Origin: a virus
Length of the DNA: 64,000 nt
Strand: one strand, 5' to 3'
Virus record (IMG/VR): IMGVR_UViG_3300043811_000074
Location: 1-64,000 of that record
Position numbers and translations under genes: made by a program. The notes beneath the pieces are model-generated. The model saw nothing but the letters and a program-made list of their open reading frames with translations. It ran no database searches and had not been told where the DNA came from. Below, one piece after another: positions 1 to 64,000 of this stretch (positions are counted from its first letter, which is position 1; each line of letters begins with the position of its first letter).

Positions 1-1
1 G

Positions 2-3000
2 CATACGACCCATCCCGAAGTCAAATCCACGGCAGAGCAACTGACCGAAGCGCGGACACAGCGCGAACTCCTCCAAGAGCAAATGCAGGTCATCCTCCTG
101 GAGCGCCAGAAGAAGCGCCTGGAGGGAATGGGCGACGAACGCGCCGGCTTGCTCCAAGAGGCGCGGCGGCTGGTGGAGGAACTGAAGCAGAAAAAGGAAA
201 ACGGCGAGCGGCTCACCGAGGATTGGTTCGATACCTGGACGCCCTGGAGCGGCGGTCTTGGCTTGGATGCAAACGGCTGGCATCGGCCCAATCTGCTCAT
301 TGACACGACGTTCTCACGGAAGGGCGGCAAGGACTGGCCGCGCATCTTCACCGAAATCGACCTGGACCGCGAACGCAATTTCTCCCGTCAGCTGATCTAC
401 GATAATGCGCACGCCAAGGGATTGCTCAGGAACTACTGCAATTACGTCATCGGTTCGGGGCCGAAGCTGAAATTCACACCACGTAATGACATTGGCGAAG
501 GCCACGAAGAACATGCCGAGAAACTTGCCAAGCTGGGCACGAAATATCTGGAGGGCTGGGCCAAACGGCAGAAGTTCGGTAAAACGGTTCGCGAGGCGCT
601 CTGGCGCATAAAACAAGACGGCGAAGCGTTTCTGCGTCACTACGTCTACAACGGCGAATTGGTACTGCGCTGGATTGAGCCGGTCTACATCCGCAACAAG
701 CCGGGCGGCACGGAGGCAGAAGGCTGGACGCTGGGCATTCAGCATCGGGTATTCAGTGACGGCACGGAGGACGTACAAACGATCATCAACTACCACGTCG
801 TCCATTCCACACTGTTGCAGCAGCATCGCGCGTGCGAGGGCGGTAAGGCGAAGTGGCCGACGCCGATTGAAGACGACAAGCGCACGGCGACGGGTGAAGT
901 CGTGCCGGCGCGGCGCATCTTGCACCTGAAGAATTTCGACACGCCTGGCACGGTCAAACGCGGCCTGCCGGAATTTCGCGGTGAGACAGCAGGCGGCTTG
1001 ATTCGTGCCTCGGCGCTCCTGTCCGCGACGATGGAAGGCAACACGGAGCGAGCTTTGATTGCCTGGGTCAATCAGTGGGCCAGTGCCACCAATGCCGGCA
1101 TCACGGCCTTTGCGCCGACAGGTGACGGCAGTGGGTTAGATACCTGCGGCCGGTTCTGGTTTGGAACGGGCAAGCGTGGACCGTATGAAGTCAACGTCCC
1201 CAAGGGGCATGAATATGTCGAGCGTCCGCACTCGGCAGATACGGCCAGTGATATAGAGGCATTTCAGGCCGGGCTGGGCGCGGGCGGGGTAACGTTCTGC
1301 GCTCCGAAGTATTGGCTGGGGGATACGGGCGATGCGTCGTATGCCTCCAGCAAAGAGTACGGTAGCCCGATCATGCGCGAGAGTGAGACGGCGCAAGAGG
1401 AACTGACAGAGCCGGTACGCCAGCTGGCCATGAAAGCTGTGCAGGTGCGTGTCCGGCGCGGTCAACTGCCGCCTGAACTCCTGCAATTCTGCGAACTGCA
1501 AGTCGAGATGCCGAAGCTGATGGTCCGGGACCGAGGCGAGACGATCAAGGAAGAAATGGAACTGGCCACGGTGCAGCCCGGCATGGCCGAGCCGGTCCAA
1601 TCCATGCAGACCACGCGAATGAATCTTGGCCTCAATCAGGACCAGGAAAAGAAAAACATCAAGCTGGAACAGAAAGAGAATCCGCCACCTGAAGCGCCGG
1701 GGCCGGGTGGACCAAAACCGCCTGATGGTGGCGGGCCACAGATTCCGACGCATGACGGGCCGCCGCGCCCGCCCGCGCCGACGGTGACGCAGCCGAAGAT
1801 GGAAGACAGGCCGGATCGGGTGCGTGAGTCCGCTTTGTCCGCCGTCCGTACCGCCGACTTCGCGGGCACAACCGGCCTTCAGGAATCGGCACAAGCCTTG
1901 CCGGTCTTCATTTATGGGACGTTGCTTGACCCGCGTGTTCGCGCCAAGGTTGTCGGCAACGTCTCCGAAGCGCCGGCGCAGTTGCCGGGTTACAAGAAGA
2001 CCGATGATCGGCATTATCCCGACCTGGACGCCGACAATGGCGAGAGTGTCGAGGGGATCGCGCTGGACGCCACGCCGGAGCAGATTGCGGCCCTGGACAA
2101 GTGGGAAGGGTCAGACGGCTACAAGCGTGTCAAGGTGACGCTGGCCGATGGGCAGCAGGCGTGGGCTTATACGCGACGGCAGGCGGTCAGGGAAGAACTG
2201 GACGTTGCCGGGCATCAGCACAAAGGCACTGGGCCGGGCGGCGGCCAGTTCACCAAAGGCGACGGTGGTAGCAAATCAACCGCCGAGAAAATCACGAGCG
2301 CCTTTCGCTCCGCTGCCAAATTCATGTCGAGCAAGGGAAAAGCGATTTACAACAAACTGCCGTCTCCTGTCCGCAAGGTGATTCAAGGCTATCTCAAGGC
2401 GCGATTCAGTCTCTATCTTGGCGCACAAGCAGCTGCCAAGTCGATACTCACGGAACGGCATGGGCCGGAGCGCGCCGAACAGGTTGGGCGCATCCTCTTG
2501 GCTGCGGATTGGGCCGGGCAGTTCGCTGGGACGCCGCTTGCTCCATTTACCGCTGGCGCATCGCTTACCAGTTCTTTCGTGCCGGTTGCATCCGTGGCTT
2601 ATTGCCTGTTCAGCACGGCAACGAACCCGGCCGCGACAATCAGGGCTGCGAAGAAAGCAATATCGGCGACGATGCAGCGCCTTGGCAATGTCGGCATGAC
2701 GCCGCGCTTGGCGGAAGAAATCAAAGACGATGTAGAAACCGTGGTCGATGCGATGGACGATCAGACGGATGGCGAATGGTTCACGGCGCTTGTGTGCGTT
2801 GCCCTTGACGAATGTAAGGGCGACATGGACGCGGCGCTTGAACTGGGCAGCGAAGCCGTGAAAAGCGAGCGACCGGAACAGGATGACGGCGATGACGATC
2901 TTGCGGACCTGTTCCGCCTCAACGAGGAGTACAACCCGGAGATACACGGCGGGTTTCTTGAATGGGAGAAGACGCAAAAACCGCAACAAATCCGCGAAAA

Positions 3001-5356
3001 TAAACTAGGTCAAAATGACCTAGTTTCCGAAGACTCGCAAGAACAGGCCGAAGCCATTGCCGACTTGCTCCTGGCGCTTTATGGCGACGATGCGCTGGCG
3101 ATGTTCGATTCAGAACAGCGGATTACCGAAGCGTGGAATGCCGATCTTCACCCACGTGGACCAAAAGGACGATTCATCACCAGAGGCAGCGCCGAAGCGG
3201 TCAGCGCGACGAAGGAAAAGATCCACGCGGCACTCAAAGCGCCTGCCAGTAAGGAAGGGCTGGGCGAAATCCTATCGCACGTCAACCTGCTGACGGTGGC
3301 ACAAATCAAGGCGCTGGCGAAAGAGCATGGCGTCAAGGGCAGCGGCAAGAACCGGGAAGAACTGGTCAGGAAGATCGCGGACAGGCTGAATCGGGGACGG
3401 AGAGAAGATGGGGAGAAGGAATCGCACAAGATGAGCAAGGAAGCAATCGGGAAACGGCTTGATGAATTGCTTGCCCGAAACGGGCCACGCAAGCAAATTG
3501 ACGACCAGCTTAAAAAGGCGGAATCATCTTTTGATTTCAACCACACGATTCATAACCATAAAAACGGTGGCAAGGTCATTACAAAAGTTAAATGGGAGAA
3601 TGGCAGACAAGAAAAAGAAATCGTCGCTGGGCCATTCCAAACAGAGGATGAATTGTCAGACGCTTATCATTCTATTCGCGACGAACAGTTACGTCCGCTG
3701 AAGGAAAAAAAGGCTGCATTACAAAAAGAACTTGATGAACTTCTCAAGGCGGATAATGCCGATAATGTACCGATTGACCTAAATGCCAAGGAACCTCAAG
3801 AGAAAACTGAGCCGCGTGAAGAACACATTGATGCTTTGAATCAAGCCAAGCAAACCGACAAGCAATTCCAAGGCGGTGGCCGATACGAGGCCGAAGTATG
3901 GATGAAATTGCGCGACAGGAATCCAGACGCCGCGCTTCCGAAATTGACGAAACAGGGCGCAGAATATGTTGCAGACGAATACGATGCCGCTGGCAAGCCC
4001 GTTCCCGCCGAAGTCCTGAAAGATTATCCCGACCTTTCTCCCAAGCAACCAGAGCCAAAGGCAGCAGAGAAGCCAGCGGAACCGCCAACCAAGCCCGCAG
4101 AGAAGCCCGCGCCAACGGAGCATACAAGCAAGGAAACCGAGAATAACGTCATGAACTTCAACAACCTCAAAGACGCAGCGGCAGCTGGCACGGACCTGGG
4201 GCAGCTGCACGCGCAATTCGACCAGTACTTCGGCAGCCTGTCCGCAAAGGAAGCGGAAGAACTCGCAGCCAAGGCAGGATACACAGTGAAGGGCAAAGCG
4301 GCAGCGCTGGCCAAACTCAAGGACGTGCTGGCCGGTTTGAGTGTGTCAACGTACCGGGGTGATGTTATTGCCGAAATTTTAGAAAAATCTTCTTTTTCTA
4401 CCTTGACAGGTGCAAGTACGGCAAGTACAATTAGGACAGTGGACGAAAAGCCTGTTCCAACGCAAGGGGAGAAGAAGATGGAGACTACAACCGGCAAGGT
4501 CAAGGTGGAAGCTGAGTCTGTGCATGGCAAGTCGGAGAAAGAGGTCGAAATCCAGTTGGTGCGCAACAAGGCTGGCGAACTGGAGATTAAAGACGCGGGG
4601 ACGATCCAGTACGTCACGGTTAAGGTCAATGACTTGCTGACGCTCGCAGGAAAAATCAAGGAAAAGGAATTCGAGGCGCAGCCACGCGACGGCATCTTAT
4701 ACGGCAAGGGAACGCCGGTCGGCAAATCGCAAAGACAGGAAATCGGCATCGAGGTTGCCGGTCGGCCGGAGCATCAGGCGCTATACGACGCGGCTGTAGC
4801 CGCGAAGAAACAAATCGAAGATGCCCATCAACAGTTGTGGCAAGAGCAGCGTGAGCAATCGGCCGGCAGGGACCGGGAAGAACTCAAGGCGATCCAGGAC
4901 AAGCTGCCAGCTGGCCGCGTGGCCGCCAAGTTTTTCAACGTCCAATCGGGCGGCGCGGACGGCTGGGGCAATACGAGTCTGTATAAAACGGCTGACGGGC
5001 GAGTGATCGGCTGGGAAAATGGCCTGGGTATCGAACCGGCCAGCGATCACACCACGGGGACCGGCGGCTACACGACATACATCAGCGTACCTGATGCGGC
5101 TTTTGAGGCGCAGGAAAAAGCCAAGCAAGCCACGGCTGCCGTGGCTGCTGATGCCCAGAAGGCAGCGGCAGCGCAGCGGCAGGCGAAAACGGCGAAACTG
5201 CTGGCCGTGGAAGTCCCGGCTGCTGCAAAGGCCGCTTATGAGCGCTACCAAGGAGATGATGACCGGGCCTGGGAAAAGAGTGACGAGACCGCCTGGGGCT
5301 TGATCCGCAAGTATCGCGACGCCATTGAGGCGCAAGCGAAAGGCGGTGCGAAATGA
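2..5356 (+). CDS. Phage portal protein fused to a giant C-terminal extension (5' partial)
   Basis: The reading frame is open to the left edge, so the ATG at 83 is internal and the true start lies outside; at least 1784 residues are seen. The first ~500 residues look like a phage portal protein: after a coiled coil comes a WTPWSGG segment and the motif RNYCNYVIGSGPKLKF typical of portal N-termini. A proline-rich linker (about nt 1680-1800) leads to SALSAVRTADFAGTTG, a motif shared with the capsid protein. Next is a gamma-glutamylcyclotransferase/AIG2-like fold (FIYGTLLDPRVR, nt ~1904-2200). Two glycine-rich tags follow, HKGTGPGGGQFTKG (nt ~2220) and HPRGPKGRF (nt ~3150), then a SAP/Rho-N-like helix pair (nt ~3290-3390) and long charged alanine/lysine-rich regions. 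Portal proteins form the dodecameric DNA gate of the head; they are usually 400-600 aa, so the extension is exceptional. Portal call strong, function of the rest unknown. Confidence 0.85.
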   Translation, partial: HTTHPEVKSTAEQLTEARTQRELLQEQMQVILLERQKKRLEGMGDERAGLLQEARRLVEELKQKKENGERLTEDWFDTWTPWSGGLGLDANGWHRPNLLIDTTFSRKGGKDWPRIFTEIDLDRERNFSRQLIYDNAHAKGLLRNYCNYVIGSGPKLKFTPRNDIGEGHEEHAEKLAKLGTKYLEGWAKRQKFGKTVREALWRIKQDGEAFLRHYVYNGELVLRWIEPVYIRNKPGGTEAEGWTLGIQHRVFSDGTEDVQTIINYHVVHSTLLQQHRACEGGKAKWPTPIEDDKRTATGEVVPARRILHLKNFDTPGTVKRGLPEFRGETAGGLIRASALLSATMEGNTERALIAWVNQWASATNAGITAFAPTGDGSGLDTCGRFWFGTGKRGPYEVNVPKGHEYVERPHSADTASDIEAFQAGLGAGGVTFCAPKYWLGDTGDASYASSKEYGSPIMRESETAQEELTEPVRQLAMKAVQVRVRRGQLPPELLQFCELQVEMPKLMVRDRGETIKEEMELATVQPGMAEPVQSMQTTRMNLGLNQDQEKKNIKLEQKENPPPEAPGPGGPKPPDGGGPQIPTHDGPPRPPAPTVTQPKMEDRPDRVRESALSAVRTADFAGTTGLQESAQALPVFIYGTLLDPRVRAKVVGNVSEAPAQLPGYKKTDDRHYPDLDADNGESVEGIALDATPEQIAALDKWEGSDGYKRVKVTLADGQQAWAYTRRQAVREELDVAGHQHKGTGPGGGQFTKGDGGSKSTAEKITSAFRSAAKFMSSKGKAIYNKLPSPVRKVIQGYLKARFSLYLGAQAAAKSILTERHGPERAEQVGRILLAADWAGQFAGTPLAPFTAGASLTSSFVPVASVAYCLFSTATNPAATIRAAKKAISATMQRLGNVGMTPRLAEEIKDDVETVVDAMDDQTDGEWFTALVCVALDECKGDMDAALELGSEAVKSERPEQDDGDDDLADLFRLNEEYNPEIHGGFLEWEKTQKPQQIRENKLGQNDLVSEDSQEQAEAIADLLLALYGDDALAMFDSEQRITEAWNADLHPRGPKGRFITRGSAEAVSATKEKIHAALKAPASKEGLGEILSHVNLLTVAQIKALAKEHGVKGSGKNREELVRKIADRLNRGRREDGEKESHKMSKEAIGKRLDELLARNGPRKQIDDQLKKAESSFDFNHTIHNHKNGGKVITKVKWENGRQEKEIVAGPFQTEDELSDAYHSIRDEQLRPLKEKKAALQKELDELLKADNADNVPIDLNAKEPQEKTEPREEHIDALNQAKQTDKQFQGGGRYEAEVWMKLRDRNPDAALPKLTKQGAEYVADEYDAAGKPVPAEVLKDYPDLSPKQPEPKAAEKPAEPPTKPAEKPAPTEHTSKETENNVMNFNNLKDAAAAGTDLGQLHAQFDQYFGSLSAKEAEELAAKAGYTVKGKAAALAKLKDVLAGLSVSTYRGDVIAEILEKSSFSTLTGASTASTIRTVDEKPVPTQGEKKMETTTGKVKVEAESVHGKSEKEVEIQLVRNKAGELEIKDAGTIQYVTVKVNDLLTLAGKIKEKEFEAQPRDGILYGKGTPVGKSQRQEIGIEVAGRPEHQALYDAAVAAKKQIEDAHQQLWQEQREQSAGRDREELKAIQDKLPAGRVAAKFFNVQSGGADGWGNTSLYKTADGRVIGWENGLGIEPASDHTTGTGGYTTYISVPDAAFEAQEKAKQATAAVAADAQKAAAAQRQAKTAKLLAVEVPAAAKAAYERYQGDDDRAWEKSDETAWGLIRKYRDAIEAQAKGGAK

Positions 5357-5568
5357 ATATGGTCGCACTCTATTACCATCGGTCGCTGCCAACTGCGTTA
5401 GTAGTGCAGCTTGACAACGGTTCTTTGTGGATTCGGAACAGCCTGATTTTTTCCACAATCCTGGAAAAAGAACTGACGCCATATCGTGGCTACAGACAGC
5501 AGCCGCCGCTCATGCCAGTGCCGTCATACCTCAGCCGCTTTTATGGGATGGAGGCTGCGAATGGCTAA
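5353..5568 (+). CDS. Small hypothetical protein (71 aa)
   Basis: It starts with an ATGA overlap on the portal-fusion stop, a sign of translational coupling; a second in-frame ATG lies two codons later. It is mixed hydrophobic/polar with a C-terminal proline patch, and no family is recognised. It ends by overlapping the next gene by 8 nt. Its place between the portal and prohead protease genes suggests a minor head factor or simply an accessory gene; this is contextual only. Confidence 0.5.
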   Translation: MNMVALYYHRSLPTALVVQLDNGSLWIRNSLIFSTILEKELTPYRGYRQQPPLMPVPSYLSRFYGMEAANG

Positions 5569-5746
5569 AACCAAACAAGCCACTGGCCCAGTGCCAACAA
5601 CCTCTCTCCGCCTCAAACCGGAAACCCGCTCTCGGCTTATTCGGCTGGCGAAGAAGTGGACGCTCGCCGATGCCAAGCCGCTGACCATGACGGACGTTAT
5701 TGACCGGCTGGCGCAAGAGGCGAGTCGCAAGGAAAAGATAGACTGA
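5561..5746 (+). CDS. Small basic protein, ribbon-helix-helix-like (61 aa)
   Basis: The ATG at 5561 is preceded by GGAGG at suitable spacing, so it is preferred over an upstream in-frame ATG at 5486. The sequence TTSLRLKPETRSRLIRLAKK followed by a second amphipathic helix (TMTDVIDRLAQEA) resembles the strand-helix-helix plan of CopG/Arc-type DNA binders. It overlaps the preceding gene by 8 nt. The assignment to ribbon-helix-helix is from pattern only. Confidence 0.6.
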   Translation: MAKTKQATGPVPTTSLRLKPETRSRLIRLAKKWTLADAKPLTMTDVIDRLAQEASRKEKID

Positions 5747-5779
5747 CCACACCGAGCAGGGCGACGTGATAGGAAATCA

Positions 5780-5956
5780 ATGACCGCCGAACTCACCGCC
5801 CGTCTCTGGGCCTGGGCCGTCAAGGGACTACAGGGCGGCATCACACACCTGCAAGCCCTGGAAGAGCTGGGCAAACCAGATCCGGCGGCGCTCCGGCAGC
5901 TGGAAACAGCAGCGAGTGACTTGCGGGAGATGGTCGAGAGGCTGAAGGGCAAATAA
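5780..5956 (+). CDS. Small helical hypothetical protein (58 aa)
   Basis: The ORF follows AGGAAATCA and ends directly before a strong terminator, so it closes this transcription unit. The product is almost all amphipathic helix (leucine/alanine rich, LQALEELGKPDPAALRQLE) and could form a coiled coil. No family is recognised. Confidence 0.5.
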   Translation: MTAELTARLWAWAVKGLQGGITHLQALEELGKPDPAALRQLETAASDLREMVERLKGK

Positions 5957-5978
5957 CCCCGCCAGTTGGCGGGGTTTT
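5957..5978 (+). terminator. Intrinsic terminator
   Basis: A perfect 7-bp stem CCCCGCC/GGCGGGG with an AGTT loop is followed at once by TTTT. It begins one base after the stop codon of the 58-aa ORF and separates the portal unit from the protease/capsid unit. Confidence 0.85.
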
Positions 5979-5999
5979 CTCGCGCGCACATATCTGGAT

Positions 6000-6029
6000 T
6001 TGCTCCCGTCCTGGCCATGCCGTCATAAT
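6000..6029 (+). promoter_or_regulatory. Candidate promoter for the protease/capsid unit, possibly leaderless
   Basis: TTGCTC (6000-6005) and CATAAT (6024-6029) are spaced by 18 nt, straight after a terminator. The start codon at 6037 is only 7 nt past the -10 box and has no Shine-Dalgarno sequence, so the mRNA would start at or next to the AUG. This is pattern evidence only. Confidence 0.4.
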
Positions 6030-6036
6030 CTCTGGC

Positions 6037-7251
6037 ATGGTTGCTACCGTCCTTGATCTGGAACGCTGCCGACTGCGGGAAGATTACGTCAATCCCTTTT
6101 TGCACCGTCTGGAGCGCGGCAATATCGACACGGCCGGGGGGGTCATTCCTGGGGTCCGCGTCCAAGGTACGCGCAGTCGCAACAAGCGGCTCTATCCCCT
6201 CGAAACACTCCGCGAAGCCCTGCACCTGTATGAAGGGGCGTTCGTCTACTTCCGTCCGCACACCAAAAAAGCCACCGACGCCTACGATCCCCGCGACAAG
6301 ATCGGCTGGATTGAGAATTGCCGTCTGACCGAGGACGGTATCTACGGCGACTTGCATCTTTTGCTGAGTCACGAACACGCTTCGCGCATTCTGGAAGCGG
6401 CCCAAAAGAATCCGCGATTGTATGCACTGTCGCATGACGCCGATGGAAAATTGACAGCGCCGGACGAAAACGGGTATAAGCGAGTCGAATCAATTTCGGC
6501 GGTCTTCGCCTTGGATTTGGTGGACCGTGGAGGCAGCAACGATTCGCTCTTTGAGGATTTTTCGATGCCACGAACCGTTACCCTCCGCGAACTGATCCAG
6601 AACGAGCCGCGCCTGTCGGCTGAAGTGAAGCAGCGCCTGCTCGAATCGGATATGCCGATGGATCAGGAAATCCCCATGCCGGAGACGCCGCCTGCGCCAG
6701 AGGAACCTGAGAAGGACTGGAAGGAATGTTTGGGCGAAGCGATTGCCGCGCTGATGAAGCATGACGATCCCAAGGCGCATGGCATCATGGAGAAGCTCAT
6801 CGCCATCTTGCGGCCCGAAAGCGAGCAATCCCCGATTCCAGGCAGTAAAGAGCAACCTGAAATTCCGGTCATCAAAAATGAAGAGGAAGAAGAGGAAATC
6901 CCTGAAGAGGATGAAGACATGCCTGCCATGAAAGAAGAAGTCCAAAAACTCCGCGCCGACGTGGACCGGCTCACCGAGGAGCGCGACCAGTTTGCCCGGC
7001 GTGAAGCCATCCGCGAAGAACTCGCGCCGCTCAACATCACCGACAAAAACGCACGCACGCGGCTTGTCGAGAGCCTGTCCCTGTTGCCGGCGGACAAGGC
7101 CAAGCAAGCCATCAAGGATTTGCAAGAGCATGTTATCAAGCCGGGCCAGCGCCTCCGCGAGAGCGGCCCGCGTTCTGGTGGCGTGCCGGCGCCGGTCGCG
7201 GTCACGCCGATGACAAACAAGGAATTGGCTGACGCCTGCCGGAGAAAGTGA
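6037..7251 (+). CDS. Prohead maturation protease with fused scaffold domain
   Basis: 404 aa, directly upstream of the capsid genes, where phages encode the capsid maturation protease and scaffold. Residues ~30-175 look like a prohead/Mu gpI-type serine protease: an SH pair in YALSHDADGK and the closing motif ALDLVDRGGSNDSLFE, the counterpart of the conserved 'vdlVdxPAtNxgLFe' end of such proteases. The C-terminal half is acidic (a run of Glu around residues 285-300) and then a coiled coil to ~390, as expected for an internal scaffold removed by self-cleavage. No Shine-Dalgarno precedes the ATG. The exact peptidase family and catalytic residues are not certain. Confidence 0.75.
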   Translation: MVATVLDLERCRLREDYVNPFLHRLERGNIDTAGGVIPGVRVQGTRSRNKRLYPLETLREALHLYEGAFVYFRPHTKKATDAYDPRDKIGWIENCRLTEDGIYGDLHLLLSHEHASRILEAAQKNPRLYALSHDADGKLTAPDENGYKRVESISAVFALDLVDRGGSNDSLFEDFSMPRTVTLRELIQNEPRLSAEVKQRLLESDMPMDQEIPMPETPPAPEEPEKDWKECLGEAIAALMKHDDPKAHGIMEKLIAILRPESEQSPIPGSKEQPEIPVIKNEEEEEEIPEEDEDMPAMKEEVQKLRADVDRLTEERDQFARREAIREELAPLNITDKNARTRLVESLSLLPADKAKQAIKDLQEHVIKPGQRLRESGPRSGGVPAPVAVTPMTNKELADACRRK

Positions 7252-7258
7252 GATTGCA

Positions 7259-7438
7259 ATGGACAAGAAATCTGCCGAGACGGAAAAGCTCAAAGAGGAA
7301 TTTCGCAAAGCGCGGAAACGCATGAAGGAATCACGCGATTCCGAAGGCTACGGCGCTGACAATACCAAAGAGCGCAAGGCCATGTTTGCGGCCATGCGCA
7401 GCGAAGGGCGACTAAACGATAAGGTGCATGAGGATTGA
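7259..7438 (+). CDS. Small charged hypothetical protein (59 aa)
   Basis: The start follows AGTGAGATTGCA after the scaffold gene. It is very rich in Lys and Glu and predicted to be helical (KLKEEFRKARKRMKESRDSE). A DNA- or scaffold-binding role is possible, but no family is recognised. The next gene starts two bases after its stop. Confidence 0.55.
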   Translation: MDKKSAETEKLKEEFRKARKRMKESRDSEGYGADNTKERKAMFAAMRSEGRLNDKVHED

Positions 7439-7440
7439 TT

Positions 7441-7596
7441 GTGACGCCTGACGAATTGCGCCTGAAAGAACAGTGCGACAAGATGCGGCAGCGTCTCAAG
7501 GAAAATATGGACCGGGACAACAGGTCCACAACCGTTGTGAATCCGAACAAGCCGCCCATCGGGGCGAAAAAGCATCCGCCAACGACACCCAAGTAA
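7441..7596 (+). CDS. Small basic hypothetical protein (51 aa), GTG start
   Basis: It begins with GTG two bases after the previous stop and ends nine bases before the next gene. The N-terminal half is a charged helix and the C-terminal third is a basic, proline-rich tail (NPNKPPIGAKKHPPTTPK). No family is recognised; the tight packing with its neighbours argues that it is translated. Confidence 0.5.
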   Translation: MTPDELRLKEQCDKMRQRLKENMDRDNRSTTVVNPNKPPIGAKKHPPTTPK

Positions 7597-7605
7597 GGTG
7601 ACAAC

Positions 7606-8397
7606 ATGGGCAGCCGACGTTTACGGGCACAGGAAGAATTTTCCCTGACGCAGTGGCAGGGGATATTCCGCGACGATTTCACGACGTACACCGATGCCGC
7701 GCTCTGGACAAAGACGTTGACCGGCGGCGGCTCGGCAGTAGCACTGCAAACCGGCACGGCGCTAACGGACGGTTTCGGCGTGCTGAACTTTCTCACGGGC
7801 GCATCGGCCAATCGCGGAGCACTGATCGCCACGACTTCCAGCCTGTTTCAGTTTCTCAATGACCGGCCCATTTCGCTCGAATGCAAGATCAAGTTCGCCG
7901 AAGCTAATACCAACAACACGATGATCGGCTTCGGCTTGACCGATACCGTCAACAATACGGTCATTGCAGACACGACGGGCCTGTTCAACCTGGCCAACGA
8001 AGGCACGATGATTTACCTGCCTCAGGGGCAAACGCAGTGGTGGTCTGGCAGCAAGGTCAACGGCGCGACAGCCATAACGCAGCAATCCACGAAAACGGCG
8101 CTGTACACGGGCTGGCAGCGATTGGCCATCAACATCGACCCGAATCCCGGCATCGGTGGCATGGCCATCACCTACGAAGTCGAAAACGTCGGCACGCCGC
8201 AACCAGTTTCCGCGGTGGGCAGTCAACTGATTTACAACAACTTCAGCTTCAAAACGCCCACGGTTATCCGGGACATTTGGGCCATCCCGACCACGACGCA
8301 ATTGTATGCGTTTCTGATCGTCAAGGCTGGGTCGGGGTCTGCCGAGTCGATGGACTGCGATTATTACCAAGCCTCGGTTCTGCGCGATTTGCAGTAA
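7606..8397 (+). CDS. Putative jelly-roll/LamG-like virion protein between protease and capsid genes
   Basis: 263 aa preceded by AAGGTGACAAC. The sequence alternates hydrophobic and Ser/Thr/Gly residues and includes FRDDFTTYTDAALWTK near the start and WQRLAINIDPNPG later, a pattern typical of concanavalin-A/LamG-like beta sandwiches. Its place between protease/scaffold and major capsid protein suggests a capsid-surface or head-fibre protein. No specific family was recognised, so the fold is inferred. Confidence 0.55.
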   Translation: MGSRRLRAQEEFSLTQWQGIFRDDFTTYTDAALWTKTLTGGGSAVALQTGTALTDGFGVLNFLTGASANRGALIATTSSLFQFLNDRPISLECKIKFAEANTNNTMIGFGLTDTVNNTVIADTTGLFNLANEGTMIYLPQGQTQWWSGSKVNGATAITQQSTKTALYTGWQRLAINIDPNPGIGGMAITYEVENVGTPQPVSAVGSQLIYNNFSFKTPTVIRDIWAIPTTTQLYAFLIVKAGSGSAESMDCDYYQASVLRDLQ

Positions 8398-8431
8398 CAG
8401 GGAACCATTTTTGGCAGGGTTTCCCTGCTGT
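8397..8431 (+). other. Hairpin upstream of the capsid gene
   Basis: The arms CAGGGAA and TTCCCTG enclose about 20 nt, 17 nt ahead of the capsid start. There is no T-run, so this is more likely an mRNA-stabilising or attenuating stem than a full terminator. Confidence 0.4.
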
Positions 8432-8448
8432 CACTGAGAGGTCAAGAC

Positions 8449-9630
8449 ATGGCCGCTTTTCGTCGCGATGAAATCCGCAAGTTGTACCAGCTGACGGCAA
8501 ATCCGCTCGAGCGCATCACCGAAATGCTGGACGAGAAGATTTTGCGCCCCGACGATTTCAGCATCCGTGATACCTTCCTGGCCACAGTCGAGGACGGCGA
8601 AGAGGTTCTCCGCGCGATCGACCCACGCCGTAAGTCAGGTGGACAGCGGCTCACGGAAGCGTCGCTGAATGCGGTGCGCACCAGCGACTTCGCTGGTATT
8701 ACCGGCCAGCTAATTTTCAACAAGGTCAAGGAAGGGTACGAATACCCCGGCCTGCTCTGGCCGCAACTGGTTGATGAATGGAACACGACGTTTCTGGAAG
8801 GTGAAGTCGTGCCAGGTGTCGGCGAGATCGGGGCGGCAAACATTCAGGTCGTGAGCGAGGCAGAAGAGTTTCCCTATCTCGGTCTGAATGAGGAAAAAAT
8901 CACGTTTGGTCCGCTGGAGAAACGCGGCTTCATCGTCGCCATCACGCGCGAAATTTTGATTGCCGATAACACCGGCCTCATCATGCAACGGTCGAACAAC
9001 GGCGGCAAGTTTTTGTCCATCAACAAAGAACAGCGCGTCCTGAACGTGGTCACTGGTCAGGTCAATACCTACGTCCGCAACGGCGTGGCATCGAACACCT
9101 ACCAGACGAGCGGCAGCTACGTCAACAGCATCGCCAATCCACTGATCGACTGGCGGGCGCTCGAGACTGGTGAACTTCTGTTTGATGCCATCACCGATCC
9201 GAACACGGGCCTGCCGATCCTTCAGCAGATTGCCAAACTCAAGATTCTTGTGCCGTCAGCGCTCAAGCGCACGGCGGAGCGCATCATCCGTGGCACGCAA
9301 CTGCGGGTTGGCGATGGTGCTTCCTTCTCCAGCGCGACCTATACGCCGGTCACAGGCGGCGTGCCCGGTCAAGGCGCGGCCGGGATTAGCGACTATGGAC
9401 CGGTTCTGTCCAACGCCTTTGTCAAGCTGGCCACAAGTTCCGCAAGCCAATGGTTCACTGGCGATTTCCCGGGCGCATTTGTTTATCGCACGGCCTGGGA
9501 CATTGAGGACGTGACAAGCGGCGAACAATCGGAGGCCGCGTTCAATCGCGACGTGGTGTACCGCGTCAAGGTCAGCGAAATGGGCGCGCCGGGTACGCTG
9601 GAGCCAAGAAAAGCGCAACAGAACACCTAA
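8449..9630 (+). CDS. Major capsid protein
   Basis: 393 aa, preceded by GAGAGGTCAAGAC. Position, length and composition fit a phage major capsid protein with the HK97 fold. An N-terminal helical arm (residues 1-90) includes SLNAVRTSDFAGITGQ at 70-88. A central domain carries GLLWPQLVDEWNTTF and GPLEKRGFIVAITREILIADNT, and later blocks resemble Mu gpT-like and related head subunits (LKILVPSALKRTAERII). The motif at 70-88 is closely repeated in the portal fusion. It assembles the icosahedral shell after cleavage by the upstream protease. Confidence 0.85.
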   Translation: MAAFRRDEIRKLYQLTANPLERITEMLDEKILRPDDFSIRDTFLATVEDGEEVLRAIDPRRKSGGQRLTEASLNAVRTSDFAGITGQLIFNKVKEGYEYPGLLWPQLVDEWNTTFLEGEVVPGVGEIGAANIQVVSEAEEFPYLGLNEEKITFGPLEKRGFIVAITREILIADNTGLIMQRSNNGGKFLSINKEQRVLNVVTGQVNTYVRNGVASNTYQTSGSYVNSIANPLIDWRALETGELLFDAITDPNTGLPILQQIAKLKILVPSALKRTAERIIRGTQLRVGDGASFSSATYTPVTGGVPGQGAAGISDYGPVLSNAFVKLATSSASQWFTGDFPGAFVYRTAWDIEDVTSGEQSEAAFNRDVVYRVKVSEMGAPGTLEPRKAQQNT

Positions 9631-9675
9631 TAAATGAAGCGCGATTTGCAAAGGCGCAGCTGCACCTTTGCTCGG
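9631..9675 (+). other. Short intergenic hairpin after the capsid gene
   Basis: GCAAAGG and CCTTTGC form a 7-bp stem around a 10-nt loop between the capsid stop and the next gene. There is no T-run. Such stems often set the ratio of capsid to downstream messages, which is inference here. Confidence 0.35.
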
Positions 9676-9686
9676 GAGAGTGAGTC

Positions 9687-10136
9687 ATGGCCAAGAGCAA
9701 AGAAGAAATGGATACGCCAGCCGCCGAGAAGAACCAGAACATCGACCCCAGCATGTTTGCCATGTTCCAGCAATGGATGCAGGCGACGGTGACAGGGCCG
9801 GTGCAAGATCAACTTCAAGCGGCGAAGCGCGAACGTGAATCCATCGAGTTCCACGAAAAGCTGCGCGCTGAGATTTCCAAGCCGCTCAAGCAATCCAACC
9901 AAGAGAAGTTGGAAAAGCAGTTCGGCAATTGTCCGCTGCGCTTCAAAGTGTGGATGTCGGAAGTGGACAAGAAAACCGGCAAAGCGACTGAACCGCCAAC
10001 GGGCGAAATCGACAAATTTACTGGGATGCCGGCCCTGGAAATTCCGGCGCACAGCGAGGCAGAAGCGCGCGGCATCTACAACCAGTTTTGCGGCATTCGG
10101 TGGGCACAGACGCCAGCCCACGTCAAGCAACTGTAA
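9687..10136 (+). CDS. Head-associated hypothetical protein (149 aa)
   Basis: Preceded by GGGAGAGTGAGTC. The N-terminal ~75 residues are a charged helix or coiled coil; the rest is a compact polar domain with a conserved-looking end (GIYNQFCGIRWAQTPAHVKQ). Its position right after the capsid gene suggests a head-completion or decoration role. No family is recognised. Confidence 0.6.
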   Translation: MAKSKEEMDTPAAEKNQNIDPSMFAMFQQWMQATVTGPVQDQLQAAKRERESIEFHEKLRAEISKPLKQSNQEKLEKQFGNCPLRFKVWMSEVDKKTGKATEPPTGEIDKFTGMPALEIPAHSEAEARGIYNQFCGIRWAQTPAHVKQL

Positions 10137-10152
10137 CCGTTGAGGTTTTCCA

Positions 10153-11064
10153 ATGGCTTATGATTTTCTCGTTGCCAGTGGTCAACTGCCCGCCAGTGCT
10201 GGCCTGTTGCTCAACGGCAGTGCCATGCAGGTTCCTGGCACAGGTCTGCGTGGCGTTTTCGCCAATGTCGGTGCCAGTACGGAGACGGTGATTATCACCC
10301 TGACTCCGGTTGCGCCGCAGACTGTGACGGCCCGGCGCATTGCCAAGGCGATTCTTGCGCCGGGCGACATTCTCTACCTCAGTGGCATCAACCTGCCTTC
10401 GGGTTGTTTGCTGAACGGGCAGACGACCGATGCCACGAGTGTTGATTACACCATTTACGGCACGGTCGGCTCGGACAGCGGCCCTGTTGAGGCATTCGTA
10501 CAAACTTCGAACGGCTCGCGCAAGAGCGTTAGCAGTGGCGGCCTGGTCACGACGCAGACTCAGGGGGCAAATGGCCTTTTCGCCACACCATTGCCCATGT
10601 TGGCCTGGAAGAACACGGACGGCACAACGCTTGCCGCCGCTGCCTCTGCCGGCAAGTTCGGCATGACGGTGACGCTGGCGACGGCAGCTTTTCTGCTCGG
10701 TGAAGTGGCGAACACGAACACCAAGACCGATGATGCCCTTCAGGAGTTTGATCTGCCGCCGTGGTATGTGGCGGGCAGTAACCTGACCGTCAATGTCAAC
10801 GCGAGCATCAATGGGGCTGGCACGCCGGGAACCAAGACGGCACAAATTAAGTGCTATCGCACAGCCAGCGACGGCACGCAAGGCGCGGACATCGGGCCGG
10901 GCACAACGGGAGCCATTACTGTCGCTGGCGCGGACATTCCGTTTACCATTACCGGCACGACGCTGAATCCTGGTGATCGGGTGATGTTTGAATTGGAAGT
11001 CGTGCTGCAAGAGACGGGCGGCACGAACATCAATGCGAAGGTCAACAGCGCCAGGGTGAGTTAA
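10153..11064 (+). CDS. Beta-rich virion protein (303 aa)
   Basis: GAGG precedes the ATG by a normal distance. The composition is Gly/Thr/Ala/Val rich with few charges, typical of phage structural beta proteins; the C-terminal half (from ~residue 200) resembles an immunoglobulin-like sandwich. It sits between head genes and decoration-like paralogues. Specific role unknown. Its stop overlaps the next start by one base. Confidence 0.6.
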   Translation: MAYDFLVASGQLPASAGLLLNGSAMQVPGTGLRGVFANVGASTETVIITLTPVAPQTVTARRIAKAILAPGDILYLSGINLPSGCLLNGQTTDATSVDYTIYGTVGSDSGPVEAFVQTSNGSRKSVSSGGLVTTQTQGANGLFATPLPMLAWKNTDGTTLAAAASAGKFGMTVTLATAAFLLGEVANTNTKTDDALQEFDLPPWYVAGSNLTVNVNASINGAGTPGTKTAQIKCYRTASDGTQGADIGPGTTGAITVAGADIPFTITGTTLNPGDRVMFELEVVLQETGGTNINAKVNSARVS

Positions 11065-11381
11065 TGCGTGTGAAGAAAATTTCCGCCGTGTCCACGATCC
11101 ACGCGAATCAGATTGTGGCCGGTGTCGCAGGGCAAAGGATTTTCGTCTATGCCTATCACCTGTCCTTTTCGGGCACGGTCAACGCCAAATGGCAGGACGG
11201 CAGCACGGACCTGACTGGTTTGGATTATGGGGTTGCGGGCGTGATTTCCGACAGCCCGACCACGAAAGGACAAATGGGTAGTGCGCCGCTTTTTAGTTGT
11301 GCGGCAGGAGACGACCTGAATTTGAATCTGAGCGTTGGTTCGGTCCCGGTCAGTGGCTATGTGGTCTATGACCAAAGGTAA
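11064..11381 (+). CDS. Decoration-like small beta protein, copy 1
   Basis: 105 aa. The pattern 'IVAGVAGQRIFVYAYHLSF ... VNAKWQDGSTDLTG ... L.L..SVPVSGYVVY' matches a widespread small phage structural protein with an all-beta fold that I associate with head decoration or tail surface. It is a tandem duplicate of the next gene, aligning over its full length. TAATG overlap with the upstream gene. Confidence 0.7.
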   Translation: MRVKKISAVSTIHANQIVAGVAGQRIFVYAYHLSFSGTVNAKWQDGSTDLTGLDYGVAGVISDSPTTKGQMGSAPLFSCAAGDDLNLNLSVGSVPVSGYVVYDQR

Positions 11382-11383
11382 AC

Positions 11384-11695
11384 ATGCCAGCAACAGCCAT
11401 AGTCCAGGTATCGGCAACTGGCGCAATCGTGGCTGCAGTGGCGGGGCAACGCATAACGGTTTGGTCCTATCACCTGAGTTTCGCCGGCTCGGTGAATGTC
11501 AAGTGGCAGGACGGGGCCAGCACCGACTTGACGGGTTTGGATTACGGCGCGGCGAACATAATCTCGAACAGTCCACCCGTGACGGATCAACAGGGCAAAA
11601 GTTTTCTGTTTCGGACTTCATTGGGCAATGCGTTGTACCTGAACCTGTCCGGCGCGGTGGCGGTTGGCGGGTATGTGATTTACGAACAGGGGTAA
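11384..11695 (+). CDS. Decoration-like small beta protein, copy 2
   Basis: 103 aa, starting two bases after the stop of copy 1. It shares the same block order (AAVAGQRITVWSYHLSF, VKWQDG, TDLTGLDYG, VGGYVIYEQG). The two copies agree at roughly half of positions by eye, so the duplication is old rather than an assembly artefact. The proteins probably occupy related sites on the virion. Confidence 0.7.
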   Translation: MPATAIVQVSATGAIVAAVAGQRITVWSYHLSFAGSVNVKWQDGASTDLTGLDYGAANIISNSPPVTDQQGKSFLFRTSLGNALYLNLSGAVAVGGYVIYEQG

Positions 11696-11716
11696 AGCGC
11701 AACGGAAGAGAACCTG

Positions 11717-11944
11717 ATGACTGACATTAAGATACCAGCATGGGCCAAACTGCGACGTTGCGGCGGTGGCTATAAGGTGATGCTGCAAGATGGCGCTATA
11801 CTCCACGGTTTGTACAAGCGAAAATGCGTGCCGGTTGTGGGTTTCTATGTTTGCGCCAGCGACCGCGCTGCCCAACGAATCATGCGTGGTTTGCAATGGA
11901 TGCGTGAGACGATTTATAAGCATACTGGCATAACGCCGGTGTAA
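11717..11944 (+). CDS. Small basic hypothetical protein (75 aa)
   Basis: Preceded by GGAAGAGAACCTG. It has three Cys residues, a central beta segment (GGGYKVMLQDGAILHG) and a C-terminal amphipathic helix. No family is recognised. It lies between decoration-like and connector-like genes. Confidence 0.55.
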   Translation: MTDIKIPAWAKLRRCGGGYKVMLQDGAILHGLYKRKCVPVVGFYVCASDRAAQRIMRGLQWMRETIYKHTGITPV

Positions 11945-11946
11945 AC

Positions 11947-12627
11947 ATGGCGACGCGCATGGGCCTCTTCGATTTCTTCAGGCCCAAACCTGTTTTGCAG
12001 AGACCGATTCAAGCGCCCGGTTTGTTTGACGTGATGAGGCCGCGAGTGGAACCGAATACGCTTGACCACTTTTTGAAGGGCTACACGATCTTTCCCGATG
12101 CCGGCAGCATTATGTCGGCGCGGTATGTGAGCGAGCGGCAGCAGCTTGAAATCATGGACCATGCGGCTGGCCTGCACACTTACGACGATGTTGACGCGGT
12201 GATGGCGGAACAGTTTTATTCGACCGATAACAAGGATCAATGGCTTGCCGACACCTACCAAAAAACCGCGCATCGGCCAGTGGATTTGGGCAGACCGATT
12301 GAGCCGCAGGACATTCGGGTGACGGCAGACCCAGCGCACATGAAGGCATTCGTCGATGGCCATTTGACGCTGCACTTTACGAGCAGTTTCGGCCCGGTCG
12401 TGGCGAAGTATGACCCGAAGAAAGAAGCCCTGGGGTGTGTGTTCAAAAGCGGCTTTGTCGGGACATACCTGAATGTGCCGAAGAGCGAAGCGGAATCGCT
12501 GGCGGCATCGACAAGCAAAGGCAAGTGGTTCCATGCTCACGTTAAGTTAGGGTACAATCCTGACCGGACATGGATTCATCGTTATCCTCTGGTTCGGAAC
12601 ACCTGGGTCGATCAGTACGCGGGGTAA
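11947..12627 (+). CDS. KTSC-domain protein (226 aa)
   Basis: The C-terminal part (residues ~145-205) reads as a KTSC domain: a KYDPKKEALGCVFKSG strand pair, TYLNVPKSEAESLAAS, then KGKWFHAHVK. KTSC domains are small beta-alpha domains common in phage and prophage proteins, with unclear function. Residues ~55-105 (SARYVSERQQLEIMDHAAG ... KDQWLADTYQK) have the same spacing and look like a degenerate second copy. The start follows the previous stop by two bases. Confidence 0.65.
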   Translation: MATRMGLFDFFRPKPVLQRPIQAPGLFDVMRPRVEPNTLDHFLKGYTIFPDAGSIMSARYVSERQQLEIMDHAAGLHTYDDVDAVMAEQFYSTDNKDQWLADTYQKTAHRPVDLGRPIEPQDIRVTADPAHMKAFVDGHLTLHFTSSFGPVVAKYDPKKEALGCVFKSGFVGTYLNVPKSEAESLAASTSKGKWFHAHVKLGYNPDRTWIHRYPLVRNTWVDQYAG

Positions 12628-12630
12628 GCC

Positions 12631-12894
12631 GTGAGCGTCGCCACTCAACTGACGAACATTAATGCGGCGCTGGACGCTATGACGGCGGAAGTCGCGGCAA
12701 TGGCGACGAACCCGAAGCCCTATTATGTCATCCCGCCCAATATGGCTGGCGCGGGCAGTACGATTTCTGCCGTGGAGTATCGCAAGTTCCTGAGCGAGCA
12801 GATTGATGCGCTGATCGAACAGCGGCAGAAAGTGGAAGAGCCTTGGCAGGTGAATCGCTCTTTGGGCAATCGTGGCTGGCGCGGAGGCTGGTAA
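12631..12894 (+). CDS. Small head-tail region protein (87 aa), GTG start
   Basis: GTG is preceded by GGGGTAAGCC. The N-terminal half is a heptad-like helix and the C-terminus is Arg/Trp/Gly rich. The gene runs directly into the next ATG (stop TAA then ATG). Its position suggests a connector accessory protein; no family is recognised. Confidence 0.55.
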   Translation: MSVATQLTNINAALDAMTAEVAAMATNPKPYYVIPPNMAGAGSTISAVEYRKFLSEQIDALIEQRQKVEEPWQVNRSLGNRGWRGGW

Positions 12895-13284
12895 ATGGCG
12901 CTGCTCTGCCCGGTCAATGAGTTCTTGAAGCGCAAGGATTGGTCCATCGTGGCGCAACTGGTTTCCGATGCGGGCGCGACGCCGCCGACACAGGTGCAAC
13001 TGCTGACTGATGCGAACACGATAGCGGCGCTGGATTCGGCATCAGGTGACTTTCAGGCCGGCGCAACAGCAATGGGCCGCTACACCGATGCGAGCCTGGC
13101 GGCAATTGCGAGCGGGGCGGACAGTCCGGGGCAAGCGCTGATGTTCGACTGTGTCAGTGACCTGGCCATGATGAAACTGTACCGGCGCAAGCCGCAGTTG
13201 ATTCCCGATCAGATACACGATGCGTGGCTCAAGGCGCTCTGGCAAGCGGAACAACTGAAGCTCGGCGATCAGACGTTAAACTAG
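12895..13284 (+). CDS. Putative head-tail connector/adaptor
   Basis: 129 aa, mostly helical. Its pattern (LLTDANTIAALDSASGDFQAG followed by Tyr-rich helices and KLYRRKPQLIPDQ) resembles Mu gp36-like DUF1320/head-tail adaptor proteins, which form the ring below the portal. Its position just before the tail-completion candidate supports this. Family match is by eye. Confidence 0.5.
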   Translation: MALLCPVNEFLKRKDWSIVAQLVSDAGATPPTQVQLLTDANTIAALDSASGDFQAGATAMGRYTDASLAAIASGADSPGQALMFDCVSDLAMMKLYRRKPQLIPDQIHDAWLKALWQAEQLKLGDQTLN

Positions 13285-13292
13285 GGTGAGTC

Positions 13293-13799
13293 GTGAGCAA
13301 TGCCAACACGCCGCATGAAGTGCTGAAGGCGGGCGTCACGACAATTATAGCGGGCATGACGCTTGTTTCCGACGACGGCTCGCTGGCAATCGGCCAGAAC
13401 GTCTATAACCAGATGCTCACGGACGAAACGGTCTCCAAATGGCCGAATGTGCTGGTGACAACAGAGGGTTTGCGAGAAGAACCGTTCGGCAGCGATACGA
13501 ACAACATTTGGACCTGGTTTCCGGTCGCGGTCGGGATCATGGATCGGGACGCTAAACGGACGCCGGCGCGCGAAGGTGATTATTTCGCGTGGCGGCTGGC
13601 GATTAAGCAGCGGTTTTTTCAGAAGGCGAACCTGATTGATTTGTCCGTGTGCAGCGTGCCGCCGATTCCTGTTATCTATGTTTGCAACTGGTGCGAAGTG
13701 CGGCACGGGTCGATTTTGGAGCAGGAACCGAAAGCGAAAGAGTTTCTGAAATCGAGCTTGACGCTGCGTTTTTTCGTCATTGAAACACGCATGCCCTAA
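13293..13799 (+). CDS. Putative neck / tail completion protein (168 aa)
   Basis: GTG start with AGGGTGAGTC upstream. The mixed alpha/beta sequence has a conserved-looking core (NVLVTTEGLREEPFGSDTNN ... WFPVAVGIMDRD ... YFAWRLAIKQRFF) and fits the size of Mu gp37/lambda gpU-type tail completion proteins. The call rests on size and gene order. Confidence 0.5.
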   Translation: MSNANTPHEVLKAGVTTIIAGMTLVSDDGSLAIGQNVYNQMLTDETVSKWPNVLVTTEGLREEPFGSDTNNIWTWFPVAVGIMDRDAKRTPAREGDYFAWRLAIKQRFFQKANLIDLSVCSVPPIPVIYVCNWCEVRHGSILEQEPKAKEFLKSSLTLRFFVIETRMP

Positions 13800-13819
13800 C
13801 GAGGGCGGAGGGTATTCCG

Positions 13820-14236
13820 ATTGCTGACCTCGTGATCACTTCAACTTTGGTCGTTGCAACCAATGTCCCGCAACCCAAGACGGGCATTGCGGGCGGCACG
13901 ATTACAGCGGGTGAACTCCTGATCGGCCCGACCACGGCGCTTGCTGCCGCCAAGAGCGATACGCTCGCGGATATTGGCGTTGTCGGCGTGGCACTGACGG
14001 GTGGGGCCGTGGGGCAGCTGATTAACTATGCGGGCAATCAGGGCGATGTCGTGACCATCGGCGCGACGGTCGCGCATGGGGAGACCTACTGCGCCTCTGC
14101 CAACGCGGGGAAGATTGCGCCCATTACGGACAAGACGACGGGCGAGTACATTTTCGTCCTGGGCTTCACGACGCCGGGCAGTACAACCACGATCACACTG
14201 ACCATGCAGAGTTACGGCAACCAAACGCACTATTGA
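13820..14236 (+). CDS. Small beta capsid/tail protein with probable ATT start (DUF2190-like)
   Basis: The only conventional start in frame is GTG at 13832, 19 nt from the ribosome site GGAGGG (13807-13812). Starting instead at ATT 13820 gives ideal 7-nt spacing and an N-terminus reading (M)ADLVITSTLVV, a beginning commonly seen in such phage proteins. The product (138 aa) is Gly/Thr/Ala rich, with repeats like TAGELLIGPTTALAAA and GVVGVALTGGAVGQ that resemble DUF2190-type decoration proteins. ATT initiation is rare in bacteria (infC is the known case). Confidence 0.65.
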   Translation: MADLVITSTLVVATNVPQPKTGIAGGTITAGELLIGPTTALAAAKSDTLADIGVVGVALTGGAVGQLINYAGNQGDVVTIGATVAHGETYCASANAGKIAPITDKTTGEYIFVLGFTTPGSTTTITLTMQSYGNQTHY

Positions 14237-14250
14237 TCGGGAGCGCATAA

Positions 14251-14832
14251 ATGGCTGGCAACAATGTGTTGGTTGGTCCTCTGGGAAAGGTCGTGCTTTG
14301 CACCACGACCAATGCTGCCGCCGTTTTGACGGCGGCGACTCAGGGACTTATTCAAGGTGCCGGCGGCCTCGTTCTCGGCGTGCGCGAAGGAACCGGCGTT
14401 TTCGATGAGGATATGCCCGAAAGCACGGATACGAACGATACTCCCGACAAAGCCTACGCGATGGGCAATCATGCGATGCGCTGGACGATTCGGACTTACC
14501 GGCAGACGACGGGTGCGCTTGCCAATGGTCCGCCGCATGGGTCGCTCGTCGGTGGCAATCCCAATACGGGCGGTATGGGATTCGTCCCGACGGGCCTTGG
14601 GCCTGGTGGTGGTGGTATCGTCGTGGCTTGCTTCATTTTCCCCTATGGGTTTACCGGCGGCGCTGCTGGTACAACTCTTGGGCCGCCGATTGTGGCAACG
14701 AATGCCTATGTGTTTCCCGTCTTCAAGATCAACCAATTCCGCCCCACGCTGCGCGTCGAAGGTTCTGCCAATCAGGAGTTTGATTTCGACGGCACAAGCA
14801 GCGGCGCGAAGGGCATCCCGACGCTGGTGTAA
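14251..14832 (+). CDS. Putative major tail tube protein
   Basis: 193 aa, preceded by GGGAGCGCATAA. It lies between the neck candidates and the tail chaperone pair, where siphophages encode the tail tube subunit, and it has the mostly beta composition expected. No unmistakable motif was seen; the assignment is from gene order. Confidence 0.5.
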   Translation: MAGNNVLVGPLGKVVLCTTTNAAAVLTAATQGLIQGAGGLVLGVREGTGVFDEDMPESTDTNDTPDKAYAMGNHAMRWTIRTYRQTTGALANGPPHGSLVGGNPNTGGMGFVPTGLGPGGGGIVVACFIFPYGFTGGAAGTTLGPPIVATNAYVFPVFKINQFRPTLRVEGSANQEFDFDGTSSGAKGIPTLV

Positions 14833-14841
14833 GGAATAAGA

Positions 14842-15390
14842 ATGGACGGCGTTCTTGAAACAATGGGCATTGCCACGTTTGATTGGAACGAGCAGACCTG
14901 GACATTGCCCAGGCCAAATGGCAGCGCGGAAGGGATGATCCGCACCTACCTGCAACACCGCGAACGGTATTGGGTGCAGGTGCAGTTTGAATATGATCAC
15001 CCCGACTTCCCCAAGGGGAAAATGGGCATCGCTGAATACTCATTCCACATGGAAGGCTGGCGGGCCTCGAACGTCAAAGGCAAATGGGCCTTTCGCAAGC
15101 CCGATTGGGCGCAGGCGATGGAGAACGACACAGATTGCTTCGCCGAGATGGTTTATCTGTGTCTGACGCAGGTAACGAAACAGGCGGAAGTGAGCCGGGC
15201 CGAAGTGCGGAAGATGGTCAAGGACAAGCAAGAGGATTGCGACCGGAAACGGGAAGAGGCATTCAAGGCAGGCATGGAACCGGAGAAGATTTACGCGACG
15301 ATCAACAGTGAGATCATGGAAGCCTTTCGAGGGTTGCTTGCGCCAACCCCTTCGATAGCCCCCACGGTTACGGTGGGGGCGAAACGCTGA
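14842..15390 (+). CDS. Tail assembly chaperone (gpG-like)
   Basis: 182 aa, preceded by AAGGAATAAGA, directly upstream of a shorter overlapping ORF and the tape measure gene, the classic gpG/gpT arrangement. The C-terminal half is charged helix (RAEVRKMVKDKQEDCDRKRE). Tail chaperones coat the tape measure protein during tube assembly. The downstream frame is open from 15312, so both products may be made from one message. Confidence 0.65.
   Translation: MDGVLETMGIATFDWNEQTWTLPRPNGSAEGMIRTYLQHRERYWVQVQFEYDHPDFPKGKMGIAEYSFHMEGWRASNVKGKWAFRKPDWAQAMENDTDCFAEMVYLCLTQVTKQAEVSRAEVRKMVKDKQEDCDRKREEAFKAGMEPEKIYATINSEIMEAFRGLLAPTPSIAPTVTVGAKR
15359..15379 (+). promoter_or_regulatory. Strong hairpin in the gpG/gpT overlap
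   Basis: CCCCCAC (15359-15365) pairs perfectly with GTGGGGG (15373-15379) around the loop GGTTACG. It lies inside the last codons of the upstream gene and just before the CTGA junction at 15387. It could promote -1 frameshifting or re-initiation; a textbook slippery heptamer is not obvious. Confidence 0.6.
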
Positions 15391-15683
15391 ACTACCCGGA
15401 AATCTGTGCCGTTCTTTTTGAGCGGGCCGGTTGGAGCAAAGAGAAGTGCTTGGAACATGACCGCTGGTATTTGGCGAACATCTGTTGCCGGGCGCGAGAC
15501 AGCAAGGGCAATCTGATGGTCATGCCCAAACCACACGCACCCTACCTGAATCCGAAAGAAGAATGGTTCGATGCCCGGCGCAAGTTGGGCATCCCGGAGT
15601 GGCAGATACAAGAGACCTGGGACGAATACGAAAGAGCCGCACAGCGAACGCAGATGAATGGCAGACACACCCGCACGTCCTGA
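15387..15683 (+). CDS. Tail assembly chaperone second product (gpT-like)
   Basis: From 15387 the frame reads LNYPEICAVLFERAGWSKEK and continues to 15683 (98 codons), in -1 relative to the upstream chaperone. A CTG at 15387 overlaps the upstream stop as CTGA with GGGGG 7 nt before it; the first ATG (15450) would lose a well-formed N-terminus. Either CTG initiation or a -1 frameshift in the 15312-15390 overlap would express it, the latter giving a gpGT fusion as in lambda. It overlaps the tape measure start by 26 nt. Confidence 0.6.
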   Translation: MNYPEICAVLFERAGWSKEKCLEHDRWYLANICCRARDSKGNLMVMPKPHAPYLNPKEEWFDARRKLGIPEWQIQETWDEYERAAQRTQMNGRHTRTS

Positions 15684-18348
15684 CGATGAAGAAGCCGGCG
15701 CAAATGCTGCGCTGTTGACTCCAGAAGAACACGCGCTCGCCACTCAACTGAACCTTGATCTTGCTGCTGCTAGTAAAGCAGGCGACAAGGCAAAAGTCAG
15801 GGAAATAGAAGTACGTCTCAAACAAATCGATCCTTTTAATCAGGCCGTTTTTGGTTATGGTCAAACGGCCGGTACATTTCTTGATCCTAGGCAAACATTA
15901 AGCGAGACAGAAGTCGAAGCTACGAGAAAGCGTCTCACTTATGGGACAGCTGCCGAACGTGCAGCCGCACAAAGTTCGTTTAGTCAACCGCAACTCAGCG
16001 CGCTGGCGCAGCAACTCAAGGCATTGGAGCCTGAATTTACCGATGCTGATTTGCTGGCGATGGACGATAACGAAATTGCAGCAAATATCAAGATTCGGCA
16101 ACCTGTCCAGGAACAAACAAAGTCGGTCGGTTTGCACAGTTTCCTTTCGGCAGACAAGCCGCTGTCCATCAAGCAATTAAGCAAATTGTCAGGCTTGCCA
16201 GCCGATCAGGTTGGTATGGACTTAAAGCCGTTGCTTGAAGCGGGGCATATCGAAAGCAAGGTCATTCGCGGCAATGTGACCTACCGTTCTACTCAGCAGT
16301 TTTTCACCGGCGGCGAAATCCAAGGCGAAGGTGGTCCCACGGACGATGCCGAGACGATCAAGGCCAGTCCCGGCGAGTTCGTCGAGCAAGCCTCTGCCGT
16401 ATCCCGTGAAGGTCCGGCGAAGATGGAAGCCCTGAATGAGGGGCAGGCGCATATCGTCGGCAACGCGCCCGGCTTTTCCCACGGCGGCTTACTGGGCCGT
16501 GCGCGTCCGGGCGTGCTGCGCGGTGCAGGCATGGGGCCAGAACAGCAAGGACCGCCCGGCCCGCGCCCGCTCATGGGGGGGCCGCCGCGCCGTCCGCCAG
16601 CGCCACCGCCAGTTGCGACGATGCCGGAGCCAGAAGAACCGACACCGCCCAGCACGTCTACCGATCCGACCGTCGCAGCGCACGATCGCGCGGCAGCGGA
16701 ACGGTTGCAACGGTACGCGGCAGAACACAAGGCGCAACAGGCGGCAGCACGAGCGGCGCAACAGGCCGCCATACCAGCGCAACGACCGCCGCGCACCGTG
16801 GCACAAGATGCCATGTCGGCGCTCTACGGCGTTGTGCCGCTGCCGCTGGCGCCGACGCCGCCTATCCCGGCCAGTACGCTCGCGCAAGGCTTATACGGCA
16901 CGCAGCCACCGCAGCCAATGGCGCACGCTATTCCGCTTGGACCGCAGCAAGACCCGGCCCTCCTGAGCCGCACACAGAAGATTTACAGCGAGTTGACGGC
17001 GAAATCCGATCAGCAGCGGGCCTTGACCGCGCAGGCAGCCGGGACGCCGTATCAACCATTAAATCAGCAACAGCAGCAAGCCCTGTACGCGCAAGCGGCA
17101 GGCCGGGCGCTGCAAGAGTTTGAAGCAAAGACAAGGCTGGCCGGCGCGGGCCTGGATGCGTTCGGGCGGCGTGCCATCACCATCGCGGGCGGCCTGATCC
17201 GTGGCGGCGCGGCTGGAGTCATGGGCGCGGCAGGGTCGATCCCGGCCCTGTCTCAGACGGTCGGCGGCTCGGTCGGTCTGGTCCGCGGCGAGATTGGGAT
17301 TATTCTCGCGCCGACGTTGCTGAATCTGGCGAGCGGGTTACAAGGCTTGTCGCGCCGATTGCAGAGCATTTCGCCGGAAGGCAGGAGTGGCCTCAATACG
17401 CTGGCGGTCAGTGCGCTCGCAATGGGCGGGGGCATGCGCCTGGGCGGTATGCTTGGCATGGGCAGTGCCGCCGGGTTAGGTATCGGTCTGTTGTCAATGG
17501 GTCTGATGCGCTCGGGGCAGCAAGGCGGACAGGGATTGGGAGCGGTTGAGAAGACAGCGGAACAGCTGGCCGTCACGTTCGGGCATCTGATGAAGGCGCT
17601 GGATCCGGCAATTGTCGGGTTAGGGCGGCTGACGGAAGCAGCACTGCGCATGGGTGGCGGGGCGCTGCAATTCGTGGACAAGATTGGCAGCGTTGCCGGG
17701 CCATCGGGCGGCGGCATGTTGCTCACGGCCTTGACTGGCGCTGCAATCGGCAGTTGGATGACGCGCAGTAGCGTTGGCCGTGGCAGCAGTAGCGCGGCTC
17801 TTGCCGCTTTCGAGGGTGCAGGGTCAGGCAGCGGCAATCGGTTCGGTGGCTTCTTCGGCACACGCCGTGGTATGTTGGCTGGGGCAGGCTTGGCAGTCGG
17901 TGCAGAATTGGCCGGAAGTGCTGATGAGCGGCACGGTCCAACCTGGCAAGGCAATATCGGTTGGACAGCGATGGGAGCAAGTATCGGCTCAGCCATTGCG
18001 CCAGGGTTCGGCACAGCCATTGGTGCGGTTATCGGTCATGGCGCGCACTTATTATCTCATAGAATGGGTTGGATCGGTGGCGCGGCAGCGCCTTCGGAGG
18101 GCGGCTTGACCCGTCCCGAAGGCGTTACACAGCAGCAATGGAGTCAGTTCATGGCCGTCGGGACCGGCTTTCAAAGTCGCTCTGGCGGTCTGGAAGGTCT
18201 GCACGAGATGCTGCAACAAGAGGCTGTTCGCGACCCGATGCAGCAAGCGAACTTTGAGCAGCAAATGCGCGTCTTGCAACAGATTGAGCAGCACTTGCGA
18301 CCTGGGGCCAGTGTCCCCGGCGCTCCCACTGGACTCAGGTTTGATTAA
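15658..18348 (+). CDS. Tail tape measure protein
   Basis: 896 aa, the largest tail gene after the chaperones. Residues ~215-260 carry the motif typical of tape measures: FTGGEIQGEGG, KASPGEFVEQASAV, then an ALNEG end. A winged-helix-like segment (SIKQLSKLSGLPADQVGMDL, residues ~165-215) precedes it, which is unusual. The middle is Pro/Gln/Ala rich and the last 350 residues are Gly/Ala-rich with several hydrophobic segments (e.g. GAAGLGIGLLSMGLMRSG-like stretches) that could insert into the host membrane. It sets tail length and helps DNA entry. Confidence 0.85.
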   Translation: MADTPARPDDEEAGANAALLTPEEHALATQLNLDLAAASKAGDKAKVREIEVRLKQIDPFNQAVFGYGQTAGTFLDPRQTLSETEVEATRKRLTYGTAAERAAAQSSFSQPQLSALAQQLKALEPEFTDADLLAMDDNEIAANIKIRQPVQEQTKSVGLHSFLSADKPLSIKQLSKLSGLPADQVGMDLKPLLEAGHIESKVIRGNVTYRSTQQFFTGGEIQGEGGPTDDAETIKASPGEFVEQASAVSREGPAKMEALNEGQAHIVGNAPGFSHGGLLGRARPGVLRGAGMGPEQQGPPGPRPLMGGPPRRPPAPPPVATMPEPEEPTPPSTSTDPTVAAHDRAAAERLQRYAAEHKAQQAAARAAQQAAIPAQRPPRTVAQDAMSALYGVVPLPLAPTPPIPASTLAQGLYGTQPPQPMAHAIPLGPQQDPALLSRTQKIYSELTAKSDQQRALTAQAAGTPYQPLNQQQQQALYAQAAGRALQEFEAKTRLAGAGLDAFGRRAITIAGGLIRGGAAGVMGAAGSIPALSQTVGGSVGLVRGEIGIILAPTLLNLASGLQGLSRRLQSISPEGRSGLNTLAVSALAMGGGMRLGGMLGMGSAAGLGIGLLSMGLMRSGQQGGQGLGAVEKTAEQLAVTFGHLMKALDPAIVGLGRLTEAALRMGGGALQFVDKIGSVAGPSGGGMLLTALTGAAIGSWMTRSSVGRGSSSAALAAFEGAGSGSGNRFGGFFGTRRGMLAGAGLAVGAELAGSADERHGPTWQGNIGWTAMGASIGSAIAPGFGTAIGAVIGHGAHLLSHRMGWIGGAAAPSEGGLTRPEGVTQQQWSQFMAVGTGFQSRSGGLEGLHEMLQQEAVRDPMQQANFEQQMRVLQQIEQHLRPGASVPGAPTGLRFD

Positions 18349-19646
18349 TGGGCGTCGGCAATTATTACAACTGGCCCGATCCGCAAGTCAATCTGCCGGT
18401 GCGCGAAGCAAGCGGCGCGTCCCCGGAGTTTCTGTTAGATCAGGAATTCGATCAAGTTGATTGGATTGGTTGGATTCCGTGGTCTTCTGGCCTGGACTTG
18501 TTTCAATCGTTGCAAGTTTACAAGCAAGCATTTGAGGGATTCACGACAGTTGGGTTAGCAATTCCAGGCTCGCCTTTGATCGGTCAATGGCCTAATACAT
18601 TTTTATGGTATCAGCGCGCATTGCCTGCCAAGCATCCGGCCTATGGTGGCCCCGGCTACATCTGGTGCAAATCCATCAAGGGAGAAGGATTTATTCCAGA
18701 AGGCAAAGCCGTTGACGGTACAGCACGTTTCGCAGAAGCGAAGGTCCGCATAACCTTTACTACACGTCCTGATTTTCTAATGAACGACAATGATATGCTT
18801 GGATTGCAAATTAGTCGCCATTGGGACTTTCTTGGTGATATTGCTCTCGGCAGAAGACCCTGGGACAGTACCTATAGAACAACCGTCGCTGATGATGCGA
18901 CGCTTTTGCGCTATGTCGTAATGGAGAGATTTTATCGGTCGCGTTATCAAACGATTCCGAGCTTGAGCGGAGCCAAATGGAATAATCTGCCATTTGGCAC
19001 AAGCCCTTTATTCATTGCAGTTGCGCCCGTCTTTCAAACAACCTTCATCATCATCACCGAATCGGAATTGCACGTCACGCAAATGCAAATTCCGATTGAG
19101 AACATCCCGCATGAAGCGATTGAATACGCCATTGGCAAAACGAATCTCTATCAATACGGCATTGGCGGCAGTGGAGTTTTTAATGACGGCAGCCTGCAAC
19201 CTGCTTTCGGCCCATTTGGACCTGGCACAATGCTATGTATGGCCCCGCAGATTTCCAAGCCATACGTTGCGCCGAATCGGCGTTACTGCGTGGACATCAA
19301 GTTTATATTTTACATTTTTCCTAATGGCGTGACAAGCAGTGGACAAGCCTTTGGTGGTGCAAATTGGGCTTATCGGGCCGATATAACTAACAACCAAAAT
19401 CGCGGTTGGTTTCCGTTCTCCAGGAACGGCCTAGTTTATATGCAGCCTAATACTGGCAACATCATGATCCAATTACCTGGCCCAGATGTGTTGGCACGTT
19501 CAGCAACTCAGGGACCGCCGCCACCGAATGACCCGGTTGCTTCATTTTTATATTTTCCGCCAGCAGACTTCAACCTGTTGCATCGCCCGCGCGGTTCGCT
19601 TCGACCTAATCCGGACGGCAGCGTAAAGGTATACGCTTCGGTCTAA
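18348..19646 (+). CDS. Probable distal tail / baseplate protein (432 aa)
   Basis: Its ATG shares a base with the tape-measure stop (TAATG). It is rich in aromatic residues (many Trp, Tyr, Phe) and Pro/Gly, as in distal tail and baseplate hub proteins, and holds the position after the tape measure. No catalytic motif is seen. It ends tail-to-tail, overlapping a minus-strand gene by 4 nt. Confidence 0.55.
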   Translation: MGVGNYYNWPDPQVNLPVREASGASPEFLLDQEFDQVDWIGWIPWSSGLDLFQSLQVYKQAFEGFTTVGLAIPGSPLIGQWPNTFLWYQRALPAKHPAYGGPGYIWCKSIKGEGFIPEGKAVDGTARFAEAKVRITFTTRPDFLMNDNDMLGLQISRHWDFLGDIALGRRPWDSTYRTTVADDATLLRYVVMERFYRSRYQTIPSLSGAKWNNLPFGTSPLFIAVAPVFQTTFIIITESELHVTQMQIPIENIPHEAIEYAIGKTNLYQYGIGGSGVFNDGSLQPAFGPFGPGTMLCMAPQISKPYVAPNRRYCVDIKFIFYIFPNGVTSSGQAFGGANWAYRADITNNQNRGWFPFSRNGLVYMQPNTGNIMIQLPGPDVLARSATQGPPPPNDPVASFLYFPPADFNLLHRPRGSLRPNPDGSVKVYASV

Positions 19647-20014
19647 CGCGACATAAGCCATGCGCCCGCGATGGAGTTGACCACGGAAAGGGCCAGCCCG
19701 ATGGAGCAAAGGATAATGCCAGTCCTAGCAAGCTGTTCGCTGCCTGGTTTGTGGCTTAAGCGACCAAGGCAGAGGCCCGTAATGCTGATCGGCAGGCCGA
19801 AGATGGGTAGAAGCCAAGCGACCATGCTGATGCGCCCGAGGATCATGGAAGTGATAGCAGCCGTTTCTTTCGGCTCGGCTGGTTCATCAGTTAGCGTGGC
19901 CGTTGGAAGCGGCACGATCAGCAGTTGCCGGCAGCGCGAGCAAAGAACTTGCTGCCCGTCTGGAACAGCAGTAAAACCGACCTGAGAGCATTTCGGACAG
20001 GTGAAGTGGATCAT
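19643..20014 (-). CDS. Zinc-ribbon plus two-helix membrane protein (DUF4190-like), host-type
   Basis: 123 aa on the strand opposite to the tail genes. The N-terminal zinc ribbon (FTCPKCSQVGF ... VLCSRCRQLLIVPL, two CxxC pairs) is followed by two transmembrane helices (LPIFGLPISITGLCLGRL and ILCSIGLALSVVNSIAGAW). This plan matches small membrane proteins frequent in planctomycete genomes and is not a virion gene, so it is probably a moron gene acquired from a host. Confidence 0.75.
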   Translation of the reverse strand: MIHFTCPKCSQVGFTAVPDGQQVLCSRCRQLLIVPLPTATLTDEPAEPKETAAITSMILGRISMVAWLLPIFGLPISITGLCLGRLSHKPGSEQLARTGIILCSIGLALSVVNSIAGAWLMSR

Positions 20015-20078
20015 TGGTGTTCTCCGCTAGGTCATTCGCCGGGCAACGTCTGACATTTTAGCACAGAGGAAAAGTTTT

Positions 20079-22781
20079 GTGCGTCCCGACAAGTTCAAAG
20101 CCATTGGCAACCATCCTTTTCTGCGGCAATTCGCGGACGAATGGGCGCTCATGGCCGATGCTATCGGGCAACTGCAAAACAACGCACAAGACGGCATCTC
20201 ACAATTCGACCGCAACGTAAAACCAGAATTTCCGATTATCGCCCGGATCACGGGCCAAAATGCTGCCGTCCCCTCTGCCTATTCGTGGACGCTGGAAATC
20301 GAAGATCAGGTCACGACGGGCATCTATGACGACAATCAGCAAGCGGGTGTCACGGGCGGACCTGGGACGTATACCGATGGTTCGTCCATGTTGCCGGCCT
20401 TCGAGCGATCCGGCAATACACAAGTGCCTATCGACGGCTCGGCGTTTGTGGAATTGCATCCGGCCTCAACCGGGCCGTGGTTCTGGTTCGATTGGATACC
20501 TGACCCTGACCCGGAAATAATCCTCGTTTCTTCCGTTTGTCTCGCTGGTTCGTCGCAGGCCGTCGCGGGCACGTCCACGTTGCTCACGTCAGCCAGCACG
20601 CCGACGAATATCACCGGCGCGGTCCTGACGTTCACAACTACGGCGGTAAACACCAACCTTGAAGTCGTCGGCGTCTTTGACTTCAACCTCGTGGTTGCCG
20701 TTTCCCTATCAAACAAGGTCTACGGCGTGCTGTCCGTGGATACCGTGGCGCAAGCGACCATCGCGGAACTTGGCTCACCGTTGCTCGGCAGTCCCGGCAC
20801 GACGGCAACCGTGATGCAGAAGTGGGTGCTGAACCTGGGACCGGGCACGCACACGCTCCAGCTGCAAGGCTACATGCAAACCGTAGTCGCGGGGGACACG
20901 GCCACGGCGAGCGCGAATACGACGCTGACCGTGGGGCCAAACTCGCTGGCCGTGCAGAAGCGGCAACTGCTGCCGGGCGGCTTAGTAGGACCGCCGGTCT
21001 GCTATTACAACCCCGCCGACTGCCTATGTCCGGGAAGCGGCGGTGGTGGGCCGGGCCTGGTGCTGACGAGTTGCTGCCCCAATGGGCTGCCGACGGTTAT
21101 TCCTCTCAACATCGTCGGCGGCAGTTTTGCGGGCGTCTACCAGCTGGCGAACGCCGGGGACGGTATTGCAACCCATTGGTACTGGACAGGCACGGTGGCG
21201 GGTCACACGCTGACGATCACGTTGGCCTGTGCCGGATCGGGTTGCAGCGGGTTTACGCTCTTGGTCGTTTGGAATGCGACCACTTATTTCAACTCGCAAG
21301 CGCCCGATGCGGGGTGCAACTGCGACTGCCTGACCTGGACGGGCACGGGCGGCGGCGCGGGGATCGTGGCGAGCAACTGCCAGATTGGGCCGGGGCCAGT
21401 GGTCAACACTTGCTGTCCTGGTGGGATGCAGTTGGTGTTGCCGGTCAGCTACGTCACGGCAGCGGGCACAACCACGGGGACGATCACCTACGATCCGAGT
21501 ATCAACGCCTGGCGCGGCATTTTCCCAGGCGATGCCGATTGCGCCGCGGCGGGCGTTTTGATCCAGTGCATCGGCGGACAGTGGGTGCTGGAGGCGGGGA
21601 CGGGGAGCGTTACGGCCACGGCGTTCAGTTGCGGCAATACACCGTACCTCTATTTCGCCAACGTGCAGACGATCATCCCATGCAGCACGGGCACGTTGAT
21701 TGTCGGGACCGGCGCAGTCACGCCGTGCTACTGCCCAGCCGGGACGATCCTGCCCACGGTGGTGGCGCTATCGGTGATTTCTGGCTCCGGGACGTGCGCC
21801 GCGTTCAATGGGCAGGGCTTCAACCTGACCTATGGGCCGACAAGTGGGGTCGGCGGCGTGCCGGGCTGGACGGGCAGCGGCACAATCGGCGGCGTGGCGG
21901 CGAGCGCCATCTTCTATTGCAGCGGTGGCAACTTCGCGCTGCGCATGACGGGACCGGGCGGGACGGCCGATCTTGGCTTTGGGCCAGCGCCGACGTGCGT
22001 ACCCTTCCTCTGGCAATCGCCCGCGTCGTGTTCGGGAAGCGGCGCGGGTTGTTTCGGCTTCTGCTCCGGCGCTGCGGATACGTTCGTGTTTCAGGTCGCG
22101 GGCAACAGTTCCAGCGCGGGCGGCATTACCAGCACGGGCGTCGGCACGGCGCACACGGCCAGTGCCGCCGCGAGCGCCACGATTACGGGCATCACCACCA
22201 ACCCCGGCGACGTGCTGATTGTCGTCGTCGGCGCATCGAACGCGGGCAGGACGCTCGCCAACCTGACCGCGACCTACAACGGTCTGCCGATGGAGTCAGC
22301 GGTCCTACAGAACATCAGCAGCTTCAACTTCGGCGCAACGGTCGTGCAGATATTTACTCTGGCGATCACGCAGGGTCAGACCGGCAACGTGGTCGTGACG
22401 AACAGTTCAGGGGCGACACATATCCTCGAGGCGCAGGCCATCGTGGACAGCAACCTGCCCTTTGGCGTCGTGGACCTGACCGCGACGAACACGGGGACAG
22501 GCGTAGCGCCAGCCGTGGCCGCGACGGGGACCACAAGTCAGGCGAACGAGATTTGCCACGTTGCCTTCTGCTTTGTCAACTCATCGGCTATAACGGTGGG
22601 TACATGGAACAGTCCATTCATCAGCGGCGGGCAGGACGTGCTACAGACACCGGGCGGGGCGCTGCCCGCGATTGGACTCACGGAGGGCTCGGACCTGTTG
22701 AGCGTGACGGGTACGCCGAGTGCGGGGCTGACGGGCTGCACGGCGTTTTATTGGGCCGGGGTGATGATAACCTTGAAGTGA
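20079..22781 (+). CDS. Large Cys-rich beta-repeat tail protein (900 aa)
   Basis: GTG start with AGAGGAAAAG upstream. Residues 1-150 look like a tail-tip adaptor domain (MRPDKFKAIGNHPFLRQFAD...). The rest is Gly/Thr/Ala-rich beta sequence. Three degenerate repeats of ~110 residues begin with CCPNGLPTVIPLN (~residue 331), CCPGGMQLVLPVS (~445) and CYCPAGTILPTVV (~550), each followed by a Trp-rich strand pair and more cysteines. The C-terminal 200 residues form another beta domain. The many paired cysteines are unusual for phage tails and suggest disulfide-stabilised fibre modules. A host-binding role is inferred from position. Confidence 0.7.
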   Translation: MRPDKFKAIGNHPFLRQFADEWALMADAIGQLQNNAQDGISQFDRNVKPEFPIIARITGQNAAVPSAYSWTLEIEDQVTTGIYDDNQQAGVTGGPGTYTDGSSMLPAFERSGNTQVPIDGSAFVELHPASTGPWFWFDWIPDPDPEIILVSSVCLAGSSQAVAGTSTLLTSASTPTNITGAVLTFTTTAVNTNLEVVGVFDFNLVVAVSLSNKVYGVLSVDTVAQATIAELGSPLLGSPGTTATVMQKWVLNLGPGTHTLQLQGYMQTVVAGDTATASANTTLTVGPNSLAVQKRQLLPGGLVGPPVCYYNPADCLCPGSGGGGPGLVLTSCCPNGLPTVIPLNIVGGSFAGVYQLANAGDGIATHWYWTGTVAGHTLTITLACAGSGCSGFTLLVVWNATTYFNSQAPDAGCNCDCLTWTGTGGGAGIVASNCQIGPGPVVNTCCPGGMQLVLPVSYVTAAGTTTGTITYDPSINAWRGIFPGDADCAAAGVLIQCIGGQWVLEAGTGSVTATAFSCGNTPYLYFANVQTIIPCSTGTLIVGTGAVTPCYCPAGTILPTVVALSVISGSGTCAAFNGQGFNLTYGPTSGVGGVPGWTGSGTIGGVAASAIFYCSGGNFALRMTGPGGTADLGFGPAPTCVPFLWQSPASCSGSGAGCFGFCSGAADTFVFQVAGNSSSAGGITSTGVGTAHTASAAASATITGITTNPGDVLIVVVGASNAGRTLANLTATYNGLPMESAVLQNISSFNFGATVVQIFTLAITQGQTGNVVVTNSSGATHILEAQAIVDSNLPFGVVDLTATNTGTGVAPAVAATGTTSQANEICHVAFCFVNSSAITVGTWNSPFISGGQDVLQTPGGALPAIGLTEGSDLLSVTGTPSAGLTGCTAFYWAGVMITLK

Positions 22782-22788
22782 GGCTAAC

Positions 22789-22962
22789 ATGAAATCGGTG
22801 CGCCTGGACGGCTCCGAGAAGCCGAAGCCTGAAGCGCTGAAACCGTGCGGCAGCTGCGGTGGGAATGTTAGGCTCAAGCCGCCTGCCGCGCCAGTGCCGA
22901 CGGGCAAGCGACTCGTGCAACTTGCGCCGTATCGCTTCTTGCTTGTGAGGGATGAGAAATGA
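22789..22962 (+). CDS. Small zinc-binding-like basic protein (57 aa)
   Basis: It begins 8 nt after the long tail gene and ends with an ATGA overlap on the fibre gene, so it is coupled. It has a single CGSCGG motif and a Pro/Lys-rich flank. Function unknown. Confidence 0.55.
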   Translation: MKSVRLDGSEKPKPEALKPCGSCGGNVRLKPPAAPVPTGKRLVQLAPYRFLLVRDEK

Positions 22963-25202
22963 GCCAGCGTCTTGTCACTGTTCCGGCAACACCGTACACG
23001 AGCGCGCCGGGTGTCAACGATGACACCCACCTGGGTTTCGTGACGGGTTGCTCGTTCGTTATCGACGTGACGCACGGCAACGCTTATTTCTGCACGTCGG
23101 CGGCGCTCGGCGCGGCGACGTGGGTGACGCTCGGCAACGCAGGCGGTTCCACATCCATTACCACGGTCGGGACCATCACCATCGGCACTTGGCACGCCAC
23201 GCCGATAGGCTCGGCTTACGGCGGGACAGGTGGCGACAGCAGCGCCGTGACGGGCATTGCGCACGTTGCGGCTGGGGTATGGAGTTACAGCACGATTGCC
23301 ACAGCGGATATTGCTGCCAACGCCGTCACTTCCGCCAAGGTCGATTCATCGGTCATCATCGCCTCGGGCGCAAATGCCTTCACCGGCAATCAGGCAATGG
23401 GCGGTTTCAAGCTCACTGGCCTGGGCAATGCCACGGTGGGCACGGACGCGGCCAACCTGCAAACGGTCGTCGCGCAGATAGTCGCGCTGGCCCAGCTGCC
23501 GCTTTCGGGCGCGGCTTCGACCCTGTTCGGCGTGGGCAGCGGTGGCGCAGGTGCGATTCATACAATCACGCTCGGCAGCGGGCTATCCATGACGGGCAAC
23601 GTGTTGAGCGCCACGAGTGGCAGTGGGACGGTAACGAGCATCATCGCGGGGGCAGGGCTGACGGGCGGGACGATCACGGTCAGCGGGACGGTGGCGATTG
23701 ACTACACGCAAACGCCGACGTGGACGGGCACGCATAGTTATCTGCAAACGGTTGGTACTACTGTAACGGACGCATTGCATTTAGAAAACACAACGGCAGC
23801 ATCGCTCGGCAGTCAACAATACAGCCCCGCGCTTCATTTTAGTGGGCAGGGATGGGCAACAGGAGGCTCAACCAGTCAGTCCGTTGATTATTACTTGCTA
23901 GCACAACCGGCACAAGGGGCAAGCGCTACTGGCGCTCTCATTATTTACCGGCAATTGAACGGAGGCGCTTTGAATGTCTCTGCTCAGTTTTTCAGCGACG
24001 GCAGTGCAAGCATTGGCGCTGGCGGCCCAGGCGGACCAATCGGCAACGGAATTTTCAATGCGGGCATGGGAATCAGAATAAACAACAGTGCCGCATCAGC
24101 TCATTACTTGCGCGGCAATGGGACGAATTACGTCGATTCTGCCCTTCTCGCTGCGGACCTGACCGGCACAGTCGCCATCGCCAACGGCGGCACGAACAGC
24201 AGCACGGCGCTGACCAATGGCTACCTTATCGTTTCCAACAGCGGAGCCATTGTCGGAGCCAGTGCTGCCACAGGCGGCAGCTGGAGCGCCAACAGCAACA
24301 AGCTCACCAGTGTTACCGACCCAACCAATCCGCAGGACGCGGCCACGAAGAATTATGTCGATTTGGCGGTTGCTGCAATCGCCGCTAAGAATGACTGCGC
24401 CGCTGCAACTACAACGGCGTTGGCGGCCTCGACCTACAACAACGGCTCAGCCGGCGTTGGGGCTACTATCACGCTCACTGTTGCTGCTGTCTTGGTCCTC
24501 GACGGGTACACACCGGCGCTCAACGACCGCTTGCTCATCAAGAATCAAGCAAGCGCCGTTCAGAACGGGCTGTATGCTGTCACTACACTGGGCGTCCTGG
24601 GCGTGACACAGGCGGTCTTGACGCGCACAACGGACTTTGACCAACCCGGCGATGGTATCAACGGGGCGCTGGTGTTCGTCCTCAATGGCACGACCAATGG
24701 CAATACGCTTTGGAGTTGTACCACAGCAGCCAGTGTCACCTTTGGCACGACGAACATCAATTGGAGCCAGTTCACTGGTACGACCTACACCGCCGACGAA
24801 ACAACGCTGCATCTGGCAGGCACGACCTTCAGCATCATCTCTACCTACACCGGCCAAACCAGCATCACGACGCTGGGGACGATCACGACTGGCGTTTGGA
24901 ATGGCACGGCAATAGCCAACGCAAACCTCGCGCATTCATCCATCACGATTGCCAGCAGCACGCTGACCGGGACGGGTGCGGTGTCGCTCGGCGGGACAGC
25001 TACGCTCAACGTCAACTACGGCTTCACGAGCAACACAGCCTTGCAGGGCAACACGACCTTGGATCAGATTGCGCCGCCAGCGGCGAACGTGGCTATGGCT
25101 GGTTTCAAGATGACCGGCATGGGCAACGCGACCGTTGCCACGGATAGCTCGACGCTGGCAAATGTCTGGTCCGCGCTCTCTTACTCTCAACTCGGCTTTT
25201 AG
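22959..25202 (+). CDS. Tail fibre protein with short beta repeats (747 aa)
   Basis: Coupled by ATGA to the previous ORF. Composition is very rich in Gly, Thr, Ser and Ala. Internal repeats include TSITTVGTITIGTWH (~70) with TSITTLGTITTGVWN (~640), and GGFKLTGLGNATVGTD (~148) with AGFKMTGMGNATVATD (~720). The segment DPTNPQDAATKNYVD (~455) is the signature of phage tail fibre/collar repeats. A module near residues 608-650 recurs in the later fibre gene at 26435. It probably forms a trimeric receptor-binding fibre. Confidence 0.8.
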   Translation: MSQRLVTVPATPYTSAPGVNDDTHLGFVTGCSFVIDVTHGNAYFCTSAALGAATWVTLGNAGGSTSITTVGTITIGTWHATPIGSAYGGTGGDSSAVTGIAHVAAGVWSYSTIATADIAANAVTSAKVDSSVIIASGANAFTGNQAMGGFKLTGLGNATVGTDAANLQTVVAQIVALAQLPLSGAASTLFGVGSGGAGAIHTITLGSGLSMTGNVLSATSGSGTVTSIIAGAGLTGGTITVSGTVAIDYTQTPTWTGTHSYLQTVGTTVTDALHLENTTAASLGSQQYSPALHFSGQGWATGGSTSQSVDYYLLAQPAQGASATGALIIYRQLNGGALNVSAQFFSDGSASIGAGGPGGPIGNGIFNAGMGIRINNSAASAHYLRGNGTNYVDSALLAADLTGTVAIANGGTNSSTALTNGYLIVSNSGAIVGASAATGGSWSANSNKLTSVTDPTNPQDAATKNYVDLAVAAIAAKNDCAAATTTALAASTYNNGSAGVGATITLTVAAVLVLDGYTPALNDRLLIKNQASAVQNGLYAVTTLGVLGVTQAVLTRTTDFDQPGDGINGALVFVLNGTTNGNTLWSCTTAASVTFGTTNINWSQFTGTTYTADETTLHLAGTTFSIISTYTGQTSITTLGTITTGVWNGTAIANANLAHSSITIASSTLTGTGAVSLGGTATLNVNYGFTSNTALQGNTTLDQIAPPAANVAMAGFKMTGMGNATVATDSSTLANVWSALSYSQLGF

Positions 25203-25212
25203 GGGATAACCA

Positions 25213-25632
25213 ATGGCGGCCAGTAACGTCCCGATCTTCCCGCAGTCCTTCACGTCCACAACGATTCAATTCGCGCCTGGCGATACGACCGCAGAGAAGG
25301 ACATTTTTACGGCTGGCGCAGTCGGGTCAAAGATCAGCGCCATCTATGCGTACAGCACGGACACGGCTGACCGCGATATTGTGCTGTACTTCAAGCCAAG
25401 CGGCGGAACCGACCTCGCCTTCGTGACGATCAAGGTTCCGTTGACGTGCGGCAGCGTGGATACGATTCCCGCCATCAACCTTTTGGCGTCGGCGCAGTTT
25501 CCGCTGATAAAAGACGCGCAGGGCAACAGCTTCTTTTACCTGCCGGCCTCTGGAAAACTTCGTGCTGCGATGGGCACGACGATCACGACGGCCAAAGTAA
25601 TTAATCTTTGGATTGACGCCGCCGACTATTAA
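25213..25632 (+). CDS. Small tail-fibre-associated beta protein (139 aa)
   Basis: Preceded by AGGGGATAACC. It is an all-beta-looking sequence with an acidic/Thr-rich start (TIQFAPGDTTAEKDIFTAGA) resembling small phage tip or decoration proteins. It lies between two fibre genes and ends overlapping the minus-strand homing endonuclease by 4 nt. Confidence 0.6.
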   Translation: MAASNVPIFPQSFTSTTIQFAPGDTTAEKDIFTAGAVGSKISAIYAYSTDTADRDIVLYFKPSGGTDLAFVTIKVPLTCGSVDTIPAINLLASAQFPLIKDAQGNSFFYLPASGKLRAAMGTTITTAKVINLWIDAADY

Positions 25633-26324
25633 TCTTGCTTTTGTTCCCGCGATGGAACGCGAACCGCTTCCTCAAGCGTCATGCCCATGACATTGACGCG
25701 ACGCCATAAGACCCCTTGGCGTAAACCAAGTTCCTTGGCAATCTCAGTGATGGTGACTTGTCGGCCATGATAGGGAAAACGAAACGAATTGCACCGATTG
25801 TTGGCTTGTTCCGTCGCGGTTGCCCAGCGGCAATTGCCCGGTTCGTAATTGCCATCATTGTTGATGCGGTCGATGGTGTGTTTGGAAGATGGGCGATTGC
25901 CCATGTCTTCCAGAAAGGCAGGGAACGAATCTCTCCAGCGCTGACAGACCTTGATTCCGCGTCCACCATAACGCGGGAACTGAGGCGATTCGTGGTTAAA
26001 GCATCTGTTGAGCATCCCATTCCAGACGGCGCATTCCGGCAGGTAGGCTCCGCCGTGTTTAACTACAGCGATTTTCTCGTAATTGCGTGGAAATTCCTTT
26101 TGCAAGCATTTGCAGGATTTCGTGTGTCCGGTCTGCAAACTGTTACTGAGTGCTACGATTTCCTTTCCGCACTCGCACCGGCACAGCCAACGGTACTTGA
26201 TAACTCTCTTTACCTTGCCGACACGCTTGCATCCGAGATACCGAATCGCCGTGAGCCGTCCGAACACCTGCCCGGTAATGTCTGGCCCTTGAATCGGAAT
26301 GCTGATAGAATCGTGTTCAGCCAT
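25629..26324 (-). CDS. Free-standing HNH/AP2-type homing endonuclease
   Basis: 231 aa on the opposite strand between two fibre genes. The N-terminal domain has a zinc-finger-like CRCECGKEIVALSN and CKCLQ pattern. The centre carries GRGIKVCQRWRDSF and the HNH-type core HTIDRINNDGNYEPGNCRWA, typical of phage homing endonucleases; the C-terminus has a small helix-turn-helix DNA-binding segment (TEIAKELGLRQGVLWRRV). Such enzymes cut a cognate site to spread their own gene. A ribosome site (AGGTC) precedes the ATG. Confidence 0.85.
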   Translation of the reverse strand: MAEHDSISIPIQGPDITGQVFGRLTAIRYLGCKRVGKVKRVIKYRWLCRCECGKEIVALSNSLQTGHTKSCKCLQKEFPRNYEKIAVVKHGGAYLPECAVWNGMLNRCFNHESPQFPRYGGRGIKVCQRWRDSFPAFLEDMGNRPSSKHTIDRINNDGNYEPGNCRWATATEQANNRCNSFRFPYHGRQVTITEIAKELGLRQGVLWRRVNVMGMTLEEAVRVPSREQKQD

Positions 26325-26434
26325 GACCTGACCTTTCGTGGAAAAGGTTGCGTTGCGGTTAGAGCCGAAACGATGCTTTCAACATCGCGTCGGCTTGTTT
26401 TATTGTACCGATGCCCGAATAGAGGGCAACAGCA

Positions 26435-27529
26435 ATGATGGGCGATATTTCACCCAAGGCTAACACACAGAAAACCGGCACAGGACAAGTGCAAGTCTTC
26501 CAGACTGCGCCGACGCTCAACTCGCCGATCTTCGTAACTCCAGCGCTTGGCACGCCTGCCTCTGGTGTGCTGACCAATTGCACGGGCATCGTGGAAGCGG
26601 GCTTTTCCTTCACGGACATCACCACGGCGAACAGCAGCACGTCTCAGCATGGGTTGCTCCGAAAACTCGACAACACGGCAACGCATTACCTGGACGGAAC
26701 TGGGGCATGGTCAACCCCGGCAGGAACCGCCTATTCCGCTGACGAATCGACGCTGCACCTGTCCGGGACCACGTTCAGCATTATTTCGACCTATGTGGGG
26801 CAAAGCAGCATCGTGACCGTGGGCACGCTCACCGGCGGCGCAACCGGCGCGGGCTTCACGATTGCGCTTACCACGTCAACCGTGACGGGGACGCTCGGCC
26901 TGGCACGCGGCGGTACAAATGCGGACCTGTCCGCGACCGGCGGCCCGCACTTTTACCTGAAGCAACTCAGCACGGGCGCGGCCGTCACGGTAGGCGCGAT
27001 CCTATCCGGGGATTTGCCAATCTTTGTGGCTTCTGGCGCGTCCCATGCGGGCGGCGGCGTCCCCGATCCGGGCGCGACGGCCTACACCAACACGCAGCGG
27101 GTGCTGACCGATCAGTCAACATGGGCCATTGCCAAAGGGCAAATCGTCGGCTTCAAGTACACCGCGACCGACGAATCGACCACCAGCACAACCTACACCG
27201 ATCTTGCCACGGCGGACTCGGTGACGTTCAGTCTGGACGCCACACAAGACGTACTGGTGCTATACCACTCCAATACCTACGTCAGTGCCGGCGCGCCCAC
27301 GGAGTTTGTCTACTCTCAAGTCTATCTGGACGGCACGGCGCAAACGTCCCCGGTCAGCGCGGTGTTCCTCGCGCCCACGGCGAATGCCCTTGGTCTGCCG
27401 CAGATGATCGTCTATAAAATTGCTGCGGTGGGCAGTGGCAGTCATACCATTGACATCAAACACCACTGCGACAGTTCCAACGCATCGCACTGGCGCTGGC
27501 GGTCCTTGACCTGTTTCATTTTGGGGTAA
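26435..27529 (+). CDS. Second tail fibre protein (364 aa)
   Basis: The start follows GAGGGCAACAGCA. Residues ~100-140 (YSADESTLHLSGTTFSIIST...) repeat a module of the 747-aa fibre. The C-terminal ~150 residues form a compact beta domain ending in HTIDIKHHCDSS, likely the tip or receptor-binding domain. It lies downstream of the inserted endonuclease gene. Confidence 0.7.
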   Translation: MMGDISPKANTQKTGTGQVQVFQTAPTLNSPIFVTPALGTPASGVLTNCTGIVEAGFSFTDITTANSSTSQHGLLRKLDNTATHYLDGTGAWSTPAGTAYSADESTLHLSGTTFSIISTYVGQSSIVTVGTLTGGATGAGFTIALTTSTVTGTLGLARGGTNADLSATGGPHFYLKQLSTGAAVTVGAILSGDLPIFVASGASHAGGGVPDPGATAYTNTQRVLTDQSTWAIAKGQIVGFKYTATDESTTSTTYTDLATADSVTFSLDATQDVLVLYHSNTYVSAGAPTEFVYSQVYLDGTAQTSPVSAVFLAPTANALGLPQMIVYKIAAVGSGSHTIDIKHHCDSSNASHWRWRSLTCFILG

Positions 27530-27532
27530 TTC

Positions 27533-27913
27533 ATGCAACTTTATCCCTACGGTCCTGGCTCTTACCTGACCTCGCAACTCCAAGCGGAGATTGCCGCCGT
27601 GCTGCCCACCATCGCTGGCATCAATGGCAGCGGCTACGATGCCACGGTACGGCTGGCATCGCTGATTCAAGTGCTGTTCCCGGCCGCGCTCTCCATTGCA
27701 GACAAGACGACGCTGGACGCAAAGATAACGGCGCACGTCCCAGCGCCGATGACACCAGCGGAGACCTTTGATTCTGTGCCGCCGCCCGTGCGGGTTGCGA
27801 ATGCGCTGGCGATCCTGAGTGCGAAAAATGCGACCACAACACCACAGCAACGGGCGCATGCACAAACCATCGTGGATGATTGGGTGACGACAATCTCGAC
27901 AAAGGTGACGTAA
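27533..27913 (+). CDS. Hypothetical protein (126 aa) after fibre gene
   Basis: It starts 3 nt after the fibre stop and is predicted mainly helical (ATVRLASLIQVLFPAALSIA...). It could be a fibre chaperone or a neck factor. No family is recognised. Its stop overlaps the next tiny ORF (TAATG). Confidence 0.55.
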   Translation: MQLYPYGPGSYLTSQLQAEIAAVLPTIAGINGSGYDATVRLASLIQVLFPAALSIADKTTLDAKITAHVPAPMTPAETFDSVPPPVRVANALAILSAKNATTTPQQRAHAQTIVDDWVTTISTKVT

Positions 27914-27987
27914 TGGGCTGGATCATCTTGTACGGCTATTGGCTATCATTCCTCAAGGCTATTGGCCTGCGAAAGGACAAAAAATGA
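27913..27987 (+). CDS. Tiny membrane peptide (24 aa)
   Basis: The ATG overlaps the upstream stop (TAATG) and the stop overlaps the downstream start (ATGA). The peptide is one hydrophobic helix with a basic tail (GWIILYGYWLSFLKAIG then KDKK). Double coupling favours translation; function unknown. Confidence 0.4.
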   Translation: MGWIILYGYWLSFLKAIGLRKDKK

Positions 27988-28301
27988 GCATTCTCGAATA
28001 CACAGAAGAACGACACGATTGGGGAGAGTCCGGTGAGGGCAAGCCTCCGCCCGGCGTCATGTGGGTCTACTACTGCCTCAATGAGCCGAAGATGGTGGAC
28101 TTCTTGTGCCCGTGCGGCTGCGGTAACACCTGTCCGACGCACCTGACTACGCCCGACCGGCCCAAGCAGCCCAACGACCGACGCTGGAACTACTCGCCAG
28201 GGCCGACGCTATCGCCCTCAATTCGCTGGACGGGTGGTTGCAAGGCGCATTTCACCATCACGGGTGGCAAAGTGACAATGCACGAAGATTCTGGAAAATA
28301 A
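27984..28301 (+). CDS. DUF6527-like phage protein (105 aa)
   Basis: The ATG at 27984 has GAAAGGA upstream and an ATGA overlap. The sequence holds a zinc-like CPCGCGNTCPTHL cluster, then RRWNYSPGPTLSPSI and WTGGCKAHFTITGGKV, the pattern of a small phage family of unknown function (DUF6527). It is probably a zinc protein of the late region. Confidence 0.65.
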   Translation: MSILEYTEERHDWGESGEGKPPPGVMWVYYCLNEPKMVDFLCPCGCGNTCPTHLTTPDRPKQPNDRRWNYSPGPTLSPSIRWTGGCKAHFTITGGKVTMHEDSGK

Positions 28302-28314
28302 CAGGAGGCCAGGT

Positions 28315-28845
28315 ATGGAAAGCATCATCCTCGCCTTTCTGCTGCTGCAAACCGGCTCATCACACTGGCAGGCCCGTGAGGTTGCCACGGTCCAGCTACG
28401 GGCCTTCCTACCCGCGTCCGCGCCGGTAATCAAGTGGGGCACTCACCACAAGGACAAGGAGATAGCGACCCGTTGCACCGTCCTCTGGCGGGAGTACGTC
28501 AAGAGTTCAGCTCGGAGCAAGGCGGAAAACACCTGGCCGCGCTGGTATAAGCAGAGGCCGTGGATTGACGGCTTGCCGCGCTCATTTCCTTGCCGCAGCG
28601 CGACGATTGCCGGCTGGCTCGCCGAAGCGAGGAAGACGGTCAAGATGGACGTTTCGCCGACCTATGGTGATTACCGCCATGCCACGCTGTTATTCATGGA
28701 GCGCCTCTACCAGCTAGAAGTGTCCAAGGCAGAGATAGAAGACTTGCTGGACGTGATGGCATGGCAGGAATGGAAATGGATGACAGACCATCGGGACGCT
28801 TATCAGAAATTGCCGTGGGAGAAATTGCACTTGCCAGGATGGTAA
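28315..28845 (+). CDS. Secreted/membrane HEAT-like protein (176 aa)
   Basis: Preceded by AGGAGGCCAGGT. A hydrophobic start (SIILAFLLLQ) acts as signal or anchor and is followed by SSHWQAREVATVQLRAFL and DKEIATRCTVLWREY, a HEAT-like start seen in many planctomycete secreted proteins. The C-terminal part is helical and Trp rich. Its role in the phage is unknown. Confidence 0.6.
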   Translation: MESIILAFLLLQTGSSHWQAREVATVQLRAFLPASAPVIKWGTHHKDKEIATRCTVLWREYVKSSARSKAENTWPRWYKQRPWIDGLPRSFPCRSATIAGWLAEARKTVKMDVSPTYGDYRHATLLFMERLYQLEVSKAEIEDLLDVMAWQEWKWMTDHRDAYQKLPWEKLHLPGW

Positions 28846-28848
28846 GCC

Positions 28849-29034
28849 ATGCCGAAGCGCGTTGCAAAACTGGTGCGCTGTCTCGGTCCAGGGCCGGAAC
28901 ATTCCTTTGTGTCGCATGACCCGCTCCGGCAGCGGATTTGCCGGCGCTGCAAGAACAACAGCCACCATCCGCGCGGCTTCATCGGACCAAGTTTCGCGGA
29001 CAAGAAGAATGTGCTGGACGGAGGAAGGACTTGA
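28849..29034 (+). CDS. Small zinc-finger-like protein (61 aa)
   Basis: It starts 3 nt after the previous stop. It contains an RICRRCKNN motif with a distal Cys and several His, suggesting one metal site. The rest is basic. Function unknown. Confidence 0.55.
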   Translation: MPKRVAKLVRCLGPGPEHSFVSHDPLRQRICRRCKNNSHHPRGFIGPSFADKKNVLDGGRT

Positions 29035-29072
29035 AAAGATACTTGCCGCCTTTTTGTCATTCCGAGAAGACG

Positions 29073-29237
29073 ATGAAACGTGCCGCCCGCGACCATGCCC
29101 ACCGGAAGGACGTTCGCAAACAGCGCCAGCATCTTCACGCCATCAAATCCGCTGCCGAGTTGCGCCGGATTGTGCTGGGCAGTCGGGGCATTCATCAGAA
29201 AGAGCGCAGGCTTGACCAGAATGGCGATTTCAAGTAA
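29073..29237 (+). CDS. Small basic helical protein (54 aa)
   Basis: The internal ATG at 29073 is chosen because the longer frame upstream overlaps the previous gene and reads poorly. The product is Arg/Lys/His rich and helical (KDVRKQRQHLHAIKSAAELR). It lies just before a terminator. No family is recognised. Confidence 0.45.
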   Translation: MKRAARDHAHRKDVRKQRQHLHAIKSAAELRRIVLGSRGIHQKERRLDQNGDFK

Positions 29238-29250
29238 ACTCACAGGGACG

Positions 29251-29307
29251 AAAACAGCCCGTTGGGTTGAAAGCTCACGACTTTCCCAACAGGCCGTTTT
29301 CTTGCAG
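29251..29307 (+). terminator. Long intrinsic terminator hairpin
   Basis: AAAACAGCCCGTTGGG (29251-29266) pairs with CCCAACAGGCCGTTTT (29285-29300) with two mismatches, extended inward by GAAAG/CTTTC. It ends in TTTTCTT, which makes it a good intrinsic terminator for the preceding small genes. Confidence 0.75.
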
Positions 29308-29847
29308 CGAATTGTCACTCCATTTGATTTTAGCAAGTCTTCGCTGCACGTCAACTTTTTTTCAAGTCGTGAGCGTACTTTCTGCTGCATCACCGAAAAG
29401 AAAATGCCGCTCCCGTCCTCGATACGGGCCTTCCTCCGAGGAAGAAAAAGGTACGTTCATCCGTGCGGTGCTTATCGTGGTGATGCCGGACGCTGGAAAG
29501 TGTAGGACTGCTGGCGCTCAGACAAGAGCGTACATTGGCCCCGACTCACAACCGGGCATCCAGCACGAAACTTTGTCGAATGACAGGCAAAGAAACGTAT
29601 CCAGCAAGGCAAAATCAATCTCCCCGCTCTGCCGAGCCTGCAACGGGGGTCCAATGGGGCGAAAGCCTTGACCGTGCCAACGCTGGGCTGTCCTCGCCGG
29701 ATCAAGACAGCAGCAAGACCAAACGCAGCGGATGCCATGCCAAGGTGCATTGGATATATGGCTGTGGTGCGCGCTGCCGAATTTTCAAGTCTTGCGAAAA
29801 TGGCCAGAGCAAGTAAAATGCAGGGCAGACCAGCGGAGGGATTCATC
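29301..29847. other. 547-bp stretch without a supported gene
   Basis: Several ORFs overlap here (plus-strand ATGs at 29404 and 29580, a minus-strand ORF 29472-29849 with two hydrophobic stretches), but none has a ribosome site or clear family. The base composition is less regular than in neighbouring genes. It may hold an untranslated leader for the gene at 29848 or gene debris. Confidence 0.4.
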
Positions 29848-30072
29848 ATGCGGCAGTTGCGTCACCAGAGCGTCACGGACAAGTACGCCAATCGGACCAT
29901 GCACGTTTGGCGGAAGCGGGTGGACGGGTTTTACCTCTGCGTCCTGTGCGGCGCGATCTGTCATTACCCGCCGCCGCCTGTTGAGCCGGAGGGCTGGGAG
30001 CCGCTCCGCTATGAGGCACTCACGGATGAGGACCGGGCGCTGTCGCCGAAAGCGAACGGGGAACTGGTGTGA
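29848..30072 (+). CDS. Small zinc-site protein (74 aa)
   Basis: The ATG is preceded by GGAGGG (29835-29840). The protein contains YLCVLCGAICHYPPPP with two close CxxC-like elements and an acidic end. It is probably a one-metal module. Its stop overlaps the next GTG (GTGA). Confidence 0.6.
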   Translation: MRQLRHQSVTDKYANRTMHVWRKRVDGFYLCVLCGAICHYPPPPVEPEGWEPLRYEALTDEDRALSPKANGELV

Positions 30073-30344
30073 TCGACCCGCTGACGCGCTATCTGTGGAA
30101 GCGGTATCTGGCCGCCGTGGCGCGCAATCGGAGCAAGGTATTTATCCGTTTCGCGGCGGCGCTGGTAGACATGGGTTATGAGCCGTATGCTGCGGAGTTG
30201 GACGAAAAAGATCAGGTCGGCATTGATAACAGGATCATCCCGCCACCGCAAGGGGAATTGGTCGGCGAGCGGATGCTGAAATTTCCGTGCGGTTATCGGA
30301 GCGTGGAAAAACTGTTTCGCCTTGACACCCAGCACAGGAGATAG
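30069..30344 (+). CDS. Hypothetical protein (91 aa), GTG start
   Basis: GTGA overlap with the upstream gene. The N-terminus is a basic helix (RYLWKRYLAAVARNRSKVF) and the middle is acidic. No family is recognised. It precedes a membrane coiled-coil gene. Confidence 0.55.
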   Translation: MIDPLTRYLWKRYLAAVARNRSKVFIRFAAALVDMGYEPYAAELDEKDQVGIDNRIIPPPQGELVGERMLKFPCGYRSVEKLFRLDTQHRR

Positions 30345-30345
30345 G

Positions 30346-30915
30346 ATGCACATTTTCCGCCGTTGCACAGGTCTCTTATCCGTTGGCTTTATGGGTTCGG
30401 GTCTGTACGTCGGCGCGGCTCTTATCGCTGAAGCCTCAACGGACCCGCTCAGCGGCAATACGGGCTGGATAGGGGCCGGGTTGTTGGGCGCTGTGTTGGC
30501 GTGGCTGATGTTCGTTCACCTGCCAGGGTTGCAAAAACAACTCAGGGAGTTTGTCGCTGAGAAAGACTGCCAGATAAGAGAGCTGATGAAGGCGGCTGCT
30601 GAGGAGAGGCAAAAGGACAGAGAATCAAGACAGAACGCCAATGAAGTCTTCCGGCAAATGCTAGGAGCGATCCAGAAGCAATACGACGACAACAGAGAGG
30701 TTGATCGCAAGGCGTTTGAGGGCCGAAACGCCATACTGGTAGGGGCCATAGAGAAACAGACTCTTGCTATCGTTGCCGCACAGAATGAGCAATCTGCCCG
30801 GATTGTCAAGGAAATGGATGGCACTTGGCAGAAGCTCGCTGGCGCGCTCAGCAACATAGTTCCCAACGGGGACATGCCGCCCGGCAGGGGCGGTCCAAGA
30901 AGGGAGCGGGACTGA
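30346..30915 (+). CDS. Membrane-anchored coiled-coil protein (189 aa)
   Basis: AGGAG at 30336-30340 fixes the ATG at 30346. Two transmembrane helices (LSVGFMGSGLYVGAALIA and WIGAGLLGAVLAWLMFV) are followed by ~110 residues of charged coiled coil. Phage proteins of this plan occur near lysis or superinfection functions; no specific family is seen. It overlaps the next gene as TGATG. Confidence 0.6.
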   Translation: MHIFRRCTGLLSVGFMGSGLYVGAALIAEASTDPLSGNTGWIGAGLLGAVLAWLMFVHLPGLQKQLREFVAEKDCQIRELMKAAAEERQKDRESRQNANEVFRQMLGAIQKQYDDNREVDRKAFEGRNAILVGAIEKQTLAIVAAQNEQSARIVKEMDGTWQKLAGALSNIVPNGDMPPGRGGPRRERD

Positions 30916-31307
30916 TGAGCGACATTGTTTGGCAAGCCTTGATCGCTGCGGGTGTAACACTCGTCTTGGCCTGGATGAATCAGCGTACCAAGAACGCTGT
31001 TACCAGCGCTGCCGATAAAGCGGCTACCAAGGTTGAGGAAGTCAAGGATACATTAGAGAGTCACAACGAGGCCAGCGCGGATAAGCTGGCGGAAATGGCA
31101 GAAGTTGGCGAGGCGACTCATACGCTTGTCAACTCAGCAATGGGCGCGCAGCTCCGCCTCCATGCCGCGACTGCCAGAGCATTGGCCGAGCAGACCCATC
31201 TGCCGGCGCATACCGCGGCTGCCGATCTAGCGGAAAAATTGCTGGCGCAGCACGAAGCAAAACAGAGAAGAGTTGACAATATGATCGCGGAGAATACCGA
31301 AAAGTGA
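30915..31307 (+). CDS. Single-helix membrane protein with coiled-coil tail (130 aa)
   Basis: The ATG at 30915 overlaps the upstream stop. One N-terminal transmembrane helix (WQALIAAGVTLVLAWMN) is followed by a long Ala/Glu/Lys helix. It is similar in plan to the previous gene and may be its partner (holin/antiholin-like or exclusion protein), which is inference. Confidence 0.55.
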   Translation: MSDIVWQALIAAGVTLVLAWMNQRTKNAVTSAADKAATKVEEVKDTLESHNEASADKLAEMAEVGEATHTLVNSAMGAQLRLHAATARALAEQTHLPAHTAAADLAEKLLAQHEAKQRRVDNMIAENTEK

Positions 31308-31330
31308 TACAATGAACCCGGAGAACGTCA

Positions 31331-31531
31331 ATGGTCGGGAAATTCGTCTCCTACTCCGCGCCCGTCATGAGAATATCGCACGACGACCGCCCGGACAGTG
31401 AATACTACGTCAGCGCCACGGTCACGGTGACATTGAACGGGCGCACGGCGCGCATGTCAGACTTGCAACCGGGCGACCGCGTGGTGCTGCTAGGCGACCC
31501 GGCGGTGACGGTAACGGCTGAGAGGGATTAA
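31331..31531 (+). CDS. Small beta-barrel-like protein (66 aa)
   Basis: CCCGGAGAACGTCA precedes the start. It reads as a compact beta protein ending in VTLNGRTARMSDLQPGDRVV, a turn often found in small beta-barrel domains. No functional site is seen. Confidence 0.55.
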   Translation: MVGKFVSYSAPVMRISHDDRPDSEYYVSATVTVTLNGRTARMSDLQPGDRVVLLGDPAVTVTAERD

Positions 31532-31534
31532 ATC

Positions 31535-31693
31535 ATGCTGCTGATTCTGCTGGTAATTCTGCTCATCCTGTGCCTGGGCGGCGGAGGCTGGGGTCAGTAC
31601 AACGGCCAGCCGTGGGGCGGCCCCGGCATCGGGCTGGGCGCAATTCTCTTGATAATCTTGATCGTGCTTTTGCTCTCAGGTCACAGTTTTTGA
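31535..31693 (+). CDS. DUF3309-like hydrophobic protein (52 aa)
   Basis: Two nearly pure Leu/Ile helices (LLILLVILLILCLGGGG and AILLIILIVLLLS) flank a Gly/Trp/Tyr-rich loop, the plan of the small DUF3309 membrane proteins. GAGGG lies upstream. Its holin-like topology and clustering with other tiny membrane proteins make a lysis role possible. Confidence 0.65.
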   Translation: MLLILLVILLILCLGGGGWGQYNGQPWGGPGIGLGAILLIILIVLLLSGHSF

Positions 31694-31707
31694 AAGGTGG
31701 GCGCATC

Positions 31708-31902
31708 ATGTCCTTTTTCGCGGTCATCTTTGTGGTCCTCATGATTCTGGCGCTGTTTGGCGGCGGGTATGCTTGGCGACCAATCGGTCCAACGCCGAAC
31801 TATGGTCCCTTCGGTGCATGGTTCATGTTGTGGCTGTGCGTGGCCATTCTCGGCTACATCGTCCTGGCTGGCGGTGGCGCTGGCACGATGGTCATTCACT
31901 GA
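31708..31902 (+). CDS. Two-helix membrane protein (64 aa)
   Basis: The ATG at 31708 follows GAAAGGTGGGCGC. Two transmembrane helices (FAVIFVVLMILALFGGGY and FMLWLCVAILGYIVLAGGG) are separated by a Pro/Asn turn. It is a holin-like candidate; no family is recognised. Confidence 0.6.
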   Translation: MSFFAVIFVVLMILALFGGGYAWRPIGPTPNYGPFGAWFMLWLCVAILGYIVLAGGGAGTMVIH

Positions 31903-31944
31903 CCCCTGTTCCGTCCCAACGCCATTTTCTAGGATGGAACCAGC

Positions 31945-32112
31945 ATGACCGACGCCGCCGACGCGCTCTTTCTGGCGCTGACCGCCCTGGCCGTGGGCCT
32001 TCTGTCCGGCATCGTCATCGGCTTCAATCTGGCGCAGCAGGCCATGCGGCGGCAGACGGTCAGGCTGTACCGGAACATGCGGGACGTTGCCAAACGCACA
32101 ACGAAACGATAG
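31945..32112 (+). CDS. Single-helix membrane protein (55 aa)
   Basis: AGGATGGA precedes the ATG. One transmembrane helix (LALTALAVGLLSGIVIGF) is followed by a strongly basic tail (RRQTVRLYRNMRDVAKRTTKR), so the C-terminus is probably cytoplasmic. Function unknown. Confidence 0.55.
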   Translation: MTDAADALFLALTALAVGLLSGIVIGFNLAQQAMRRQTVRLYRNMRDVAKRTTKR

Positions 32113-32122
32113 CATTTCTCCA

Positions 32123-32344
32123 ATGACCGAACCCCGCACAGTCGGCCCTGGACAGACCGAAATCAGCGAATATCAGGCGCTGACGCTGATCCTGCGCCAG
32201 CTGGCGGACCTCAAAGCCACGGTGGACACCATCGCGCAGGCCGTATTAACTCAAGATCAGGTCGATGCCTTGACCGCACAGCTCAAAGCCAGTAACGATC
32301 AACTCCAAGCCGCTCTCAACCCAACGAAAGAGGAACCAACATGA
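32123..32344 (+). CDS. Small coiled-coil protein (73 aa)
   Basis: The ATG at 32123 is preferred to an upstream in-frame ATG inside the previous gene. It is an amphipathic helix (ALTLILRQLADLKATVDTIA then VDALTAQLKASNDQLQAAL). Its stop overlaps the next ATG; the two proteins look related and may pair. Confidence 0.55.
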   Translation: MTEPRTVGPGQTEISEYQALTLILRQLADLKATVDTIAQAVLTQDQVDALTAQLKASNDQLQAALNPTKEEPT

Positions 32345-32586
32345 GCGTACCGCTTCTCGACGCCTTGACCGCCCAAGTAACCGCAACAACCACGGTGGAA
32401 CAATCCGCCCTGACCTTCATCAATGGCGAAGCGGCCCGCATTCAGGCTGCCGTCAATGCAGCGCTGGCAGGCGGCGCAACGGCTGCGGACCTTGCGCCGG
32501 TACAGGCGGAAATCGACGCCATGAAAGCATCGGCGGCTTCCATCAGCGCGGCGATTGTCGCCAATACGCCGGCAGCGCCTCATTGA
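32341..32586 (+). CDS. Small Ala-rich coiled-coil protein (81 aa)
   Basis: ATGA overlap with the preceding gene. It has a heptad-like Ala/Thr/Leu pattern and the ending AIVANTPAAPH. Similar short coiled coils are common in phage late regions, where they may serve as fibre or spike trimerisation factors. Function unknown. Confidence 0.55.
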   Translation: MSVPLLDALTAQVTATTTVEQSALTFINGEAARIQAAVNAALAGGATAADLAPVQAEIDAMKASAASISAAIVANTPAAPH

Positions 32587-32665
32587 TCGTTCGGTTCGTT
32601 GTGGCGCTCGCTCCGGCTTCCAGTAGTTCTGGTCGGGGCGGGCGTTTTCTCTACGGCGCAGGATC

Positions 32666-32785
32666 ATGCACGATTCGCCGCCACCCATATCTTCCTGGCG
32701 TATCTTCTGCCTCTTCGTGGCCCTGGTGCTGCTGGGCGCGATGCTGTTCGCCTGCCTGATCTTCTTTCTGTGGGGGCCGCCGTGA
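32666..32785 (+). CDS. Tiny single-helix membrane protein (39 aa)
   Basis: The ORF ends in a GTGA overlap with the cytochrome gene start. After a short Pro/Ser N-terminus it is one hydrophobic helix (FCLFVALVLLGAMLFACLIFF). Coupling to the secreted cytochrome suggests co-expression; function unknown. Confidence 0.5.
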   Translation: MHDSPPPISSWRIFCLFVALVLLGAMLFACLIFFLWGPP

Positions 32786-34332
32786 CCGCACGCACACAAC
32801 TTGCGGCCCTGTTCTTCGCCTACCTCTGCGCGGTCGCACGAGTACAGGCCCAGCCTGCCGAGTGGTGGCTGCGCAGTCCCGCTGATCAGGTTATGGCCGC
32901 AGCAGAAGACATTCAAAAGTACCCCCCGGAAATAGCGCAGTACATCCGCTATCTGGACCTGGCTCAGCTGACGCCAAAGCAGCGCGGGGAGTTGTACGTC
33001 GTCTACTGTGGACACCTGCAACACCTCTCGACGCGCACCAGCATCACCAATGCCAAGCCGGTCCTTGGCAACGGCGGTTCGCTCCTGCGCATCAACGCGC
33101 TGGACTACGGCAAAAGTTTCGCCGGAGCGTGGGAGAACCTGAAAGAGTTTGACCCCTACTTTCATCAGCGGTTCAAGACGACGGCGGACGTGCAGACGAA
33201 AAAAAGCTACTACTGGCCGGGCGGCAAGGGCGACGACGGCGAAGAGTACCCGGCCGGGACGTACTATCGTACGGTGACGATCAAGAAAAACACCGTCACG
33301 AATCTGCCCGCGCCGTGGCTGTCGCCGACCCCATCGCACAAGGCGGCGCTGACGAAACTGTACGCGCTCTCCAAGAGCGAGATTCCGATTGTCCATGCCG
33401 ATTGGTTCCTCTGGCAGACGGCGATTCAGGAGGATCGGGGACCGGCAGGGTATTACGATTTCCTCGGCGTGAAAGATCAGGCGTCTTACGAAAAGATCAT
33501 CGGCTTTTCGCAGAAGGTATTCGACGGCATAGGCAAGGTGGAATTACGCGCCGCCGTGGGCATCTCCGGGGTGACGTTGCAACCCCGCGCCATCGCCCGC
33601 TTCGGTGCGGTGGATTCTCCCTATTGGAAGACGTTTGACTTCCGGCTTGCTACTGGCGATAAAAACCCGCTGCAAGTGCTGGGCAAGGACATTGAAAAAG
33701 ATTTCGATGCGAGCGAGACTTTTGGTGTCTTGCCGAACGGCTTTTGGATTACCGGCCTGTTCAATAAAAAGGGCGAAGTCGTCAACTCGGCGCCCCCTGA
33801 CATCGCGGGCAACCATCTGGCGCGGGGCAATGACAAGCGCGTCCACGTCAACCTGTCTTGCATCGAATGTCATAGCAACGCGGGCTTGCAGGATTTTTCC
33901 GACTGGATCAAGCACATGGTGACGCCGCCGCCCGCGAACCAGTTGATCGGGCTGGACTATGAAGATTTGCTGCTCAAGCGCGATCAGTACCTACGGCAGT
34001 TGAAACCGTTTCTGTCCAAGGATAGGATAACGTACACGGAAGCCGTGCGCGAAGCCACGGGCATGAAGCCGCCTGAGTACGCGAAAGCCTACGCCGATGC
34101 GTGGTACAGCTACGATCAGGCGCAAGTCAATCTGGCCTGGGTGAGCCGCGACCTCGGCATTCCAGAGAAAGAACTGCGAACGATTTTGGGCAGCATGGTG
34201 TCAACGTGGAAGGGTGATTTGGTGCTGACCGCGCTCTTGAAAGACGACGGCACACACCTGCCGATCAGACAATATCATGAGAGCCTTGGGCGGATCATGG
34301 AAGCGGCGGTATCTTACGCGAGGAAGAAATGA
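32782..34332 (+). CDS. Secreted mono-heme c-type cytochrome-like protein (516 aa)
   Basis: GTG 32782 gives a good signal peptide (TARTQLAALFFAYLCAVARVQA, cut near AQA-QP), so it is preferred over the in-frame start at 32599. A CIECH heme-attachment motif lies at residues 360-364 inside NLSCIECHSNAG. The large N-terminal domain has no recognised family, and the ~120 residues after the heme motif are helical. c-type cytochromes carry electrons in the periplasm; here the partner is unknown. Such a protein is unexpected in a phage late region. Confidence 0.7.
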   Translation: MTARTQLAALFFAYLCAVARVQAQPAEWWLRSPADQVMAAAEDIQKYPPEIAQYIRYLDLAQLTPKQRGELYVVYCGHLQHLSTRTSITNAKPVLGNGGSLLRINALDYGKSFAGAWENLKEFDPYFHQRFKTTADVQTKKSYYWPGGKGDDGEEYPAGTYYRTVTIKKNTVTNLPAPWLSPTPSHKAALTKLYALSKSEIPIVHADWFLWQTAIQEDRGPAGYYDFLGVKDQASYEKIIGFSQKVFDGIGKVELRAAVGISGVTLQPRAIARFGAVDSPYWKTFDFRLATGDKNPLQVLGKDIEKDFDASETFGVLPNGFWITGLFNKKGEVVNSAPPDIAGNHLARGNDKRVHVNLSCIECHSNAGLQDFSDWIKHMVTPPPANQLIGLDYEDLLLKRDQYLRQLKPFLSKDRITYTEAVREATGMKPPEYAKAYADAWYSYDQAQVNLAWVSRDLGIPEKELRTILGSMVSTWKGDLVLTALLKDDGTHLPIRQYHESLGRIMEAAVSYARKK

Positions 34333-34577
34333 CCTACTTTCGGCAATGCCTTTTATCCAAAATTGTTCAGCAAGGCAACGCGACGTATGAATTGCGACAA
34401 ACGGCGTGGTTGCCAGAGCAATTTGTTACGCTGGGAGGAGCCGTGCGTATCAGGTCCAGAGGTACAGAGTGGGATGATGACTGGCGCATTGCTTGGTGTG
34501 GTGAACGAATTGCGGAGAATTTGATTCACGAACACCGATTGGAAAGCGGTTCCCATGCGGCATGTACTGCTGATTAG
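34329..34577 (+). CDS. Hypothetical protein (82 aa)
   Basis: ATGA-coupled to the cytochrome gene. Mixed composition with a Trp/Arg-rich centre (RIRSRGTEWDDDWRIAWCGE). No family is recognised. Confidence 0.5.
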   Translation: MTYFRQCLLSKIVQQGNATYELRQTAWLPEQFVTLGGAVRIRSRGTEWDDDWRIAWCGERIAENLIHEHRLESGSHAACTAD

Positions 34578-34589
34578 GCAAGGGAAGCA

Positions 34590-34859
34590 ATGCAATTTAC
34601 CACAGCCCACACTCGCATGATTGTTCTGGACCACTCTGGCCACTGGTTGCCCTACCCGCTCCGCGGCGACACCGAGACGGGCATCGTGGTGCAACAGGTC
34701 CGCGACAGCGATGGCTGCCCGGTGTTCAGCCACGGTCAGCCCGTCACGGAAAAGGTGGTCTATGATGCGCCGTTGACCGTGCGGGCGAATGTCGGGGAAA
34801 GATCGGTGGCAGCGCTCAAGCAAGAGAATATGGCCAAACCAAAGAGCAAGTGGATATGA
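34590..34859 (+). CDS. Hypothetical protein (89 aa)
   Basis: AAGGGAAGCA precedes the ATG. A central segment resembles a small beta domain (GIVVQQVRDSDGCPVFSHGQ). It overlaps the next ORF as ATGA. Function unknown. Confidence 0.5.
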   Translation: MQFTTAHTRMIVLDHSGHWLPYPLRGDTETGIVVQQVRDSDGCPVFSHGQPVTEKVVYDAPLTVRANVGERSVAALKQENMAKPKSKWI

Positions 34860-34957
34860 TCGTGACGGGCGCGTTTCTGATCGTCGGCACGGCAGCCATT
34901 TTCCTTTGCGAAGGGCTGTACCGCTTTGTCGAGTGGATGATTCGGGGTGATGAATAA
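34856..34957 (+). CDS. Tiny membrane peptide (33 aa)
   Basis: ATGA overlap with the preceding gene. It is one hydrophobic helix (VTGAFLIVGTAAIFLCEGLY) followed by a charged end. It sits immediately before the second cytochrome gene, repeating the pattern seen before the first. Confidence 0.45.
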   Translation: MIVTGAFLIVGTAAIFLCEGLYRFVEWMIRGDE

Positions 34958-34973
34958 AGAAGGGAGACAAATC

Positions 34974-35654
34974 ATGCGAACGCTTTTTCTGATCCTGATT
35001 CCCGTGCTGGCGCTCTGTGCCATTCCGGGCAGCGCCGATGCGACCGGCTGCCACGTCAGCCCGTCCTACGTCAGCAGCTACAGCTACTACACGCCGAGCT
35101 ATAGCTACACCCCGACCTACGCCACGCTCGCCACAACTTTCGTCCCGGTGTTCGTGCCGAGCTACGGCGTGGGCTACTCCGGGGCGGCCAGCACGACCTC
35201 GACCACCAGCGGCAGCAGCGCCGATCTGTTGCAGTTGCAGCTGGAAATCGAAAGATTAAAGGGAAATTACAAGGACCTTCAGATACAATACCTACAGGAC
35301 AAGGCCAAGGGCGTCGCTGCTGTTGCACCACAGGCACCTTACCAGCCGCCGCCTCAGAAGGCGCAAGAGCCGTTGCCGAAGCCTGTAGGCGTCAATCCGG
35401 CCCTGCAAATCGCGTCGGCACGGTGCGCCGCCTGCCATGACGAGACGAATGCCAAGGCGAAGGGGAATAACTTCCTCTTGTTCAAAGGCGGCCGGATGGA
35501 CCACCTGACGCCGGCCGACAAGCTGCTGGTCCAGAAGGAGGTCTGGACCGGCCGGATGCCGAAAACGGGTGCGAAGCTCTCCGATCAGGAAATCTCCGTG
35601 CTGATTGAAGACCTGATCGGCGCAACGCCGCAAGTCACCCCGGAAAAGAAGTGA
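34974..35654 (+). CDS. Secreted c-type cytochrome with Tyr-rich N-terminus (226 aa)
   Basis: GGGAG upstream and a clear signal peptide (RTLFLILIPVLALCAIPGSADA). A Ser/Tyr-rich segment (residues 25-75) is followed by a coiled coil and a Pro/Gln linker. The C-terminal domain has the heme motif CAACH at 151-155 and a Met at ~195 (TGRMPKTG) in the right place for the distal ligand, with closing helices as in class I cytochromes c. It is probably periplasmic or surface exposed. Resembles planctomycete secreted proteins. Confidence 0.75.
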   Translation: MRTLFLILIPVLALCAIPGSADATGCHVSPSYVSSYSYYTPSYSYTPTYATLATTFVPVFVPSYGVGYSGAASTTSTTSGSSADLLQLQLEIERLKGNYKDLQIQYLQDKAKGVAAVAPQAPYQPPPQKAQEPLPKPVGVNPALQIASARCAACHDETNAKAKGNNFLLFKGGRMDHLTPADKLLVQKEVWTGRMPKTGAKLSDQEISVLIEDLIGATPQVTPEKK

Positions 35655-35661
35655 GACGAAT

Positions 35662-35886
35662 ATGGAACCGGCCTTTTGGCTCTTGATGGTGTTGTCCTGG
35701 GTAACGTTCGCTGTTGCCATGATTTCAACCCACTGCGCCTATCGGAACGGTGTCACGGACGGCTATGGTTACGCGAAGGAACCTGGCTGTCCTGGTTATC
35801 GTGCCGCTGGTGAGTACCTGAAGAAACGAATGGCCCATCGGTGGCCTGAACTAAAGTCTCAACCTCAAAAGGAGTCCCAACCATGA
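35662..35886 (+). CDS. Small membrane protein (74 aa)
   Basis: One N-terminal transmembrane helix (AFWLLMVLSWVTFAVAMIS) precedes a polar tail with Cys and Pro. ATGA overlap with the next secreted-protein gene. Function unknown. Confidence 0.5.
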   Translation: MEPAFWLLMVLSWVTFAVAMISTHCAYRNGVTDGYGYAKEPGCPGYRAAGEYLKKRMAHRWPELKSQPQKESQP

Positions 35887-36410
35887 AAACGATGCTCGCT
35901 CTGTTCGCCCTGATCGCCCTGACCGTCTCGGCTCAGGCGCAATGCGTCGGCCCGACGGCCAGCTTCAGCTACAGCAGCGCCGTGGTCTGCCCGCAGGTGA
36001 TCGTCCCCAGCGTGCAAATTGTGCAGCCGCAGGTGATTGTCCAACCGGCCTTTGTGCAGACCTACGCCGTGCCCGCCGTGACAGTTTGCCCGCAAGTGCA
36101 GGTCCAGGCGGCTTTCGTGCCCAGCGTGTCCTACGGTGCGAATTTCGCGGCTGTGGGCTATGGTGGGGCGCAATTCAATACCTTCGGCGCGCATGCGTCC
36201 TTTAACCGCTTCAACACATTCCACGGTGTCGGCATCAACCGCTTCGGCTTCCATGCGGGCGGCTTCGGGGCAAGTGCTGCCGTCGTCAACGGTGGGTTTG
36301 GGGCGTCGGCTTCGCTGGTGAGCGGTAATTCGGCGATTGCCGCAGCCGGAGCCAACAGCGTCAAAATCAGGAAGGGTCTTTTCGGTCGCACGATTGTCAA
36401 GGCCAAGTGA
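35883..36410 (+). CDS. Secreted Val/Gln/Phe-rich protein, planctomycete type (175 aa)
   Basis: A signal peptide (KTMLALFALIALTVSAQAQ) is followed by low-complexity strands built on PQVIVPSVQIVQPQVIVQP and later Phe/Asn/Gly-rich repeats. The C-terminus ends in a basic IRKGLFGRTIVKAK. Similar small secreted low-complexity proteins are common in planctomycetes. It ends just before a bidirectional terminator. Confidence 0.65.
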   Translation: MKTMLALFALIALTVSAQAQCVGPTASFSYSSAVVCPQVIVPSVQIVQPQVIVQPAFVQTYAVPAVTVCPQVQVQAAFVPSVSYGANFAAVGYGGAQFNTFGAHASFNRFNTFHGVGINRFGFHAGGFGASAAVVNGGFGASASLVSGNSAIAAAGANSVKIRKGLFGRTIVKAK

Positions 36411-36435
36411 TTTTCAGGTAAGCCTCCTGTAGCGC

Positions 36436-36471
36436 AAAACCGGCAAGGGACAACCAACCTTGCCGGTTTTT
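36436..36471. terminator. Bidirectional intrinsic terminator
   Basis: AAAACCGGCAAGG (36436-36448) pairs perfectly with CCTTGCCGGTTTT (36458-36470) around a 9-nt loop, with A and T runs on both sides. It lies between the convergent genes ending at 36410 (plus) and 36470 (minus) and can stop both. Confidence 0.9.
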
Positions 36472-37129
36472 ATTTCACAACCAGCAGGTCGATCAGCGCC
36501 TGCACTTCCGATTTCGACAGGCCGGGTTGCACTCGTGTCATCTTCTTCGCGAGCGAGGCGTCCAGATCATTTATGCTCGTTGGCCGCGAACTGCCCCATG
36601 TCACTTTCAGCGTCGTCTCCGTGACAGAGTAGATCGCCAGGACGGGGCAATTAGTCTTCTTACCTTCAAACAGCAAGTCCATGCGCTTTGGCGTCGTGTT
36701 CGGATTGATCTTGATAACGTACTCCATGTTCGCCAACGATGGTGGCCAGTCATCGCAGTTTTTCACCAGCTTGTTGCCGTCGATAGTCCAGCGCTCCGTC
36801 GTAACCGTCCGGTCGAGCGACTGCGTATCCGGCCAGGATTGCTCCCACGTCCCTTGCAGTAGTTCGGCATCGTGCTTTGACAATTTCTTATCAACGAACG
36901 CCTTAAAATCTGCTGTACCTTTCTTCCAAAGAGCAAATTCTTTCTCTAGTTCTTCGGGGCAGTCCTGAACAACGGGAACGGAAACAGCCGCCCAATGAAC
37001 ATTGGCGCAGTGCTGGTGCGGCGACGGTCCTAATAGCCAGCATAAGAGGACGACAGTTGCCATGCTGACGCCAATGCCGAACAGACTGCCGACAAGTTCC
37101 GGCGAGATGGACTTCTGTTGATTGCTCAT
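36470..37129 (-). CDS. Membrane-anchored TIGR03067-like planctomycete protein (219 aa)
   Basis: An N-terminal transmembrane helix (LFGIGVSMATVVLLCWLLG) precedes a domain whose blocks match the planctomycete TIGR03067 family: LLQGTWEQSWPDTQSLD, ERWTIDGNKLV, NTTPKRMDLLFEGKK, VLAIYSVTETTLKVTWG and RPTSINDLD. This lipocalin-like family has unknown function and is abundant in Gemmata relatives, so it marks the host lineage. The C-terminal 35 residues (VQPGLSKSEVQALIDLL) echo the helix that ends cytochrome c domains. Opposite strand to its phage neighbours. Confidence 0.75.
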   Translation of the reverse strand: MSNQQKSISPELVGSLFGIGVSMATVVLLCWLLGPSPHQHCANVHWAAVSVPVVQDCPEELEKEFALWKKGTADFKAFVDKKLSKHDAELLQGTWEQSWPDTQSLDRTVTTERWTIDGNKLVKNCDDWPPSLANMEYVIKINPNTTPKRMDLLFEGKKTNCPVLAIYSVTETTLKVTWGSSRPTSINDLDASLAKKMTRVQPGLSKSEVQALIDLLVVK

Positions 37130-37278
37130 GGCTTCCCTTTCTGTTTTGCCCAGCGCGCCTTGACGGCAGCGCGGGCCTGTTCGCTCCGTTGTTCAGCGGT
37201 CATGTTCTTGGCGCGGGCCTTGCCGCCACGCCTGCCAAGCTCAATCGCCGCCCTGGATTTTTTCTTACCGCTTCGCAT
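37126..37278 (-). CDS. Small basic conserved protein (50 aa)
   Basis: ATGA-coupled to the TIGR03067-like gene downstream. It has the pattern AIELGRRGGKARAKNMTAEQ then ARAAVKARWAKQ, seen in many small planctomycete/actinobacterial proteins of unknown function. A longer start at 37437 is possible but unsupported. Confidence 0.6.
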   Translation of the reverse strand: MRSGKKKSRAAIELGRRGGKARAKNMTAEQRSEQARAAVKARWAKQKGKP

Positions 37279-37435
37279 AAACCGATTGTAGGCGAACACG
37301 ATGCTTAGCGTCAAGTAGAAACCGCCAGTTTTTTTCATGCGCCCGTCTTCACCAATCTTTCTTGCCGTTTTCGCGGCGGCGGGATAGGATAAAGGGCAAC
37401 ACTGTCTGCATTTCTTTTCACAACGGGAGTCCAAC

Positions 37436-37777
37436 ATGGCAATCAGTTATCTTCCCCCAACCGACGCGCAGGCGCTCGAGGCGCTCACCGATGCGCAGAG
37501 CCAGCTGGCGGGCACGCCGGACAAGGGCGCGCTGGCCTGGGATGTTGTCACCCTGACCGCCTACGGCGTCTCCAAGGGCATCGACCTGAGTGGCCTCGTT
37601 ACCATGCCGCAGACGCGCATGGACAACCACGCGGCGCGTGCCAAGGCGCTCATCGACCCACTCCTGGCCGATCCCAAGGGCATCAACTGGCAAAACTTCG
37701 GCAACATTCTGAAAACTTTGCTTCCGATATTGCTCGGTCTTCTTTCCGGCCTGGGCGGTGGAACCACGGGCAGCTAG
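37436..37777 (+). CDS. Hypothetical protein with hydrophobic C-terminus (113 aa)
   Basis: GGGAG precedes the ATG. The helical N-terminal domain is followed by a hydrophobic Gly/Leu-rich end (ILKTLLPILLGLLSGLGGG) that could insert in a membrane. It is followed by an intrinsic terminator and may be a single-gene unit. No family is recognised. Confidence 0.55.
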   Translation: MAISYLPPTDAQALEALTDAQSQLAGTPDKGALAWDVVTLTAYGVSKGIDLSGLVTMPQTRMDNHAARAKALIDPLLADPKGINWQNFGNILKTLLPILLGLLSGLGGGTTGS

Positions 37778-37798
37778 TCGTCGCGCGTAGCCTCGACT

Positions 37799-37837
37799 AC
37801 TCCGGCCTTCACTATACCTCCGAAGGCCGGAGTTTTT
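37799..37837 (+). terminator. Intrinsic terminator
   Basis: ACTCCGGCCTTC and GAAGGCCGGAGT form a perfect 12-bp stem (loop 11 nt) followed by TTTTT. It isolates the 113-aa gene from the peptidase unit. Confidence 0.9.
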
Positions 37838-37850
37838 CGGAGTTCCCTTC

Positions 37851-38009
37851 ATGCTGACCCGACGCATTCTCGCCGCGGCATTCATTCCAGCAATCTTTGT
37901 CTGGTTTTTCCTCTGCTTCATTGCCGACTCCCCCAGCGCCGAAGCTGACTTGCACTGGCTTTTTCGCAAACTCGGCTGGGAGAATTTGCTCTTTCCCAAC
38001 ATCCCCTGA
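37851..38009 (+). CDS. Small membrane protein upstream of the S53 peptidase (52 aa)
   Basis: The N-terminal transmembrane helix (ILAAAFIPAIFVWFFLCFIA) is followed by a polar/aromatic tail. Only 12 nt separate it from the sedolisin gene, so they are probably co-expressed. A pinholin-like or release role is an inference from this pairing. Confidence 0.5.
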   Translation: MLTRRILAAAFIPAIFVWFFLCFIADSPSAEADLHWLFRKLGWENLLFPNIP

Positions 38010-38021
38010 CAGGAGACTCGC

Positions 38022-39305
38022 ATGGTCGCTTTCGCGCGTTCTTACATCAAGTACCGGGACAAGCCTGGCAGTTTCATCAAACGACCGCACGCCGCCAGTC
38101 AGTCCTACGCGCCAGGGCAAATCTGCCGCGATTACAATTGGCCCAACGGCATCGCAGTACAACCGCTCACCATTGCCATCATGGAACTCGGTGGCCACTT
38201 CTACCCTTCCGACCTCTCGCCGTGGGCAGCGCGGGCCAATCTGCCGGTTCCCGTGGTCAATACTTTCATGCTGCCCGGCGCGGACGATTCGCCTTCGGAC
38301 GCTGACGGCGAGGTCATGTTAGATGTCTTTTGCGCTGCGCAGGCGTACTCTTCCGTCACCGGCCTGCCCGCGAAAATTCTCATCGTCTATGGCCCCAACA
38401 CGGGGCAGGCGTTCGCGGACATTACCGAATACTGCAACACGCTGACCGGCATCGGCTCCGGTTCCGGTTCGTGGGGCACGGCGGAAACCAACTCGGCAGA
38501 TTCAGACCGCGCCAACTTGGACGCACAACTGCAAAGAGCGCTGTTTCCGTGGCATTACGCCAGTGGCGACAATGGTTCCAATGATGGGACGAACACGCCG
38601 ACAGCCGATTGGCCTTCGTGCAGTCCTTACCTTGCCAGCTGTGGCGGCACGTCCAAGGTTCCCGGCTCGGGCGCGGAAACGGTCTGGAACAATGGCAATG
38701 GCGAGGGGACGGGCGGCGGCTTTTCCAAGTTCTACGGGCGCCCGATCTGGCAACCGGCGAACACTCAGGGCACAGGCCGCATGGTTCCCGATTGGGCAGC
38801 GGTCGCCGATCCGAACACCGGCTATGACACGCTCATCAATGGCAGCTGGCAAGTGATCGGCGGCACATCCGCCGTCGCTCCACTCTTGGCCGGGTTCATG
38901 TGCGCCGTCAACGGGGCGCGGCTCAAGCTGGGTCTGCCGATGATCGCGCAACCCAATCAAATGATCTGGTCGATGTTGAGCAGCTATTACGACATCATTT
39001 CCGGCTCCAATGGCGCGTACAACGCCGAAGCTGGGCCTGACCCCTGTTCCGGGGCCGGGCGGCCCACGGCAACCACGTTCGCCATGATGACCGGAGCCAG
39101 TCAGGTTCCGCCTGTGCTGCCGCCTCCGGTCAACTCCCCGCCCGTAAATCCGCCGCCTGCAACGCCGGCCTTTGTCCTGACCGTGCCGACGCCGATCAGG
39201 GCCGGGCAGACGTTCAAGATCAAGGCAGGCAAAGCAATCGCAGCAGGCAAGTACGATTGCTTCCCGTCAAGCGGCGCGGCGGACGCAGAAGTATTCGCCG
39301 ACTGA
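38022..39305 (+). CDS. Sedolisin-type serine-carboxyl peptidase (S53)
   Basis: CAGGAGACTCGC precedes the ATG. The protein (427 aa) carries all sedolisin hallmarks: IAIMELGGHF (51-60), catalytic Glu97/Asp101 in DGEVMLDVF, the oxyanion Asp183 in YASGDNGSNDG, SPYLASCGGT (201-210), and the catalytic Ser283 in VIGGTSAVAPLLAG; the Ca-site-like end GPDPCSGAG follows. There is no N-terminal pro-domain and no signal peptide, unlike typical secreted sedolisins. A Pro-rich linker and ~50-residue C-terminal domain follow. S53 enzymes are acid endopeptidases. In a phage this could be a lysis or virion enzyme. Confidence 0.85.
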   Translation: MVAFARSYIKYRDKPGSFIKRPHAASQSYAPGQICRDYNWPNGIAVQPLTIAIMELGGHFYPSDLSPWAARANLPVPVVNTFMLPGADDSPSDADGEVMLDVFCAAQAYSSVTGLPAKILIVYGPNTGQAFADITEYCNTLTGIGSGSGSWGTAETNSADSDRANLDAQLQRALFPWHYASGDNGSNDGTNTPTADWPSCSPYLASCGGTSKVPGSGAETVWNNGNGEGTGGGFSKFYGRPIWQPANTQGTGRMVPDWAAVADPNTGYDTLINGSWQVIGGTSAVAPLLAGFMCAVNGARLKLGLPMIAQPNQMIWSMLSSYYDIISGSNGAYNAEAGPDPCSGAGRPTATTFAMMTGASQVPPVLPPPVNSPPVNPPPATPAFVLTVPTPIRAGQTFKIKAGKAIAAGKYDCFPSSGAADAEVFAD

Positions 39306-39327
39306 CCCTTCACGGAAAGGACGCCCC

Positions 39328-39495
39328 ATGATCTGTAACAAGTGCGGCTGGCGCATGGCTGGGCCGTTTGAACATGAGACCTGTCCCAAGTGCGGGGAAA
39401 TGCTGCTCCGGTTTCGAGAGCAAGAGGAACCGGAGCAAGTCAAGGATGATAAGCCTGCCGACGAACCGCAAGAGCCGGAGAAGTGCCGCCCATGA
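39328..39495 (+). CDS. Small zinc-ribbon protein (55 aa)
   Basis: GGAAAGGACGCCCC precedes the ATG. Two CxxC knuckles (ICNKCGW and TCPKCGE) form one zinc ribbon, followed by an acidic Glu/Pro/Asp tail. Such proteins often act as protein-interaction adaptors; function unknown. Confidence 0.65.
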   Translation: MICNKCGWRMAGPFEHETCPKCGEMLLRFREQEEPEQVKDDKPADEPQEPEKCRP

Positions 39496-39710
39496 CCACC
39501 GCGAATTTATCTTTAGCCGCGCCTCCCATGCCAATTAACCGCGTCTCGTCGGCGCTGTGTATGACGGCCCGCGAGCCGATGCACTCGCGTCAGCCGCGCC
39601 GTGGCCCGGAGACTGTTCCCCTCAACCAGATGGTGCAGGACTTGGACTTGCTTATCGCGGGGCAGGATGTTCATGGGAAGCGCCTTTCCGTGCTTGGCGG
39701 TCCCCGGTAG
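39492..39710 (+). CDS. Doubtful ORF (72 aa)
   Basis: ATGA overlap with the zinc-ribbon gene argues for translation. However, the same DNA encodes, on the minus strand, a fragment with clear transposase-type helix-turn-helix similarity, so this ORF may be a shadow. The last third (LNQMVQDLDLLIAGQDVHGK) looks helical. No family is recognised. Confidence 0.3.
   Translation: MTTANLSLAAPPMPINRVSSALCMTAREPMHSRQPRRGPETVPLNQMVQDLDLLIAGQDVHGKRLSVLGGPR
39513..39674 (-). pseudogene. IS1-type transposase N-terminal HTH fragment
   Basis: Read on minus, residues NILPRDKQVQVLHHLVEGNS then LRATARLTRVHR match the N-terminal helix-turn-helix shared by IS1-family transposases/InsA-like proteins. After VHR the similarity stops within the recognition helix and the frame ends 20 codons later. 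GGAAAGG lies upstream of the ATG at 39674. It is either an IS remnant or a small HTH protein; a strong minus-strand promoter lies 130 bp upstream. Confidence 0.5.
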
Positions 39711-39760
39711 AATGGAGTTGCTAGGCCGCATTCCGGTGGGAAACCGCTGGATTGTGGTTG

Positions 39761-39799
39761 CCCCGGTAAGTGCTGATAACACTCGCCGGGGTTTTCTTT
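39761..39799 (+). terminator. Intrinsic terminator closing the late region
   Basis: CCCCGG..AGTG pairs with CACT..CCGGGG around a 7-nt loop, followed by TTTTCTTT. It ends rightward transcription before the control region. Confidence 0.85.
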
Positions 39800-39801
39800 G
39801 C

Positions 39802-39852
39802 GACTATAGTATTATAGACATTATCAACCACAATGTCCATAGTTCTATAGAC
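39802..39852 (-). promoter_or_regulatory. Leftward promoter covered by two operator copies
   Basis: On the minus strand TGGACA (39834-39839) and TATAAT (39811-39816) are spaced by exactly 17 nt, close to sigma-70 consensus. Two 18-bp elements of the form GTCCATAG-TT-CTATAGAC overlap them: 39802-39819 (GACTATAGTATTATAGAC) over the -10 and 39835-39852 over the -35. A third copy lies at 40818-40835. A repressor bound here would shut the promoter. The likely repressor is the 71-aa HTH protein. Confidence 0.65.
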
Positions 39853-39875
39853 GATTTTGACGGAAAATGTCGGAT

Positions 39876-39967
39876 TACGGGGAGCGGGATTTGCACCCGC
39901 ACGGGCCTTTTGAGGGGGTTCCCACCGGTTCCCAAAACCGGCGCGTCTGCTGTTCCGCCATCCCCGC
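39876..39967 (-). tRNA. Class II (Leu-type) tRNA with UGG anticodon, possibly degenerate
   Basis: The minus strand folds as a cloverleaf. The acceptor is GCGGGGA/TCCCCGT (first pair G-U), discriminator A73. The D arm is TGGCGGAACAGCAGACGC of Leu type. The anticodon arm is CCGGT-TTTGGGA-ACCGG, giving anticodon TGG. The variable arm is long (about 24 nt), and the T arm is GCGGG-TGCAAAT-CCCGC. No CCA is encoded. A long variable arm with A73 is typical of tRNA-Leu, whereas UGG reads proline codons. The D loop has only one of the usual GG pair and the T loop has G where U55 is expected, so it may be weakly functional. Confidence 0.7.
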
Positions 39968-40038
39968 GCAAAGAAAAAGCCAGCCAGGGAACGCACCGCG
40001 AACGATGGTTCCCAGCTGGCCGGGTTGGTTGGTTTTTG

Positions 40039-40073
40039 CCGCTGTGCGCGCACGAACGCGCACAGCGGTTTTT
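40039..40073 (+). terminator. Strong intrinsic terminator
   Basis: CCGCTGTGCGCG and CGCGCACAGCGG form a perfect 12-bp stem with a 6-nt loop and TTTTT after it. It points rightward and separates the tRNA region from the following control sequences. Confidence 0.85.
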
Positions 40074-40087
40074 GTTGACAGTCAGAC

Positions 40088-40116
40088 TTGAAGAATGGTG
40101 GGGAACGTGCTAAAGT
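40088..40116 (+). promoter_or_regulatory. Weak candidate rightward promoter
   Basis: TTGAAG (40088-40093) and TAAAGT (40111-40116) are 17 nt apart just after a terminator. No plus-strand gene follows before 40844, so it could drive a short untranslated RNA through the hairpin at 40178. Pattern evidence only. Confidence 0.3.
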
Positions 40117-40177
40117 AGAGAACGAACCCTGATTGGTGCGCCGGTACATAGGCACACTCCTGTAGCAAGGGAACAAT

Positions 40178-40220
40178 GGGTTCAACCGGGCTGGTGTGTT
40201 GACGCATACCAGCCCAACCC
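40178..40220. terminator. Long hairpin downstream of the minus-strand regulator gene
   Basis: GGGTT plus CGGGCTGGTGTG pair with CATACCAGCCC plus AACCC around a 6-nt loop. There is no T-run on either strand. Its place 20 bp past the end of the minus gene suggests a transcript end or processing stem. Confidence 0.45.
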
Positions 40221-40239
40221 GTTTATGGTTTCATGCCTT

Positions 40240-40680
40240 TTACTTGTTCAATTCCTCAATGGCCCTATCAGACAGCCGGTAACGGCTCTTTGGCTTCCCT
40301 TCATCGTAAATCTGTTCGCGCACCAGCGAGTCCCGACCAAATTTGGCATCGGTCCTTTTCCGCACGCTGCGGATGACGGGCGGCAGGTTTGCTGCCGGTA
40401 TACCGATTTTCTTGGCCAATTCGTCCGTAGTCAGCCAGCCCGTCGGTGCGCGTGCCAGGGCTTCGAGAAGGTCTTCCTCGACCTTCTTCAGATTGTCGCT
40501 GCGGGTGTCGGAGATCGGCTCGGCGTTTGAGCCGTTTTCTGATGGACGGGACCGGCGCGGCTTTCTGATCGCCGATCCATTGACTTGATGACCCTGGATG
40601 AGCGCCTGAATACGGACGGCTTCCTCCGTGGTTTCCACTTCGTAGACAAATCCATCAGGTGTAGTCAGTTTTGCGGTCAT
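40240..40680 (-). CDS. Putative winged-helix regulator (146 aa)
   Basis: AGGAAAGG precedes the ATG. Residues 1-35 form a small domain (TTPDGFVYEVETTEEAVRIQ); residues ~70-140 resemble a winged helix (LTTDELAKKIGIPAANLPPVIR then a YRLSDRAIEEL end). It faces the 71-aa HTH gene divergently across a control region with several dyads, suggesting a regulatory pair. Family not identified. Confidence 0.55.
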   Translation of the reverse strand: MTAKLTTPDGFVYEVETTEEAVRIQALIQGHQVNGSAIRKPRRSRPSENGSNAEPISDTRSDNLKKVEEDLLEALARAPTGWLTTDELAKKIGIPAANLPPVIRSVRKRTDAKFGRDSLVREQIYDEGKPKSRYRLSDRAIEELNK

Positions 40681-40696
40681 GGTTCACCTTTCCTAA

Positions 40697-40723
40697 TTGT
40701 AATTGTCAACAGAATCATTACAA
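40697..40723 (-). promoter_or_regulatory. Promoter/operator of the minus-strand regulator
   Basis: TTGTAAT and ATTACAA form an inverted repeat with a 13-nt spacer. On minus, TTGTAA and TACAAT spaced by 16 nt give a promoter-like pair inside it, just upstream of the ribosome site of the 146-aa gene. Autoregulation is likely. Confidence 0.45.
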
Positions 40724-40817
40724 GCCTATTTTGTCTGTTTTTATTTTACCGTGCCATTACTGGCTTTGCAATGGTTTGGCATTGTTTACCAATTGAAAAA
40801 CATCCTCTTGCCACCGC

Positions 40818-40835
40818 GTCCATAGTTGTATAGAC
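40818..40835 (+). promoter_or_regulatory. Third operator copy upstream of the HTH gene
   Basis: GTCCATAGTTGTATAGAC differs by one base from the copy at 39835 and lies 8 bp before the HTH start codon. TTGCCA (40808) and TATAGA (40829) may be the promoter it covers (15-nt spacer, short). This supports autoregulation by the HTH protein. Confidence 0.6.
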
Positions 40836-40843
40836 TTGAAAAC

Positions 40844-41059
40844 ATGAAAGAGAACACCCATCTTCGTGTGATGGTCAAGGTCCACAAGGCGGTCAAAAGG
40901 TCCGGCTTGTCGCTTCAGGACGTGGGCCTGCGCATGGGCTATCCCGAAGCCACGGCTCGCAAGAGCGCGTGGCAATTTCTGCGCAGCAAAGACCCGCGAC
41001 TGTCGATGCTGTTCAGGTTCGCACAAGCGATGGGGCTGGACGTGAAAGAACTAATTTGA
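40844..41059 (+). CDS. Small XRE/Cro-like HTH regulator (71 aa)
   Basis: The ATG at 40844 is preferred over TTG at 40826, which lies inside the operator. The sequence contains a helix-turn-helix of Cro/CI type: SGLSLQDVGLRMGYPEATAR with a following helix (SAWQFLRSKDPRLSMLFRFA) and the closing MGLDVKELI typical of XRE proteins. It probably binds the three operator copies and controls the leftward promoter and itself. Confidence 0.7.
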   Translation: MKENTHLRVMVKVHKAVKRSGLSLQDVGLRMGYPEATARKSAWQFLRSKDPRLSMLFRFAQAMGLDVKELI

Positions 41060-41117
41060 ACAGGGGCGTTGACGTGCGGAATGAATCCCCTCCCCCTTTT
41101 TTCTTGATCGGTCAGCC

Positions 41118-42578
41118 ATGTCAAAAAAGAAAGCTGTTACTCCGCTGACCAATGCCGGGGTGATCTATTGCGGAGACAATCTGGAAAAACTTCGCGCCAT
41201 GCCGGGAGCAAGCGCCGACTTGATCTATATTGACCCGCCCTTCAATTCCAATCGCAATTATGAAGTCTTTTGGGGTGAGACGAAAGAGAAGCGGGCCTTT
41301 GAGGACCGGCACGAATCGACTCGCGCCTATATCGACTTCATGCGGCCCCGGTGCGTTGAACTCGCCCGCGTCTTGAAAAAGACCGGCAGTTTTTATTACC
41401 ACTGCGATTGGCACGCCAGCCATTACGTCAAGGTGATGCTGGATCAAATTCTTGGAGAAAACAACTTTCAAAATGAAATCGTGTGGAAGCGAAGTACGGC
41501 GCACAGCGATGCAAAACAGGGAAGCAAACACTATGGCCGTGTTCACGACGTACTGCTTTTTTACACGGGCAGCTCGGCCGATTTTACCTGGAATCAGCTC
41601 TACACGCCGCTGAGCGAGAAGTACATCGAATCTCACTATAGACAGGTCGATGAACATGGCCAACGATTTATGTGGGACAACATTACCGGACCTGGCGGCG
41701 CAGCAAAAGGCAACCCTTATTACTCAGTGTTGGGGGTCGAAGGTTATTGGCGGTACTCGCAAGAGCGGATGACGCAATTGATAAATGATGGGTTGGTTGC
41801 CATCCCTCCGAAGGGCAGAACGCCGCGATTAAAGCGATATTTGACAGATTCCAAGGGCTTGCCATTGCAAACCGTGTGGGATGACCTGTCGCCAATAAAC
41901 TCTCAGGCAAAGGAATCGCTCGGCTATCCGACGCAAAAACCGCTTGCGCTTCTTGAGCGAATCATCAGAGCAAGCAGCAATAAGGGAGACGTTTGCCTTG
42001 ACGCCTTCTGCGGATGCGGTACGGCTCTTGTCGCTGCCGAGAAGTTAGGCCGGCAGTGGATCGGCATGGACATTTCCCCGACTGCCTGCCGTGTCATGGC
42101 CGAACGGCTCAAGAAGATTTGCAAGCTACAGGAAGGGAAGAATTTTGTCGTTCGCGATTTACCGCGCAGCGCGGAACAATTGCGGAGAATGCCGCCGTTT
42201 GAATTTGAGAATTGGGCTGTGATTGCCTTGGGCGGAATTCCCAATAAAGCGCAAGTCGGAGATATGGGCATCGACGGTCGAATCTACCCGGTTTCTGCCG
42301 TGCCGAAAAAAGCAGCGAAGGGGGAAGAATTCGACTTCATGGACGTATGGTATCCGATCCAAGTGAAACAAAAGGACAAGGCAGGACGGCCCGACATTGA
42401 TTCCTTTGAAGCCGTGATGATGCGGGAAGATCGGCAGAAAGGGTTTTTCGTGTCTTTTGACTTCACGTCGGATGCCATGACGGAAATCAACGGCTTTTTC
42501 AAAAAGACAGGAAAAGCAATAATCGCGCTAACCGTTCAGGAAATTCTGGACGAAGAAATCGCGATGAAACTCGCCTGA
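41118..42578 (+). CDS. DNA methyltransferase fused to PD-(D/E)xK nuclease-like domain (486 aa)
   Basis: The catalytic motif DPPFNSN is at residues 39-45 and the AdoMet motif DAFCGCGTALVAAE at 295-308; motif IV before motif I is the order of beta-class amino methyltransferases (N6-adenine or N4-cytosine). After ~350 comes a second domain reading NWAVIALGG, GDMGIDGRIYP with Asp386, and YPIQVKQKDK with Gln415 and Lys417: the D...(E/Q)xK core of Mrr-like restriction nucleases. The fusion could be a single-chain restriction-modification protein, or the domain may only bind DNA. It is the first gene right of the switch. Confidence 0.8.
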   Translation: MSKKKAVTPLTNAGVIYCGDNLEKLRAMPGASADLIYIDPPFNSNRNYEVFWGETKEKRAFEDRHESTRAYIDFMRPRCVELARVLKKTGSFYYHCDWHASHYVKVMLDQILGENNFQNEIVWKRSTAHSDAKQGSKHYGRVHDVLLFYTGSSADFTWNQLYTPLSEKYIESHYRQVDEHGQRFMWDNITGPGGAAKGNPYYSVLGVEGYWRYSQERMTQLINDGLVAIPPKGRTPRLKRYLTDSKGLPLQTVWDDLSPINSQAKESLGYPTQKPLALLERIIRASSNKGDVCLDAFCGCGTALVAAEKLGRQWIGMDISPTACRVMAERLKKICKLQEGKNFVVRDLPRSAEQLRRMPPFEFENWAVIALGGIPNKAQVGDMGIDGRIYPVSAVPKKAAKGEEFDFMDVWYPIQVKQKDKAGRPDIDSFEAVMMREDRQKGFFVSFDFTSDAMTEINGFFKKTGKAIIALTVQEILDEEIAMKLA

Positions 42579-42653
42579 GTTGCAATGCGATAGGCCAACA
42601 ATATCCAGAACTTCCGTGCCAAACCACACGGCCGGCGCAGGCAAACTGTACCA

Positions 42654-42719
42654 CTACCTGCGTTCGTGCAGGTGCGCCATGTCCGTTAGCAATTGCAGGT
42701 AACGCGGGTCAGCTGGCAT
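42654..42719 (-). CDS. Tiny ORF (21 aa), possibly truncated
   Basis: It overlaps the end of the preceding frameshifted gene. The start PADPRYLQLLTDMAHLHERR resembles the N-terminus of small phage proteins that usually run longer, so it may be a truncated remnant. It is the last gene of the minus operon. Confidence 0.35.
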   Translation of the reverse strand: MPADPRYLQLLTDMAHLHERR

Positions 42720-42959
42720 CTTGATTCCTTTCCGCTCGTTTTGAAAGCAGTTCACTCTGTTTAGCAATACGTTCCGCAAATGCCGAGTTGGACACCCGCA
42801 GGCCGTGGATTTCGGTTCTCAGGTAGATGTTCTCGCGGTTCAGCGCCACGACCTGACCCCACGTCTGTTGCAGTTCGCCCCGGAGTGCAGATCGCGTTGG
42901 CGATCAACCAAAACTACTTCGCCACTGCTCATGATTATTTGTTTCGTCTGCTCTGTCAT
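42709..42959 (-). pseudogene. Frameshifted small coiled-coil gene
   Basis: ATG 42959 overlaps the upstream stop (ATGA) and reads MTEQTKQIIMSSGEVVLVDR, but the frame closes after 39 codons. The -1 frame from about 42890 continues as a convincing coiled coil (GELQQTWGQVVALNREN ... KQSELLSKRAERN) to 42709 with no start codon of its own. The simplest reading is one gene with a one-base deletion near a GGGG run. Confidence 0.5.
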
Positions 42960-43402
42960 TTCCCGCTCTCCTGCAAAGCTGCCAACGCGGCGCGGGCGAG
43001 TTGCTCCATGGTGACATTAATAGCCTTCCAAGTATTCATCATTTGAATCTCAAACTCTTGCAAAGCGAAGCATCCCTGCGGTTCGAAGATGTTCAAGGCG
43101 CGCCGCAGTTTCATGGCAAAAGTGATCTGCAATCCCCGCTTCTCAATCTCCGCCAGCAGCACGCGCCTCATCCCGTCCGAGCAGTAGTCGGGCGGGGCGT
43201 CGGCGCGGACGGCGGGGACCGGGTCTTCGGCACAGTCATTTTGTAAACAAATCCGGCCGACATCATTGAGGAACGCTGGCATGTGCGGCAGGCCAATCTT
43301 CCACCCGCACACCCGGCACTTGGATTCGTCCCAGGGTGGCAAGAGGATGGCCGCGAGTTGGGCGTTGATTTCGGCGGGGGTCATGGTGGTGGTGTCGGTC
43401 AC
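42956..43402 (-). CDS. Early hypothetical protein with zinc site (148 aa)
   Basis: ATGA junctions on both sides. It contains KCRVCGWKIGLPHMPAF plus ICLQNDC, a possible zinc site, then PDYCSDGMRRVLLAEIEKRG, a phrase common to small phage proteins with an alpha-beta sandwich. Function unknown. Confidence 0.6.
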   Translation of the reverse strand: MTDTTTMTPAEINAQLAAILLPPWDESKCRVCGWKIGLPHMPAFLNDVGRICLQNDCAEDPVPAVRADAPPDYCSDGMRRVLLAEIEKRGLQITFAMKLRRALNIFEPQGCFALQEFEIQMMNTWKAINVTMEQLARAALAALQESGK

Positions 43403-44346
43403 TTCTTGGCCTCCGGCAGCAGGATTTCGCGGACTCGCTGTGCTGTACTAACCTCGCCAACAATACCATGCCGTAACCACACGACAGGCTTGTAACTTTC
43501 TGTTGGTTCCTTATCCCACTCAGACTTTGCTCGTGCTGCTAAAACTGCTAGTCCTGCCGCGTCCTCAAACATCGCCCCCGGCCTCAACTCATTGAGCGTG
43601 GTCCACTTGCCGTACTGGAGGGCGGCATGGCGCAGGACAAGGGCGACGACAAGAGCAAGTACACTTGGTTTATTTATATGTTCGTGATACCAAAACACTC
43701 GCTCCACTTGCTCCCACAACTCCGGGTGCTGCGTGCGGGCCTGCTCCGGCGTCAGGGGTGGCTCCGACGCGGGTTGCGGTTCTTGCGGCCATCTATGGTA
43801 GACATTTCCAGCTGATCCCGCCGCTTCATGCTTTCCAGGGTGGCCATCGTCAAGAGTGCAGTAGTAGTTAGAGCCGTCAATGATCGTCATTGCTTCACAG
43901 CAAGACTTCGCGGCAGGCTCGCTCAGCAGCGGGCACGGTTCGCCACCATGCCGAGCCGCCGTGTCGCACAGGCAGCGCTTGTCTCCGTGGACGGCGCAGC
44001 GCTCGCCGGTGCAGTAGTGGCAGTGGTCCGTCTCCGGTGGAGGCTCACTCGCCGGCGCTGCCGTCCGCTCAACGTGGTTGCGGTTCAGGCCGTGGGCGAA
44101 GTCGCGGGCGATTTCTTCGCCGCCGTCAAGATTGTGGTAAAACGCAAAACTATTGCCATTGAACACTACGAGCCAACGGCCGTTCGCGCCTTCTCGCACG
44201 CTGTACGGCCCGGTCGGTGTGGTCCGCTCAGCGTCAAGCCGCTGCACTTCCTTGGCCAGTTCCAAGATGGCGGCGCGGAGTAGTCGGCCAGATGGACCGG
44301 CGTACGGTTCACTTTTCAGGGCGTCAAGGGCTGGTGTTCGGCTCAT
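43399..44346 (-). CDS. Large mosaic early protein (315 aa)
   Basis: It shows several small modules: an N-terminal helix; residues ~45-90 (GANGRWLVVFNGNSFAFYHN) resembling a short beta module; a Cys/His cluster (CHYCTGERCAVHGDKRCLCD) likely binding zinc; a second Cys-His segment ending in the HPGKHEA turn; and a C-terminal helical domain ending REILLPEAKK. Mosaic early proteins like this are common in phages but uncharacterised. ATGA-coupled to the next gene. Confidence 0.6.
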   Translation of the reverse strand: MSRTPALDALKSEPYAGPSGRLLRAAILELAKEVQRLDAERTTPTGPYSVREGANGRWLVVFNGNSFAFYHNLDGGEEIARDFAHGLNRNHVERTAAPASEPPPETDHCHYCTGERCAVHGDKRCLCDTAARHGGEPCPLLSEPAAKSCCEAMTIIDGSNYYCTLDDGHPGKHEAAGSAGNVYHRWPQEPQPASEPPLTPEQARTQHPELWEQVERVFWYHEHINKPSVLALVVALVLRHAALQYGKWTTLNELRPGAMFEDAAGLAVLAARAKSEWDKEPTESYKPVVWLRHGIVGEVSTAQRVREILLPEAKK

Positions 44347-44457
44347 TGGGCCGGTCCTTTCTTTGGCGTCTCTTCCAGGGCGGCGTAGTCGGTGATATGT
44401 ACAATAATTGCATTATCATGGAATATGGCCAGCGCCAAATCATCCTCGTCCCACTGG

Positions 44458-45585
44458 TTACTCCGTGAACAGGGATTGCGATTCCTTGTCGGCTTCTTCC
44501 GCGAGCCGCCGATACGCTAGATCGACCTGAGACTGCCGTAGGTCGCATCCTAAAAAGTTCCTGCCAAGCCGCACAGAGACAGCTGCCGTGGTCCCCGATC
44601 CACTGAAGCAGTCCGCCACGGTATCACCTGGCCGGGAAAAGCCTTTGATGAAAAACTCGCAAAGCCGCTCCGGGTACGGGGCTTCCCCTTCGTGCGCCAG
44701 CTTGCTGCCAATATGACCACCGCCTACCCGCGCTCTCACGACACCACCGCAGCCGTCCGTCTCGTCGATCAGGATGACGTTGCCCGGATTTGCAAACTTC
44801 GGCATCGGGCGATTGCCGTTCTCTTTCAGCTGGCCGTCTACTTCGTGGCCGGCGGTGCAGTCCATTTCGCGGAGGACTTTCTTGTATTTGCCGTTGGCCC
44901 GACGAGTCGGGCCAGACATACCCTGTTTCGCCGCCGCACGATCCTTTTTCCGGCCGTCCTTATGACGGCCGGAAATCCCGACGAGACCGCCAGTGTTCCA
45001 AGGATCAACGCCGAAGTCTTCGGCGTTGATGCGGCGTCCGTCTGCATTGCGGTTGCTCATCTCCCCGCCGACCTGAGAATACTTCGGCGCATGACCCACG
45101 GCTGCCACATCAAAGTACGGCAGCGCGCCGGGTCGCTTGAAGCAGAGGACGTATTCCCAATCAGCACGGAGATAGTCGCTCCCGCCGCTCCCCGGTATCC
45201 CGGTGCCGCCGCCATTGCGGTCAACCTTGTGCCAAACGCACGGCCGGTACTGATGACAATTGCCGCCACGCTTCCACCAGAGATAGGCCAAACCCTCGCA
45301 CGCGGGCTGATACCTGCGGTCCTTGGTCGGTCCTGAGACAACCCAAAAGATCGGGCCAGTGACGACGCGCTGCGCTTCAGTCAGAATCTCAAGCTGCCAC
45401 TCAATCCAGGCGTCCGTGTCACGGGCGACACCTAGGTCAACGCCGTTCTCTAAATAAAGTCGCTGAAGCGTGTAGGGAGGCGACGACACACACAGCTGCA
45501 CGCTGTCCGTTGGTTGGGACCGCCAGAACTCCGTTGCGTCAGACTTGATAATCGTCGCTGTCACCTTGCCTCCCTCCCCGGCCAC
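44458..45585 (-). CDS. SPPY-type DNA methyltransferase (probable N4-cytosine, 375 aa)
   Basis: The catalytic motif SSPPYTLQ lies at residues ~34-41 and the AdoMet motif DCFSGSGTTAAVSVRLGR near 328-345, again the beta-class order; SPPY is typical of N4-cytosine enzymes. The 200-residue middle is the target-recognition region. No cognate nuclease is seen beside it, so it is probably an orphan modifying phage DNA against host restriction. It overlaps the next upstream gene by 25 bp. Confidence 0.85.
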   Translation of the reverse strand: MAGEGGKVTATIIKSDATEFWRSQPTDSVQLCVSSPPYTLQRLYLENGVDLGVARDTDAWIEWQLEILTEAQRVVTGPIFWVVSGPTKDRRYQPACEGLAYLWWKRGGNCHQYRPCVWHKVDRNGGGTGIPGSGGSDYLRADWEYVLCFKRPGALPYFDVAAVGHAPKYSQVGGEMSNRNADGRRINAEDFGVDPWNTGGLVGISGRHKDGRKKDRAAAKQGMSGPTRRANGKYKKVLREMDCTAGHEVDGQLKENGNRPMPKFANPGNVILIDETDGCGGVVRARVGGGHIGSKLAHEGEAPYPERLCEFFIKGFSRPGDTVADCFSGSGTTAAVSVRLGRNFLGCDLRQSQVDLAYRRLAEEADKESQSLFTE

Positions 45586-45755
45586 TCGCCCCGTGCGTCA
45601 AGGTAACTCCGGCACACTTCCGCCAGCGCCGCCCCGGCGAGGCAGCTGCCGCTGACCGGGATGCCGTAGCAGCCATTGGCGTCGCGCTGTGTTTGCAGGT
45701 GGGCAATCGCCTGCTGGATGGCGCGGTCGTCGTCTTCGTCCAGGGTCAGGTGCAT
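45561..45755 (-). CDS. Small early protein (64 aa)
   Basis: The ATG at 45755 is chosen because it follows the upstream stop closely; the longer frame overlaps that gene. It has an acidic helix (LDEDDDRAIQQAIAHLQTQ) and a Cys/Gly-rich centre. It overlaps the methyltransferase start. Function unknown. Confidence 0.5.
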   Translation of the reverse strand: MHLTLDEDDDRAIQQAIAHLQTQRDANGCYGIPVSGSCLAGAALAEVCRSYLDARGEWPGREAR

Positions 45756-45760
45756 GTGTT

Positions 45761-46327
45761 TCACGGCTGAATCCTCCAAATATGCGTTGCGAACCATCCC
45801 CCATCGGCACGCGGATAGGTCGCGGTCAGGAGCGGGACGATTTCTTTTTTCCACGACTCGAACGAGCGGATGCCGCCGTTGCAGTCGAAGACAAAATCGC
45901 TAGTGATTTCGCCGGTCCTGCCGCATTGCCCGCAAGTCGCCTCCATAAAAGCTGAGTCGCGACAATTGCAGCGGCGATTGGTGCGCCAGCAAGCGGTCCA
46001 GTGAGTCATCCTGTATGCCCACTTCGCGTTAGCGCCGGGCTTGGTCCAAGGGCCAGTCCATTGGACGCGGACCAGGGCGATTTGCGGCGCGAACATATTC
46101 TCGACGTCTGCGACCGCCGCGACAAACTTGCGACCCAGGTTCGCCACCGCTGATTTCATCATCGTGGGCGAAGTATAGCCGCGTTCCTCGAAGCCGGGAA
46201 TCTGGCCGCGCACTTCGGAGAGCGGCACTTGCAGGGCGAAGGCGAGCGCCGACGGACCGCAGTTGCATCCGTAATCTCGATTGGCCTGTTCGAATTCTTC
46301 CATCGTGAACGGGTAATCGTAGTTCAT
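45761..46327 (-). CDS. Papain-like cysteine-peptidase-fold protein (188 aa)
   Basis: The start motif YGCNCGPSALAFAL is the Cys-containing helix of papain-like/C39-type folds. A later MTHWTACW supplies the His, and the domain order (helix, strands, His strand) fits. The C-terminus adds a zinc pair (CNCRDS ... ATCGQCG). It could be a peptidase, a deamidase or an inactive relative; nearby early genes give no clear substrate. Confidence 0.55.
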   Translation of the reverse strand: MNYDYPFTMEEFEQANRDYGCNCGPSALAFALQVPLSEVRGQIPGFEERGYTSPTMMKSAVANLGRKFVAAVADVENMFAPQIALVRVQWTGPWTKPGANAKWAYRMTHWTACWRTNRRCNCRDSAFMEATCGQCGRTGEITSDFVFDCNGGIRSFESWKKEIVPLLTATYPRADGGWFATHIWRIQP

Positions 46328-46527
46328 TTCCCCATTTCCTCTTTCAGTATCTTGAACAATTCGACCATTGTTCCAACCGGGCAATGTTCGACTAATGCCT
46401 TCGCCAACCGGCGGGCGTCCTGAGCGAAGTTAATGTCGCTGGACAATGGCTTTGGCAGCAAGTGAATACTAACCGTGTTGACGCCAATCGTGTCGATCTC
46501 AACAACGATGCTCTTAGCCTTTTTCAT
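46324..46527 (-). CDS. Small early protein (67 aa)
   Basis: ATGA overlaps at both ends. The ATG at 46527 is preferred over an upstream in-frame one. It has an alternating beta start (KSIVVEIDTIGVNTVSIHLL) and a helical end. No family is recognised. Confidence 0.55.
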   Translation of the reverse strand: MKKAKSIVVEIDTIGVNTVSIHLLPKPLSSDINFAQDARRLAKALVEHCPVGTMVELFKILKEEMGK

Positions 46528-46766
46528 TGCCAACCACTGCCTCCGCACTCAGGACATTCAAAGTAAAGCCCAACGCCACCCTGGTCCGTTCCGACCCAAC
46601 CATCGCCGTCGCAGTACGGGCACTCAATCTGCATTTCGTAATCGTCTTCCCCGTCGTCGTCTGGCTCGCAGATTTCATCATCGCTGATGTAGTGCGGGCT
46701 GTTTTCCCGGTGCATCCGGTCGGAGTAGTCCTGGTCCGATTCATCGGGATAGCGTTCGGTGGTCAT
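46524..46766 (-). CDS. Small acidic DnaJ-type zinc-finger protein (80 aa)
   Basis: ATGA overlaps on both sides. After an Asp/Glu-rich half come two CxxCxGxG-like knuckles (CPYCDGDGW and CPECGGSGW), as in the DnaJ zinc module. Function unknown; such proteins may bind host factors. Confidence 0.6.
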   Translation of the reverse strand: MTTERYPDESDQDYSDRMHRENSPHYISDDEICEPDDDGEDDYEMQIECPYCDGDGWVGTDQGGVGLYFECPECGGSGWQ

Positions 46767-46933
46767 TTGGTAACTTCCTCCGTAATGCGCACCGGCAAGC
46801 CATGCCATGCTTTTTTCACGAACCTGAGCCAACTTTTCGCAGTTGCCTTTTCCCGATAGCGCTGCTGCATTCGGACCCAGCCACGCAGAGGGTGATTTAC
46901 TTCAATGGCATAGACAATAGCTTGCTTGCTCAT
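46763..46933 (-). CDS. Small basic early protein (56 aa)
   Basis: The ATG at 46933 overlaps the upstream stop and its stop overlaps the downstream start. It is rich in Arg/Lys/Trp (VRMQQRYREKATAKSWLRFV). Function unknown. Confidence 0.55.
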   Translation of the reverse strand: MSKQAIVYAIEVNHPLRGWVRMQQRYREKATAKSWLRFVKKAWHGLPVRITEEVTK

Positions 46934-47105
46934 TTTCCGACGTTCTCCATTTGCTTCACCAATTCCGCGACCGTGATTCCCCGATGGTCCGCGACGTTCG
47001 CCAGCGTATCTTGCTCTGACCACGAGCCAGCCCGCCACGCACAATGCGGGCGTCGGACAGCATCTCGGCAGCGAGCTTATCATTGGGCCAAATGGGTTTC
47101 ATCAT
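46930..47105 (-). pseudogene. Apparently frameshifted small gene
   Basis: An ATG at 47105 starts four bases after the previous stop and reads MMKPIWPNDKLAAEMLSDA. The protein-like C-terminus (QDTLANVADHRGITVAELVK...) is in the -1 frame and ends with an ATGA overlap on the next gene. No start exists in the second frame. Joining the halves near 47020 needs one base; without it the first frame gives a 49-aa product. Confidence 0.4.
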
Positions 47106-47108
47106 GGG

Positions 47109-47306
47109 CTACTCCACTGGATTCGGTATCTCGTCTGACAGTTCGTAACGGATCAGCCGCCCGCTCGTATCGTTGAACACCTTGAGCCATTCGGCAGTCG
47201 TGAACTCGCCGTGTTCCTTGGTGACGCTATCCATCGCGTTCCAGATGGCGGTGTTTGCCGCTGCCAGCCGCTTGCGCCGGTCCATTTCTTTCTTGGTGAT
47301 TCGCAT
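47109..47306 (-). CDS. Small early protein (65 aa)
   Basis: A basic helical start (ITKKEMDRRKRLAAANTAIW) with an acidic end. It is tightly packed, with 3 nt to each neighbour. No family is recognised. Confidence 0.55.
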   Translation of the reverse strand: MRITKKEMDRRKRLAAANTAIWNAMDSVTKEHGEFTTAEWLKVFNDTSGRLIRYELSDEIPNPVE

Positions 47307-47309
47307 GGA

Positions 47310-47522
47310 TTACTCCAGCACAACCGCCGTCAGCGTGTTGCGCTCCGGCAGGTGTTCAAAACGTGAATAGTATTCCGATCCTGGACGACGCGGCGCGACC
47401 TGCTTAGTCACCAGCACAGCGTCACGAAATCCCGGCTGAAAATCAGCGACTCCACCGTTCACCAGCACCGGCGCATCGGGCGGCAGCTGGGCCAGGGCCT
47501 CCATTGCTTCGCGCACAGTCAT
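47310..47522 (-). CDS. Small early protein (70 aa)
   Basis: The opening TVREAMEALAQLPPDAPVLV is a form common to many small phage proteins that pair a helix with a short beta sheet. ATGA overlap with the gene upstream. Function unknown. Confidence 0.6.
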   Translation of the reverse strand: MTVREAMEALAQLPPDAPVLVNGGVADFQPGFRDAVLVTKQVAPRRPGSEYYSRFEHLPERNTLTAVVLE

Positions 47523-47869
47523 TGGATAATCTCCGATTCAGCCAACATACAACGATGTTTTGGATTGCCGCCCCACGGAAACGTCACGATGCGTCTTTCT
47601 GCGTCGATGATGGTTGCTGGACCTTCGTACCTTCCAGAAGCAAGATCAACGGCGATGGTAATGATTCGACCATGCCGAGAATCGACTGAATCGCCTTGGC
47701 CTTCGCTTCCCGGTAGCTCACGATGTCGAGGCCGATTAACTCGGCGGCCTTTGCCTCGGTGAGTTCGCCCGCTTCCTGCGTCAACATGATCGGATAGACC
47801 AGGCTCCCCAGCTTGCACAGTTCCAGACTGCTCATTAAACACCTTTCCACAGTGAGGACAGGTAATCAC
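47519..47869 (-). CDS. Zinc-knuckle ORF overlapping another gene (116 aa)
   Basis: GTG at 47869 follows TTGGAG and lies four bases after the upstream stop, so its start is well supported (MITCPHCGKVFNEQ, a zinc knuckle). The last ~55 codons (HGRIITIAVDLASGRYEGPA ... PWGGNPKHRCMLAE) also look like protein. The middle is Arg/Gly-rich and coincides with a better-looking ORF in another frame (47584-47835). The true gene structure here is unclear. Confidence 0.45.
   Translation of the reverse strand: MITCPHCGKVFNEQSGTVQAGEPGLSDHVDAGSGRTHRGKGRRVNRPRHRELPGSEGQGDSVDSRHGRIITIAVDLASGRYEGPATIIDAERRIVTFPWGGNPKHRCMLAESEIIQ
47584..47835 (-). CDS. Small helical early protein nested in another frame (83 aa)
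   Basis: Its sequence (SLELCKLGSLVYPIMLTQEA, LTEAKAAELIGLDIVSYREA, MVESLPSPLILLLEG) is regular, hydrophobic/helical and strongly protein-like. It is entirely inside the 116-aa frame. Possible dual coding, or one of the two frames is decayed. Confidence 0.6.
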   Translation of the reverse strand: MSSLELCKLGSLVYPIMLTQEAGELTEAKAAELIGLDIVSYREAKAKAIQSILGMVESLPSPLILLLEGTKVQQPSSTQKDAS

Positions 47870-47873
47870 AGCT

Positions 47874-48098
47874 TCACTCCAACGGTATTTCCAGGTATTC
47901 TTTGAGTGCCTGTCTTGCTCGGTCGATGAAGATGTCACGTGCCATCATTTGATCGGCGAGCCTATGTCGCTCGCACGCTTCGCCGGGGAACATCTTCGAC
48001 GTTTTGTAGTTCGATTCCGCGATGAAGGTCACGCGACAACCGCAGCCTTCGGAGTAGGTCCAATCGCGGTTTCGTTCGCGCCGCCATTGCTGTTTCAT
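47874..48098 (-). CDS. Small early protein with Cys-rich centre (74 aa)
   Basis: It contains SEGCGCRVTF and a distal Cys-His (EACERHRLAD) that could bind a metal, then a helix (IDRARQALKEYLEIPLE). Tightly packed with its neighbours. Function unknown. Confidence 0.55.
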   Translation of the reverse strand: MKQQWRRERNRDWTYSEGCGCRVTFIAESNYKTSKMFPGEACERHRLADQMMARDIFIDRARQALKEYLEIPLE

Positions 48099-48111
48099 GG
48101 CATTTCCTCTG

Positions 48112-48306
48112 TTACATTCCGTCGATCAGGTCTTCCAGTGGCGTTTCGGTTTCCTCTTCTTCGGGCGCGTGGTTACGCCAGATTTTCTTGCCGCGCTGCT
48201 GCTCGCGCCGAATCGTGTCAGCGCCACCCGGAACTTCGCCAAGTTTACAGCCAGTTTCCATCTTCATTTGCCGTTCCATACGTTCGGCTTCTTCTTTGGA
48301 AATCAT
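48112..48306 (-). CDS. Small charged early protein (64 aa)
   Basis: ATGA-coupled to the upstream gene. Glu/Lys/Arg-rich helix (SKEEAERMERQMKMETGCK) and an acidic end. Function unknown. Confidence 0.55.
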   Translation of the reverse strand: MISKEEAERMERQMKMETGCKLGEVPGGADTIRREQQRGKKIWRNHAPEEEETETPLEDLIDGM

Positions 48307-49067
48307 TTGTCGGATGCCCCTTTCGGTCTGTAGTATCGTGCATCGCCTTCCTGGATTGTTTCGTGGTCATCAGCCGCCTCTTCCAAGTCCCTCTGAAACT
48401 GTGATTGGTTTGGGAGTGCTACTTCCGCCATGTTCCGAATCTCGGCCAGCGCGTCGAACAGTTCGTGAGTTGCGACCTCCTCGCCGAAGTTTGCAAGCGA
48501 CTTCCGGCGGCGCTGGGCGTTGGCTTTCTCGGCAATCTTCCGCAGCGACTCCAGCAACGTCTTGACTTGTTCTGTTCGCCCGTCGTGAAGCCTTTCCCAT
48601 TTCGTCGCCAACTCAGCGAACCGCAAGACAATGCCGCGCTGAAGCTCTGGCGTTGTTTGGTCCCACCGCACCAGAACCTCGTCTTTGGTCTGCTTGTCCC
48701 ATTTGATTGCTTCGCGGGCATCATCCATGATCTTCCGCGCCCTGCCGTCCCGCAGCATGGCCGCTGTGATGCCACATTCCTGCCGCAGCGTGTCCAGTTC
48801 GGCGATGTAGTGCAGCTGGCCAGCCGTTGCCCCGGTCTCGACAACGCCCAGCATCTTGCAGCACGCAATGCCGCTCGTTGGCAGGCCATTGACGCCATTC
48901 GGCAATTGTCCGCCCTTGCCGCCGCAATGCTGGCAGATTTCGTACAGCATGGATTGCTTGCGCGGTGGACCGGCAACCGCTCCTTGCGACCTGTCCGGCC
49001 CCGGCAAGTGTCCGCACATTTGCTCGTCAGCGAGCATCTTGTCAACTTCGTCTTTGGTGACTTTCAC
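48303..49067 (-). CDS. Early helical protein with one zinc knuckle (254 aa)
   Basis: GTG at 49067 is chosen because GGAG lies 8 nt upstream and it forms a GTGA overlap with the regulator stop. Residues ~38-60 hold EICQHCGGKGGQ and a downstream IACCK; the remaining 180 residues are long charged helices. It could be a scaffold or replication accessory factor. No family is recognised. Confidence 0.6.
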   Translation of the reverse strand: MKVTKDEVDKMLADEQMCGHLPGPDRSQGAVAGPPRKQSMLYEICQHCGGKGGQLPNGVNGLPTSGIACCKMLGVVETGATAGQLHYIAELDTLRQECGITAAMLRDGRARKIMDDAREAIKWDKQTKDEVLVRWDQTTPELQRGIVLRFAELATKWERLHDGRTEQVKTLLESLRKIAEKANAQRRRKSLANFGEEVATHELFDALAEIRNMAEVALPNQSQFQRDLEEAADDHETIQEGDARYYRPKGASDK

Positions 49068-49297
49068 TCGAATTTCTCCTTCCCCAAAAGAACCTTGTTC
49101 GGGCTGATCCCCAACATGAAGCACAGCCGCAGTATCGTATCCGCTCCGGGCATGGACTTCGCCGTTTCAATACCGTGCAGACCGGCAACGCTCAGGTCCG
49201 TGCGGTCAGCCACGTCCCGCAAGCTGAACCGCAGCGCCAAGCGACGGTCTCGAAGGCGCTGACCTAGTTGCTCCATGAATTCGGTCGGCTCACGCAT
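49064..49297 (-). CDS. XRE-family HTH regulator (77 aa)
   Basis: A classic helix-turn-helix: QRLRDRRLALRFSLRDVADR then TDLSVAGLHGIETAKSMPGA and ILRLCFMLGISP. It lies inside the early operon and may tune it. A second small HTH gene in this phage is at 40844; the two are distinct in sequence. Confidence 0.8.
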   Translation of the reverse strand: MREPTEFMEQLGQRLRDRRLALRFSLRDVADRTDLSVAGLHGIETAKSMPGADTILRLCFMLGISPNKVLLGKEKFE

Positions 49298-49300
49298 GGC

Positions 49301-49498
49301 TTACCTTCCTTTCCGATAGCGCGGGTCTGATTTGGGCGGCTGGTAATCGGGCGGCAGCGGTTCGTCCGGGTCGTACTGATGCACGAAGCCCACTCTGCCC
49401 GCGCCAGAGCAATCGCCGTGCGCCGGGACCGGGCCGATACAGGAGTCCTCTTCATCCGCCGGCAGTTTCTCCCGGCAGGTGGGGCAGACGACTATCAT
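49301..49498 (-). CDS. Small zinc-type early protein (65 aa)
   Basis: The ATG at 49498 overlaps the upstream stop. It has VVCPTCREKLPADEEDSC with two CxxC-like pairs and a Pro/Asp-rich tail ending in KSDPRYRKGR. Function unknown. Confidence 0.55.
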   Translation of the reverse strand: MIVVCPTCREKLPADEEDSCIGPVPAHGDCSGAGRVGFVHQYDPDEPLPPDYQPPKSDPRYRKGR

Positions 49499-49701
49499 GG
49501 CTTGGCCTCCAGGTAACTCTTGAGCCATTCGGCGCGGGCCTGGTCTGCCGACTCCATGAAACTCAGGCCGTTGCCTTTGAGTGCTTCGTACCGTTCGGAA
49601 ATGACGCGCCGGGCCGCGATAATTTCTTTGCTGTACGTCGGCTGCATGATGTTGCCGCTGGCGAGAACACGAGACACGAACAGGCAGTCGTCAAGGCTCA
49701 T
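49495..49701 (-). CDS. Small early protein (68 aa)
   Basis: ATGA overlaps at both ends. Helical (YSKEIIAARRVISERYEALK, then SADQARAEWLKSYL). No family is recognised. Confidence 0.55.
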   Translation of the reverse strand: MSLDDCLFVSRVLASGNIMQPTYSKEIIAARRVISERYEALKGNGLSFMESADQARAEWLKSYLEAKP

Positions 49702-49916
49702 GGCTTGGCCCTTGTGGGAAATTCCTGCAAGCACAGGAATCGCAGAAGTAGCACAGGTGGCGGTTTCAGCAAAAACGCACGGGCGACGAATCTAATCCGA
49801 TCCTTGTTTGCTTTGGACATTTTGGGCCACGGTAAAACGCGTGGTTCATGGGCAACCGCTTTCGCGACCATCCACGCAGCAAGCTCGTCTACTTCGGCTT
49901 TCGTCGGCTTTTTCAT
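49698..49916 (-). CDS. Small basic early protein (72 aa)
   Basis: The ATG at 49916 follows GGGAGTGACGACG just after the RusA stop. It is Lys/Arg-rich with a hydrophobic C-terminal stretch (FVARAFLLKPPPVLLLRFL). Function unknown. Confidence 0.55.
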   Translation of the reverse strand: MKKPTKAEVDELAAWMVAKAVAHEPRVLPWPKMSKANKDRIRFVARAFLLKPPPVLLLRFLCLQEFPTRAKP

Positions 49917-49921
49917 CGTCG

Positions 49922-50404
49922 TCACTCCCTCACTCGGATCGTCACCACGACCTTGCCGCCCGCGAACACACTGCGACGGAACAGGTGCATTTCGTCGATG
50001 TTGGAATCGTCGGCCAGTACACCAGCCTTGACAAGAGCATCGACCACAAGTTTTTCTGCGTTGCAAATATCAAACCGTCCCTTGGTCGGTGGGAACACTT
50101 CCAGCGTCACCGCCAGCCGAAAGCATCTGGCAAAGCCCCATGCTTGGCCTATCTGCGCAGCGGTACACACAACGGCCCAAACGTCCTTGTAATACTGCCG
50201 CGTCGCCTTGGCGCTGACCATAAACACCTTGCCGTCGCGCTGAATCGGAACCTTTGAATGGTTCGCCGACAGCGGCCACGGCAGCACGAGGGTCAGTGGC
50301 TCCGGCGTGGCCGGCATCTTCGCCAGCGCCGGCCTTGGCAGGCAGGCATCGGTGATTGTGCCGTTCGCTACGCCACGGGTATACCAGTCGGGATCAGCGG
50401 TCAT
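49922..50404 (-). CDS. rusA: RusA-like Holliday junction resolvase (160 aa)
   Basis: The N-terminal block LPWPLSANHS resembles the RusA opening 'lPwPPSvNhy'. Acidic residues are spaced as in RusA: Asp112 in RFDICNAEKLVVDAL with Asp122, and Asp132/Asp133 in VLADDSNIDEM, with conserved basic residues around. RusA cuts four-way DNA junctions in late phage replication and recombination. Length is slightly above the usual ~120 aa because of an N-terminal extension. ATGA-coupled to the upstream gene. Confidence 0.9.
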   Translation of the reverse strand: MTADPDWYTRGVANGTITDACLPRPALAKMPATPEPLTLVLPWPLSANHSKVPIQRDGKVFMVSAKATRQYYKDVWAVVCTAAQIGQAWGFARCFRLAVTLEVFPPTKGRFDICNAEKLVVDALVKAGVLADDSNIDEMHLFRRSVFAGGKVVVTIRVRE

Positions 50405-51018
50405 GTTTCCTCCGGCAACGGTGCTATCTTGTTCTTCGCCAAAGCGCTTTTTCTTTCTGCCTCAATCCAGGCGGTGAGCGCCTTGGGCATTTTTCCCGTC
50501 TGATGCCGCCGCGTGGAATACACCAGGGCTTCCAAGACGATCACGGATTCCAGGCGCGGCAAACAATTCTCGGTATCCGGCTGATCGGAGAGATACCACC
50601 ATCGCTGACCGTTGCCATAACTTGGCACTGACAACCATTGCTTGCCATAGGCATTCTTTGCGCCGGCGAAGTCATTTTTGCTCGCATCCTCCATGACAGG
50701 GATTTCGCTGATTTGCAGGAACAGGTCCACGGACAGCCGATCCCCAACGCCGATAGCGAATTCGTTTGCCAATCTCTTGGCGTCTTTGACCGCTTCTTCC
50801 AGGCTAGTCAAGTAGCCGTAAAAATCGTTTAACGTGCTACGGTTGCTCAGTACGTTCTCATCATGGCGCAGGACTATCTTGGTTTCCGATTCCCTGAGCC
50901 AGAGAATCCGCTTGGTGAATGGCAGAAATTGAAACGTATCGCCCACGACAAACCGCTCGAAAAGGCGCATTTCTTCATCGCGGATTACCGGGCAAATGCT
51001 GTTGTGCTTGTCCATCAT
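50401..51018 (-). CDS. Early hypothetical protein (205 aa)
   Basis: Mixed alpha/beta, including FQFLPFTKRILWLRES and RWWYLSDQPDTENCLPRLES. It is co-translated with RusA (ATGA overlap), suggesting a DNA-metabolism accessory. No family is recognised. Confidence 0.6.
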   Translation of the reverse strand: MMDKHNSICPVIRDEEMRLFERFVVGDTFQFLPFTKRILWLRESETKIVLRHDENVLSNRSTLNDFYGYLTSLEEAVKDAKRLANEFAIGVGDRLSVDLFLQISEIPVMEDASKNDFAGAKNAYGKQWLSVPSYGNGQRWWYLSDQPDTENCLPRLESVIVLEALVYSTRRHQTGKMPKALTAWIEAERKSALAKNKIAPLPEET

Positions 51019-51209
51019 ACTTCCTCCCTCAAGCGCCCGCCGTCTGCTGCGGTTGGTTCCGGCAATTCCAGGGCGGCCAGGCGATGCAAGATCGAGGCTG
51101 CCGAATTCATCGCCTGTCGTGGGTCAATCGGGAACAGGTCAGTCAGCGCATTGGCAATGCACGCTTGCGCTGCCTCCCAATCGTTGATAGCGACTGCTGC
51201 ACTTATCAT
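51015..51209 (-). CDS. Small helical early protein, paralogue A (64 aa)
   Basis: DWEAAQACIANALTDLF then AASILHRLAALELPEP aligns with the next gene's DCITTALVEML and AILARLASLEQP, so the two are tandem duplicates. ATGA overlaps on both sides. Function unknown; a dimeric helical bundle is likely. Confidence 0.6.
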   Translation of the reverse strand: MISAAVAINDWEAAQACIANALTDLFPIDPRQAMNSAASILHRLAALELPEPTAADGGRLREEV

Positions 51210-51397
51210 GATTCTTTCCTTTCCGGTTTCTGCCGATCCAACATGATCGGCTGCTCCAGCGACGCGAGCCGTGCCAGGATTGCCCGTGCCGTCCGATCAG
51301 CTGCCCCGCGGCTGGCGTAGAGCATTTCCACCAGCGCCGTGGTGATGCAGTCAAGGGCCGCTTGGTACTCGGCGGCGATGTCGGGCGGGATGCGCAT
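51206..51397 (-). CDS. Small helical early protein, paralogue B (63 aa)
   Basis: The second member of the tandem pair (YQAALDCITTALVEMLYA then RAILARLASLEQPIML). Similar length and pattern with moderate identity, so an old duplication. Function unknown. Confidence 0.6.
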   Translation of the reverse strand: MRIPPDIAAEYQAALDCITTALVEMLYASRGAADRTARAILARLASLEQPIMLDRQKPERKES

Positions 51398-51406
51398 GGG
51401 CGGTCC

Positions 51407-51676
51407 TCACTTTCCAGGCCAGAGCCTATTGCGCACTTCGATCAACTCGGCAATCAGCTTGTCCACGGTGACTGCTTCCTCAAACATCGCCACGGCGCGA
51501 CCGTCCAGCGACGGCGATTCGACTTGCACCACCAGGCACTTGTTGCCGGTGTCCCGGCGCTCGCCCTGACCAATCCACAGCCCGGTCAGGTCGTGATAAA
51601 ACTGGTACTTAGCCCCGAACAGTTTGTTTTGCTTCGGCGGCGGCAGGCGTTCGTAATCGTCGCGGCGGAGGGTCAT
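51407..51676 (-). CDS. Small early protein (89 aa)
   Basis: It combines a basic start, a beta centre (FYHDLTGLWIGQGERRDTGN) and a helical end (TVDKLIAELIEVRNRLWPG). ATGA overlap upstream. No family is recognised. Confidence 0.6.
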   Translation of the reverse strand: MTLRRDDYERLPPPKQNKLFGAKYQFYHDLTGLWIGQGERRDTGNKCLVVQVESPSLDGRAVAMFEEAVTVDKLIAELIEVRNRLWPGK

Positions 51677-51855
51677 GGCTTTCGCTCCAGGTCGAGGATG
51701 AAGCGTGCGAGACTATCGGCTTTGTTGAGCAATTCTTGATGGTATTCAGGATCGACCCAAACCGGCGCGCCTTCGGTATCGTTCAGGTACTCATTGCCTT
51801 GTGCAGCGCCGCGAATGTATTCGGCGTCGGCACGAATTTCGTCGGGGATGGTCAT
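51673..51855 (-). CDS. Small acidic early protein (60 aa)
   Basis: The ATG at 51855 follows AAAGGGACGCA just after the upstream stop. Acidic helical sequence (EIRADAEYIRGAAQGNEYLN). Function unknown. Confidence 0.55.
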   Translation of the reverse strand: MTIPDEIRADAEYIRGAAQGNEYLNDTEGAPVWVDPEYHQELLNKADSLARFILDLERKP

Positions 51856-51865
51856 TGCGTCCCTT

Positions 51866-52125
51866 TCATGCTGGTGGAAATGCCGCGTTGCCCTTAGCAT
51901 TATCGGCCAGCGGGCCGCCGTCAATCCGTCGCTCGGCAGCGCCATTTTTCTGATTCATTCGCCAGCGATTGTGTTCCGCCGACTGGCCGGAGTGCGGACA
52001 CTTCTCACCCTTGGCGTGGTGCGTGGCGTACACCAGCGCTGCATTGTCGCGGACGCCACCGGCAGGTCCAGGACGGGGACCAGCTGGCCACAGTGGGGGC
52101 AGTGATGGAAGTTGGAGGATGGCAT
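51866..52125 (-). pseudogene. Frameshifted zinc-ribbon gene
   Basis: The ATG at 52125 overlaps the upstream stop (TAATG) and reads PSSNFHHCPHCGQLVPVLDL, one half of a zinc ribbon. The other half (ATHHAKGEKCPHSGQ) is in the -1 frame and ends at 51866. Joining them near 52075 gives a complete ribbon. Without a frameshift the first frame yields a 56-aa product with a random-looking tail. Confidence 0.5.
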
Positions 52126-52763
52126 TATTCGATCCCCAAAAGTTTCTTTTGCATCTTTGTGGCAAAGGCTCGGGCGCTGCGTTCGTCCCTGAGTTTTTTG
52201 TTGGCCGCTTCCAGACGTTTTTCCAGGCCGACAAGTCTTTCGGTCAGCGCGGCAAATTGTAGATCGTCCCGGCGTAACTTGCTACGCACGCGATGCACCG
52301 ATTCAATTGCCGCCAGTATCCAACACTTTTCGGCGGCGCTGTCCTGATGCGACGGTTCTTTTTTTTCGTGGATCGGCACTTTCTCTTGGCGCGATGGCTT
52401 GGTATTCTTCGCCAATTGTTTCGGCTCGGTTGGATTCCAGCGCTGCCTTTCCCGTGCTTGCCGCTGTTCATCCAACGTCTGATTGTCCATCTCGACACTG
52501 AGCCGCAAGACGGTCTCGTGGTCCCACACGGTTTGAATCAGCAGCACGTCGCCAAAGTCGCGGCCCACAAACCATGCGCCGGTTTCCCGGCAATGGAAAT
52601 ACCTGGAATTACCCAGCCGCCGAAATGGAATTGGGTCATTCCTGCCAATCTCAACAGCCCGGCGAACATGCTGAGAGACTTCGCGCTTGTCGGCATCGCC
52701 GTAGCGTGCGATGCGCTCTCGGTAGCGGGCCAGAGCATGATCCGAGACACGAATGGAAGGCAC
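52125..52763 (-). CDS. Early hypothetical protein (212 aa), GTG start
   Basis: GTG 52763 follows GAGGAAGCGAGG. The N-terminal ~100 residues form a basic domain (SDHALARYRERIARYGDADK, then WFVGRDFGDVLLIQTVW) and the C-terminal half is a coiled coil (LVGLEKRLEAANKKLRDERS). It overlaps the next gene as TAATG. A toxin-like or DNA-binding N-terminus is possible; not assigned. Confidence 0.6.
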   Translation of the reverse strand: MPSIRVSDHALARYRERIARYGDADKREVSQHVRRAVEIGRNDPIPFRRLGNSRYFHCRETGAWFVGRDFGDVLLIQTVWDHETVLRLSVEMDNQTLDEQRQARERQRWNPTEPKQLAKNTKPSRQEKVPIHEKKEPSHQDSAAEKCWILAAIESVHRVRSKLRRDDLQFAALTERLVGLEKRLEAANKKLRDERSARAFATKMQKKLLGIE

Positions 52764-52902
52764 GATAACCTCGCTTCCTCAGTACGTGCCGAACCGCCCG
52801 GCATTTCCTGCCACGGAAAGAAGCGCAGACGATTCGGCTAGTGCTTGCATGAATGGCGTCCGTGGCAGGACGTTGTGATACTACGCTTCTCCGGGCTGGG
52901 CG

Positions 52903-53667
52903 TCAAGGTCCGTTGCGGAGATTTTCGAGAATCCGTCTGCCGATGTATTCGGCTACTTGCGGCACTACGGAATTTCCGAGACCTCTGTATCTGTCCAACC
53001 TATCGGGAAGCCCATCAACCACTCGACAAAGTTTGCTGTTGGGCAACCACCTTGTTCGATCTGGAAATGCAGCACAAGGTTGGCACTCGCCGGGCCACAG
53101 CCGAAGCCGAGCCGTTTGTTTCTCGCCTGTTTTTTCAAATGGGCCTCTTTGGAAAACCTCATTCGTTTCGCGTCGCTCGCCTGAGCGGTAGGCCACAATG
53201 AAAACTCTTTCTCTTTCGTGGGGCGCACCAAAAGCCTGCGCGGGTATAGTCTGCCATTCCGCATCAAACCCGATCTCGGAAAGATTTCCGAGAACAGTTC
53301 CAAGCCCCCGAAAAGTAAGAGCTGAGACGTTCTCCAAGATTGCGTATCGCGGTCGAATTGCGCCAAGAATCCGAGCAAATTCAAACCAGAGTCCAGAGCG
53401 TTCGTCGGCAAGTCCAGCTCCATTGTGATTTGCCCCACTAATTCCTTGACAAGGAAAACCGCCTGCAATCAAATCAACATCGCAATCCATGTTCGTCGGT
53501 GGGAAGGTTCGCACGTCATCCCATTTTGGAATTGCCGGCCAGTGTTTCTCCAACACGTTTCGGCAGAATGGATCAATCTCCACTTGCCAGGCGCACTTCA
53601 TCCCGGCGCGTTCCAAGCCTAAATCCATCCCGCCAATTCCAGCAAAGAGTGAACCAAACCGCATCAC
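52903..53667 (-). CDS. DNA cytosine-5 methyltransferase (254 aa)
   Basis: All key Dcm-type motifs are present: SLFAGIGGMDLGLERAG (I), GGFPCQGIS with catalytic Cys73 (IV), LENVSAL (VI, Glu112), APHERERVFIVA (VIII) and RGLGNSVVPQVAEYIG (X). It is compact, with a short target-recognition region. GTG start overlapping the upstream stop. As a third methyltransferase it probably protects phage DNA. A 167-aa ORF is nested in another frame. Confidence 0.9.
   Translation of the reverse strand: MMRFGSLFAGIGGMDLGLERAGMKCAWQVEIDPFCRNVLEKHWPAIPKWDDVRTFPPTNMDCDVDLIAGGFPCQGISGANHNGAGLADERSGLWFEFARILGAIRPRYAILENVSALTFRGLGTVLGNLSEIGFDAEWQTIPAQAFGAPHERERVFIVAYRSGERRETNEVFQRGPFEKTGEKQTARLRLWPGECQPCAAFPDRTRWLPNSKLCRVVDGLPDRLDRYRGLGNSVVPQVAEYIGRRILENLRNGP
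52965..53468 (-). CDS. Overprinted ORF inside the m5C methyltransferase gene (167 aa)
   Basis: Same strand, other frame. Its sequence has blocks I recognise from phage proteins usually annotated as methyltransferase-related: DTQSWRTSQLLLFGGLELFS, IFPRSGLMRNGRLYPR, EFSLWPTAQASDA and the ending ANFVEWLMGFPIGWTD. These are not the methyltransferase motifs, which lie in the overlapping frame. Two meaningful proteins from one stretch is unusual. Expression is unproven; candidate starts are 53468 or an internal ATG. Confidence 0.5.
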   Translation of the reverse strand: MQAVFLVKELVGQITMELDLPTNALDSGLNLLGFLAQFDRDTQSWRTSQLLLFGGLELFSEIFPRSGLMRNGRLYPRRLLVRPTKEKEFSLWPTAQASDAKRMRFSKEAHLKKQARNKRLGFGCGPASANLVLHFQIEQGGCPTANFVEWLMGFPIGWTDTEVSEIP

Positions 53668-53810
53668 TCCCTCCCCTCCAATATCCCCTCAACCAGCCCC
53701 CGCGCCGTCTCGCCCAGGTCCACCAGGGCCGCCTCCACTTCGGCGCGGCAGGGATGCTGGCTCAGGCGGCGGAGGGTCAGCACAACTTCGACCACGGTTT
53801 CCGGCGTCAC
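53664..53810 (-). CDS. Small helical early protein (48 aa), GTG start
   Basis: The GTG at 53810 forms a GTGA overlap with the upstream small gene and the stop overlaps the methyltransferase start. It is a helical sequence (TPETVVEVVLTLRRLSQHP). Function unknown. Confidence 0.5.
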   Translation of the reverse strand: MTPETVVEVVLTLRRLSQHPCRAEVEAALVDLGETARGLVEGILEGRE

Positions 53811-53956
53811 CTTCTCACGGGCCGCAATCGCCGTTCGCCGCCAGGTCCACGCGGCATTCGGTGATGTGGTTCGCGGCGCGAGCAGCGCTTGAGGCAGAGT
53901 TCGCAGAAACCGCCGACGCGAAAAGTCTTCAAGAGCGCAGTGTCGATGATCTTCAT
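53807..53956 (-). CDS. Small zinc-type early protein (49 aa)
   Basis: ATGA and GTGA junctions on both sides. It contains FCELCLKRCSRREPHHRMP, a Cys/His pattern like the start of HNH-type phage proteins, then a basic tail. Function unknown; it may be a truncated HNH protein. Confidence 0.5.
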   Translation of the reverse strand: MKIIDTALLKTFRVGGFCELCLKRCSRREPHHRMPRGPGGERRLRPVRR

Positions 53957-54165
53957 GCGTCATAGTCCCCGTAAACACTCCCATACTGACCGGGCATATT
54001 CGAGCCGCTGCATTCATGCCGGTGATTCGTTGCGTGCGGACAGCGTTTGTTCCCGCACTTGGGACACAAAACCATCCTTGCCGTTTCAGCTGGCAGCGCC
54101 GGTACGGTCGGATTCCGTTCGTCGCGATCTCGCAAGCATTGGATACAGTCGCAACGGTCGTTCAC
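53953..54165 (-). CDS. Small zinc-ribbon early protein (70 aa)
   Basis: GTG start at 54165, directly beside the TnpB element. It has two CxxC pairs and further Cys/His (CDCIQC, VLCPKCGNKRCPHATNHRHE). No clear ribosome site remains upstream, so the element may have displaced it. Function unknown. Confidence 0.55.
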   Translation of the reverse strand: MNDRCDCIQCLRDRDERNPTVPALPAETARMVLCPKCGNKRCPHATNHRHECSGSNMPGQYGSVYGDYDA

Positions 54166-55403
54166 GAATTAACCGGCCTGGAAGCCACCGCCTGAAGAGC
54201 GGTGGAGGAAAGGCCGCTCCTAAAAATAACTACCGACCTTGCTAGGGAGCGCCGCGATCCCTATAATCAAGCAATGAAGCTAACGCTGCAACTCAAGCTG
54301 CTGCCCGATGCTGACCAAAGCGCCGCGCTGCTGGACACCATGCGCCGGTTCAACGCAGCCGCTTCTTTCGCTGCCGAACAGGGTTTTGCGGCTAGTGTTT
54401 TCTCCAAGCCGAGTATCCAAAAACTCTGTTACTACGATCTTCGCAAATATTTCAAGCTGTCCGCACAAATGGCCATTCGCGCCATTGCCAAAGCAGCAGA
54501 AGCGTTTGTCGCGAACAAGGCTGTTTGCCCTGAGTTTCGGCCTGACGGAGCAATGGCCTACGATGAACGAATCCTGTCCTTCAAAGACTGTCACCGCGTC
54601 AGCATCTTGACAGTGAGTCTCGGGCGCGTCCTCTTGCCCTACGTCTTCGGTGAGTATCAGGCAGCGAACCTTGATCGCATCCGTGGCCAGTGTGACCTTG
54701 TGTACCGGGACGGTAACTTTTTCCTCTATTGCACCATCGAATTTCAGGAAGCGCCGCCCGTTGAAGTTCGAGACTTCCTTGGCATCGACCTTGGCATCGT
54801 CAACATCGCCACGGATAGCGAAGGCGAAGCGTTCTCCGGCAAGACAGTTGACAGGAACCGCCGCCGCCGCCAGACCGCACGGAAGCAATACCAGCGGCGC
54901 GGAACCAAAAACGCCAAGCGCCGGCTCAAGCGTATGAGCGGACGGCAACGGCGTTTTCAAACATGGGTCAACCACGGCATTAGCAAGCAAGTGGTGATGA
55001 AAGCAAAGGCACTCGGCGTCGGGATCGGCTTGGAGGATTTGTCCTTCATCCGCTCGCGCATCGAGCCAACGGTTTCCAAACGCTTTCGCCGCCGCTTCGG
55101 GAATTGGGGTTTCTGCCAACTTCGGGCGTTCATTGAGTACAAGGCATTCCGCGAAGGCATTCCGGTCGTGACGGTCGATCCCCGCAACAGTAGCCGGACG
55201 TGCAGCGTCTGCGGCCACTGTGAGAAGGGCAACCGTCCCGATCAGGAAACCTTTCGCTGCAAACACTGCGATTTCTCCATGAATGCCGACTATAACGCTT
55301 CCCGGAACATCCGGGATTGGGCCAAAAGTAAACTGGCCTCAAAAATCGCGACTGCCCAGGTCAGTGATAAAGCCGTCTGCCTTTAGGCGACGGTCAGTTT
55401 ACT
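54166..55403 (+). mobile_element. TnpB-only IS200/IS605-type element
   Basis: The element carries tnpB but no tnpA (IS1341-like). The left end has a hairpin CCACCGC/GCGGTGG (54185-54205). The right end has an imperfect hairpin CCGTC(T)GCC/GGCGACGG (55373-55393) and AGTAAACTG (55327-55335) pairing with CAGTTTACT (55395-55403), as expected for an omega-RNA scaffold that overlaps the tnpB 3' end. It sits on plus inside the minus early operon. Exact ends are approximate. Confidence 0.7.
54274..55386 (+). CDS. tnpB: TnpB RNA-guided nuclease (IS200/IS605)
   Basis: ATG 54274 gives a normal TnpB N-terminus (KLTLQLKLLPDADQSAAL). RuvC residues are intact: Asp172 (FLGIDLGIVN), Glu254 (GIGLEDLSFI) and Asp339 (SMNADYNASR); a zinc finger C310/C313/C329/C332 lies between (TCSVCGHCEKG and FRCKHC). 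370 aa is the usual size. TnpB cuts DNA next to a short TAM guided by an omega-RNA made from the element right end, which helps element retention. Apparently active by sequence. Confidence 0.9.
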   Translation: MKLTLQLKLLPDADQSAALLDTMRRFNAAASFAAEQGFAASVFSKPSIQKLCYYDLRKYFKLSAQMAIRAIAKAAEAFVANKAVCPEFRPDGAMAYDERILSFKDCHRVSILTVSLGRVLLPYVFGEYQAANLDRIRGQCDLVYRDGNFFLYCTIEFQEAPPVEVRDFLGIDLGIVNIATDSEGEAFSGKTVDRNRRRRQTARKQYQRRGTKNAKRRLKRMSGRQRRFQTWVNHGISKQVVMKAKALGVGIGLEDLSFIRSRIEPTVSKRFRRRFGNWGFCQLRAFIEYKAFREGIPVVTVDPRNSSRTCSVCGHCEKGNRPDQETFRCKHCDFSMNADYNASRNIRDWAKSKLASKIATAQVSDKAVCL

Positions 55404-55707
55404 TCGGCCTCCCATTCAGCGGAACCACATTCGCCTCTCGGCGCGTTGCTTCCAGGTCCACTTGCAGCTGCCGGTATTGTACCCTCAATTCATCCAGGGC
55501 CGCCTGACATTTCGACACCGCGACCATCATTCGCTGCGTGCAGTCCTCGACGGCTTGCAAATCAAATACGCTGGCGAGAGCTTTGCGAACCATCTCCGGT
55601 TCGGCGCGGGCGGCAATCCCTATTGCCAGCACAATCATACCGGCCCATTCCCGGCCAGCGGTGCGCGTGATAACACCGAGCATGTCTTCGGCTTCCTGTT
55701 CGTCCAT
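55399..55707 (-). CDS. Early hypothetical coiled-coil protein (102 aa)
   Basis: A helical start (MDEQEAEDMLGVITRTAGRE) and a coiled coil (CQAALDELRVQYRQLQVDLE). Its stop codon (TAA at 55399-55401) lies within the right-end repeat of the TnpB element, so the C-terminus was probably altered by the insertion. No family is recognised. Confidence 0.6.
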   Translation of the reverse strand: MDEQEAEDMLGVITRTAGREWAGMIVLAIGIAARAEPEMVRKALASVFDLQAVEDCTQRMMVAVSKCQAALDELRVQYRQLQVDLEATRREANVVPLNGRPK

Positions 55708-55711
55708 CGGC

Positions 55712-56197
55712 TTACTTCCTGTTGACTAACTCAAGAATTCCGCCGCAACTTATACAAAGCAGTTTGCAACCACGAATGCGCTTTTGAATTAAGCCACAAC
55801 GATTACATTGCCGGTTTGGTGCATCACGGTTTTGTCTGCCTGATTCTGGCGGTGGCCTTTGTTTGAAACAGCCGGATTTATTCCACTCACGCCTTAGAAC
55901 AGCGACCGCATCGAATGTTCTTTCGATTGTCGCTCGCCATTCTCTCAAAATTCGATGTAAAAGAGAATGACAGGCTTTGCAAAGCGGAATCACGTCGGCA
56001 AGGTCTTCATGTCCAAAACGCTCATAAGTATGGTGATGTAGTTGAATGTCCTTGGAACTGCAACACATGCAGGCCAATGGCAAGCCAGATTCCCAATATC
56101 GCTTTCGGAAATTCTGCCAATGAGCGCAGGCAAGATACTCTTTGTAACTTCCGAATCCGAGTCGCCTAAATGACTTCATGGCCAAATCCGCCAATCG
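55712..56197 (-). CDS. HNH endonuclease-like protein (161 aa)
   Basis: From ATG 56197 (or 56179) the protein has an HNH-type zinc core: LACMCCSSKDIQLHHHTYER then VIPLCKACHSLLH, with CxxC pairs and HHH as metal ligands. A second zinc ribbon (CNRCGLIQKR ... LLCISCGG) closes the C-terminus. It could be a homing or packaging-associated nuclease. The longer upstream frame has no support. Confidence 0.7.
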   Translation of the reverse strand, partial: RLADLAMKSFRRLGFGSYKEYLACAHWQNFRKRYWESGLPLACMCCSSKDIQLHHHTYERFGHEDLADVIPLCKACHSLLHRILREWRATIERTFDAVAVLRREWNKSGCFKQRPPPESGRQNRDAPNRQCNRCGLIQKRIRGCKLLCISCGGILELVNRK

Positions 56198-56468
56198 CAT
56201 AACCCAAAGCGGAGAGCGCACCGACCCCGCAGAAAACGGGGCCGGAATCGCATGAACCCTGAAGGGAGCCGCGCCCGCCTTGGCTTGATTCTTTAGAGAC
56301 TTTTCCAAGGTCGCCGTCAAGTCTTAACGATGGTTCGGCCGGGCCTAGCGCTCCGAACGCACCGGGGCTGAATTTTCTGCACCCCTTGTCGCTGTACTCG
56401 TTCGCGGCATTGCTGCCTTGCCTCGGCGGTCGGTGGGGTGAACACCGTTTGTCCAACCTGGGACTATG
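56198..56468. other. Gap of about 270 bp without a supported gene
   Basis: ORFs here (for example minus 56166-56456) have no recognisable composition or ribosome site. It is a transcribed spacer between the helicase and HNH genes or a remnant. Confidence 0.4.
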
Positions 56469-59400
56469 TTAAAATTCGCTGTCTGGTTGCGTGAATGTTG
56501 CCCGTCTCGCCTTGCCGAGTTTCACGAGCCGATCCCAGCATTCTTGTTTCAGGATGCCATGCACAAGCCGTAAATCTTGCGCCACGGCTTCAATCTCGTC
56601 ATTCGTTTTGGCCTTGTCCAGTTCGGCAGTTTTCTTTTTCTCGTAAGGTTCTGGCTCAAGTTTGGCGTCAATCATCTGTGACAGGTCATAGCCGCACTTG
56701 GCGCGTTCGGCAGGAACCCCTTTCCACTTGGCGAAATTCCTGGCTTTGAGCGAAGGTGGTTCGTGCGTCCATTGTCCTTCTTCAATTCGGTTGACGCGGG
56801 CCACTTCCTCAAACGGAGTTCGTTTCTTCAAGAGCGAGATGATTCTGCCAGCCTGTCCCTTGCTCAATATCTTGGTAATGTTCATGCCAAGGAACCTGAT
56901 GAATTTCTCTTGCGCCTCTGTTGCTTCTTTTGGCCCGGCATTGCTGCCAGTGCCAACATCGTGCGCCGTGTAGGTTGCTTCAGCATTCGCCTTGGCGCGG
57001 CGCTCGGCTTCTTTCTTGGCTTCACGTTCTGCCTGTTCCCGCTCCGCTTGCACCTTGGCCCGCGCGTCAGCATCCTCGCGCTGGGCCTGTCCAATGGCGT
57101 CCTCAACGCTCATTTCTTCTTCGGTGGCTTCATCGGCAAGAATCTCCGAAGCTCGGTCAACGATCTTATCCGGCAGTCCTTCCGCATAAATCATGACTGT
57201 TGAAGCGCAATCTGCTAGGCCGGTAATGCCCACGAGGTCAACGATCAGGGCATTGGGTTTTGAGGACGCGGCAATCGCGGCCAAGCGTTCCTCTCGTGTT
57301 GCCAGTCCGTTCAGCAGGCCGCGTAAAGGACGGCATGAGCGGCCCTTCATTTGTTCGGCAAGTGACGATGCCTTTTTGCTGACTGGCCGAAAGACGGCCA
57401 CGCACGCGATAGAGGGATCGTTGTAACCTTCGCGGCAAAGACCGCAGACAGACAGAAATTGAAACTTGCCCGATTGATGGTCAAGATAGACCTGTTTGCG
57501 TTCATGCTCTGGCGAAGCGCCGTCGAGTTCGCGGGCCTGATCGCCACTTTTGGTAATATCTGTTGGCTCCAACATCCGGCCACAAGCGCAGGCCGCGCCG
57601 TCGCCGATCAAAAGGCGCGGTTGCCACTTCACCAGACCGCAGGTGCATTTTGTTTCGACGCGGGCATTGATGAAGCGGGCGACGTTCTTGGCCATTTCCA
57701 CGCCGGGCGAAAAGATCAGCGTGCGCCGGTTCTCAACCATATCCAGGAGAGGCAACACCAGAGTTGCCAGCATTTTTTCTTCGCCGAGTTTTCTTTCGAG
57801 ATCGGCTTCGTCGAAGTCTTCTCCTAGCTTGGCGAGCGATTTGAAATCCACTCCCTCTACGTCGATGTATTTCTGGACGTAGGGTACAGCCCAGCCGTCT
57901 TTGACTCCGCAAGGCTTGCTCGGCGAGTAGAGCGGGTAATCGACCGCGATGCCGGGAAACATCTTGTCTCCCACGGACACTTGATCCCCCCGCTTCGGGG
58001 TCGCGGTCATGCCGGTGCGCCGGCTCTTGGGATTCTGTTCAAACCAATCGACGATATGCCCCACACTTGTTAGGTGATAAGCGTGCCGGTGCGCCTCATC
58101 GAATACGATCAGCCAGTTCAGCCGATTGTCGAATTTGTGCAGTCGGCTCCATGCGGCTCCATGCGCCTCTGGCTCGCGACACAGACGCGCAATTTCATCG
58201 CGCACGGCGTCCGCTTCGCCGCCGCGCTCCAGGTGTCTCAGGAATCTCTTGCAGGACCGCTCTGGGCAAGCGCCAAGGTCCATGACTCCATAACCGCCAA
58301 GCGATTCGATTTGTTCGGGTGTCGGTGGTTTGGCGCGGAGAAGTGACGCGCGGCTGACGACGGAGATTTTCGGAATGTCATCGGCGTCAATCGTGGCGGC
58401 GTCCATTTCGATGCCGGGTCGGATGCCGAGAACTTCTTCGATTTCTTGCGCGAATTGCCAGACAAGTTGCGTCTCGTAACTCACGACCATGCAGCGATAA
58501 TCCTCGCCGCGCCGGAGCCAGGTGTTCATCTTCATGCAGGCGCAAATAGTGTTGTGTGTTACCGTGAAGTCGCCAAGCAAAAATCGCCCGTCACCGGACA
58601 ACGTAAAGCCGAAGTATTCGCCTTCCCCGATTGGTTCAACGGCGAAACCAAACGACAGATGGTCTTTCTTCTGTTTTCGTGGGGCCGCTCTTTTTCTGGC
58701 AATGCGTGTTGGGATGACTGAGCAATCGCCGCTGATTGATACTCGCCAGTAGGTTCCGGTCGTGCCGTTGTTTGTGCAGGTCTTTTGGCATTCAGCAACA
58801 TAGGCGGCCAGTCCAAGCGAACGGGCCACGAACGCAACGTCCTCAGAGAGTCCCTTGATTTTGGAAATGTAATCGAATCCGCCGTGATGTTCGCATCCGT
58901 CCGTGTCCAGTAAACCGGCAAGAATTTGCAGGCGTGTTTCACGGCTTCCGGTCTTGTAGACGTGCGGAATCCGTTTGCCATCCTTGATCAAAAGTTTAAT
59001 CCAAGATAGGAGCGGATTCTCGTTGCCGTGATAACTGCCTTTCCGCAGCCGCCAAGTCGTTGCCTTTCCGCTTTTCATGCCTTCAACCTTGACCAAATCA
59101 AGGCAGAATTCGCTGGCTACGGTCGCAAGGGCATCGACTATTTCTTGATCGGCGGTTGTCACTTCAGGTTTTTTGAAAGTCCCGTCACCAAGCCAAACGC
59201 CAAGAAAGTAAGGATTGAGCAAAGGCACTTCGTGGTCGTGAAATTCGACCGCGACACGAAAGCCCTTCATGATGTGCTTGAAAGAGGAAGATTCCGCAAG
59301 GTACTTATCAAGCGAAATGTCAATCACCTGTCCCGGCTTCATCCCGCGAATCGTGTTGATCTTCTTGGAAAAATTGGTGGCCTTCAGGGTCAGAACATGA

Positions 59401-59729
59401 ACGTCGTTCACGACGAAAGGTTCTCCGCGATTTGGCGTGATCCGAAACAGTTGTCCGACTCCCTGATTAGTTCGGAGAACGCGGCGCGGCTTTGAATCTG
59501 GACCCATCAGTAAATCGCCGACAGCAATTTCCTCGACTGGCTTGATTGTCCCACTGAAGAGCATAACCATCGTGCCGCGTCCAAGACACTTTCCACCGCC
59601 TGTAAAAATCCGCGTCAGCGTGCCGAGTTCCCCGCCGTCCCATAGACGGAATGATTCGTCATGATCGGTCAGTTGGTAATCGCGGGCCACGATACCGGCG
59701 CGCGTCCCTGGCTCAAAAAGAGTTTCCAT
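56469..59729 (-). CDS. DEAH-type SF2 helicase interrupted by an intein (1086 aa)
   Basis: ATG 59729 is preceded by GGAG. The host protein has Walker A TGGGK-T (split by the intein), DEAH at residues 544-547 (IVFDEAHRHAY), SRRTGMTATPKRGD (motif III), TLIFSPGVEMAKN (IV) and LAEQMKGRSCRPL (VI, QxxGRxxR). A zinc ribbon (CTCGLVKW ... ACACGRM) is inserted in the second RecA domain. The C-terminal ~270 residues are charged helices. It is likely the phage replicative helicase, followed by the ParB-like gene upstream in the operon. After intein removal the helicase would be 740 aa. Confidence 0.85.
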   Translation of the reverse strand: METLFEPGTRAGIVARDYQLTDHDESFRLWDGGELGTLTRIFTGGGKCLGRGTMVMLFSGTIKPVEEIAVGDLLMGPDSKPRRVLRTNQGVGQLFRITPNRGEPFVVNDVHVLTLKATNFSKKINTIRGMKPGQVIDISLDKYLAESSSFKHIMKGFRVAVEFHDHEVPLLNPYFLGVWLGDGTFKKPEVTTADQEIVDALATVASEFCLDLVKVEGMKSGKATTWRLRKGSYHGNENPLLSWIKLLIKDGKRIPHVYKTGSRETRLQILAGLLDTDGCEHHGGFDYISKIKGLSEDVAFVARSLGLAAYVAECQKTCTNNGTTGTYWRVSISGDCSVIPTRIARKRAAPRKQKKDHLSFGFAVEPIGEGEYFGFTLSGDGRFLLGDFTVTHNTICACMKMNTWLRRGEDYRCMVVSYETQLVWQFAQEIEEVLGIRPGIEMDAATIDADDIPKISVVSRASLLRAKPPTPEQIESLGGYGVMDLGACPERSCKRFLRHLERGGEADAVRDEIARLCREPEAHGAAWSRLHKFDNRLNWLIVFDEAHRHAYHLTSVGHIVDWFEQNPKSRRTGMTATPKRGDQVSVGDKMFPGIAVDYPLYSPSKPCGVKDGWAVPYVQKYIDVEGVDFKSLAKLGEDFDEADLERKLGEEKMLATLVLPLLDMVENRRTLIFSPGVEMAKNVARFINARVETKCTCGLVKWQPRLLIGDGAACACGRMLEPTDITKSGDQARELDGASPEHERKQVYLDHQSGKFQFLSVCGLCREGYNDPSIACVAVFRPVSKKASSLAEQMKGRSCRPLRGLLNGLATREERLAAIAASSKPNALIVDLVGITGLADCASTVMIYAEGLPDKIVDRASEILADEATEEEMSVEDAIGQAQREDADARAKVQAEREQAEREAKKEAERRAKANAEATYTAHDVGTGSNAGPKEATEAQEKFIRFLGMNITKILSKGQAGRIISLLKKRTPFEEVARVNRIEEGQWTHEPPSLKARNFAKWKGVPAERAKCGYDLSQMIDAKLEPEPYEKKKTAELDKAKTNDEIEAVAQDLRLVHGILKQECWDRLVKLGKARRATFTQPDSEF
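58551..59588 (-). mobile_element. Intein with LAGLIDADG homing endonuclease (346 aa)
   Basis: It lies between Lys and Thr of the helicase Walker A (GGGK / TICAC). The N-terminal splice block is CLGRGTMVMLFSG (Cys1) and the C-terminal block is GDFTVTHN (terminal His-Asn) followed by Thr+1. Two LAGLIDADG-like motifs are present: FLGVWLGDGTF (~residue 128) and LAGLLDTDGC (~223). All residues needed for splicing appear present. Confidence 0.9.
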
Positions 59730-59737
59730 GTTCTCTC

Positions 59738-60796
59738 CTAGCCGACAAGCATATCGTATTGCCACTTGGGAACGCGCCCAACCTTCTGACAATCGCGGCA
59801 ACCTTTGCCGTCACATTTGGGACAAGCGGAGTGGCATTTTGCGGTGCGCACGGTTGAGCAACCGTCCTTGAATTTTTGGATGGCGCTTTCGCGGCGGTTG
59901 TTGTAGTCGAGCCATTCGTCTTTGGGCAGGTTGTCGTCAACGAATTTCATCAGACCACGGCAGAAGGATTCGAGTTGCGAGTTGCGCTGTTTGATCGCTT
60001 CGTCGATGGTGGCCGGTTCGGTGTCCTCTTCCTCTTTTAGTAGGTCTTCGTCGATTTGCTCGGAAAGTGTTTTCTTTTTCTTGCCGTTCGCGGACGGCTC
60101 TTTCGGCTTCTTGTTCAGCGCCTTGCAGTCGGGGCAAGCCTCCCGCATGACGCGCCCGAGTTCTTTTTGATGCTGGCAGAATGAGCAGAATTTCGGCAGC
60201 GCTTTGGTCGCGGTTGTGGCCTGCCCATTCCGCACGGCATCGACAGCGTGATTCTGAATCTCTGGCGGTTCGTGCGCGACGGTCGCGGCGTCTGAGAGTG
60301 ACACCGTGCCGTCAATCACGGCGGCTTGGAGTTCGGGAGTCCCTTCATCTGTGACGGTTTTTGCTCTTGCTACAGAGCGCCCGCTGACATTGAGCATTTC
60401 AGCAGCTTTGGCGCGGGAGGGTGTGCCATCTGGCACATGCTGATTTGCTCCCTTCGGCAGCGTGGCCAGCGTTGCCGCGAACATGGCCCGTTGGCTTTCG
60501 TTGAGATGCTGCCGCAGTACCTTTTTCATGACGTACTGCATGGGGTCTTTGCCGATAAACTCGGCGAATGTTGGCACGACTTCAGCCATCAGCGCGGCTT
60601 TATGTTTGTGGCGTCCGTCCAGAATTTTCCCGCCGTAGGTGATGATCGGCTCGCCTTCATCGTACCCGTTTTCGCGCATGTGAGCAGCGAGCGCTTCAAG
60701 GTCGATGCCGATGCCGAATTCAACGAGAGCAGAAAGAGGATGATGCTTGAGGGTTCGCCAGCTGGCGGGAGTGTCGATTGGTTGCGTGGTCTTCAT
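59738..60796 (-). CDS. ParB/Srx-like protein with zinc C-terminus (352 aa)
   Basis: The N-terminal domain has the ParB-nuclease-fold motif YGGKILDGRHKHKAALMA; residues ~130-180 carry a ParB-type HTH (SRAKAAEMLNVSGRSVARAK). The C-terminal part has acidic coiled coil and two zinc sites (FCSFCQHQKELG ... CPDC and SACPKCDGKGCRDCQ). Phage ParB-like proteins bind DNA in replication or segregation, or act as nucleases. It sits just upstream of the helicase gene and is probably co-transcribed. Confidence 0.75.
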   Translation of the reverse strand: MKTTQPIDTPASWRTLKHHPLSALVEFGIGIDLEALAAHMRENGYDEGEPIITYGGKILDGRHKHKAALMAEVVPTFAEFIGKDPMQYVMKKVLRQHLNESQRAMFAATLATLPKGANQHVPDGTPSRAKAAEMLNVSGRSVARAKTVTDEGTPELQAAVIDGTVSLSDAATVAHEPPEIQNHAVDAVRNGQATTATKALPKFCSFCQHQKELGRVMREACPDCKALNKKPKEPSANGKKKKTLSEQIDEDLLKEEEDTEPATIDEAIKQRNSQLESFCRGLMKFVDDNLPKDEWLDYNNRRESAIQKFKDGCSTVRTAKCHSACPKCDGKGCRDCQKVGRVPKWQYDMLVG

Positions 60797-61110
60797 GCGT
60801 CCGCCCCTTCCTCTCCGAAGAGGTCTTCGCGCACGTCGAATTGAATTTGATCTTTCTTGCTGCGCCGACCCCGGATCGGTTCGATATGCCGCGCCGGAGT
60901 TTTGCGCGTCGTGACGGGAGTAATGAGTACGTCGTCGGGGTCTTGGGGATGGGGAATGATGGTCAGCTTGAGACAGGCTTCGCGTTTGTCGGGCAGGCTT
61001 GGACGTTGGCGACAGTCAACAATGGCCGCCTCGATTTGCTGGCGGAAATCCTCTTGGAGTCCAGCCGATAACAGGTGCATGGTTTCGAGAGTTAGGGTTG
61101 CTGCTTTCAT
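60793..61110 (-). CDS. Early hypothetical protein (105 aa)
   Basis: ATG 61110 lies ~140 nt after a promoter-like site. ATGA overlap with the ParB-like gene. It includes SAGLQEDFRQQIEAAIVDCR and PHPQDPDDVLITPVTTRK, and a basic C-terminus. Function unknown; a ParB partner is possible. Confidence 0.55.
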   Translation of the reverse strand: MKAATLTLETMHLLSAGLQEDFRQQIEAAIVDCRQRPSLPDKREACLKLTIIPHPQDPDDVLITPVTTRKTPARHIEPIRGRRSKKDQIQFDVREDLFGEEGADA

Positions 61111-61247
61111 GCGCCATCCTTCGCGGAATAAAAGTGCCAACCCGCCCCGGCCTTGGTCTCGTGCCCGCAAAGGAAGACGCGCGGGTACGGGTTGGTGGCT
61201 CAAAAATGTTTTGTCTTGTGTGATTGCGGGCACACACACCAGAGAAG

Positions 61248-61276
61248 AGATTAATCAATCCGCGAATCCTTGTCAA
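61248..61276 (-). promoter_or_regulatory. Internal promoter for the ParB/helicase unit
   Basis: On minus, TTGACA (61276-61271) and TAATCT (61253-61248) are spaced by exactly 17 nt. The site overlaps the end of the 389-aa gene and precedes a 140-nt leader before ATG 61110. A perfect -35 with a weak -10. Confidence 0.55.
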
Positions 61277-62442
61277 GCCGAAACTGGAAGATTTTTTCCG
61301 GCATGGTAGGAATGCAGCGCAACCACAACATCCTTGACAAGCTCTTCGTCCAGGTCCGTGGGGGCCGTCCCTTGGAGGATTCCCACCAGAACATCGGGAG
61401 GAGTCCCGCATTTCACGCAGGCGACCACGACCGGCCAGAGCCGTTGAGTGCAGTCGGAAAACTTTTCCAGACCCAGCACTTTGCGGAGTTTGTTGCCCGC
61501 GTCTTTTTTGCCAGCTGGGAATTGCAGCTTGAGCCAGGTCGTTTGCAGGGCCGTCAGTTTGTCGTTGGGTTCCCCGGTGGGAATCGGCGGCTCCATGGGT
61601 TCGGGTTCCGCTTTGGGTTGTTCCTTCGCTTTGGCAGGGGCTTTTGCTGCTGGCTTCGCTTCGGCTTTTGGTGCGGCCTTGTGGTCGCTCATCGCATCAG
61701 CATCCATGTTCGGTTTGGCATCGCCTTGGACTTGATCCTCGTCTTGCGTGAACAGGTCGCTTGTGGCCGTGGTCGTGCGAACGGCCTTGACGTAGGCGCG
61801 TTTGTCCGCCATTGCAATCACGGTTTGAAGCAAGTCGAATTGGTCAGGGTTTTCGATTGTGCCGACGCGCTGCTCTTCAATCAGCGGCTCGCCGTCGCGG
61901 AACTTGGCATTGCAGCCGCCTTTTTTCGGCCAGCACAACCAGCCGCCGCCGTATTCTTCCTTGCCCTTGATGACCGTCCCGGCTTTCTTGCAGGCGGGGC
62001 AAGTGCGCTCTTCGGAGCGATAGCGGTACTTGCGCTCCCATGTCGTGCAGGCTCCGCGCCCGGTTCCGACAACAGGACCATCGGTGTCCATGTAATGCAG
62101 GCGGCATTCGACGACGATGGAGATAACCGGGGTCGTCACGCCGTCGCCGAAGATCGGCTCGCCATGATAGGTCGGCACAAGCCGCAGAGGTTGACAAAGG
62201 ACTTCCGCGCCGGGCTGATGCAGAAACGGCTTGGCCACGCCGGGAACTTTGCCGAAATGCACCCCGTCTTCCATGACAGCGGTTTGAATGGCGCGTACGC
62301 GGTCGCGGGCAGTTTTGATGTCGATTAGATGCTGGGTAAATTCCCCTTGCGGCATCATCGCCAAGGCTTTCCAGCCCTGCGAAGATTCACGCACAGTCAG
62401 TTGCCCGGCAATTTCGGTGAGTTGTTGGCTTGAGCTTGTCAT
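61273..62442 (-). CDS. Phage recombination-type protein with zinc module (389 aa)
   Basis: ATG 62442 overlaps the HNH gene stop (ATGA). Residues ~45-95 contain VMEDGVHFGKVPGVAKPFL and QPGAEVLCQPLRLVP, the conserved 'DYG-iPG-kPtL-KpGAekL' pattern of a phage/archaeal family linked to ssDNA annealing or recombination. A zinc module (CPACKKAG ... WPKKGGC) follows, then MADKRAYVKAVRTTTATSDLF, an Ala/Pro/Lys linker and a C-terminal helical domain. Role inferred; family recalled by pattern. Confidence 0.6.
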   Translation of the reverse strand: MTSSSQQLTEIAGQLTVRESSQGWKALAMMPQGEFTQHLIDIKTARDRVRAIQTAVMEDGVHFGKVPGVAKPFLHQPGAEVLCQPLRLVPTYHGEPIFGDGVTTPVISIVVECRLHYMDTDGPVVGTGRGACTTWERKYRYRSEERTCPACKKAGTVIKGKEEYGGGWLCWPKKGGCNAKFRDGEPLIEEQRVGTIENPDQFDLLQTVIAMADKRAYVKAVRTTTATSDLFTQDEDQVQGDAKPNMDADAMSDHKAAPKAEAKPAAKAPAKAKEQPKAEPEPMEPPIPTGEPNDKLTALQTTWLKLQFPAGKKDAGNKLRKVLGLEKFSDCTQRLWPVVVACVKCGTPPDVLVGILQGTAPTDLDEELVKDVVVALHSYHAGKNLPVSA

Positions 62443-62930
62443 GGTTGTGCCTTTCGTTTGGGTCGCGGTCCTTTTTTGTGATTGAGTTGGATTCCGTCTT
62501 CTTCTGCCCAGCGCTTCACCCATTTCCAAACTGCCGCGATAGTGAAGCCAGTGGCATCGACGATTTCGGGGTAAGTCGTGCCTGCCTTTACCATGCCCAT
62601 GATCTTTTCGCGGTGTTCCGGTAATCGCGCTTTCATGCGAAGATCCTTTTTGCCGTGACATTTCAGGCAGAGTGTTTGTAGATTCTCCATCGTGTTGTGC
62701 TTGCGGTTTCTATCTTTGTGATCCAAGGTGATCGGCCTGCCCCACTTCTGCCGATGTTCAGCGTCCGTCATGCCGCAATGAAGGCATTTGTAGCCGTCGC
62801 GTTCAAGAACCCGTTTGCGTAGACCGCCGTAGTTCGATGCCGTGCTGAACCCGTTTTGCTCTTGGAACTCGCGGCGTTTACGGCGATGCCATTCCAGCTT
62901 ATAAGCCTTGTGCTTTTCAGTTACAGGCAT
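62439..62930 (-). CDS. HNH endonuclease with C-terminal HTH (163 aa)
   Basis: GAGGGTGCT precedes the ATG at 62930. The HNH core is CLHCGMTDAEHRQKWGRPIT LDHKDRNRKHNT with CLKCHGKKD, i.e. two CxxC zinc pairs and the catalytic DH. The C-terminus is a helix-turn-helix (YPEIVDATGFTIAAVWKWVK). This is a homing or host-takeover type nuclease; the HTH may direct site choice. Confidence 0.8.
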   Translation of the reverse strand: MPVTEKHKAYKLEWHRRKRREFQEQNGFSTASNYGGLRKRVLERDGYKCLHCGMTDAEHRQKWGRPITLDHKDRNRKHNTMENLQTLCLKCHGKKDLRMKARLPEHREKIMGMVKAGTTYPEIVDATGFTIAAVWKWVKRWAEEDGIQLNHKKGPRPKRKAQP

Positions 62931-63044
62931 AGCACCCTCAAAAGTCACCAGCCCCCCGGCTGAAATCTCGGCCTGCAAGAGACGAGGCGCGGGGCAGCTG
63001 GTGATTCGCGTTGTGAGCGTGGCTTGCAGGCCGTGGGATAGAGA

Positions 63045-63206
63045 TTAATCTTTCCCGCCCTGGGCGTCAAGGTCGGTAGGTGGGGAATCCGGCAGTTCCA
63101 CTGTCATCATGGCAACCTGCACGGCGCAGAGTTCGTCATAGATGGCCGGGTCTTCTGATTCCAGATAGGCTTCGATCAGTTGGGCTTCACGTTCTTCGAG
63201 CGTCAT
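63045..63206 (-). CDS. Small acidic early protein (53 aa)
   Basis: ATGA overlap with the upstream gene. A strongly acidic helix (LEEREAQLIEAYLESEDPAI) with a Pro-rich tail. No family is recognised. Confidence 0.55.
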   Translation of the reverse strand: MTLEEREAQLIEAYLESEDPAIYDELCAVQVAMMTVELPDSPPTDLDAQGGKD

Positions 63207-63496
63207 TTCACAATCTCCCCGTTATCGTCCAGCAGCAGCGTTGCGGGCCGCACAATCGGCCCGGTGACATGCCGCCGGAGCGTGGTTTCGATGATGCCTC
63301 TGTCGTCTCCGTCCGTTTTCCACCAGACGATAAATGTTATCTGACCTTTTTCCTTGACGCTGGGCACGTTATGCAGCGGCAAGAGGTCTACCTGATGCGG
63401 CGGGCCGCCAGCCCGGACGCGAACGAAAGCCAGGTCCGCGAGCCGGTGAAAGCCCCGGCGCGCTGCGCGGATGGTTGCGCCGAAAGTTGGTGTCAT
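63203..63496 (-). CDS. Small early protein (97 aa)
   Basis: ATG 63496 overlaps the upstream stop. It has a basic start and a beta centre (GQITFIVWWKTDGDDRGIIE) ending in ATLLLDDNGEIVK. Function unknown. Confidence 0.55.
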   Translation of the reverse strand: MTPTFGATIRAARRGFHRLADLAFVRVRAGGPPHQVDLLPLHNVPSVKEKGQITFIVWWKTDGDDRGIIETTLRRHVTGPIVRPATLLLDDNGEIVK

Positions 63497-63621
63497 GGTC
63501 CCTCCAGGTAGCCGAGACATTCCCGTAGTGCGCCGATGAGCATTTGCTTGGCCTCTGCTTCCGTGACCGCTTCGCCGCTGTGAGCGATGGTCCGGTCGTT
63601 AGCGTGGATTTTCTCTAGCAT
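63493..63621 (-). CDS. Small early protein or C-terminal half of a frameshifted gene (42 aa)
   Basis: LEKIHANDRTIAHSGEAVTE then a helix ending LGYLEGP, ATGA-coupled downstream. It overlaps the next ORF in another frame, and the two together read like one protein split by a one-base shift. A CCAGCGCC/GGCGCTGG hairpin lies at the junction. Confidence 0.4.
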   Translation of the reverse strand: MLEKIHANDRTIAHSGEAVTEAEAKQMLIGALRECLGYLEGP

Positions 63622-63727
63622 CGCCAGCGCCGTCCTGCAAGGCGCTGGCCGTAGGGTGCCGCGGATCAATTCTGCGGGCGGAGTCGATTACTCGCTCCGC
63701 ACAGTCCTTCAGTTCGTCGCGGGTCAT
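63599..63727 (-). CDS. Small early ORF (42 aa), possibly the N-terminal half of the previous gene
   Basis: ATGA overlap with the upstream gene. TRDELKDCAERVIDSARRID is a convincing helix; the last ~12 residues are not. It may join the 63493-63621 frame by a frameshift, or be a separate coupled gene. Confidence 0.4.
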   Translation of the reverse strand: MTRDELKDCAERVIDSARRIDPRHPTASALQDGAGDARENPR

Positions 63728-64000
63728 GGGGTTTGCCTTTCGATTTCAGCGATCAGGTTTTCAGCGATCAGGAGTTCGGCTCGCTGTTCTCCTGTGTATC
63801 CCGACGCAGGGCCGTAGCGTTCTACCAGCGACTTCAGGCATGAAAGCAAGCGCTTTGACGCTGCCATAAGGCGAGCGTTGTTGGCTTCCGTTTCAAGCGT
63901 GTCGCCGGGCGCGCCGTTGGCTATCGTGGCGAGATACCAGACACAGGACAGGTTGCCCGACGATCCCTTCCCACCAAGTTTGCCGCGCGCGCCGATGCGC
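63724..64000 (-). CDS. Partial early protein at right edge
   Basis: The minus frame is open to the right edge (about 91 codons seen) and ends in ATGA overlap with the next gene. It includes RLMAASKRLLSCLKSLVERY and LIAENLIAEIERQTP, i.e. a mostly helical protein whose start lies outside the window. No family is recognised, although NARLMAASKRLL resembles a motif in short phage proteins. Confidence 0.5.
   Translation of the reverse strand, partial: RIGARGKLGGKGSSGNLSCVWYLATIANGAPGDTLETEANNARLMAASKRLLSCLKSLVERYGPASGYTGEQRAELLIAENLIAEIERQTP

Follow-up and report, generated by a model that had tools for sequence, protein, structure and literature searches.

Proteases of the MEROPS family S53, the kumamolisins and sedolisins, are active at acid pH, and their folding involves a pro-domain. 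For endolysins of phages, two solutions to the problem of export are known, an N-terminal hydrophobic segment of their own and a fused membrane domain. Peptidases of methanogen phages have been described that act on a different polymer: PeiW and PeiP are pseudomurein endoisopeptidases, which cut the isopeptide bond in pseudomurein (PMC4592898). In the planctomycetes, the genes for peptidoglycan are absent from most Planctomycetales, including the Gemmataceae, and the wall has cysteine-rich YTV proteins (PMC8567305), while in Planctopirus limnophila most peptidoglycan-synthesis genes are not essential (PMC10632474). A literature search revealed no paper on phage sedolisins or on the CxxCH/protease module that is described below. 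The lytic proteins of prokaryotic viruses were surveyed in 2025, and a text search of that survey (PMC12596118) for planctomycetes, sedolisins, subtilisins, and papains gave no match.

The stretch of DNA that was analyzed, the window, comprises positions 1 to 64,000 of the IMG/VR record IMGVR_UViG_3300043811_000074, which has a full length of 72,720 bp. The first and the last 127 bases of the record form an exact direct terminal repeat, and, thus, the phage genome is complete. Portal, capsid, tail, and replication functions were found among the called genes when the whole genome was scanned with Pfam and PHROG models. The following features were used in the analysis:

1-127, plus strand: left copy of the terminal repeat (right copy at 72594-72720 of the record)
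8449-9630, plus strand: major capsid protein, the anchor for finding the relatives G016-G020 and G003
30346-30915, plus strand: protein with membrane segments and a coiled coil ('GWIGAGLLG'), homologue in L141
30915-31307, plus strand: protein with an N-terminal membrane segment and a coiled coil; L143 and G002/L011 have homologues close to the module
32599-34332, plus strand: CxxCH1, secreted, one invariant CxxCH motif, start at 32599 (TTG) or 32770 (GTG)
34974-35654, plus strand: CxxCH2, with signal peptide, Tyr-rich region, and C-terminal cytochrome c-like domain (weak Cytochrome_CBB3 match)
35883-36410, plus strand: secreted protein of 175 aa, rich in Val, Gln, and Phe (by inspection)
36470-37129, minus strand: membrane protein with the Planctomycete domain TIGR03067 (35.2 bits against a cut-off of 40.15 bits)
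37436-37777, plus strand: protein of 113 aa with an amphipathic/hydrophobic C-terminus (GINWQNFGNILKTLLPILLGLL)
37799-37834, plus strand: intrinsic terminator with a 12-bp stem followed by TTTTT (z=-5.0), past the upstream operon and ahead of the 52-aa ORF and the S53 gene
37851-38009, plus strand: ORF of 52 aa with one hydrophobic segment, 12 nt ahead of the S53 gene
38022-39305, plus strand: S53 (kumamolisin-like) protease, 427 aa, ATG start
39114-39302, plus strand: Pro-rich linker and C-terminal segment of about 45 residues of the S53 protease (..vPAG..f.i....I..GkY..P), by profile

The host is probably a planctomycete, a group that is indicated by the TIGR03067 domain (below the cut-off) together with the PSCyt1 domain, which the CxxCH2 relative of phage L145 matched above the cut-off. 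Several further features of the genome were observed. The gene at 83-5356 (plus strand) encodes a protein of 1757 aa with a portal-like region (Phage_portal_2, just below the cut-off), a gamma-glutamylcyclotransferase-like (GGACT) domain, and a SAP-like segment. A TnpB/IS605 OrfB-type transposase with a Cas12f1-like TNB domain is encoded within the early region (54274-55386, plus strand), and a gene for tRNA-Pro (tgg) is located between the late and the early gene blocks (39876-39967, minus strand). Matches to Hom_end_hint, Hom_end, and LAGLIDADG, assigned to the right half of the genome and not to a certain gene, suggest that a replication or packaging gene in this half contains an intein or a homing endonuclease.

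A reading of the sequence alone had assigned the gene at 38022-39305 to the sedolisins and had listed Glu97, Asp101, Asp183, and Ser283 as a complete set of catalytic residues. Both claims were verified. A phmmer search of PDB chains revealed a match to pro-kumamolisin (1t1e) with an E-value of 1.4e-42, in which residues 6-364 were aligned, and an AlphaFold2 model (mean pLDDT 79.9, pTM 0.81) matched kumamolisin-As in Foldseek (E 7.5e-27, TM-score by target 0.82). The Pfam, PHROG, and NCBIfam models gave no match. The four residues aligned to kumamolisin and were invariant in an alignment of 24 viral homologues. The protein has the catalytic Glu, Asp, and Ser of the family, including the oxyanion Asp, and a predicted subtilisin-like fold of the S53 type, and, judged from alignment and model, it is an S53-class enzyme with intact catalytic residues. 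Also in agreement with the earlier description, the enzyme has neither a pro-domain nor a signal peptide. In kumamolisin, the first aligned residues fall within the linker that comes after its pro-domain. Only four codons 5' of the start are open in frame, and, thus, the protein consists of linker and catalytic domain without pro-domain. No signal-like hydrophobic segment was seen at its N-terminus.

Alignment-based scans of IMG/VR yielded about 27 distinct S53 loci. The pro-domain is missing in nearly all of the viral enzymes, with L022 as the exception, and among the proteases examined there was one clear exception with a signal-like N-terminus, the S53 enzyme of G003, which has an N-terminal hydrophobic segment. 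In three phages outside the CxxCH1 module, L019 (9695-11023), L020, and L024, an N-terminal membrane domain is fused in frame to the S53 domain. In the S53 tree the window enzyme grouped with those of L010 and L011 at 100/100, the S53 genes linked to the module were found at a minimum of four separate places, and the nearest relatives found were viral, in a sampling that contained few bacterial and no planctomycete sequences. The C-terminal segment (39114-39302) was common only to the S53 enzymes of G002/L011, G003/L012, G013/L023, and, by eye, L150. It was also considered as a shared virion-docking domain, which was rejected, as the profile matched S53 proteins only.

A different arrangement was observed in L014, a phage of another kind. 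At 9812-12681 an S53 gene is located between a 54-aa membrane gene with two segments and genes for a lysozyme-like protein (below the cut-off), a membrane protein, and a lipoprotein, and this looks like a lysis cassette. The lysozyme-like neighbour of 138 aa was not counted as evidence for an endolysin: its match to PF00959 was below the cut-off (E 0.0074), T4 lysozyme was matched in the PDB at E 0.67, and the expected catalytic residues were not recognisable by eye.

Two secreted proteins with haem motifs, CxxCH1 and CxxCH2, are encoded upstream of the protease gene. The haem pair and the swapping of protease classes described below were both absent from the sequence-only reading. A scan anchored on CxxCH1 yielded 26 loci and one more in a phage of 595 kb from INPHARED; when duplicates were collapsed and the window and G001 were added, the number of distinct phages with CxxCH1 was 25, including that of 595 kb. 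This phage, LR756511, contains the one relative of CxxCH1 in INPHARED, which has no relatives of the S53 enzyme or the capsid protein of the window, and no relatives of CxxCH1 were found among plasmids. A signal-like N-terminus is usual in both haem-motif proteins. For the fold of CxxCH1 no PDB match was obtained by profile, nor by structure (none with E<0.001). Homologues of both proteins were found near the S53 genes of G001 and G003, and, by clustering or inspection, both are also present in G013/L023 and L011; in G002 CxxCH1 was found. Among these phages, G003 alone shares the capsid gene of the window. In relatives, small secreted proteins resembling that at 35883-36410 come after CxxCH2 (by inspection).

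In the 595-kb phage (L164, LR756511.1:473329-494675) a C1 protease, CxxCH1, CxxCH2, and a secreted protein are encoded together, and tblastn placed CxxCH1 at one further position of this record. Three phages with large genomes, L147, L148, and L149, have the CxxCH1/CxxCH2 pair and no recognised protease nearby. A trypsin-like (S1-like) candidate is present in L149 (13230-13934), with catalytic motifs that look degenerate.

A protease gene was found near CxxCH1 in 19 of the 25 distinct phages; in all of these it shared the strand of CxxCH1, and mostly it was the direct neighbour. The remaining 6 of the 25 have no recognised protease of the families named here near CxxCH1. The term slot is used for a position within about ten genes of CxxCH1 or, in the capsid-gene relatives, beside the homologue of 37436-37777 or after the tail genes. 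The families that were found in the slot, i.e., S53, subtilase S8, papain-like C1, matrixin M10, and astacin-like M12A, are mutually unrelated. An S53 enzyme is present in six phages (window, L010, L138, L142, L144, L150), a subtilase in another six (L141, L151, L153, L158, L162, L163), a papain-like enzyme in four (L139, L145, L160, L164), and a metalloprotease with the motif HExxHxxGxxH in three (L146, L159, L161). Pfam matches over the cut-off were obtained for S8 (to 2.4e-53), C1 (1.1e-16), M10 (1.9e-12), and astacin (4.6e-6); the protease of L139 had no Pfam match and matched the cysteine protease 3ois at 9e-39. The capsid-gene relatives have a C1 protease over the cut-off (G016), a C1-like protease by motif only (G017), an S8 protease by motif and position (G018), and an M10 protease (G020). 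CxxCH1 was not found in G016, G017, and G020, which also lack S53, and, thus, a phage can retain a protease in the absence of the haem protein. The genes of the relatives were called with a simple codon-bias script, and many of the records are metagenomic contigs, some of them incomplete.

As a control, motif rules for the proteases were applied. In 24 CxxCH1 loci, which together comprise 445 kb, they detected 15 protease ORFs. Ten capsid-gene loci (156 kb) gave none, and in eight whole genomes (524 kb) the slot copies were the only ones detected. The rules were strict, and the C1 protease of G016 and the S8 protease of G018 were missed. In the reciprocal test, CxxCH1 was found within 10 kb in 3 of the 54 viral C1 loci, and all three were already known. 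Thus, CxxCH1 is predictive of a protease, but the haem pair cannot be predicted from a C1 protease, and the weak reverse association indicates that such proteases circulate widely in phages and are recruited by the module. The 54 loci (L165-L218) encode papain-like proteases of the xylellain type without signal peptide, and some of them (L180, L218) directly adjoin spanin- or holin-like genes. The swapping of enzymes in a conserved slot indicates that the phages maintain the protease function and exchange the enzyme that provides it. The S53 gene of the window is best explained as the local occupant of this slot, which is conserved, open to different protease classes, and part of a late module of planctomycete phages.

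The small membrane protein that had been noted 12 nt upstream of the S53 gene is indeed encoded there, by the 52-aa ORF, and AGGAG precedes the S53 start codon. No homologue of the ORF was found, and its sequence is not conserved in the relatives; its product may be a holin-like partner. The strong terminator just upstream indicates that the ORF and the S53 gene form a unit that is separate from, or attenuated compared to, the upstream operon. In several phages a membrane or membrane-plus-coiled-coil gene is located directly upstream of the protease gene, with overlaps of 4 nt in L145 and L161 and with 12 nt in L141, as in the window; the gene in L141, which precedes an S8 protease, is the homologue of 30346-30915. 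In several other phages the gene before the protease does not encode a membrane protein. A membrane gene was directly upstream of only 8 of the 22 proteases, a number that includes the 52-aa ORF of the window. Homologues of the 113-aa protein (37436-37777) adjoin the protease in G016, G017, L141, and L150.

As in the 64 kb of the window, no lysin was recognised with Pfam and PHROG models among the called genes of the complete 72,720-bp genome, which includes the part that had been missing from the sequence-only reading. A lysozyme fragment (PF00959) at 32138-32275 was rejected as spurious; the match is below the cut-off, covers 45 model positions, and is located in a coiled-coil-like protein of 73 aa. 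When 28 module phages were scanned for six known families of peptidoglycan hydrolases (Amidase_2, Phage_lysozyme, SLT, M23, GH19, M15_4), a set that hydrolases of other families could escape, a single match was over the cut-off, an M23 domain in the 595-kb phage. The holin and spanin models gave no good match to module proteins; a weak match of L145 to Phage_holin_9 was below the cut-off. The window protein itself is composed of an S53 catalytic domain, a linker, and a tail, and it has no peptidoglycan-cleaving domain as an endolysin would.

We assign about even chances to the proposal that the slot protease is endolysin-like, is released late via a membrane protein, and cuts the protein wall of planctomycetes. 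Synthesis of the protease would take place in the cytoplasm and yield just the catalytic domain, to which a Pro-rich linker and a C-terminal tail are often added. Late in infection, a phage membrane protein, which may be holin-like or, in some relatives, a fused or signal-anchor segment, would give it access to the envelope. It would then cut the cross-linked protein wall that stands in for peptidoglycan in many planctomycetes, and the two secreted CxxCH proteins of the module would act in this compartment as well. We infer the release route, the substrate, and lysis as the purpose from position and absence. That a protein wall makes a protease lysin sensible had been argued before, and with peptidoglycan genes absent and YTV proteins in the wall (PMC8567305) a protein-cutting lysin is plausible. 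The earlier idea of a protease lysin with a holin-like partner gained from the lack of a conventional endolysin and from the conserved slot; it lost with respect to the 52-aa partner, which is not sequence-conserved. If the requirement of the phage is for proteolysis as such, several unrelated families in one slot are to be expected. The haem proteins, which have no place in known lysis systems, argue against a lysin, as do the missing pro-domain, in view of the folding of known S53 enzymes, and the acid pH of the latter. In addition, S53 and C1 proteases need not be lysins everywhere, because many phages with them are without CxxCH1 (51 of the 54 C1 loci) and because GH19 or M15_4 enzymes are encoded in 2 of the 18 other S53 records. 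The results suggest that planctomycete phages leave or enter their hosts by digesting a protein wall. An extension of the proposal, namely that the swappable protease and the two secreted haem c proteins dismantle the cysteine-rich wall by proteolysis and redox chemistry and form an undescribed machine, is unlikely.

Somewhat improbable is a virion-associated protease for entry, which would be packaged in or on the tail, docked there by its linker and tail, and would digest surface-layer or wall protein. Such an enzyme would not need a signal peptide, its gene comes after the tail and fibre genes, a flexible linker and a short tail are present in many of the proteases, and an exchange of classes would suit changing surface proteins. 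However, the C-terminal segment is absent from other proteins of these phages, the C-terminal tails differ between protease classes, and the gene is located with those for secreted proteins and past a terminator, not among the tail genes. Alternatively, the module could remodel the envelope during infection (superinfection exclusion, surface change, respiration/redox), with the haem proteins as the main effectors and the protease processing or clearing targets. No other partners are as constant as the two secreted haem-motif proteins, and the module is retained from contigs of about 30 kb to the 595-kb phage. Nearly all of the proteases are without an export signal, whereas CxxCH1 and CxxCH2 usually have one, and the protease is kept where CxxCH1 was not found (G016, G017, G020), which makes envelope remodelling quite unlikely. 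A protease that acts inside the cell, in the takeover of the host or in the maturation of virions, would fit the cytoplasmic location, and phages use proteases in head maturation; this role is very improbable, because a head-maturation protease (phrog_133) is already present among the called structural genes of the phage, because S53, S8, C1, M10, and M12A enzymes are typically extracellular, and because the S53 gene is far from the head genes. That the gene is a host-derived moron without conserved function, here by chance, which the lack of a match to the window S53 in INPHARED phages would allow, is hardly credible and is contradicted by the results, since it is no recent host transfer without a conserved neighbourhood: phages whose capsids are unrelated share the neighbourhood, the closest S53 relatives, in a sampling with few bacterial and no planctomycete sequences, are viral, and one and the same place is repeatedly occupied by proteases of several families.

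Taken together, the slot proteases, about twenty enzymes, are concrete candidates for the exit of tailed phages from bacteria that lack or barely need peptidoglycan. If the lysin proposal is true, they would help to open planctomycete cells for genetics, and pseudomurein would no longer be the only unusual wall to which phage lysis is known to be matched. CxxCH1, with a fold without PDB match, is an uncharacterised phage family in its own right, and if the haem proteins are essential to the process, this would be a new kind of system.

Compared with known systems, the window protein is like kumamolisin and sedolisin in its catalytic domain, the Glu/Asp/Asp/Ser residues, and the fold. The viral homologues differ in that nearly all are without pro-domain and signal peptide, and in the relatives of the window enzyme a Pro-rich linker and a small C-terminal segment have been added. 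The C1 proteases of the slot have their counterpart in the xylellain-like papain proteases (PDB 3ois, matched by L139), but the phage slot copies are without pro-region, and the majority of the viral C1 loci show no linkage to the two haem-motif proteins. The likeness to PeiW and PeiP is in the proposed role, i.e., phage peptidases that act on a host wall other than peptidoglycan; those enzymes are of the C71 type and have pseudomurein-binding repeats, whereas the window enzyme belongs to S53 and the genome has no such Pfam match, no sequence relationship to PeiW and PeiP was observed, and we know of no swapping of protease families for them. In contrast to holin-endolysin cassettes, the hydrolases here are proteases with two constant secreted haem-motif partners and no recognised holin or spanin. 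The organisation is nevertheless like that of such cassettes: a hydrolase that would be made in the cytoplasm is encoded in the late region, small membrane genes often come directly before it, the catalytic family is exchanged at one locus, and variants with an apparent signal-anchor or a fused membrane domain occur.
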